A stretch of 23,341 bases of DNA from positions 1-23,341 of IMG/VR virus record IMGVR_UViG_3300020477_000137, one strand, 5' to 3'. The number at the start of each line of letters is the position of its first letter. Positions within the stretch are counted from its first letter, which is position 1. Shown here piece after piece: positions 1 to 23,341 of the stretch. This DNA is from a virus. A program made the translations under genes and the position numbers. Under the pieces are notes generated by a model, which worked only from the letters and a program-made list of their open reading frames with translations, had not been told where the DNA came from and did no database searches.

Positions 1-28
1 TAGCCTATGTAAATTTAGCCTATGTAAA
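1..28. repeat. Tandem 13-bp direct repeat at left edge
   Basis: The 13-mer TAGCCTATGTAAA occurs at 1-13 and again at 16-28, a 15-bp period. The window begins exactly at a repeat unit, so an array may continue to the left. It is followed by a run of related CTGTA/GTCTGT motifs up to about 75, including a 6-bp hairpin (AGACAG 52-57, CTGTCT 66-71). The function is unknown. Iterons of an origin or sites for a regulator are possible. Confidence 0.6.
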
Positions 29-91
29 GAAGTCTGTAGAGCATTCTGTAAAGACAGTCTATAGTCTGTCTGTATACTATGCTTAGTAGAG

Positions 92-121
92 ATTGTATTT
101 TTATTTTTCATTTCTTGTCAA
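92..121 (-). promoter_or_regulatory. Candidate leftward sigma70-type promoter
   Basis: On the minus strand a perfect TTGACA (116-121) lies 18 bases upstream of TACAAT (92-97), which matches the -10 consensus at five of six positions. It would start transcription near 85 and read leftward out of the window through the repeats at 1-75. It lies just downstream of the last gene of the cro operon, so a new transcription unit probably begins here. Confidence 0.45.
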
Positions 122-130
122 CCCCTAAAA

Positions 131-433
131 TTAATTTTCTTTTGATTTTCTGTATGTCCTTTTAATTAAAACAAACCAATGCTTATTACAGTTAAAACAA
201 TGCTGTATTGTAAAAGCACTACGAGTGCCGTAAGGGGTTCGTGGCGTTTTGATCACTAACTCTGGATCTTCAATGCTATTTCTCCATACATATTCTGTGC
301 TAGGCTCGGCACAACCGTGTATGTTTCTTAAAGTCACGTTACATTTTTGGCATCGTTTCTTTGGTGTTCTATTAAATATTTTTTTTTGGCGGTAATAATT
401 TTGGCGTACAACAGTTTTAGTTCTTGTCATCAT
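131..433 (-). CDS. Small protein with two CxxC pairs (zinc-ribbon-like)
   Basis: A protein of about 100 residues, basic, with two cysteine pairs (CQKC near residue 29 and CFNC near residue 83), the spacing expected of a zinc ribbon whose halves flank an insert. No family is recognised. The start is taken at the ATGATG at 433/430, which overlaps the end of the upstream gene. The same frame stays open further upstream, but that part lies inside the neighbour's reading frame and looks like a shadow. It is the last gene of the leftward early operon. A DNA- or RNA-binding accessory role would be inference only. Confidence 0.6.
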   Translation of the reverse strand: MMTRTKTVVRQNYYRQKKIFNRTPKKRCQKCNVTLRNIHGCAEPSTEYVWRNSIEDPELVIKTPRTPYGTRSAFTIQHCFNCNKHWFVLIKRTYRKSKEN

Positions 434-752
434 CTGCCCCCTTTTCTTTTGATTTTCTCCAGAACCGAACACCATCCATACCATCCTTGCGCTCTGTTTT
501 CTGGTAGAACTTCCAGCCGCGTTTTTCAAATCGGTATCGCATCTTGTAATACTGGTTCCAGGTAATCCAGATGGAATCCCCCACCTGCATTGCTGCGGTT
601 GCCCTATCATAAATCGCCTTGTCCTCTGGCATCGGTATGTCACGGTCGATCTTCACCATACAGAGATGGCAGACCATATGATTGTCACCCCTTGGGTACA
701 AATTTCCCCTTGGAATCCGACAACACCCACAAACTCTTTTTTCGATTTCCAT
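417..752 (-). CDS. Small protein with N-terminal zinc-binding cysteines
   Basis: A 111-residue protein. The start at 752 is set by a strong ribosome binding site (AGGGGAGGAG, five bases before ATG). The frame is open to 800, but upstream starts lack such a site. The N-terminus carries CGCC (residues 8-11) and CHLC (near residue 29), a probable zinc ribbon. The C-terminal half is rich in aromatic and basic residues and ends in a charged tail. It overlaps the preceding gene by 68 bases and the following gene by 17, unusually deep overlaps. No specific function is recognised. Confidence 0.7.
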   Translation of the reverse strand: MEIEKRVCGCCRIPRGNLYPRGDNHMVCHLCMVKIDRDIPMPEDKAIYDRATAAMQVGDSIWITWNQYYKMRYRFEKRGWKFYQKTERKDGMDGVRFWRKSKEKGADDDKN

Positions 753-891
753 AAATGCTCCTCCCCTTGTCATCTTCAGTAATCGTTGTATGGCAGACAT
801 TGCATACCTGCGCGCCGTCCACCTCCTTGGTCTTAGTCCAGCAGCGTGGACACAGACCCTGCGCTAGTAATTCCTCAATGGTGTGGTACAT
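685..891 (-). CDS. Small zinc-ribbon-like protein
   Basis: A 68-residue protein starting at an ATG at 891 that overlaps the stop of the wall-hydrolase gene (TGATG), with GGAG eight bases upstream. A TTG three bases earlier is also possible. CPRC (near residue 14) and CNVC (near residue 31) form a compact zinc ribbon. The C-terminal third is shared in another frame with the next gene, whose ribosome binding site lies inside this one. It is one of four cysteine-pair proteins in this operon. Function unknown. Confidence 0.65.
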   Translation of the reverse strand: MYHTIEELLAQGLCPRCWTKTKEVDGAQVCNVCHTTITEDDKGRSIYGNRKKSLWVLSDSKGKFVPKG

Positions 892-1319
892 CAATCCATC
901 TCCAAACGATAAAAAATATGATCATTGATACGCACAGTTTTAGTCATCAGATCCTTCCAGGAAGGCTGGACGTAATAGGCGTGGTAATGCGTTGCGCCAT
1001 CCGTAAGATCAATGATGTTGAGCGTTCCCTCTAATAACCCCCAGGATATTTCTTCCGCCCATTCATAGGCTTCAGGGTCATCAATGTTTTCTGGCTTTTG
1101 ATCACACCAGAATGAGAACTGGCATCGATCAGGAATGGGTATTTGAGGGTTCCAGGTATAATAATATCCTTCTTTCACAACATCGCACACCGTGTCTGGA
1201 TATCGATGGTCACTGACCCTCGTCATAATGACCTGCCCCACTGCAATCTGCCCCACTGTCGGCTCACCTCTGGCTTCAAAATAAATGGCGGTTGCCAGAC
1301 ATACTAATTCTGCTATCAT
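891..1319 (-). CDS. SleB-family cell wall hydrolase
   Basis: A 142-residue protein matching the Hydrolase_2 (SleB-like) family by eye. It has the N-terminal block with YFEARGE (residues 13-19; E15 is the likely catalytic acid), the GQIAVGQVIMTRV helix, YPDTVCDVV, CQFSFWCD, and the C-terminal GATHYHA and FYRL elements. The family cleaves peptidoglycan glycan strands. No signal peptide or membrane segment is visible, so export would need a holin or another route. The ATG overlaps the methyltransferase stop (ATGA), with a strong AGAGGAG site five bases upstream. It sits in the early operon, far from the lysozyme and holin at 9493-10345, which is odd for a lysis gene. Confidence 0.85.
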   Translation of the reverse strand: MIAELVCLATAIYFEARGEPTVGQIAVGQVIMTRVSDHRYPDTVCDVVKEGYYYTWNPQIPIPDRCQFSFWCDQKPENIDDPEAYEWAEEISWGLLEGTLNIIDLTDGATHYHAYYVQPSWKDLMTKTVRINDHIFYRLEMD

Positions 1320-2200
1320 TTTTTGCTCCTCTGCTCACTGCCCCAGTGAACCTCCAATATCGCTCTGCCCAACACCGCAGGTATTTGTGGGATTACTGAA
1401 TTTCCCAACGCCTTTAGTCTTTGCGTTCTGTTTTTTTGCCCTTCGGCAACTCTTGGCGTTCCTTCTTCCCAATTATCTCCCCAATGTCCGTGAATCCTTT
1501 TGGATACCCCATCACCAGTTCCACCCAGTCCGCGGCCAGTGTTCCATTGCCAGTGTTCCTCACTTTTCGAGGTGTCGGCCACAAAACTGCCCCCCTCAAA
1601 TTTCCCCTCGCTACATCGTGAGGAATTCCTTTTTCGTTCTTTTTCATATGAGGACTTTGTGAGTCCGATGTTTTTGGAGTTGGCCAAGACTGCAATGATG
1701 AAGCAGCGGTATCGGAGATGGGGTGCGTTTTGTGATGAAGCAGGTAGTATGAGCGTTTTTGTTTCGTAACCTTCACTTTCCAGGTCAGTGCAGACCTGCT
1801 CGAATACCACTCCGTCTCGGATGCTAACAAGATTTCGCACATTCTCTCCAAGGACGTAGGTGGGTCTGATTTCCTTGATGATTCTAAACATTTCAGGCCA
1901 GAGCCAGCGATCATCTTCTGTTGCTTTCTGGAGTCCTGCAACGGATACGGATTGACAGGGGAACCCCCCTGTGATGACATCAACTCTATCCAATCCAACT
2001 GTATCCACTCCGACATCTCTTACGTCCTCATAAATTGGCACATCAGGCCAGTGCTTTTTAAGCACCTTCTGGGCAAAGGGTTCGTTGTCACAGAAGCCAA
2101 CTGTTTCAAAACCACCAGTGCTTTCCAAGCCAAGGCTAAAGCCACCGATGCCACTAAATAGATCCAGATGGCGTAGTTTTCTTTGCTCATTTTTTTCCAT
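1316..2200 (-). CDS. C5-cytosine DNA methyltransferase (Dcm-like)
   Basis: A 294-residue enzyme with the ordered motifs of the C5 methyltransferases. Motif I is DLFSGIGGFSLGL (residues 13-25, AdoMet binding). Motif IV is GGFPCQS, containing the catalytic cysteine. Motif VI is GENV, a motif VIII-like block is LRYRCF, and motif X near the C-terminus is RLKALGNSVIPQ. The region between motifs VIII and X, where target recognition lies, is short. It should methylate cytosine in phage DNA, most plausibly to escape restriction. No partner endonuclease of an R-M system is recognised, though VRR-NUC lies two genes upstream. It overlaps the preceding gene by 14 bases. Hand count on line 1921-1980 gives 32/60 G+C, far higher than the PP-loop gene two genes upstream. 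Confidence 0.93.
   Translation of the reverse strand: MEKNEQRKLRHLDLFSGIGGFSLGLESTGGFETVGFCDNEPFAQKVLKKHWPDVPIYEDVRDVGVDTVGLDRVDVITGGFPCQSVSVAGLQKATEDDRWLWPEMFRIIKEIRPTYVLGENVRNLVSIRDGVVFEQVCTDLESEGYETKTLILPASSQNAPHLRYRCFIIAVLANSKNIGLTKSSYEKERKRNSSRCSEGKFEGGSFVADTSKSEEHWQWNTGRGLGGTGDGVSKRIHGHWGDNWEEGTPRVAEGQKNRTQRLKALGNSVIPQIPAVLGRAILEVHWGSEQRSKK
1414..2016 (-). other. 200-codon open frame inside the methyltransferase gene
   Basis: A second reading frame on the same strand stays open for 200 codons within the methyltransferase gene. An internal ATG at 1980 (MSSQGG...) lies over the catalytic GGFPCQ motif of the main frame. The product contains LTWKVKVTK, WPTP twice and ADWVELVMGYPKGFTD near its C-terminus. 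From memory, these are hallmarks of a recurring phage hypothetical protein (LTWK, WPTP, WVEWLMGFPxGWT) usually found at cytosine methyltransferase loci. No convincing ribosome binding site was found. It could be a real overlapping gene or a conserved by-product of constrained methyltransferase sequence. It is therefore not called as a confident gene. Confidence 0.3.
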
Positions 2201-2501
2201 CCAACCCCAGATCCCTTAGTGATAGTTCTTCCCCACCGTTCAGTTCATCCCACACATCATCACGGAGATTTTCAGATCTTTTGTACGGTTCTCTGCGGTT
2301 CCGATCCTTCATAAAATCCTGCCACGACTTTTTCTTTTTAATCTTTGGTTTAGGAGCGACAGTTTTTTTGGAAAGAAGCACTTCCATTGTAAAGTAAATG
2401 TTACTGCACTTGGAACACTGTCGCCTGCGCTTAACGCCCTCTGACAACTTACGCGAATCAAGTACCTTAGTTTGGAATGATTGGCAGCTAGGGCAATGCA
2501 T
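2187..2501 (-). CDS. NrdR-like zinc ribbon protein lacking the ATP cone
   Basis: About 104 residues. The first 40 (MHCPSC near the start, VLDSRK, VKRRRQC, CSKC) resemble the N-terminal zinc ribbon of NrdR, the ribonucleotide-reductase repressor, including the basic RRR that follows the second strand. The NrdR ATP-cone domain is absent. It is replaced by a lysine-rich linker and an acidic tail, so this is probably a phage DNA-binding protein and not NrdR. The start at 2501 forms a TGATG coupling with the upstream gene; an in-frame ATG at 2513 is the alternative. It overlaps the methyltransferase start by 14 bases. Confidence 0.75.
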   Translation of the reverse strand: MHCPSCQSFQTKVLDSRKLSEGVKRRRQCSKCSNIYFTMEVLLSKKTVAPKPKIKKKKSWQDFMKDRNRREPYKRSENLRDDVWDELNGGEELSLRDLGLDGKK

Positions 2502-3319
2502 CAAACACCACACATTCCGTCACATTCGTCCAAAAAGTTTAACTGCCCTCTATCTTCTAATGAAGAAAAATCAACTTCATCTAATGGCTTTAAAGATGAA
2601 TGAACAAACTGTTCTACATTTTTTGTGTTTTGGGTTCTTATTGCTTTATCAAATACTACTGCATCATTAAAACTTTTAGGATCATTAATCATCATATCAC
2701 GCCACAAACTATTGTCGTGGTAAGGACAAGCAATGCAGGCTGACTTAGCTAACTTTTTATTTGGATAATGCTTGTTAAACCATTGAACGCAATGGTGCCT
2801 TTTCATACCTAATTCAAGCAATGGAAATCTATTAATAATATACTTATCTCGACTTTCCTTTACTCTTTGCATCTCATCAGTAGAAATACCAATCCAAGTT
2901 TCACATAGTTTACCTTTAGCTCTCTCACCCTTTTTTAATCCTAGCAATTCTCTAGTTTTATATTTTATAGGCTGTATCTTATAATCATTAGTGCATTGCC
3001 TCATACCAATGCCAGAAGCCGTAAAGAAAGGCATAGTAACAAACTTAGTACCAAATTTATTTTCACCTTTTAATGTATGCTCTTTAATATTGCCTACCGT
3101 TACTCTGTATACTGGAAACGGCAACTGTTTTTCTAGCCAATCAAGATGGTCATACACACTTTCAGGCTCAAATTGTGTATCAGCAAAAATTGCACAATCT
3201 GGCATTGTAGTTATTTTGCCCATACCAGCCATCAATGCCATTACAGATGATTGAACACCTGCTCCTAAACTAATTACCCTTAAATCAGCGTTTGGTATTT
3301 CTTTGCTAAAACTAATCAT
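2501..3319 (-). CDS. PP-loop ATPase, PAPS-reductase-like
   Basis: About 272 residues. SLGAGVQSS near residue 17 is a PP-loop (ATP pyrophosphatase) motif of the PAPS reductase superfamily. It is followed by PDCAIFADTQFEPESVYDHLDWL and by conserved-looking FFTASGIGMRQCT and WIGISTDE blocks. Cysteine pairs at CIACP (about 195-199) and in the C-terminal CDGMCGV could bind zinc or an iron-sulfur cluster, as in some tRNA-thiolation relatives. Phages carry this family widely; its substrate is not established to my knowledge. Sulfate assimilation is unlikely here. The start is ATG 3319, coupled to the nuclease stop, or GTG 3322. Line 2641-2700 counts only 16/60 G+C, well below its neighbours, which suggests separate acquisition. 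Confidence 0.85.
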   Translation of the reverse strand: MISFSKEIPNADLRVISLGAGVQSSVMALMAGMGKITTMPDCAIFADTQFEPESVYDHLDWLEKQLPFPVYRVTVGNIKEHTLKGENKFGTKFVTMPFFTASGIGMRQCTNDYKIQPIKYKTRELLGLKKGERAKGKLCETWIGISTDEMQRVKESRDKYIINRFPLLELGMKRHHCVQWFNKHYPNKKLAKSACIACPYHDNSLWRDMMINDPKSFNDAVVFDKAIRTQNTKNVEQFVHSSLKPLDEVDFSSLEDRGQLNFLDECDGMCGV

Positions 3320-3738
3320 CACGCACCCTGCACTTCTGCCATCTTTTCAATGGCTCTGGATTTTCCGTTTTCTCTAAGTTCGATGATGTGTGATAGCCAA
3401 GCCTTAACTTTGTGCAGGCGGTTAGCAGTCAAGACCATACACCCAGCTTCTCCCAGTTCAGCCTGGACTGCCTTTTGAGCAGGTGTTACCACGCCGCGTT
3501 TCGGTGCTTTTAATTCAATGAATAATGGGTAGGGAATACCACCAAAGAAATATCTGTGCGGAACAAATATGCACAGATCTGGAAACCCTGATTTCATTCC
3601 TAACTTTTTTAAGCGCATCATATAATTAACGTGCCTTCTTCCTTCATTTGGCGAATGGTGAAAAAAACATCCAGACGGCAATGCAGCATCCAACCACTGC
3701 ACCACTAGTTTCTGAAACTCGTCTTCAGTCACGCTCAC
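3319..3738 (-). CDS. VRR-NUC domain nuclease
   Basis: A 139-residue stand-alone VRR-NUC protein of the PD-(D/E)XK nuclease superfamily. Visible elements are NEGRR (residues 31-35), the SGFPDLCIF strand with the catalytic Asp, the IELKAPKRG strand with Glu and Lys, and TPAQKAVQ supplying the Gln of the helix. Short phage VRR-NUC proteins are thought to cleave branched or flap DNA during replication or recombination. The start is a GTG inside the end of cro (14-base overlap), and the stop overlaps the PP-loop gene start. The length is normal for the phage family. Confidence 0.88.
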   Translation of the reverse strand: MSVTEDEFQKLVVQWLDAALPSGCFFHHSPNEGRRHVNYMMRLKKLGMKSGFPDLCIFVPHRYFFGGIPYPLFIELKAPKRGVVTPAQKAVQAELGEAGCMVLTANRLHKVKAWLSHIIELRENGKSRAIEKMAEVQGA

Positions 3739-3937
3739 AATAAAAGTCGTTTGGCATCACCTCACCCATCGTCACCGTAATGATGTTTGACATATATCGT
3801 CTGTCTGGGATCATCGCGTCCTTGTGCGATTTTGGAAGGCACCAACGCCGTGCAATCGTTGCGTCACCTGCACCTATGAGGTTTGCAAGTTTTTTGTAAC
3901 TCAAACTGTGCTTGTCTTTAAATTCTTTTAATGTCAT
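3725..3937 (-). CDS. Cro-like helix-turn-helix regulator
   Basis: A 70-residue protein beginning with a helix-turn-helix (KKLANLIGAGDATIARRW, residues 15-32) followed by IPDRRYMSNIITVTMGEVMPNDFY, a layout common to small phage Cro/repressor proteins. It is divergent from the cI-like gene and is the first gene of the leftward operon, the position of cro in lambdoid switches. The candidate -10 box ends six bases before the ATG and no ribosome binding site is visible, so the transcript may be leaderless or nearly so. It would repress the repressor promoter and tune its own operon by binding the shared palindrome (inference). Confidence 0.8.
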   Translation of the reverse strand: MTLKEFKDKHSLSYKKLANLIGAGDATIARRWCLPKSHKDAMIPDRRYMSNIITVTMGEVMPNDFYCERD

Positions 3938-3943
3938 TCCAAC

Positions 3944-3971
3944 ATCATATACATTTGACAGATATGGTCAA
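3944..3971 (-). promoter_or_regulatory. Leftward early promoter (cro operon)
   Basis: On the minus strand TTGACC (3966-3971) is separated by 16 bases from TATGAT (3944-3949). Both boxes match the sigma70 consensus at five of six positions. Transcription would begin at or within a few bases of the cro start codon at 3937. The -35 box is one half-site of the palindrome at 3955-3971, so repressor binding would exclude polymerase directly. Confidence 0.6.
3955..3971. promoter_or_regulatory. Operator palindrome, copy 1 (TTGACA-N5-GGTCAA)
   Basis: A 17-bp imperfect palindrome in the 58-base gap between divergent cro and cI genes. The half-sites are TTGACA (3955-3960) and GGTCAA (3966-3971), with a 5-base centre. 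The same architecture recurs at 4695-4711 with perfect half-sites. The left half could also serve as a -35 for the rightward repressor gene, but only weak -10 candidates (around 3978-3991) follow, as expected of an activated maintenance promoter. Confidence 0.6.
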
Positions 3972-4022
3972 TAGTGTTACTTAAATAAATTAAATATGAC
4001 ACTTACTGACATTGAGGTTATT

Positions 4023-4673
4023 ATGAACGAATACTATAATCCCACTATGAGCGGTGCAAATTTAGCAAGATATATTAAGTTGTCTGGCTTGTCCAAAGGG
4101 GAAGTGGCAGAACAAAAGGGGATTGCTCCAGAAAGTTTGTCCAGGCACATTTCTGGTCGGTCACACTTTAGCGTTCAGGACGCTATTGAGTATGGTAAAA
4201 TTTTAGGCATAACACCAGAACGTCTTTTGTTTGAGCCTAGACCAATAAAGATTGCAGGCACAACCAATATGAACATTGTCAATATGTATGACAATTCAGA
4301 AAAAGAGAGATATGTCCGATTTCATCATTCAATGCGCGATGGTGTAAACTGCCTTACAATGGATGAAACTGCATCAGCTTACCAATATGTGAAGTATCTT
4401 TGGTTTTATATGTCTTCTTATATGGAAAAGACTGTGGTTCATCAGCATTGTTTTGGTGAGCCTTGCATTGTTAAAACTAAAGATGACAGAATATTATGCA
4501 GAAGACCTTTTCCAGAGCCTATTACTAGTGACTTCAAATTAAAATTTACATTGCAAGGATTGCCAATCTACGGTTCTTTAGAAATAGAACAAGGCGTATC
4601 ACTTAAATGGGCGTGTCCACTGCTAAATAATATCCAACGTCCTGATCTTATAGGCATTGAAATTGACGATTAA
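4023..4673 (+). CDS. CI-like phage repressor (XRE helix-turn-helix)
   Basis: A 216-residue protein. Residues 12-65 form an XRE-type helix-turn-helix (LARYIKLSGLSKGEVAEQKGI, then SLSRHISGRSHFS and LGITPERLLF). The C-terminal half is a beta-rich domain (GEPCIVKTKDDRILCRR..., GSLEIEQG) in the place where LexA/CI proteins carry the S24 dimerisation/peptidase fold. No clear catalytic Ser-Lys pair is visible, so self-cleavage is uncertain. The start at 4023 has GAGG five bases upstream. An in-frame ATG at 3996 lacks a site but could be used on a leaderless message. Its location between two matching operators makes a lysogeny repressor the best reading. Confidence 0.8.
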   Translation: MNEYYNPTMSGANLARYIKLSGLSKGEVAEQKGIAPESLSRHISGRSHFSVQDAIEYGKILGITPERLLFEPRPIKIAGTTNMNIVNMYDNSEKERYVRFHHSMRDGVNCLTMDETASAYQYVKYLWFYMSSYMEKTVVHQHCFGEPCIVKTKDDRILCRRPFPEPITSDFKLKFTLQGLPIYGSLEIEQGVSLKWACPLLNNIQRPDLIGIEIDD

Positions 4674-4694
4674 CAAAATAATTATTTGACAGAC

Positions 4695-4723
4695 TTGACA
4701 ACAACTGTCAAAAAGATTAAAAC
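4695..4723 (+). promoter_or_regulatory. Rightward early promoter with operator copy 2
   Basis: TTGACA (4695-4700), 17-base spacer, TAAAAC (4718-4723; four of six). The perfect palindrome TTGACA-N5-TGTCAA (4695-4711) covers the -35 box and part of the spacer, and a further TTGACA half-site lies at 4686-4691. Downstream is a 6-bp hairpin (CTTAAT 4727-4732, ATTAAG 4737-4742) followed by GGGG and T6. It overlaps the ribosome binding site AAGGGGG (4740-4746) of the exonuclease gene, so translation could be sensitive to its folding. Confidence 0.6.
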
Positions 4724-4755
4724 CTTCTTAATACCAATTAAGGGGGTTTTTTATT

Positions 4756-5679
4756 ATGTCGTTCCCAACACTGCCCAAATGGGCGAAAGATAAGAATTAT
4801 TTCTGGCATTCAAATCCAGAGTCACGACCACTGGACGTTACCTATTTTGACAAGCTGATCATTCGCCCCAAGGTTAATCTTGCGTGGGAGATATTAAAGA
4901 ATGAACGTGACGGTGACCGTGATAGAGCATCCGAAACAATCGCAAAGTATGATGACGATAACGCCAATATGTTTGCAGGGCGACTTGTGCAGGAAATGGT
5001 TGAAAAATTTCTGATGGAAAATAAATCCCAAGAAGAATGCATTGAGTATGGATCAAATGCCTTTAATGAATATCAACCACGAAGCTGGGATGACGGCAAG
5101 GATGCCGAAAAGCTGGAAATCAATCGTGATGAATTTGCCACCGTATTTAAGAATGCAGCCGAAGGCATTCAGGAAGCACAACTTCATTTAGGCTTAAATC
5201 AACTTGAAGGTGAGAAGGAAGTCTTTACAAACATCGATGGTCTGGCATTGCCATATTACGGCAGACCAGATTTTTCACATCAGATTGAACTGAAAACCAA
5301 ATGGTCAATTAAAGATGTGCGCGCCAAATCAGGGTCACGCGCCAGCAGTTTGCCCAGCCAACCAGTTTGGTCGCATCTTTGTCAGGTTGCAGGTTACTGG
5401 TACGAAAAAAAGCGTCCACAGATCATCGTATATGCCAACAAGATGGGTTATAGGATGTTTCACTCACAAAACTGCGAACAACTGTCTGAGGACGCTCTAT
5501 CTGCGACTATCACCCACGTTGCTGCAAAGTGCCGTATTCGTGAGCATCAGTTAAAAAGTACGGACTCCGTACACGATCTGATGCAGTTAATCGAACCTGA
5601 TTTCGGTCATAACTATGCCTGGAATCGTAATCCTGAAGTTGTCAATGAAGCAAAAAAATTATGGGGGTTTAAAATATGA
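4756..5679 (+). CDS. RecB/Cas4-like PD-(D/E)XK exonuclease
   Basis: A 307-residue nuclease. The catalytic core reads GRPDF (residues 169-173, Asp172), IELKTKW (Glu178, Lys180) and QPVWSHLCQVAGYWY, with Gln210 and Tyr214 forming the RecB motif. The helix AGRLVQEMVEKF (residues 74-85) corresponds to the N-terminal 'G..vH' helix of this superfamily, with Gln in place of His. Phage enzymes of this type resect double-stranded ends before single-strand annealing. It is first in the rightward operon, just after the operator-controlled promoter, and three small genes ahead of a candidate annealing protein, a lambda exo/bet-like arrangement. Exact substrate polarity cannot be read from the sequence. 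Confidence 0.85.
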   Translation: MSFPTLPKWAKDKNYFWHSNPESRPLDVTYFDKLIIRPKVNLAWEILKNERDGDRDRASETIAKYDDDNANMFAGRLVQEMVEKFLMENKSQEECIEYGSNAFNEYQPRSWDDGKDAEKLEINRDEFATVFKNAAEGIQEAQLHLGLNQLEGEKEVFTNIDGLALPYYGRPDFSHQIELKTKWSIKDVRAKSGSRASSLPSQPVWSHLCQVAGYWYEKKRPQIIVYANKMGYRMFHSQNCEQLSEDALSATITHVAAKCRIREHQLKSTDSVHDLMQLIEPDFGHNYAWNRNPEVVNEAKKLWGFKI

Positions 5680-5816
5680 AAACTTTATTAGAATGGCTTG
5701 AAGCCTACGAAGACCATTGGCTTGTAGAACTGATTGGCGGTCTGTGTTTTTTCGCGTCCATCCTTGGTCTGTGTTTCTTACTGTTTTTTGTCTATCCAGA
5801 TTCAGTTTATTATTGA
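5676..5816 (+). CDS. 46-residue membrane protein
   Basis: A short gene whose ATG overlaps the exonuclease stop (ATGA). After an acidic amphipathic N-terminus (MKTLLEWLEAYEDHW) comes a single long hydrophobic segment (about residues 17-42: LVELIGGLCFFASILGLC... LLFFVYP), so it is probably a one-pass inner-membrane peptide. No ribosome binding site is needed beyond coupling to the upstream gene. No family is recognised. Early-expressed small membrane proteins in phages often act in exclusion or host inhibition, but nothing in the sequence proves this. Confidence 0.6.
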   Translation: MKTLLEWLEAYEDHWLVELIGGLCFFASILGLCFLLFFVYPDSVYY

Positions 5817-5817
5817 T

Positions 5818-6132
5818 ATGCAGCAGACTTTTTTTGACACTCTTGAAGTTCCTAGAAATGAAAAAGAAGCACGGTTTCTGGAATTTCATAAAAACAATCC
5901 CAAGGTGTATGCTCTATTCGATCATTTTACGCGCCAGGCGATTGAGAGTGGTTATGACCGCATCGGTGCCAGACTGATTTTAGAGCGGATCAGGTGGGAA
6001 GCGAACATCACAACTAAAGACAAAGACTTTAAATTAAACGATCATTACATCGCTTACTATGCGCGACGATGGATGAAACAAAATCCAGAATATCAAGGAT
6101 TGTTTAAGACCAAATCAGTACAAGGCGAATGA
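5818..6132 (+). CDS. Conserved phage hypothetical protein
   Basis: A 104-residue protein. The start at 5818 follows the previous stop by one base (TGATATG), so translation is probably coupled; no Shine-Dalgarno is visible. An open extension to 5734 lies over the membrane-protein gene and is rejected. The C-terminal half (DRIGARLILERIRWEANI... LNDHYIAYYARRWMKQNPEYQGLF) resembles a common prophage hypothetical family found with replication and recombination genes. It is mostly helical and soluble. No catalytic motif is visible and the function is unknown. Confidence 0.72.
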   Translation: MQQTFFDTLEVPRNEKEARFLEFHKNNPKVYALFDHFTRQAIESGYDRIGARLILERIRWEANITTKDKDFKLNDHYIAYYARRWMKQNPEYQGLFKTKSVQGE

Positions 6133-6413
6133 TGAAAAAAGTAAATCGAATTGATCTGCTCAAAAAAGCTATCACTCTGACGGATGGACAACGTCAATCA
6201 GACTATGGCAAACCAGTGGATAATATGCAGCACATCGCCGACATTTTTAATGTCATTACTAATGGCAAGCTGACCGCCAGAGATGTTGCACTGCTTTTCC
6301 AGTGTGCCAAGATCGCCAGACGGCGAATATCGCCCACAGTAGAAGACCATTACATCGATGATATGGCTTATTGTGGGATTGAATACGAATGTGTAAAGGA
6401 AGGAAAATATTAA
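6129..6413 (+). CDS. DUF6378-like phage protein
   Basis: A 94-residue protein with the pattern I associate with DUF6378: an N-terminal helix with GQRQSDYGKPVDNMQHIADIF, then LTARDVALLFQCAKIARR, then HYIDDMAYCGIEYEC. The family is widespread in phages beside replication genes and is all-helical. Its role is unknown to me; a MazG-like nucleotide-handling role would be speculation. The ATG pair at 6129/6132 overlaps the preceding stop (ATGA), and AAGG six bases before the second ATG favours 6132. Confidence 0.75.
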   Translation: MMKKVNRIDLLKKAITLTDGQRQSDYGKPVDNMQHIADIFNVITNGKLTARDVALLFQCAKIARRRISPTVEDHYIDDMAYCGIEYECVKEGKY

Positions 6414-7087
6414 TGAATAAGACAAATGTACCTGAAAAAGCCTTGGAAGTTTTAAAAGAAATAGGGTTACCAATGGAAAAGGCAATGTGGAATTGCCACG
6501 GCACTTGGGTTATGTACCACAAGGCTTGTGAACAAATAGCGGCGCACAAAAAGATAACTTTTGATTTGCCTAAGATTCTGGAACAAGACGTATCAAAAAG
6601 AATTGTAGTAATGTTGGTTACTGGAAAGTGTGGTGAAATATCTGAATGGTCAATCGGTGAAGCTACGCCTGATAACAATAAAAATAATTACCCATTCGCA
6701 ATGGCGGAAAAACGCGCCAAGGATCGTGTAATCTTAAAAATAATTGGTCTTCACGGTGACGTATACACGGATTCAGAAATAGACGAACAAGTACAAAAGG
6801 AACTGGAACAAAAAGCTAAGAACAATCAGACAAAAACCAATGGTGTTACACCACCCAAGGAACCAGTTACAAAGCAAAACGACTTTGGAAGCTGGAAAGA
6901 GTGGGCAGGTGCCAAGGAAAGCGAAATAGACAAAATTAAATCGCAGGCAGGTACAGTTGCCTGGGCAAATGACAACCAAGAAAAATTATTAAGACTTCAA
7001 CAGATTGATAAGCCGCTATGGCAGTCAATATTTACCTATTGGGAAAACCATCGTGAAAAAATAGAAAAAGGAGAAGTAAATGGCTAG
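6413..7087 (+). CDS. Putative single-strand annealing protein (Rad52/Erf-type, tentative)
   Basis: A 224-residue protein starting at a TAATG overlap. An upstream in-frame start at 6389 is inside the neighbour and has no site. The core (WNCHGTWVMYHKACEQIAAHKKITFDLP, then SEWSIGEATPDNNKNNYPFAMAEKRAKDRVILKIIGLHG) is a pattern I recognise from many phage recombination modules. The AMAEKRAKDRV helix recalls the 'AxxxARxRAL' helix of Rad52/Erf-like annealing proteins. The C-terminal 90 residues are a charged linker plus a short helical region. Position downstream of an exonuclease fits an annealase. The fold assignment is inference; an uncharacterised recombination-associated protein is the fallback. 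Confidence 0.6.
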   Translation: MNKTNVPEKALEVLKEIGLPMEKAMWNCHGTWVMYHKACEQIAAHKKITFDLPKILEQDVSKRIVVMLVTGKCGEISEWSIGEATPDNNKNNYPFAMAEKRAKDRVILKIIGLHGDVYTDSEIDEQVQKELEQKAKNNQTKTNGVTPPKEPVTKQNDFGSWKEWAGAKESEIDKIKSQAGTVAWANDNQEKLLRLQQIDKPLWQSIFTYWENHREKIEKGEVNG

Positions 7088-7448
7088 ACCACAATTTAAA
7101 AATTCCAACTTAAAACTAGAGTCAACAATAAATCTTGGCGATAAAATAACTGTCGCCTTCTGGTTTAATATGGATGACCGTGCCTTGCAGGAGCAACTGG
7201 AACGCTACTTTGCATTAAGTGGTAGCAATCCATCCATCCAGCTTCAAAGAAAAGAGGGTGACAGATATGTTACAGTGGGCGGCGGTAAGTTGTTTATGCA
7301 CGATGACCGTTTGGCGGAGTTGAAAAACAATGCAGCAGGTAATCCACCAGCAGCACCAGATCAGCAACCGCAAGAGTCAAATGCAGTGAACCCAAATAAT
7401 ACGGATTTTAATTATGGAGAAAACAGTGGATTTCCTGGCGCAAAATAA
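7080..7448 (+). CDS. Hypothetical protein, possible ssDNA-binding partner
   Basis: A 122-residue protein with a strong ribosome binding site (AAAGGAGAAG) and an 8-base overlap with the annealing-type gene. The first 80 residues look beta-rich and basic. The tail (from about residue 84) is low-complexity, rich in Pro, Gln and Asn, and ends in FPGAK. A globular domain with a disordered tail resembles SSB layout, and the position after an annealase supports a helper role, but no OB-fold signature or acidic SSB tail is seen. The function is not established. Confidence 0.7.
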   Translation: MARPQFKNSNLKLESTINLGDKITVAFWFNMDDRALQEQLERYFALSGSNPSIQLQRKEGDRYVTVGGGKLFMHDDRLAELKNNAAGNPPAAPDQQPQESNAVNPNNTDFNYGENSGFPGAK

Positions 7449-7653
7449 ATTACTCTATACCCCCAAGGAAGCTGCTATAATTCTTTGGGGAATACACGAC
7501 CACACAACACGGAAACGCATCTATAAAATGATGCAGGATAACATAATTAACTGCATCAAAGATGGTTCGCGTTACTGGATTCCAAAGAAGGAACTATTGC
7601 GCTTTGGCGACCTCGAAACAGAAGAAAGTAAAATACAGATAGGAAATAACTAA
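7426..7653 (+). CDS. Excisionase-like small DNA-binding protein
   Basis: About 75 residues. LLYTPKEAAIILWGIHDHTTRKRIYKMM followed by GSRYWIPKKELLRF is the winged-helix pattern of the excisionase/MerR-like (HTH_17) family. GTG at 7426 has GGAG six bases upstream and is preferred. ATG at 7414 lies within the previous gene with no site. It is convergent with the integrase, only 7 bases between stops, and is the last gene of the early operon, as expected of a recombination directionality factor induced when the repressor is lost. A generic regulator is the alternative. Confidence 0.7.
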   Translation: MDFLAQNKLLYTPKEAAIILWGIHDHTTRKRIYKMMQDNIINCIKDGSRYWIPKKELLRFGDLETEESKIQIGNN

Positions 7654-7660
7654 GCACTTT

Positions 7661-8809
7661 TTAACCCCCATAAATAGCAGACGCTGCTGCATTGCGTGTC
7701 TTGTCCTGACGATGCTTATTCTTACTATAATGACCGTACTGACGATAAGTAAAGTTTGGGTTACTGTGGCCTAATAATTCAGCAACAGATCCCCAATCCT
7801 CGCCTAGTGCCGCTAATTGCACTGATGCATAGAAATGTCTGAAGTACCCCCACGATAAATCAATGTCGGCAACTTTACACACGCGATCAATTAATTTACC
7901 AAAGTTATGTTTCTTTTGCGGAGTACCTACTCTTGATGGGAAAACAAGATGCTCATCGTCAGAAAATCTTGTCTTTACTTTCCACAGTTTTAACGCAGTT
8001 AATGTGGCATCATCGATGGGAATAACACGGTTACCTCTTTTCGTTTTCGTATCGCCAATCTTTAATCCGCCGTGCTTGACCGCCTGACGTACATAAATCT
8101 CACCTTCCTCAAAATCTACGTCTTGCCAACTCAATGCCCTCAATTCACCTTGGCGCAGACCACTAGCAAGTGATAGTAGGATTGCAACCTGGTCACGCTG
8201 ACTTTCACCTTTAATGCCCACAGATACTAATTTCTGTATTGTTTCAGGCTGAATAAACGGTGCCTTGTCGCTGACGGAAGTAGACAAACCAAAGCTGACC
8301 TTATCTAATGGATTGATCGGTATCCATCCCTTGGCGACACAAAAGTTAAAAAACTGCTTTAAAACCTTAATGCGTTTTTCGCTAGTTGCCTTTGATTTGC
8401 CTTCAGCTTTAATCCACCTGACAAAAGCTGCAGATATTTCCGCCTTATTTTCAACTTTGATAATGTTTAGTTTATGCTTGTTAAATGGAAACCCATCTAT
8501 TTTAGTCGCAAGACAATATTTAAGACCTCTTTTTTTGTCACTCAAATTTGATTCACTAATCAGTCCATCATTTAAGCGCGTTTCTTCTTGTGCTAAAAAA
8601 TTTTCAGATGCCTTTAATACAGTAAAAATTTCCTGCGGTTTGGAAATCAATCCTAAGTTAAATTGACTAACTAGTTTTTCAGCTTCTGTAACTGCTAATG
8701 CTTTTGTTTTAAAGGTGCCTACCTTGTTACCTAAACCAATGGCTCTACCGTCAATAATCCAATACTGACGGTATTTTTCATTTAACTTTCTTACTTTTAA
8801 TTGTTTCAT
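7661..8809 (-). CDS. int: Tyrosine-recombinase integrase
   Basis: A 382-residue phage integrase. The N-terminal 50 residues form a small arm-type DNA-binding region (WIIDGRAIGLGNKVGTFKTKALA). The core-binding domain spans about 65-165 and the catalytic domain follows. Active-site residues are Arg219 (SGLRQGELRAL), Lys257 (TKTKRG), Arg324 (GYFRHFYA), His348 (LLGHSN) and the nucleophile Tyr358 (YRQYGHY). The usual His of HxxR is Gly321 here, a tolerated but noteworthy change. Start: ATG just after the upstream stop with GGGAG ahead. It catalyses insertion at and excision from a tRNA-Glu gene through the attP about 490 bases upstream. Confidence 0.95.
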   Translation of the reverse strand: MKQLKVRKLNEKYRQYWIIDGRAIGLGNKVGTFKTKALAVTEAEKLVSQFNLGLISKPQEIFTVLKASENFLAQEETRLNDGLISESNLSDKKRGLKYCLATKIDGFPFNKHKLNIIKVENKAEISAAFVRWIKAEGKSKATSEKRIKVLKQFFNFCVAKGWIPINPLDKVSFGLSTSVSDKAPFIQPETIQKLVSVGIKGESQRDQVAILLSLASGLRQGELRALSWQDVDFEEGEIYVRQAVKHGGLKIGDTKTKRGNRVIPIDDATLTALKLWKVKTRFSDDEHLVFPSRVGTPQKKHNFGKLIDRVCKVADIDLSWGYFRHFYASVQLAALGEDWGSVAELLGHSNPNFTYRQYGHYSKNKHRQDKTRNAAASAIYGG

Positions 8810-9076
8810 TTACTTTCTCCCTTCATCTCTAAAAATATGATCTGCATTGTAAGTGTTGCCGTTGTGGTTTGATTTAATTGCACCAAGGATTGAACCGATA
8901 AGTCTGAACCCTCGACTGCTTGTAAAAAACTCATCACAAAGATTTTTTTTCGCGTCAAAGATTGATACTTTAGCAGAGCCTTTTGGTAATTTTTTAACTC
9001 TAGCAGATACCCCAGTGTCTTTGTGGTAATACCTGCCGTCTATTTTTCTCTCCAAATTTTGGTAACCATTTTTCAT
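8810..9076 (-). CDS. Small basic protein co-transcribed with integrase
   Basis: An 88-residue protein with a good AAGGAG site before its ATG and no gap to the integrase gene. It is basic (ARVKKLPKGSAKVSIFDAKKN), probably beta-rich at the start and helical in the middle. No family is recognised. Being between the integrase promoter and the integrase, it could be an accessory architectural factor for recombination or a regulator. This is inference from position only. Confidence 0.65.
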   Translation of the reverse strand: MKNGYQNLERKIDGRYYHKDTGVSARVKKLPKGSAKVSIFDAKKNLCDEFFTSSRGFRLIGSILGAIKSNHNGNTYNADHIFRDEGRK

Positions 9077-9106
9077 TTTTTACTCCTTAATTTAACATCT
9101 ACTGTT

Positions 9107-9135
9107 AATATAATGTCATATACTGTCAATTTCAA
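9107..9135 (-). promoter_or_regulatory. Candidate integrase-operon promoter
   Basis: On the minus strand TTGAAA (9130-9135), a 17-base spacer and TATATT (9107-9112) give five of six matches in each box. The spacer begins with TTGACA followed by GTATA and TGACA, a half-site like those of the two operators, so the repressor or Cro might modulate it. Transcription would read into the 88-residue gene and integrase. Confidence 0.5.
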
Positions 9136-9201
9136 GACCAAAAAAGAAAAAAAGGCACCGCCGTAACGGTTAATTTTCATTATTTTTAAAAAATAGGCTG
9201 A

Positions 9202-9223
9202 TTTTTGTGACACATTTGTGACA
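9202..9223. repeat. 22-bp repeat, copy 1, left of attP core
   Basis: This segment is identical to 9445-9466. It consists of two copies of TTTGTGACA in an 11-bp period, and each unit is built on the odd palindrome TGTG-A-CACA (9206-9214 and 9217-9225). In this copy the second unit is extended to TTTGTGACACAAA (9215-9227), a perfect 13-bp palindrome. Repeats on both sides of a crossover site are the usual form of integrase arm or excisionase sites. Confidence 0.7.
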
Positions 9224-9235
9224 CAAAGGGCAAAA

Positions 9236-9265
9236 ATGCCCCCCAACCGAAAATCTGAAGGGCAT
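9236..9265 (-). terminator. Terminator-like hairpin downstream of the tRNA fragment
   Basis: The stem ATGCCC/GGGCAT (9236-9241 with 9260-9265) has an 18-base loop. T-runs follow on both strands: T5 immediately on the minus strand, and T5 two bases after the stem on the plus strand. It lies about 31 bases beyond the 3' end of the tRNA fragment in the tRNA direction. After integration it would terminate the restored host tRNA gene. The long loop and 6-bp stem make it moderate at best. Confidence 0.5.
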
Positions 9266-9296
9266 CGTTTTTGAATGTATGCTTGGATTTGAGAGG

Positions 9297-9346
9297 TGGC
9301 ATCCCGTACGGGATTCGAACCCGTGTTGCCGCCGTGAAAGGGCGGT
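9297..9346 (-). other. attP core: 3' half of tRNA-Glu (anticodon TTC)
   Basis: On the minus strand this reads as a tRNA from the anticodon stem to the CCA end: stem CCGCC/GGCGG with loop CTTTCAC (anticodon TTC, Glu), variable loop, T arm CGGGTTCGAATCCCG, 3' acceptor strand ACGGGAT, discriminator G and encoded CCA. No D arm or matching 5' acceptor strand occurs upstream (9347-9375), so it is not a complete tRNA gene. Carrying only the 3' half is the typical structure of a phage attachment site that rebuilds the host tRNA upon integration. Phage genes on both sides mark it as attP. Confidence 0.85.
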
Positions 9347-9444
9347 AAATTATAGGATGGAAACACTACCATATGGGTCTAATTGGGAGTATAGCTTCAT
9401 TTAGTACCATCGCTTCCCAACTGTTCCCATCGTATCTACCTCTT

Positions 9445-9466
9445 TTTTTGTGACACATTTGTGACA
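9445..9466. repeat. 22-bp repeat, copy 2, right of attP core
   Basis: Perfect direct copy of 9202-9223, 243 bp away on the other side of the tRNA fragment. TGTGACACA lies at 9449-9457 and the imperfect TGTGACAGA at 9460-9468. An additional inverted repeat, TTGGGA (9383-9388) and TCCCAA (9415-9420), sits between the core and this copy. The rest of the gap to the lysozyme gene holds no gene that I can support. Confidence 0.7.
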
Positions 9467-9492
9467 GAACCTCCAAATAGAGCGGTGTCCTT

Positions 9493-9933
9493 TTAGACGT
9501 TTTTCATTCTTTCAATTAATCTCATAGCACGATTTTTGGTTTGTGTATACCATCTGCTTTGTTCCATCTGGACGGATGCTTCAAAATGGTCGCCATCTTT
9601 TACTGCTTGTATCTTCTTTTTAAACTTTGAATAACGCGGATAACCTAATTGAAAACACATATTTGCGCATATTAATTTTACTTCCTCGTGCATATTATCC
9701 CACTCAGGATAAATCTTTTTACAGTCGCTTATGGTTACCTGGATATCTTTTTCAAATAACTCATCGCATCTTTCTTGAGTGATAGCGGTACCAACGTCAG
9801 ATTTAAATTCTTCATCTTCAGGCAAAACTAGATGCCCAATTCCACAAGTAGCAAATCCTAAATGATCTTTATACACTTCCAACACTTGACCTTCATCATC
9901 AGCTATTTCTTTTTGCAGTCTTTTTATGTCCAT
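9493..9933 (-). CDS. T4-type lysozyme (GH24 endolysin)
   Basis: A 146-residue muramidase. With the start at 9933, Glu14 (DDEG), Asp23 (YKDHLG) and Thr29 (TCGIGH) reproduce the spacing of the T4 lysozyme E11-D20-T26 triad, and GIGH follows as in the family. The C-terminal helix has the WYTQTKNRAMRL element. The start is chosen because AGGAG lies eight bases upstream of this ATG but only two from the one at 9939. No signal anchor is visible, so release depends on the adjacent holin. Its start overlaps the holin gene by 35 bases. It should cut the glycan backbone of peptidoglycan at lysis. Confidence 0.93.
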   Translation of the reverse strand: MDIKRLQKEIADDEGQVLEVYKDHLGFATCGIGHLVLPEDEEFKSDVGTAITQERCDELFEKDIQVTISDCKKIYPEWDNMHEEVKLICANMCFQLGYPRYSKFKKKIQAVKDGDHFEASVQMEQSRWYTQTKNRAMRLIERMKNV

Positions 9934-10345
9934 TACCATTACTCCTTTGATTCATTATTTGTAATCCTTGTTTGCCGAACCGATAGCCAAATGATGCGCC
10001 TATTGAAATATATAAACAATTTGAAAACCAAGGTGGGCAGTGTTCATTTAAAAATATAAATCCTTCTTTTACATATTCTTGTGTAAACGGAAAAAATGAC
10101 CCCAGTAGGATTGCCCCAAAGATCAGAGTCCAAAATTCATCTTTCCAACTTCCTGCCATTTGTGCCGTTAATGCCTGTTCATTAAGCATCTCTGACGTTG
10201 CAGAAGTTTCAAAAACTTTCGCCTCTGCTCTTGCTCTTGCAACCTTTACCTCTGTTTCTGCTTTAGCTTTATCGACCTTACCCTGCAGCCAAGTTCCAGC
10301 TAGATTGGATACTGGCGCAATTAATTTTCCTAACATTCCAAGCAT
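9899..10345 (-). CDS. Holin of the 3-TM, gene-transfer-release type
   Basis: A 148-residue protein. The N-terminus (GKLIAPVSNLAGTWLQGKVDKAKAETEVKVARARAEAKV) is the amphipathic, Ala/Lys-rich stretch typical of GTA-type 3TM holins (PF11351-like by eye). Then come SWKDEFWTLIFGAILLGSFFPF (one membrane segment, about 67-88), and LYISIGASFGYRFG (second, about 113-126), with a basic Asn-rich tail. It should permeabilise the inner membrane to release the lysozyme encoded next. Start coupled to the upstream mini-ORF through TAATG. Confidence 0.82.
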   Translation of the reverse strand: MLGMLGKLIAPVSNLAGTWLQGKVDKAKAETEVKVARARAEAKVFETSATSEMLNEQALTAQMAGSWKDEFWTLIFGAILLGSFFPFTQEYVKEGFIFLNEHCPPWFSNCLYISIGASFGYRFGKQGLQIMNQRSNGNGHKKTAKRNS

Positions 10346-10434
10346 TATTTTTTTCCTTTTAGATAGTCTACTTTTTTAATCTTAAAAATTCTTTCTATCC
10401 ATCTTAAAAATCTATAAAACATTTCTTCCCCCAT
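10345..10434 (-). CDS. Possible 29-residue basic peptide
   Basis: A mini-ORF ending in TAATG with the holin start. The peptide is hydrophobic and basic (MFYRFLRWIERIFKIKKVDYL...). An internal ATG at 10422 is preceded by a purine-rich GGGGGAAGAA and may be the real start (25 residues). Coupling to the holin gene suggests either a lysis accessory or a translational leader. No family is recognised, and it may not be expressed. Confidence 0.4.
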   Translation of the reverse strand: MGEEMFYRFLRWIERIFKIKKVDYLKGKK

Positions 10435-10493
10435 TAAAATGGTGGCGACCCCCACCTTCTTGGTGTGTTTTTCAAAAAAATTATTGGTTGAGC

Positions 10494-10512
10494 GTGGTCT
10501 AGGCAAGACCAC
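10494..10512. other. Perfect 7-bp hairpin in intergenic gap
   Basis: GTGGTCT (10494-10500), 5-base loop, AGACCAC (10506-10512). No T-tract follows directly on either strand, so it is not a standard terminator. A second imperfect hairpin lies at 10551-10585 (TGAGGA with TCCTCA plus an inner GGG/CCC) and a GGTGG/CCACC stem at 10441-10456. The 154-base gap 10435-10588 is thus structured. RNA processing or partial termination between late genes is possible. Confidence 0.45.
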
Positions 10513-10588
10513 AGATTAATAAAAAGATCGCCATAAATTTTGAATTTTGGTGAGGAGGGGGAATCTTAATGATCGCCCTTCCTCATAG

Positions 10589-10858
10589 TTAACCTTTGAT
10601 TTTTTTTGTTAGCCACAAATAAAAAGCATAGCAAGCAAACGCATAAACTGTTGCAACGCCTATATCCAGTAAATGTTCACGCATATGGTATATAAACTGA
10701 ATACCTGCTTCTAAATCGCTACCACCACCAGAACTGTCGGTAATGTTGATCGTCTTTCCTTCAAACCCATCAAACGCACCTTCTTCAAAAACTATCTCTC
10801 CGTCTTCTGGAAATTCTTCTGGATTACTAACTGTTTGATTAATTTCGATGTTGTTCAT
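10589..10858 (-). CDS. Small one-pass membrane protein
   Basis: An 89-residue protein with an acidic N-terminal half (EEFPEDGEIVFEEGAFDGFEG), a Ser/Gly hinge and one membrane segment near the C-terminus (about residues 66-84, IGVATVYAFACYAFYLWL), ending in KKIKG. The topology would place the C-terminus inside. The ATG overlaps the previous stop (ATGA). No family is recognised. It sits in a run of small late membrane proteins ahead of holin and lysozyme. Confidence 0.7.
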   Translation of the reverse strand: MNNIEINQTVSNPEEFPEDGEIVFEEGAFDGFEGKTINITDSSGGGSDLEAGIQFIYHMREHLLDIGVATVYAFACYAFYLWLTKKIKG

Positions 10859-11190
10859 TTGCCATTGCCGTTCCTTGTTTTACCCCAGGTGCTGAAACCA
10901 AAGAATGTTGCCACAATCCCTGATTGAGCCACTAGAAAGGTATTTAAAAAACCACTGATGCTATTCAGGCGTTCAATCGGTATGATGGGTGTAAACAAAA
11001 CTCCTACAGCTACACAAACAGATATCATCGCTACCCACGCCATAGCACGATGCTGGTCTTGCATTTTATCAAGGTTTTCTAACTGCACCAGTTCCTTGTG
11101 CAACGACAGTTCACGGTCACTGACTTCGGCATCGCCATCAAGATCCGCCTGCTCGTAAACTGAGCCTTTTTGTAATTTCTTTTGGGTCAC
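10855..11190 (-). CDS. Two-TM phage protein with EF-hand-like loop
   Basis: A 111-residue protein. GTG at 11190 overlaps the upstream stop (GTGA) and has AGGA nine bases upstream. A GTG at 11217 is inside the neighbour. Near residues 16-27 DLDGDAEVSDRE fits a calcium-binding EF-hand loop (acidic at positions 1, 3, 5 and 12, Val at 8). The Gly is at position 4, not 6. A short helix with Gln/Lys follows, then two membrane segments (AWVAMISVCVAVGVLF and FLVAQSGIVATFFGF). From memory, similar proteins recur in marine phages. The role is unknown; a holin-like or virion-associated membrane protein is possible. Confidence 0.75.
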   Translation of the reverse strand: MTQKKLQKGSVYEQADLDGDAEVSDRELSLHKELVQLENLDKMQDQHRAMAWVAMISVCVAVGVLFTPIIPIERLNSISGFLNTFLVAQSGIVATFFGFSTWGKTRNGNGK

Positions 11191-11651
11191 GCCGCTACTT
11201 CCTCTTTCCTCCACCACAAGATAAATAAAAATAAAAACATACAGACTGCAAATAATCCGAGAAAAACCAAAACTATTTTTTGAATGGTTTCGATTAGTTC
11301 ATCGCGCTTGCGTAACCGTTCTTTTTCAGCTTCAAGTCGCTGTTTCTTAATATCTGCCCTAATGCGGATCAGTTCCTGCCAGGCATCGTAACCTCTGGTT
11401 TCAAGTATGATAGATCTTAAAGAATCTTCAAAATCCTGCGCTTTTTTTAAGTTAATGAAGCTGGTCATCGCTTCTTCTTCAACTGACATATTCAGAAGAG
11501 AATTTTTAGCTTTTGAGTGACCTTTATGAAGTTCATCAATCGCGCCCCACATCTTTCCGATATGAGATCCTAATTCCTGAAGTTCCTTTCCTGCGGCAAT
11601 GCCTGCCTTAATCGCGGAAAAGCTGGCAACACAAATACTGATCGGATCCAT
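11187..11651 (-). CDS. Conserved phage protein, coiled coil plus C-terminal TM
   Basis: A 154-residue protein. The N-terminus (MDPISICVASFSAIKAGIAAGKELQELGSHIGKM) is hydrophobic and Gly/Ala-rich. A charged helical region follows (RIRADIKKQRLEAEKERLRKRDE), then a membrane segment (about 124-146) and a basic-acidic end. The layout matches a family I recall from marine podoviruses near the tail genes, without a known function. It could anchor to the cell membrane at lysis or during ejection. The start is ATG 11651, close behind the small gene at 11655. Confidence 0.75.
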   Translation of the reverse strand: MDPISICVASFSAIKAGIAAGKELQELGSHIGKMWGAIDELHKGHSKAKNSLLNMSVEEEAMTSFINLKKAQDFEDSLRSIILETRGYDAWQELIRIRADIKKQRLEAEKERLRKRDELIETIQKIVLVFLGLFAVCMFLFLFILWWRKEEVAA

Positions 11652-11654
11652 TAA

Positions 11655-11828
11655 CTACATCCGTATTACTATGGAAATCAGCAAAAGAATAGTGGCACCA
11701 AAAGCAGAAATGAGGATAGTTTCAATCCGCCGAAAACGATTATAAATGTCCTTAAACTGAATGCGAATTTCAGTTTCGAGAATTGTCGTGCGTGAATCAA
11801 GACTATGCAGTGTTGGTTTGTTACTCAT
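11655..11828 (-). CDS. 57-residue membrane protein (XhlA-like layout)
   Basis: A short gene whose ATG overlaps the stop of the preceding gene (GATGAGTAA arrangement). The protein has a polar helical N-terminus (LDSRTTILETEIRIQFKDIY), a basic patch (NRFRRIE) and a C-terminal membrane segment (about 37-55, TILISAFGATILLLISIVI). The coiled-coil-then-TM plan recalls XhlA-type haemolysin/holin accessory proteins, though no diagnostic motif is present. It fills what would otherwise be a 170-base gap in a tightly packed operon, which supports it being real. Confidence 0.65.
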   Translation of the reverse strand: MSNKPTLHSLDSRTTILETEIRIQFKDIYNRFRRIETILISAFGATILLLISIVIRM

Positions 11829-12042
11829 CTTTTTTGGTGCCTTCCAGTTCCGCTTTTAACGCATTCGAATAATGTGCCTGCGCCACATTGATAATGTCGA
11901 GTTCCGCCATCAAGTTGTTACGCTTGTTCGATATTAACTGTAGCTGGTTAATTGCCTGCACCGCTTTCTGTGAAAGGTCATCCAAGGGATAATCCTTGTC
12001 ATCGATTTTGATGGTTTTTACTTCTTTGTTTTCTTCAGTCAT
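11821..12042 (-). CDS. DUF6447-like small phage protein
   Basis: A 73-residue protein. The ATG at 12042 has AAGGAGT five to six bases upstream; an in-frame ATG at 12057 lies within the preceding gene. KTIKIDDKDYPLDDLSQKAVQAINQLQ followed by a helix with NLMAELDIINVAQAHYSNALKAEL matches the pattern of the DUF6447 family, known from phages near tail fibre genes. It is predicted as a beta hairpin plus a coiled coil. The biochemical role is unknown. Confidence 0.75.
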   Translation of the reverse strand: MTEENKEVKTIKIDDKDYPLDDLSQKAVQAINQLQLISNKRNNLMAELDIINVAQAHYSNALKAELEGTKKDE

Positions 12043-12044
12043 TT

Positions 12045-12434
12045 TTACTCCTTCCAAGTAACAGTTTTGAAAATTTTTGGTAATTTGTCTGACTTGGGAT
12101 TAATAATGTAATCTCTTAACGATGCTCTATAAGTATCCCAATCGCTGACATTAGACAGTTTTGCACGGACATCAGCCAGTCCTACCCAATCACTCTCTTC
12201 AAGTCGCCTTTTTGCTTCTTGGACATTGATGCTTTTTTTTATTTCGCTTGGGAGAGTTGGCGCTTTTAAAGCAGTATATTTTTTGCCATCCCAAGTGCCG
12301 CCTTCTTCAATAGTAACATTATCTGGGATTTCACCTATTGTCTGACCAGTGGGCGGTTTCCAGTCACTTTTAGGATCATATTGAATCTTATTAAGAATAA
12401 TTTTTTTTGAATCAAGTAATACATATTGTGTCAT
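12045..12434 (-). CDS. Tail fibre assembly chaperone-like protein
   Basis: A 129-residue protein starting at an ATGA overlap with the tail fibre stop. The N-terminal half is a small beta-rich domain (GGTWDGKKYTALKAP). The C-terminal part (EAKRRLEESDWVGLADV... WDTYRASLRDYI) matches the phage tail assembly chaperone pattern (PF16778-like: 'R..L..sDWtqL.D.....W..YR.aLRdi'). Location directly after the fibre gene is standard for such chaperones, which assist trimerisation or attachment of the fibre tip. Confidence 0.8.
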   Translation of the reverse strand: MTQYVLLDSKKIILNKIQYDPKSDWKPPTGQTIGEIPDNVTIEEGGTWDGKKYTALKAPTLPSEIKKSINVQEAKRRLEESDWVGLADVRAKLSNVSDWDTYRASLRDYIINPKSDKLPKIFKTVTWKE

Positions 12435-15400
12435 TGTGCAAACCTCACTGTCCATATCCAAACTTTTCCTGCGCCACCACTGCCGCCTGCTCCAGAGTTG
12501 GCATCACCAGACTGCTGTGCGCCGCCACCTCCTCCGCCACCAGCAGGTGCGCCACCATTTCCGCCATTACCGCCTGCTACGCCAGACGAACCCCCAACAC
12601 CTGAACCTCCGCCGTCACCGCCAAAGGTATGATCAGCACCGTTGGAGCCGTTACCACCGTCAGAACTGCCGCCATCGCCACCGCCACCGCTGATTAATTC
12701 ATACAACCATCTATTGTCCTCATCCCAAAAATAGTTGGTTCCTGACCAAATAGTATAATTACTATCGTAAGTACCTCGCCAGCCTATACCACGCATATTA
12801 TTAGCAGAGGACATAGAATAAGTGGGAACACTCGCTAACGAGCCAATTCCATTAAAAAACGCCGCACCTTTGCCGCCAGGGTTTCCCCTATAAGATGAAT
12901 TATAAGTCGCAGTTCCACCGCCACCGCCGCCGCCAGCTATGCCAGGCATACCTGATCTGGCATACTCATCATCATCACCTATTCCACCTGCCCCTGGTGT
13001 TGCGTCATTGATCCACGGAGAATAAGAAGAGGTATTATATGAAGCAAAATACCCACGATGCATTACTGAGCCACCATTTGCGAATGAATCACCACCACCA
13101 CCACCAGATTTGCCACCAATACCTCTGCAAATTACTGAAGAGTCATTGGTAACTGTACTAGAACCTCCTGCCGTACCGTTTGAACCCCAAGTATCAATAC
13201 CTTTAGCTGCGCCACCACTACCGCCTGACCCAACTACAACAGACATTGTTCCTTCAAGTGCCGCAGAAATAAACATTTGTAAATCTACACCACCTCCTGC
13301 GCCACCGCCGCCGCCTGCTTCACCAGAGCCACGACCGCCAGAACCGCCGCCGCCACCACCGCCTACGCAATAAATGTAGGTCATTATAGCACCCTCAGGC
13401 TTTGTCCAAGTGCCATTCGATGTAAAGACTTGCTCATCGACAGCCACCGAGGCAGATGTTGCACCAGTAAGCGCACCGTTGATGTCCAGAGGATTACTAA
13501 TTGCAACTTTACCAGTACCATTTGCCGTAAAGGTAAAATCCGCATTAGAAGCAGTATTGGTAAAAACCATATTGCCAGTATCTTGTGTAAGAGATATATT
13601 TCCAGTAGATGCATCAAGAGATATATTTCCAGAAGATGCATTAATATCAACTGCGCCTGGTGCCGTTAAATCTATTTCGCCAGAAGAGCCATCTAAGGTA
13701 ATGTAGGCTGAAACTCCACCACTCCCATTGTCAGTACGAAAAACGATGTCTTTGTCATCGGTTTGATTTTGAATTACTAAATCACCTGCTCCTCGATTAG
13801 TTAGGAATGAATTATTTGTACTAGAATAGTGGGCTAAAATAAGATCATTACTATCTCCTACACCAAGTTCGCCATTGTCATTAACTCTAAAAGAGTCAGC
13901 AGATTTATCCCACATTGCATTCACATTAGCACCAGTGAATGTAACGTCACCATCACTATCTTGTACCAACACAGTTCCTGTTGCATCTGGTAAAGTTATG
14001 GTTCTGGCGGCTGTTGGGTCTGCTACAGTTAAAGTTGTCTCGTTATCATCTGCTGTAGAACCTTCAAATTGAATACTATAAGATTGCATATTCAAGGTAT
14101 TATGCAAAAACACTTGCCCCCAAGCCATAGAAAGGTATTCATCTGAAGTACCATGTCTCATAGCTTCAAAATGTAATTGCCCATCTTCTGTGCCATCACT
14201 TGCGTCTTTGAGTTCTGTCCAGATTTTTCCGTATTCTACATCTTCTGAATTATCATTTCTTCCTCTAAATAAAATTTCACCCAAATCATCAGCATCAGCA
14301 GGGCTAGAAGAATTTCTATACAGAACTAGAGATGGGTCATCTCCATCACCAGCATCTGTGGAAGTTATGGTTAAATCTCCAGTTACGTCTATTCCAGTAG
14401 ATTTAGTACTAATTTTTTCATTTCCATAATGATATAACTTAGTCTCACCAGTTGAGCTAATTGCTTGAAAATAAAGTGCGCTCCCACTAGACCCATCATC
14501 ACCATATATGCTGACTGATTCATCATCTGCATTTTGAAAAATATTGAAAGAACCAATAGAATTACTCAAATAAGTATTATTATCTGTATGATGATATATC
14601 TGTAAAGCAGTAGTTCCACTTCCATTTTTCCACTTTAACTGTGTTGTATCGTGTAGTACTAATTCATCTGCACTCTCATCCCATTGAAGATATGAACCAG
14701 AAGTAGCACCAAAGAATTTAACGTCAATGCCAGTATCGTCTACACCAAAATTTACAGCAGCACCTGAAATAAGAAGTGTATCTGTTCCATCCTCATCGTA
14801 TTCAAGTGAAACATCCTTTCCTGTACCAAAGTATAATTTCTTATCATCTGCAAGGGTTACATCTCCACCAGAAATAAGAAGTGTATCTATCCCATCCTCA
14901 TCATACTCAAGTGATACGTCTTGACCTGAACCGAAATAAATTTTCTTATCATCCGCAATATAAATATCACCCCATTCGGCTGAAGTGCTACCTAAATCTG
15001 CTCCTCCAACGGCGGATGGTAATATAGAATCTTCTGCTGTAAATGTATTTGTTCTAATTCCAGAAGTACCGTTGTCTATTGCGCCAAACCCACTTGTAAT
15101 GCTACCAGCGTCTAAATCACCGACACTTGTAATATTTGTTTGTGCTGCAGTTTGTAATGTTCCAGTTAGACTGCCAGAAAAACCAGTGGCAGTAACTAAC
15201 CCAGTTGAAGGATTATAAATAAACGTACCAGTGTCATCTAATAGAGCATCACTTTCATTATTGAAAACTACTGGAAAATTTGTATTAGCTGTACTGTCTG
15301 TTACCGTAACCTTAGAAGATGTACCAGTAACATCACCTTCCAAGTTTGCTACTAAAGTACCTACAGCATAGCCAGTTCCGCTCGTGTTAACTGTGGTGTC

Positions 15401-16792
15401 TGGCGCAGCTTGAAGGTCTTTAAATAGTTTCCACTTGCCGCTATCGTTAGCATCACGAAATAATCCTGCATAAAGATCCTGCGAACCAGAAGTATCATAC
15501 AATCCGTAAAAACCAATGTCCAAACTATCACTTGAATTGTTAGCCTTGGCTAAGATTATAAGAGGGTCTTCTACTGAAAGAGTAGCCGTATTAACTGTTG
15601 TGGTGTCGCCATTTACCGTCAAATCTCCAGTAACAGTCAGATCTCCTCCAGCCGTAACATCGGCACCACTAAAGGTCAGGGCAGTAGTCGTGCCTGACTT
15701 AATGATTAAATTCCCTGACGAATTAGTTGCACTGCCAAAGGTTGCTGCACCGTCCTGAAAGAATATGTCGCCGCCATCTGCATTTAAATTGATGTCCGTG
15801 GTCGCATCCAGGGTAATGGACGAACCAGAATCTATTTCTGCTATGATTGGAGTTGTAAGAGTTTTATTTGTCAGTGTGTCTGTTGTCGCTCTACCAACTA
15901 ATGTATCTGAATCAGTCGGTAATGTTAATGTGCCAGAATTACTAATCGATGAAATCACTGGTGTGGTCAGTGTTTTATTTGTCAATGTATCAGTCGTTGC
16001 CCTGCCAACTAATGTGTCCGAACTAGTCGGTAATGTCAGCGTACCTGAATTGCTTATTTGTGCAATTACTGGAGTTGTTAAAGTTTTATTTGTTAAAGTT
16101 TCAGTATTACTTGTTAAAGAAACAGTACCAGTGGCATTTGGCAAAGTTATTGTTTTGTCAGAACCAGTTGGATCAGTGACCGTTAAAGTAGTTTCGTAAG
16201 CATCCGCAGTCGCACCCTCAAAAACAATGGACGTACCAACTAATAAATTCGTCAACGATGAAGTGACTTGTAAATTACCACTAGAGTCAAATGCCAGCAT
16301 TTTGTTTGCGCGGTCACTTGATGATTCTTTTATTTCAGAATTGGTAATGGCATTAGTAAAATTAACTTTTAAGGAACGGCTTACCTGATCTTGCAAATCC
16401 TGCGCTATATAGGTTAATCGGTCAATCGCGGTTTCGTGAGTTTCAGCACCAAAAGTGTCGTTTTCAATGTAATTAGTTCCCTGGTTAATGCTCAGATTTC
16501 TGGACAAGACAACTGTTTCACCAGATTGGGGTCTGTAGTCTGATGTTGAATAATGGGCATCACTAGAGGTGCCAGTATTGTATTTAAACAAGACATTGCC
16601 ACCAGTTGCTACATTGACATTAGTTACAATGAAATGGGTATTTAATGTCTTAACTGTTTCAGTTCCGTCTGCTGCTCTAATCGTTACTTTAATATCAGCA
16701 GCTTGATAAATTAGAAACGTATAAGCAAACGAATGTTGGGAACCATCGCCGCTATAACTGTCTTTTTCTAGACTGGTGCTTGTAACTGTCAT
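12431..16792 (-). CDS. Tail fibre with T7-type N-terminus and glycine-rich tip
   Basis: A 1453-residue fibre. Residues 1-145 (SYSGDGSQHSFAYTF... AAD... ETHETAIDRLTYIAQDLQDQVSRSL) match the T7 gp17 tail-attachment domain. The shaft holds repeats: a 37-residue TLTNKTLTTPVI... unit (232-313), two FEG.TAD..ETTLTV.DPT..TITLP modules, DLTVTGDLTVNG, and a duplicated LADDKKxYFG block. After FTSNGTWTKPEG the last 330 residues are a glycine-rich domain with GGGGGGG runs, like polyglycine receptor-binding tips. It determines host binding. Translationally coupled to the upstream gene (TAATG). The mosaic of modules suggests frequent recombination. Confidence 0.93.
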   Translation of the reverse strand: MTVTSTSLEKDSYSGDGSQHSFAYTFLIYQAADIKVTIRAADGTETVKTLNTHFIVTNVNVATGGNVLFKYNTGTSSDAHYSTSDYRPQSGETVVLSRNLSINQGTNYIENDTFGAETHETAIDRLTYIAQDLQDQVSRSLKVNFTNAITNSEIKESSSDRANKMLAFDSSGNLQVTSSLTNLLVGTSIVFEGATADAYETTLTVTDPTGSDKTITLPNATGTVSLTSNTETLTNKTLTTPVIAQISNSGTLTLPTSSDTLVGRATTDTLTNKTLTTPVISSISNSGTLTLPTDSDTLVGRATTDTLTNKTLTTPIIAEIDSGSSITLDATTDINLNADGGDIFFQDGAATFGSATNSSGNLIIKSGTTTALTFSGADVTAGGDLTVTGDLTVNGDTTTVNTATLSVEDPLIILAKANNSSDSLDIGFYGLYDTSGSQDLYAGLFRDANDSGKWKLFKDLQAAPDTTVNTSGTGYAVGTLVANLEGDVTGTSSKVTVTDSTANTNFPVVFNNESDALLDDTGTFIYNPSTGLVTATGFSGSLTGTLQTAAQTNITSVGDLDAGSITSGFGAIDNGTSGIRTNTFTAEDSILPSAVGGADLGSTSAEWGDIYIADDKKIYFGSGQDVSLEYDEDGIDTLLISGGDVTLADDKKLYFGTGKDVSLEYDEDGTDTLLISGAAVNFGVDDTGIDVKFFGATSGSYLQWDESADELVLHDTTQLKWKNGSGTTALQIYHHTDNNTYLSNSIGSFNIFQNADDESVSIYGDDGSSGSALYFQAISSTGETKLYHYGNEKISTKSTGIDVTGDLTITSTDAGDGDDPSLVLYRNSSSPADADDLGEILFRGRNDNSEDVEYGKIWTELKDASDGTEDGQLHFEAMRHGTSDEYLSMAWGQVFLHNTLNMQSYSIQFEGSTADDNETTLTVADPTAARTITLPDATGTVLVQDSDGDVTFTGANVNAMWDKSADSFRVNDNGELGVGDSNDLILAHYSSTNNSFLTNRGAGDLVIQNQTDDKDIVFRTDNGSGGVSAYITLDGSSGEIDLTAPGAVDINASSGNISLDASTGNISLTQDTGNMVFTNTASNADFTFTANGTGKVAISNPLDINGALTGATSASVAVDEQVFTSNGTWTKPEGAIMTYIYCVGGGGGGGSGGRGSGEAGGGGGAGGGVDLQMFISAALEGTMSVVVGSGGSGGAAKGIDTWGSNGTAGGSSTVTNDSSVICRGIGGKSGGGGGDSFANGGSVMHRGYFASYNTSSYSPWINDATPGAGGIGDDDEYARSGMPGIAGGGGGGGTATYNSSYRGNPGGKGAAFFNGIGSLASVPTYSMSSANNMRGIGWRGTYDSNYTIWSGTNYFWDEDNRWLYELISGGGGDGGSSDGGNGSNGADHTFGGDGGGSGVGGSSGVAGGNGGNGGAPAGGGGGGGAQQSGDANSGAGGSGGAGKVWIWTVRFAQ
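15854..16099 (-). repeat. 111-bp tandem repeats within the fibre gene
   Basis: Two full 37-codon units and the start of a third (TLTNKTLTTPxI...SNSGTLTLPTxSDTLVGRATTD). The protein copies are nearly identical while the DNA has diverged at third positions, so the protein repeat is maintained by selection or is old. The unit number may vary among relatives and would set shaft length. Confidence 0.7.
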
Positions 16793-19700
16793 TAAAATAC
16801 TCCTACTTCTTTAAGTCTTTGTCTGGCTGAATAAGCTGATAAAATGTCACTGTGTTCATCCATACGCATTAATTGTAAAAACGCCGCTTCATAAAACTTT
16901 CTTTCTGCCGTTCTAATCATTCCAATTTGATCTGACCTTGGTGCCGTTTTAAATGCGATTGAACTCATAAGAAGTTCCAAATGTTTACGAAAAGTTAAGG
17001 ATTCCATTCCCTGCGCTACTGGAATTTCAATTTCATTTTTTGCCAGCTCGTTTAAATCACCACGAAAAGCCTTGGGCAAGGCAATGCCTTCCATTGATTT
17101 TTTTTCAATCGATAGCGGAACACCTAAACGAATGATCGTTTTATGCCATTCAGGCACCGCTTCGCTTCGTGACATTTTAAAAGGTGTTAATGAGTTCCAT
17201 AATGCTTTTACTGGATTGACTGAATACGGTACGCTTGTTTCAACTTTGTAGCCCAAAACATCGTAGCGGTACTGATAATCATCTTTACGCTCCTCAAACC
17301 ACGGATTGGTTTTGTTTTGCATCAGCCAGATATCTTCAAAATTTTCTTTCCAGAATTGCGCAGACGTACCTGCGCTATCTTTTACCGTTCCGACAATTTC
17401 ATAAGGCACATACTCTAAAGGGTTGTTTGTCTTCTTACTGTCATCAAACATTTTTCTGGCATCTTCAATGGTATAGTATTCCAATGGTTGACTTGGGGTT
17501 TTAATGGTTGGATCCATCAATTTATCGACATTGCGCACAATGGCGGAATATGGCATTGGTGCCACGCCGTAAATGTTACTCATCGGCGACTTTAAAATAA
17601 TGTCAGCATTGTCAAACTTAAACGCAGTAATTATTTCAGACATCCCCTGCAAAAAAGGAACATTTTTAAAATAATCGGTTGTGGCAAAAAGACTTGCGCT
17701 GAAAAAGCCCATACGTTCAGTCGGATCGTCAAATCGGCGCATCTTTTCGGCGGTATCTGCTGCAATTCCAAAAAACGCAGACACTGGCTCTAACCCTGAG
17801 TAATTAATGTATAGCAGTTCGCCATTAGGAACACCATTTCTATCGTACAACGGTAATGGTTCGCCGTTGCTGTCTACTGGAAAGTTTTCACCACGAAATA
17901 CAAAACTGTAAGGCTGCCATCCTTTTGGAAGCTGGTTTCTTAAATTCTGATCTTGTGGCAGCGCACCAGTTAGCCTTCCAGTTTGCGCCAACAGAAACAC
18001 TGCTGACATTGTACCAGAGCCAAACGCAATTCGCGCTCTGGCTCTCTGTGCAGCTTGAGCGCCATTTTGACCCATAATGTCTGCTCTAGTCTGTTTTGAA
18101 GCAAGCGCTGCCAACGGATGCCCCTGCATTACCATACGAATGGCATTGGTTGGTGCTTTGGCAAATGGAAGTATAATCCTGCCAAAAAAGTTTTGCTGCA
18201 TCGCCCTGGTTATTTTAGCAATGCCGCCATCTCCAAGATCTTCCGTTAAAGTTGCATAAGTTGAAGCTGCATCCATTTTGTCTTGAACCGACCTTGGATC
18301 CAGTAACACCATTGTGCCGTTATCAATCGCCGTTTGCTCATCTAGACCATTCATTAAACCAATTCGTGTCTTTCGGTAGGCTTCTTCATACAATACGCCC
18401 CTACTCGCTATCACACGCCAAAAATCATCGGCTGCCATTAAGGCACGACCAGGATATCTGATCATCTTGCCAAACCAATCAACCGCCTGACCCATTGTGC
18501 CAGAGATGCGCAAGTTTTCTGAATCAATGGCTTTGAATTGCTGCGCTTCAACTTTGTTCAAGGCATCGGCAGGGTCTTCGTCACGAAAAGTTTTATACGC
18601 AGTAACAAAGGCATCATAGTAAGACTGATTCATTCCGTACCACCTTGCCCAGATATCGCCATAAAATATGCCTTCTGGGTCACGCTTGCCTACCAGACCT
18701 TTCATCGTACCAACGGTTGCCGCCGTAGCATCAACGAACTGGTTGTAGACCATAAAAAGAGGGGTGGCGAAAAAGTTCTTAAAATGGGTCTTGGGATATG
18801 CCAGCAATCCGTTAATGTAGATTTCGTGAAAAACACCCTTGAATTTTGAATCCCACCCATCATAAACATACTTGTTGGCATTAGACTGCCCACCTTCGTT
18901 CAATGCTTTTATGTACCCTACCGCAAGTTTTTTTGCGTGTGCAGTTCCGCCACTTTCATTTAATAGGATTTCCGCTGCTTGTGCTGCTGAAACGTCATCT
19001 CTTGCACCAACTGGTATTTTAAAAGCATTTAATGCTCTGGCAATTTCTGTTTGAGCCCCTTTGGCTTTCATTTGCAAGCCTGAATGAATTGCCATTAAAC
19101 GGCGGAACTTTAAAAGATTAGCGGTACTGTCTTCCCCTTTTTCAATCAACCGTGCAAGTTCCGTGAGTTTCTTTCCAGAATTTTGCAGGACAATTCGTAA
19201 CGCCGTCATTTCTTCAGCGTTTAAAGTTGTCCCCTTTTTCATTTTCAGAACACGCTTGGTAAATCCGATTTCATCTGCCAGTAACTGTTCTGCCTGGTCA
19301 TACGTTTCGTTTAATGGAATTTTACCACGCTTGGCAACATCAGTTGGTTTTTTTATTATTTCAGAAACTGCATTAATGGTCGCCAGTACATCCTCACCAG
19401 ATTCCATTTTATCAAAATTAAAATCAATGCCTTCATCGGTAGAAACTAAAATATTATCCTTTTTAGTCATCTCCAAAACGTCTAAGGCATCACCTTCATT
19501 TGCCAGACCAGTTTTTTTAGTAGCCGCAGACGTAATTGTTTCGTCTGAAGTTTTTGCAATGGTTGATAAAGCGTCACCCAAGCCTTCGTCTGAAGGCAGT
19601 GTTGTGGCAATGTTTGCATCACGACCCCCTGCTTGAAAACGCTCCAGACCTTTTTTTGATAAAACACTTTCTTCTAACTTTTTTTGTCTGCCAGTGTAGG

Positions 19701-19932
19701 TTGTTCCAGGTTCCATTAACCGTTCTGTCGTGGGTATGGGAACGGCACCTTTGATAAGATCACCACCTGCATCTGTGACAACTTCCTTAGATCCGCCTTT
19801 TATTATCCCCTTTCCAATTTCTCCTAGCCAACTTGCCAGTTGAATAAACTCTGGTGAATGCGGATCTTTGTCAGCAGGTTTTAACACACCTCCGCTTTGC
19901 AGTGCATTCCTTGCCTGATTATCTGGTATCAT
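16792..19932 (-). CDS. Large internal virion / DNA-ejection protein
   Basis: A 1046-residue protein whose ATG has AAAGG about six bases upstream. The N-terminal 300 residues are helical and charged. The middle contains INGLLAYPKTHFKNFFATPLFMVYNQF, a segment I recognise from the giant virion proteins of marine podoviruses, plus long helical stretches and a hydrophobic patch (TMSAVFLLAQTGRLTG). No enzymatic motif is visible. Size, helical content and location between another huge protein and the tail fibre parallel T7 gp15/gp16, which are ejected and form the trans-envelope channel. Assignment is by position and resemblance. Confidence 0.72.
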   Translation of the reverse strand: MIPDNQARNALQSGGVLKPADKDPHSPEFIQLASWLGEIGKGIIKGGSKEVVTDAGGDLIKGAVPIPTTERLMEPGTTYTGRQKKLEESVLSKKGLERFQAGGRDANIATTLPSDEGLGDALSTIAKTSDETITSAATKKTGLANEGDALDVLEMTKKDNILVSTDEGIDFNFDKMESGEDVLATINAVSEIIKKPTDVAKRGKIPLNETYDQAEQLLADEIGFTKRVLKMKKGTTLNAEEMTALRIVLQNSGKKLTELARLIEKGEDSTANLLKFRRLMAIHSGLQMKAKGAQTEIARALNAFKIPVGARDDVSAAQAAEILLNESGGTAHAKKLAVGYIKALNEGGQSNANKYVYDGWDSKFKGVFHEIYINGLLAYPKTHFKNFFATPLFMVYNQFVDATAATVGTMKGLVGKRDPEGIFYGDIWARWYGMNQSYYDAFVTAYKTFRDEDPADALNKVEAQQFKAIDSENLRISGTMGQAVDWFGKMIRYPGRALMAADDFWRVIASRGVLYEEAYRKTRIGLMNGLDEQTAIDNGTMVLLDPRSVQDKMDAASTYATLTEDLGDGGIAKITRAMQQNFFGRIILPFAKAPTNAIRMVMQGHPLAALASKQTRADIMGQNGAQAAQRARARIAFGSGTMSAVFLLAQTGRLTGALPQDQNLRNQLPKGWQPYSFVFRGENFPVDSNGEPLPLYDRNGVPNGELLYINYSGLEPVSAFFGIAADTAEKMRRFDDPTERMGFFSASLFATTDYFKNVPFLQGMSEIITAFKFDNADIILKSPMSNIYGVAPMPYSAIVRNVDKLMDPTIKTPSQPLEYYTIEDARKMFDDSKKTNNPLEYVPYEIVGTVKDSAGTSAQFWKENFEDIWLMQNKTNPWFEERKDDYQYRYDVLGYKVETSVPYSVNPVKALWNSLTPFKMSRSEAVPEWHKTIIRLGVPLSIEKKSMEGIALPKAFRGDLNELAKNEIEIPVAQGMESLTFRKHLELLMSSIAFKTAPRSDQIGMIRTAERKFYEAAFLQLMRMDEHSDILSAYSARQRLKEVGVF

Positions 19933-19963
19933 TTTATACCTTTTTTAGTTAAGATTATTTGAG

Positions 19964-22606
19964 TTATGCCACTATAGTGGAAGCATCAAGACCAATTTCT
20001 GCGCCAGTATCTAACAAGTTTAAACCATCAAAAGACGCTAATGGTATTGCACCTTGCATAAACTTTTTAAATACTTCTTCTTTAGATTGACCAGTTAATT
20101 GTGATGTAACGTCTACGCGATCATCAATTAAATCTACGATTGTTTTAGGTTCAGATCCTAACCCAGTTAAATCGCCAAAAGTAAACCAAGTTAATGATTG
20201 TGCTTCGGCTGGATTAACGCCTGCAATTTCCGCAACCTTTTTATAAATATCGGCAAAAACGGCATACTCAGTTTGCATCGATTTGCCATTAATCATTTGT
20301 TTTGCAAGTGTATCTTTTATCATTGTAGCAACGTCTAAACTACTTGGATCTTTTTTATACATTTCTTGAAATTCTTTTGTTTTCTTAGGCTTTTTACCAC
20401 CTATAAAATCTATAGGCACTGAACCTGGATTAAGTTTATTCATTACATAAAATACGGCTCTGATTGCGTGAGTGTCTACAGTTACAACCTTTAAATTACC
20501 AGATACGTTTTCTGCAAATGATACTGGCTTGGGATTGGTATTTACATTTAGTTTTCCAGCTTGTTTATCCTCAATTAATTTTTTATGTATGCCACCTTCA
20601 TTAATCATCATAGGGTAGCCTTTTTCATTTATACCATCCCCACCTGATCCTAAAATTTCAGTTACATCTTTACCTAAAGTTTCTTTGGCAGATACAAGTG
20701 ATGCGCTTCTTAAATTTTCTTCTGTTCTAGTGCGAGGACTAGTAACTGCATAATTTTGTGCAAACTTAAATAATTGTTTTTTAGCTACTTTCTCTGGTAT
20801 TCCTAGTGCTACGGCTTTGTCTATTAGTGGAGCCGTATGATAAAAGTATTGTACGTTAGAACCGATCGCTGGTTTTATAGAATTTGCTATTTCTTGTGCA
20901 ATAGCATCTGTATTATCTAGCACGGCTCTGGCTCTATCTCTTATTGGCAACGTAGCAACTTCGCCATTATTTCTAGGTAACACAATTTCTTTTTGTTTAT
21001 GGCTAACTAGAGTTTTTTCATACGATTTTGGACTTGTATCAAATAATGGATTTTGTCCAGATGGTTGTACTCTGTCTTTAGGACTTAATTCCATTTGTTT
21101 GGCTCTAGCATCTAATACAGTTTTAGTATCATCTAATACTTGTTTGGCGTTTGGCAAAACAACATCACCCACCACATCGTCACCTAATTTTAAAGAAGTA
21201 TCAGTAATTTTTTCTATTTCAATTCTAGGTTTAAATAATTGTATTTCTACTGCATCTTCTACATCATCAACATTTATATCTTTATAAAATGCCTCTATTC
21301 TATCATTTTCTAATTGTTGAAATTGAATACCATCATAACCATCAGCTAATGCTTTTTGTGGATCTCTATTATAAGTTTGCTCCCAAAGAGTACGACCTTC
21401 ATTGTTTTTTAAATTTAATATTTTAAATGAACCCTTTAATTTATAAATCTCACCTTCAGGGTCTTTGCCTAACTCACCTCTTGTAAAAGCTGATGCTAGT
21501 TTTTTATTATTAGTTGCATTTATAGCAGGTATTGCTCCAAATTGTGTTCTTCTTGATTTATTGATATCAAGATAATCTAAACCTTTTTTTGTAGTGCCGT
21601 GAAACAAACTAGGATATTCCAATACCATATCAGAACCTTTATTAACTTGTTTTGGTAAAATTACCATAGTAGAATCCACAACATTATCTACCACATCGTC
21701 ACCTGACTTCAAAGCACCTTTAACAATAGGCTTAAGGAAGTTTGCTTCTGCATCTTGAGTACTCATTGCTACACTGCCAGCGGTTGCACCAGCTACTGGC
21801 TTCCACGGTACATATTTTGCGCCTAGCATTATTGCTTTTATAACACCTTCAGTAGCACCGCCTAAAATTCCGCCTTCAATCGCGGACTTGGCACGGTTAA
21901 TTATTTCAGGGTTATTTTCATTTTTCTCCAAAATCGAAACAACGGTGTTACCAATGTTCGTTCGTTCCGCTGGTGTCGCACCATCCCACATTTTTGTTAG
22001 CGAAACTGTCAGCGTTGGATCATTAGGGTTAAAAGCCGCATAGTCAGCTATTGCTCCCCAATACAATCCACGAACAAACGCATTTGCACTGGTTAAGGCT
22101 TTTACCATTGTAGCTGCAGGAACCGCTGCAACGCTAAATTGTGCTACACCTTCCGTGATACCGCCAAGCATTTCATTGTCATATTGCAGATTTTCTACCC
22201 AGGTATTTGCCGTTTTAACACCAGGGATGTTGTCATTGACAAAATTATTATAAGCATCCAATACATATTTTATGCTATCCGAACCACCAATGGGCATATC
22301 AGAACTAATGTACTGACCAACGCCTGGAACCTTTGACATAACCCAATTTAACGTATCAACTGGCGCACCTACAAGTTCAGCAGCACCATACAGTGTTTCT
22401 TCAGCACCTTTGGGTACGCCTTTCACAATGGCTTTACCTACATCAGATCCTACAGAACTCACATTGCTCAATGTTTTATCAATGAATGACTGACCTTGCG
22501 TATCTGCTTCGCCGCTATCACTCGTCACCGTTGGCTCTTCCACTGGTTTTGATCTAAGTAGGGAACCTATAATGTATAGGTTGTCTTGTTCTGTTTCATA
22601 ATCCAT
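19964..22606 (-). CDS. Large polyvalent virion protein with ADP-ribosyltransferase-like segment
   Basis: An 880-residue protein. Residues 1-290 resemble conserved phage internal-virion sequence (GAEETLYGAAELVGAPVDT, FVRGLYWGAIADYAAFNPNDP). Residues 330-465 look like a mono-ADP-ribosyltransferase fold: LFHGTT (His336), a mid region with ASAF, GYDGIQF (423-429), then VEIQLFKPRIEI with Glu454. About residues 600-720 form another domain (FAQNYAVTSPRTRTEENLRSASL, PKPVSFAEN, VTVDTHAIRA), a 'DxHA' pattern seen in phage domains of unknown function (DUF7178-like, tentative). G+C drops near 21770, where the added part begins. If packaged, these enzymes would enter the host with DNA. The domain calls are inference. 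Confidence 0.7.
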   Translation of the reverse strand: MDYETEQDNLYIIGSLLRSKPVEEPTVTSDSGEADTQGQSFIDKTLSNVSSVGSDVGKAIVKGVPKGAEETLYGAAELVGAPVDTLNWVMSKVPGVGQYISSDMPIGGSDSIKYVLDAYNNFVNDNIPGVKTANTWVENLQYDNEMLGGITEGVAQFSVAAVPAATMVKALTSANAFVRGLYWGAIADYAAFNPNDPTLTVSLTKMWDGATPAERTNIGNTVVSILEKNENNPEIINRAKSAIEGGILGGATEGVIKAIMLGAKYVPWKPVAGATAGSVAMSTQDAEANFLKPIVKGALKSGDDVVDNVVDSTMVILPKQVNKGSDMVLEYPSLFHGTTKKGLDYLDINKSRRTQFGAIPAINATNNKKLASAFTRGELGKDPEGEIYKLKGSFKILNLKNNEGRTLWEQTYNRDPQKALADGYDGIQFQQLENDRIEAFYKDINVDDVEDAVEIQLFKPRIEIEKITDTSLKLGDDVVGDVVLPNAKQVLDDTKTVLDARAKQMELSPKDRVQPSGQNPLFDTSPKSYEKTLVSHKQKEIVLPRNNGEVATLPIRDRARAVLDNTDAIAQEIANSIKPAIGSNVQYFYHTAPLIDKAVALGIPEKVAKKQLFKFAQNYAVTSPRTRTEENLRSASLVSAKETLGKDVTEILGSGGDGINEKGYPMMINEGGIHKKLIEDKQAGKLNVNTNPKPVSFAENVSGNLKVVTVDTHAIRAVFYVMNKLNPGSVPIDFIGGKKPKKTKEFQEMYKKDPSSLDVATMIKDTLAKQMINGKSMQTEYAVFADIYKKVAEIAGVNPAEAQSLTWFTFGDLTGLGSEPKTIVDLIDDRVDVTSQLTGQSKEEVFKKFMQGAIPLASFDGLNLLDTGAEIGLDASTIVA

Positions 22607-23341
22607 TATTTCATATCTTCCGCAAAATATGTGATATACGGTTTAAATTCGATATATCTCTGATACAGAAAAGCATCAGCTTTAAAATCTCCTGAAGTTC
22701 TTTCTGTAAAAAAATCGGAAACACTTTTAATAGGGTTTGATTCATCAAGTTCAAAATCAAATTTTCCAAAAAAACCATCGCCCTTCATTACTTTTAAAAA
22801 CGTATTAAACTGATCTCTAACTAACTCTTTCAATGGTTCTTTGTTTGCTTTAATAAGTTCCTTTGCTTTTTCCTGCACCTCACTATAGGTCGCCATTTTA
22901 CCATCTTTTTCGCGCCACTCGGTTAAACTAATATACGTTGCAAAATACATTTCTTTTGCTAAATCTGATAAATTCGAATTGTCGTCTTTGTACTGTTCGT
23001 ATTTAAAAGCACTGCTTATTTTTACTTTTGCTTGTTTGTTTGCGTCATCCATTTCTTTAAGAGCAAGTGCGGCATACTTTTTAAAATCTTCAAGTGTAAT
23101 TTGAGATTCAGGTATGGCATTTACTGCATCAAGCGTTAAATTATTCGTTGCATCTAACTGAATCAAAGTACTAATAACAGTGCGGTCACTTTTTTTGTCT
23201 TTGTCTTTTTCTTCTGGTTCTTCAAACCTTTTCATATATTGGTCGTGTTTCTTCCACATTGTGTCAGTCATCTGCTTTTTATTTATTAGCCTAGCAACGA
23301 TGGCTTGAATTTTTGTATTTTGATTTGGTATTCTTGGATCA
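22606..23341 (-). CDS. Hypothetical virion-associated protein, probably 5'-truncated by window
   Basis: The minus-strand frame is open from the right edge to its stop, which overlaps the next start (TAATG). An ATG at 23271 would give 221 residues, but it lacks a ribosome binding site and the codons upstream (…IPNQNTKIQAIVARLINKKQ) read like normal protein, so the gene probably starts outside. The protein is highly charged and helical (KRFEEPEEKDKDKKSD; LKEMDDANKQAKVKI). It may be a scaffold or small internal virion protein by position. No family is recognised. Confidence 0.65.
   Translation of the reverse strand, partial: DPRIPNQNTKIQAIVARLINKKQMTDTMWKKHDQYMKRFEEPEEKDKDKKSDRTVISTLIQLDATNNLTLDAVNAIPESQITLEDFKKYAALALKEMDDANKQAKVKISSAFKYEQYKDDNSNLSDLAKEMYFATYISLTEWREKDGKMATYSEVQEKAKELIKANKEPLKELVRDQFNTFLKVMKGDGFFGKFDFELDESNPIKSVSDFFTERTSGDFKADAFLYQRYIEFKPYITYFAEDMK

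What the first reader, a model, noticed from the sequence alone, without database searches (positions are those of the whole stretch)
19964..21770. Possible ADP-ribosyltransferase and second unknown domain carried on a virion protein
Between the conserved N-terminal 290 residues and the C-terminus lie an ART-like segment (His336 in LFHGTT, GYDGIQF, Glu454 in VEIQLF) and a domain with the VTVDTHAIRA signature. A large protein encoded among internal-virion genes would be delivered at infection, so these could modify host targets immediately, as T4 Alt does. The domain combination is, to my knowledge, undescribed.
Basis: inference. Interest (0 to 1): 0.7.

Follow-up and report, generated by a model that had tools for sequence, protein, structure and literature searches.

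The report
ART-fold module in phage ejection protein
A marine virus of bacteria carries, in a protein that is probably shot into the host with its DNA, a swappable domain built like ADP-ribosylating enzymes next to a widespread phage domain of unknown function; this fits the known idea of multi-domain injected phage proteins, but in a T7-like ejection gene where relatives carry other modules instead.

Summary
The 880-aa ORF (19964-22606, minus strand) lies in a T7-like internal-virion cluster (head protein, tail tube A and B, gp14-like, ~560 aa, this gene, gp16-like, tail fibre). Its N-terminus resembles 'internal virion protein D'.

Residues ~328-470 are a divergent ADP-ribosyltransferase (ART) fold. 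Pfam's ART-PolyVal is hit below cut-off (17.7 bits, cut-off 31.2; E 0.006). My own profile of viral PolyVal domains scores it above all 5000 shuffles. An AlphaFold model (pLDDT 71) matches only ART folds with confidence (RES toxin, diphtheria toxin catalytic domain; probability ~1), though homologues in its alignment may have steered it. H336 and D425 are kept; the strand-2 aromatic, Y/F/W in 57 of 61 relatives, is Asn363. Activity is therefore uncertain.

The 'VTVDTHAIRA' domain is Pfam DUF7178, here an all-helical ~385-residue unit (485-869), 50-65% identical across marine phages. It is the constant part. The module before it varies: methyltransferase, ASCH, unknown domains, nothing, or other ART-like domains.

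ART plus DUF7178 is not unique: L366 and L389 carry both. Best reading: a polyvalent-type injected effector with an exchangeable slot.

The parts
19964..22606 (-). whole 880-aa ORF: internal-virion-type N-terminus + ART-fold module + DUF7178-like domain
   Evidence: same ORF in near-identical contig L002
21737..22606 (-). N-terminal region, residues 1-290; residues ~37-259 align with the N-part of 'internal virion protein D' of roseophages and pelagiphages
   Evidence: CRP-118 gp34 28.6%, E 6e-14; CRP-804 gp34 39%, E 2e-15
21197..21625 (-). ART-fold module, residues ~328-470
21599..21601 (-). H336 codon, strand-1 His of FHGT
21518..21520 (-). N363 codon, at the position that is Y/F/W in 57 of 61 viral PolyVal ARTs
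21332..21334 (-). D425 codon in GYDG, Asp in 59 of 61 relatives
21245..21247 (-). E454 codon, start of predicted strand 453-457; Glu in 11 of 26 aligned relatives
20000..21154 (-). DUF7178-like constant domain, residues 485-869, all-helical model (pLDDT 85.8)
   Evidence: no PDB fold match; viral matches
20456..20485 (-). VTVDTHAIRA signature, residues 708-717 (D711, T712, H713, R716 invariant in 37 sequences)
16792..19932 (-). next gene, 1046 aa, gp16 / internal virion protein D-like (phrog_6651); aligns with the C-part of the protein whose N-part resembles the 880-aa N-terminus
22606..23340 (-). 3' part of upstream gene (559 aa in L002), in the place of a gp15-like internal virion gene; cut by the window end
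12431..16792 (-). 1453-aa tail fibre/tail protein that closes the structural cluster

Best explanation
The protein is a virion-packaged, injected multi-domain effector of the polyvalent type. An internal-virion N-terminus gets it into the particle and the ejection path. A constant DUF7178-like domain sits at the C-terminus. Between them is a slot filled here by a divergent ART-fold domain, most likely an NAD+-using enzyme that modifies a host macromolecule at the start of infection. Shown by computation: the ORF, its gene neighbourhood, homology to internal virion protein D and DUF7178, the constant/variable layout in relatives, and an ART-like sequence and predicted fold. Inferred: packaging, injection, NAD+ use, and a host target.
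For: Gene order head protein / tail tube A / B / gp14-like IVP / ~560 aa / this gene / gp16-like IVP / tail fibre. N-terminus aligns with IVP-D. ART: Pfam ART-PolyVal E 0.0064; beats 5000 shuffles; shares columns A371, D425, G426 and F458 that were not part of the DNA pattern used to collect the relatives; model strands at 334-338, 362-365, 386-391, 426-430, 453-457, 463-467; the first 27 Foldseek PDB hits are all RES or diphtheria-type ART folds, the two best at E about 1e-3 with probability 1.00. Slot: of 68 distinct relatives some carry methyltransferase, ASCH, cell-wall hydrolase or unknown modules, others none. Recurrence: ART-type domain plus this constant domain in L366 (next to a portal gene) and L389. 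The polyvalent-protein concept with ART as its commonest protein-modifying domain: PMC5512222.
Against: Pfam score below its curated cut-off (17.7 vs 31.2). The usual strand-2 aromatic is Asn363, so the enzyme may be inactive or altered. The fold model used PolyVal homologues in its alignment and has only moderate confidence. No proteomics. The ART module was found only in this virus and a near-identical contig, so selection on it cannot be measured.
Confidence: 0.68

Rival explanations
1. The ART-fold module is no longer catalytic. It kept the fold but lost the aromatic active-site residue and now serves as a binding or structural module of an ejection protein.
For: N363 where 57 of 61 relatives have Y/F/W; weak profile scores.
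Against: H336 and D425 kept, aromatic F374 kept at the next conserved position, Glu available at 454. The relatives' active sites also vary: E454's column is T, Q, D or others in over half.
Confidence: 0.35
2. It is an NAD+-degrading enzyme (RES-like NADase) rather than a transferase, depleting host NAD+ or acting on NAD-based defence signals.
For: Best Foldseek PDB hits are RES toxins (9r35, 6gw6; E 1e-3 to 4e-3, probability 1.00).
Against: Diphtheria-toxin catalytic domain scores equally (1dtp, 1.1e-3). The sequence relation is to PolyVal ARTs, which are predicted to modify proteins (PMC5512222). A fold match cannot tell hydrolysis from transfer.
Confidence: 0.15
3. The HGT...YDG segment is a chance resemblance in an ordinary structural protein.
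For: Below Pfam cut-off; no close homologue outside one near-identical contig.
Against: Beats all 5000 shuffles, shares independently conserved columns, an ART fold is predicted, and ART-type domains recur beside the same constant domain.
Confidence: 0.08
4. The constant VTVDTHAIRA domain is a distant HhH-GPD DNA glycosylase-like enzyme, and the protein acts on DNA.
For: VDTHxxR equals the EndoIII-type catalytic motif; invariant K693 lies 18 residues before invariant D711, the same spacing as K to D in EndoIII-type enzymes.
Against: Profile score (-1.1 bits or less) is below the best scores of shuffles; hhalign gives probability 1%; no HhH-GPD fold match in PDB (hOGG1 rank 47, E 2.8).
Confidence: 0.1

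Closest known systems
ART-PolyVal (Pfam PF18760), Tox-ART-HYD2 clade of polyvalent proteins (PMC5512222)
   Same: HGT strand-1 motif, T/A of the second motif, GYDG, F of the last strand; carried in a large virion-region protein
   Different: below the Pfam cut-off; Asn363 in place of the strand-2 aromatic; sits in a T7-like internal-virion gene rather than an N4-type vRNAP or giant polyvalent protein
DUF7178 (Pfam PF23802) / phrog_3842
   Same: C-terminal domain scores above the cut-off (42.1 vs 27 bits)
   Different: longer conserved unit (~385 residues) in this marine group; no function known
Internal virion protein D (T7 gp16-like) of Autographiviridae such as CRP-118, CRP-804, HTVC041P
   Same: N-terminal ~200 residues and gene position
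   Different: there one ~1200-aa protein; here N- and C-parts lie in two genes, with ART-fold and DUF7178 modules ending the first
T4 Alt
   Same: works like: a proposed ART delivered with the DNA
   Different: Alt is R-S-E clade, a separate family; no sequence relation found here
L366 and L389 viral contigs (IMG/VR)
   Same: ART-type domain and the DUF7178-like domain in one protein among head/portal genes
   Different: different ART subtypes; in L389 the ART follows the constant domain; no internal-virion-D neighbour found

Membership tests
ART superfamily (H-type) | split beta-sheet ART fold | tested here: met
   AF2 model strands and confident Foldseek hits only to ART folds; caveat: homologues in the alignment, pLDDT 70.8
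ART superfamily (H-type) | His in strand 1 | tested here: met
   H336 aligned with the invariant His
ART superfamily (H-type) | Tyr/aromatic in strand 2 | tested here: not met
   N363; Y/F/W in 57 of 61 relatives
ART superfamily (H-type) | catalytic acid (Asp/Glu) in a late strand | tested here: inconclusive
   D425 kept as in 59 of 61; E454 present but its column varies and its alignment is not unique
ART superfamily (H-type) | NAD+-dependent activity | not testable with these tools
   needs biochemistry
ART-PolyVal PF18760 | score above curated cut-off 31.2 bits | tested here: not met
   17.7 bits, E 0.0064; so a relative, not filed as a member
DUF7178 PF23802 | score above curated cut-off 27 bits | tested here: met
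   42.1 bits
Polyvalent proteins | several unrelated domains in one polypeptide near head/packaging genes | tested here: met
   IVP-type N-terminus, ART-fold, DUF7178; gene order
Polyvalent proteins | injected with the DNA | not testable with these tools
   needs virion proteomics and ejection assays
T7 gp16-like internal virion protein D | sequence homology and synteny | tested here: met
   N-terminus and neighbour gene align with IVP-D
T4 Alt / R-S-E clade ART | R-S-E active site | tested here: not met
   His-type motif instead; no Alt-family hit in Pfam or PHROGs
HhH-GPD DNA glycosylase (for VTVDTHAIRA) | profile or fold similarity | tested here: not met
   only motif and K-D spacing agree

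The most novel reading that the evidence does not exclude
The DUF7178-like domain plus the internal-virion N-terminus is a general delivery chassis: marine podophages swap enzymatic modules (ART, methyltransferase, ASCH, others) in and out of one slot of an ejection protein, so that this gene is a natural collection of injected host-takeover domains.
Probability: 0.35. Interest if true: 0.7.

Novelty: new variant of a known kind. Interest (0 to 1): 0.48.

Why it matters
Polyvalent proteins are known mainly from giant head proteins, N4-type polymerases and conjugative elements. Here the same strategy appears inside the T7-like ejection machinery of marine phages, with one constant domain and an exchangeable slot that can be compared across many related viruses. 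That makes two questions testable: what DUF7178 does, and whether ejection proteins carry host-modifying enzymes in common marine phages.

Tried and rejected
Close relatives of the ART segment in phages, plasmids and viral contigs: none but the near-identical L002. ART-PolyVal search of 49 viral and phage records holding the constant domain or IVP-D: none; a later motif-based collection found L366 and L389. An L142-based scan of viral contigs found nothing. PDB sequence search of both domains: nothing useful. HhH-GPD reading of VTVDTHAIRA: tested by profile, hhalign and fold, not supported beyond motif and spacing. Constant domain in bacterial genomes: one MAG contig only, so essentially phage. 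Selection on the ART module: not measurable, a single base differs in the only close relative. The first regex script and the first HhH-GPD extraction script had errors and were rerun.

Full report
What is there. The finding lies in an intact 880-aa ORF on the minus strand, 19964-22606. A near-identical IMG/VR contig, L002, holds the same gene with one base different in 2643 and extends the map beyond the window: major head protein, tail tube A, tail tube B, a gp14-like internal virion protein (phrog_418), a 559-aa gene, the 880-aa gene and the 1046-aa gene. In the window the 1046-aa gene matches phrog_6651 internal virion protein, and a 1453-aa tail protein follows. This is the T7-like order.

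N-terminus. Residues 37-259 align with the N-part of 'internal virion protein D' of roseophages and pelagiphages (28.6% with CRP-118 gp34, E 6e-14; 39% with CRP-804 gp34, E 2e-15). The C-part of those proteins aligns with the neighbouring 1046-aa gene. So the ~1200-aa protein of Autographiviridae appears here as two genes, the first one extended by extra modules. Whether this arose by insertion or by another route was not tested.

ART-like segment. Pfam's ART-PolyVal is hit at E 0.0064, 17.7 bits, against a curated cut-off of 31.2. I collected viral proteins by a YHGT...F..FD DNA pattern, built a profile from 61 of them, and the segment scored 18.8 bits against at most 15.2 in 5000 shuffles. 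In a 27-sequence alignment the window shares D425, G426 and F458, invariant in the other 26, and A371 (24 of 26). DG and F were among the features used to pick compact domains for that alignment; in the larger set of 61, chosen with a DG requirement only, A371 is kept in 51. HGT and FD were fixed by the DNA pattern and count for nothing. The active site is not standard: N363 stands where 57 of 61 relatives have Y, F or W, and the column of E454 is Glu in only 11 of 26. The profile can also place the last strand at residues 435-441, so E454 is a likely but not certain equivalent of the catalytic Glu.

Fold of the ART-like segment. AlphaFold2 on residues 311-490 with that alignment gave pLDDT 70.8, pTM 0.67 and strands at 334-338, 362-365, 386-391, 426-430, 453-457 and 463-467. 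Foldseek against the PDB returned, as its first 27 hits, only RES toxins and diphtheria-type catalytic domains, the best two at E about 1e-3 with probability 1.00; of the rest only another insecticidal-toxin catalytic domain reaches probability 0.47.

The second domain. VTVDTHAIRA belongs to Pfam DUF7178 (42.1 bits, cut-off 27). The conserved unit is 485-869: 36 relatives are 49-65% identical to it, with invariant TSP (622-624), NEKGYPMMI (660-668), K693, D711-T712-H713, R716 and PAEAQ (799-803). Its model is confident (pLDDT 85.8, pTM 0.85) and all-helical, without a PDB match. Viral predicted structures do match, among them UniProt entries named 'ART-PolyVal-like', 'large polyvalent protein associated', a SleB hydrolase and an N-acetyltransferase protein, the named ART entries at E 0.002 to 0.15. 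Those names presumably come from other parts of the same proteins, so this domain already keeps company with polyvalent-type domains.

A slot. The 60 related loci share the C-terminal domain but, L002 apart, not the ART segment. Upstream of it they carry a methyltransferase domain (L053, and by eye L060, L061, L127), an ASCH domain (L003), a cell-wall hydrolase at the N-terminus (L042), several domains without a name, or nothing. In 46 of 73 distinct loci the next gene is the gp16-like protein (my count from the table; the script's own tally of 25 wrongly dropped E-values printed as 0). In the CRP-212 type the gene lies between portal and coat genes.

Recurrence of the combination. Among 106 distinct proteins with the constant domain, L389 (ART-PolyVal E 1.7e-6, 29.3 bits) and L366 (E 1e-3, 20.3 bits) also carry an ART-type domain; both are themselves below the Pfam cut-off of 31.2. 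L328, L349 and L307 have an 'HG..GTGEGxxAYG.GFY' segment in the same slot that resembles another ART subtype by eye but had no Pfam hit where tested. L366 is next to a portal gene. The claim that the combination is undescribed is therefore weakened, though no paper in the held library mentions DUF7178.

How it most likely works. Following the polyvalent-protein model (PMC5512222) and T7 ejection biology (established knowledge), the protein would be packaged, leave the particle with the DNA, and the ART-fold module would act on NAD+ and a host macromolecule early in infection. Packaging, ejection, catalysis and target are inferred. T4 Alt is an analogue only: it is of the R-S-E clade.

Rivals. 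A catalytically dead fold is the strongest rival because of N363. An NADase is possible because RES toxins are the best fold hits. A DNA-glycosylase reading of VTVDTHAIRA rests on a motif and on the K693-D711 spacing of 18, which equals that of EndoIII-type enzymes, but profile and fold tests do not support it.

Noticed in passing
window 16792-19932 and 21737-22606: A single ~1200-aa internal virion protein D of Autographiviridae corresponds to two genes here and probably in many marine relatives, with effector-like modules ending the first.
   Followed up: partly
window 7661-8809 and 3996-4673: Phage integrase (Pfam E 1.7e-22) and a divergent repressor-like ORF on the plus strand (by eye): the virus is probably temperate.
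   Followed up: partly
window 1316-2200: By eye a cytosine-C5 DNA methyltransferase (GGFPCQSVSVAG).
   Followed up: no
window 2501-3322: By eye a PAPS-reductase-like protein (SLGAGVQSSVMALMA) in an early-type cluster.
   Followed up: no
L040, L042, L047, L049, L064 upstream of the constant domain: A recurrent unnamed domain (AYKLFRV...RPGWHAGD..HIG...VWAEVE; phrog_30118/phrog_12224 in L042) fills the same slot.
   Followed up: partly
L055, L124, L126, L132: Another unnamed slot module (NPDGFTISLNNF...VAPSKSLEIKI) shared by several contigs.
   Followed up: no
L328, L349, L307: HG[GT]PH.F...DK.GTGEG.xAYG.GFY segment in the slot, resembling a second phage ART-like subtype; no Pfam hit in L328 and L349.
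   Followed up: partly
window 9493-9939: Phage lysozyme (Pfam E 3.6e-8) near small membrane-protein-like ORFs.
   Followed up: no
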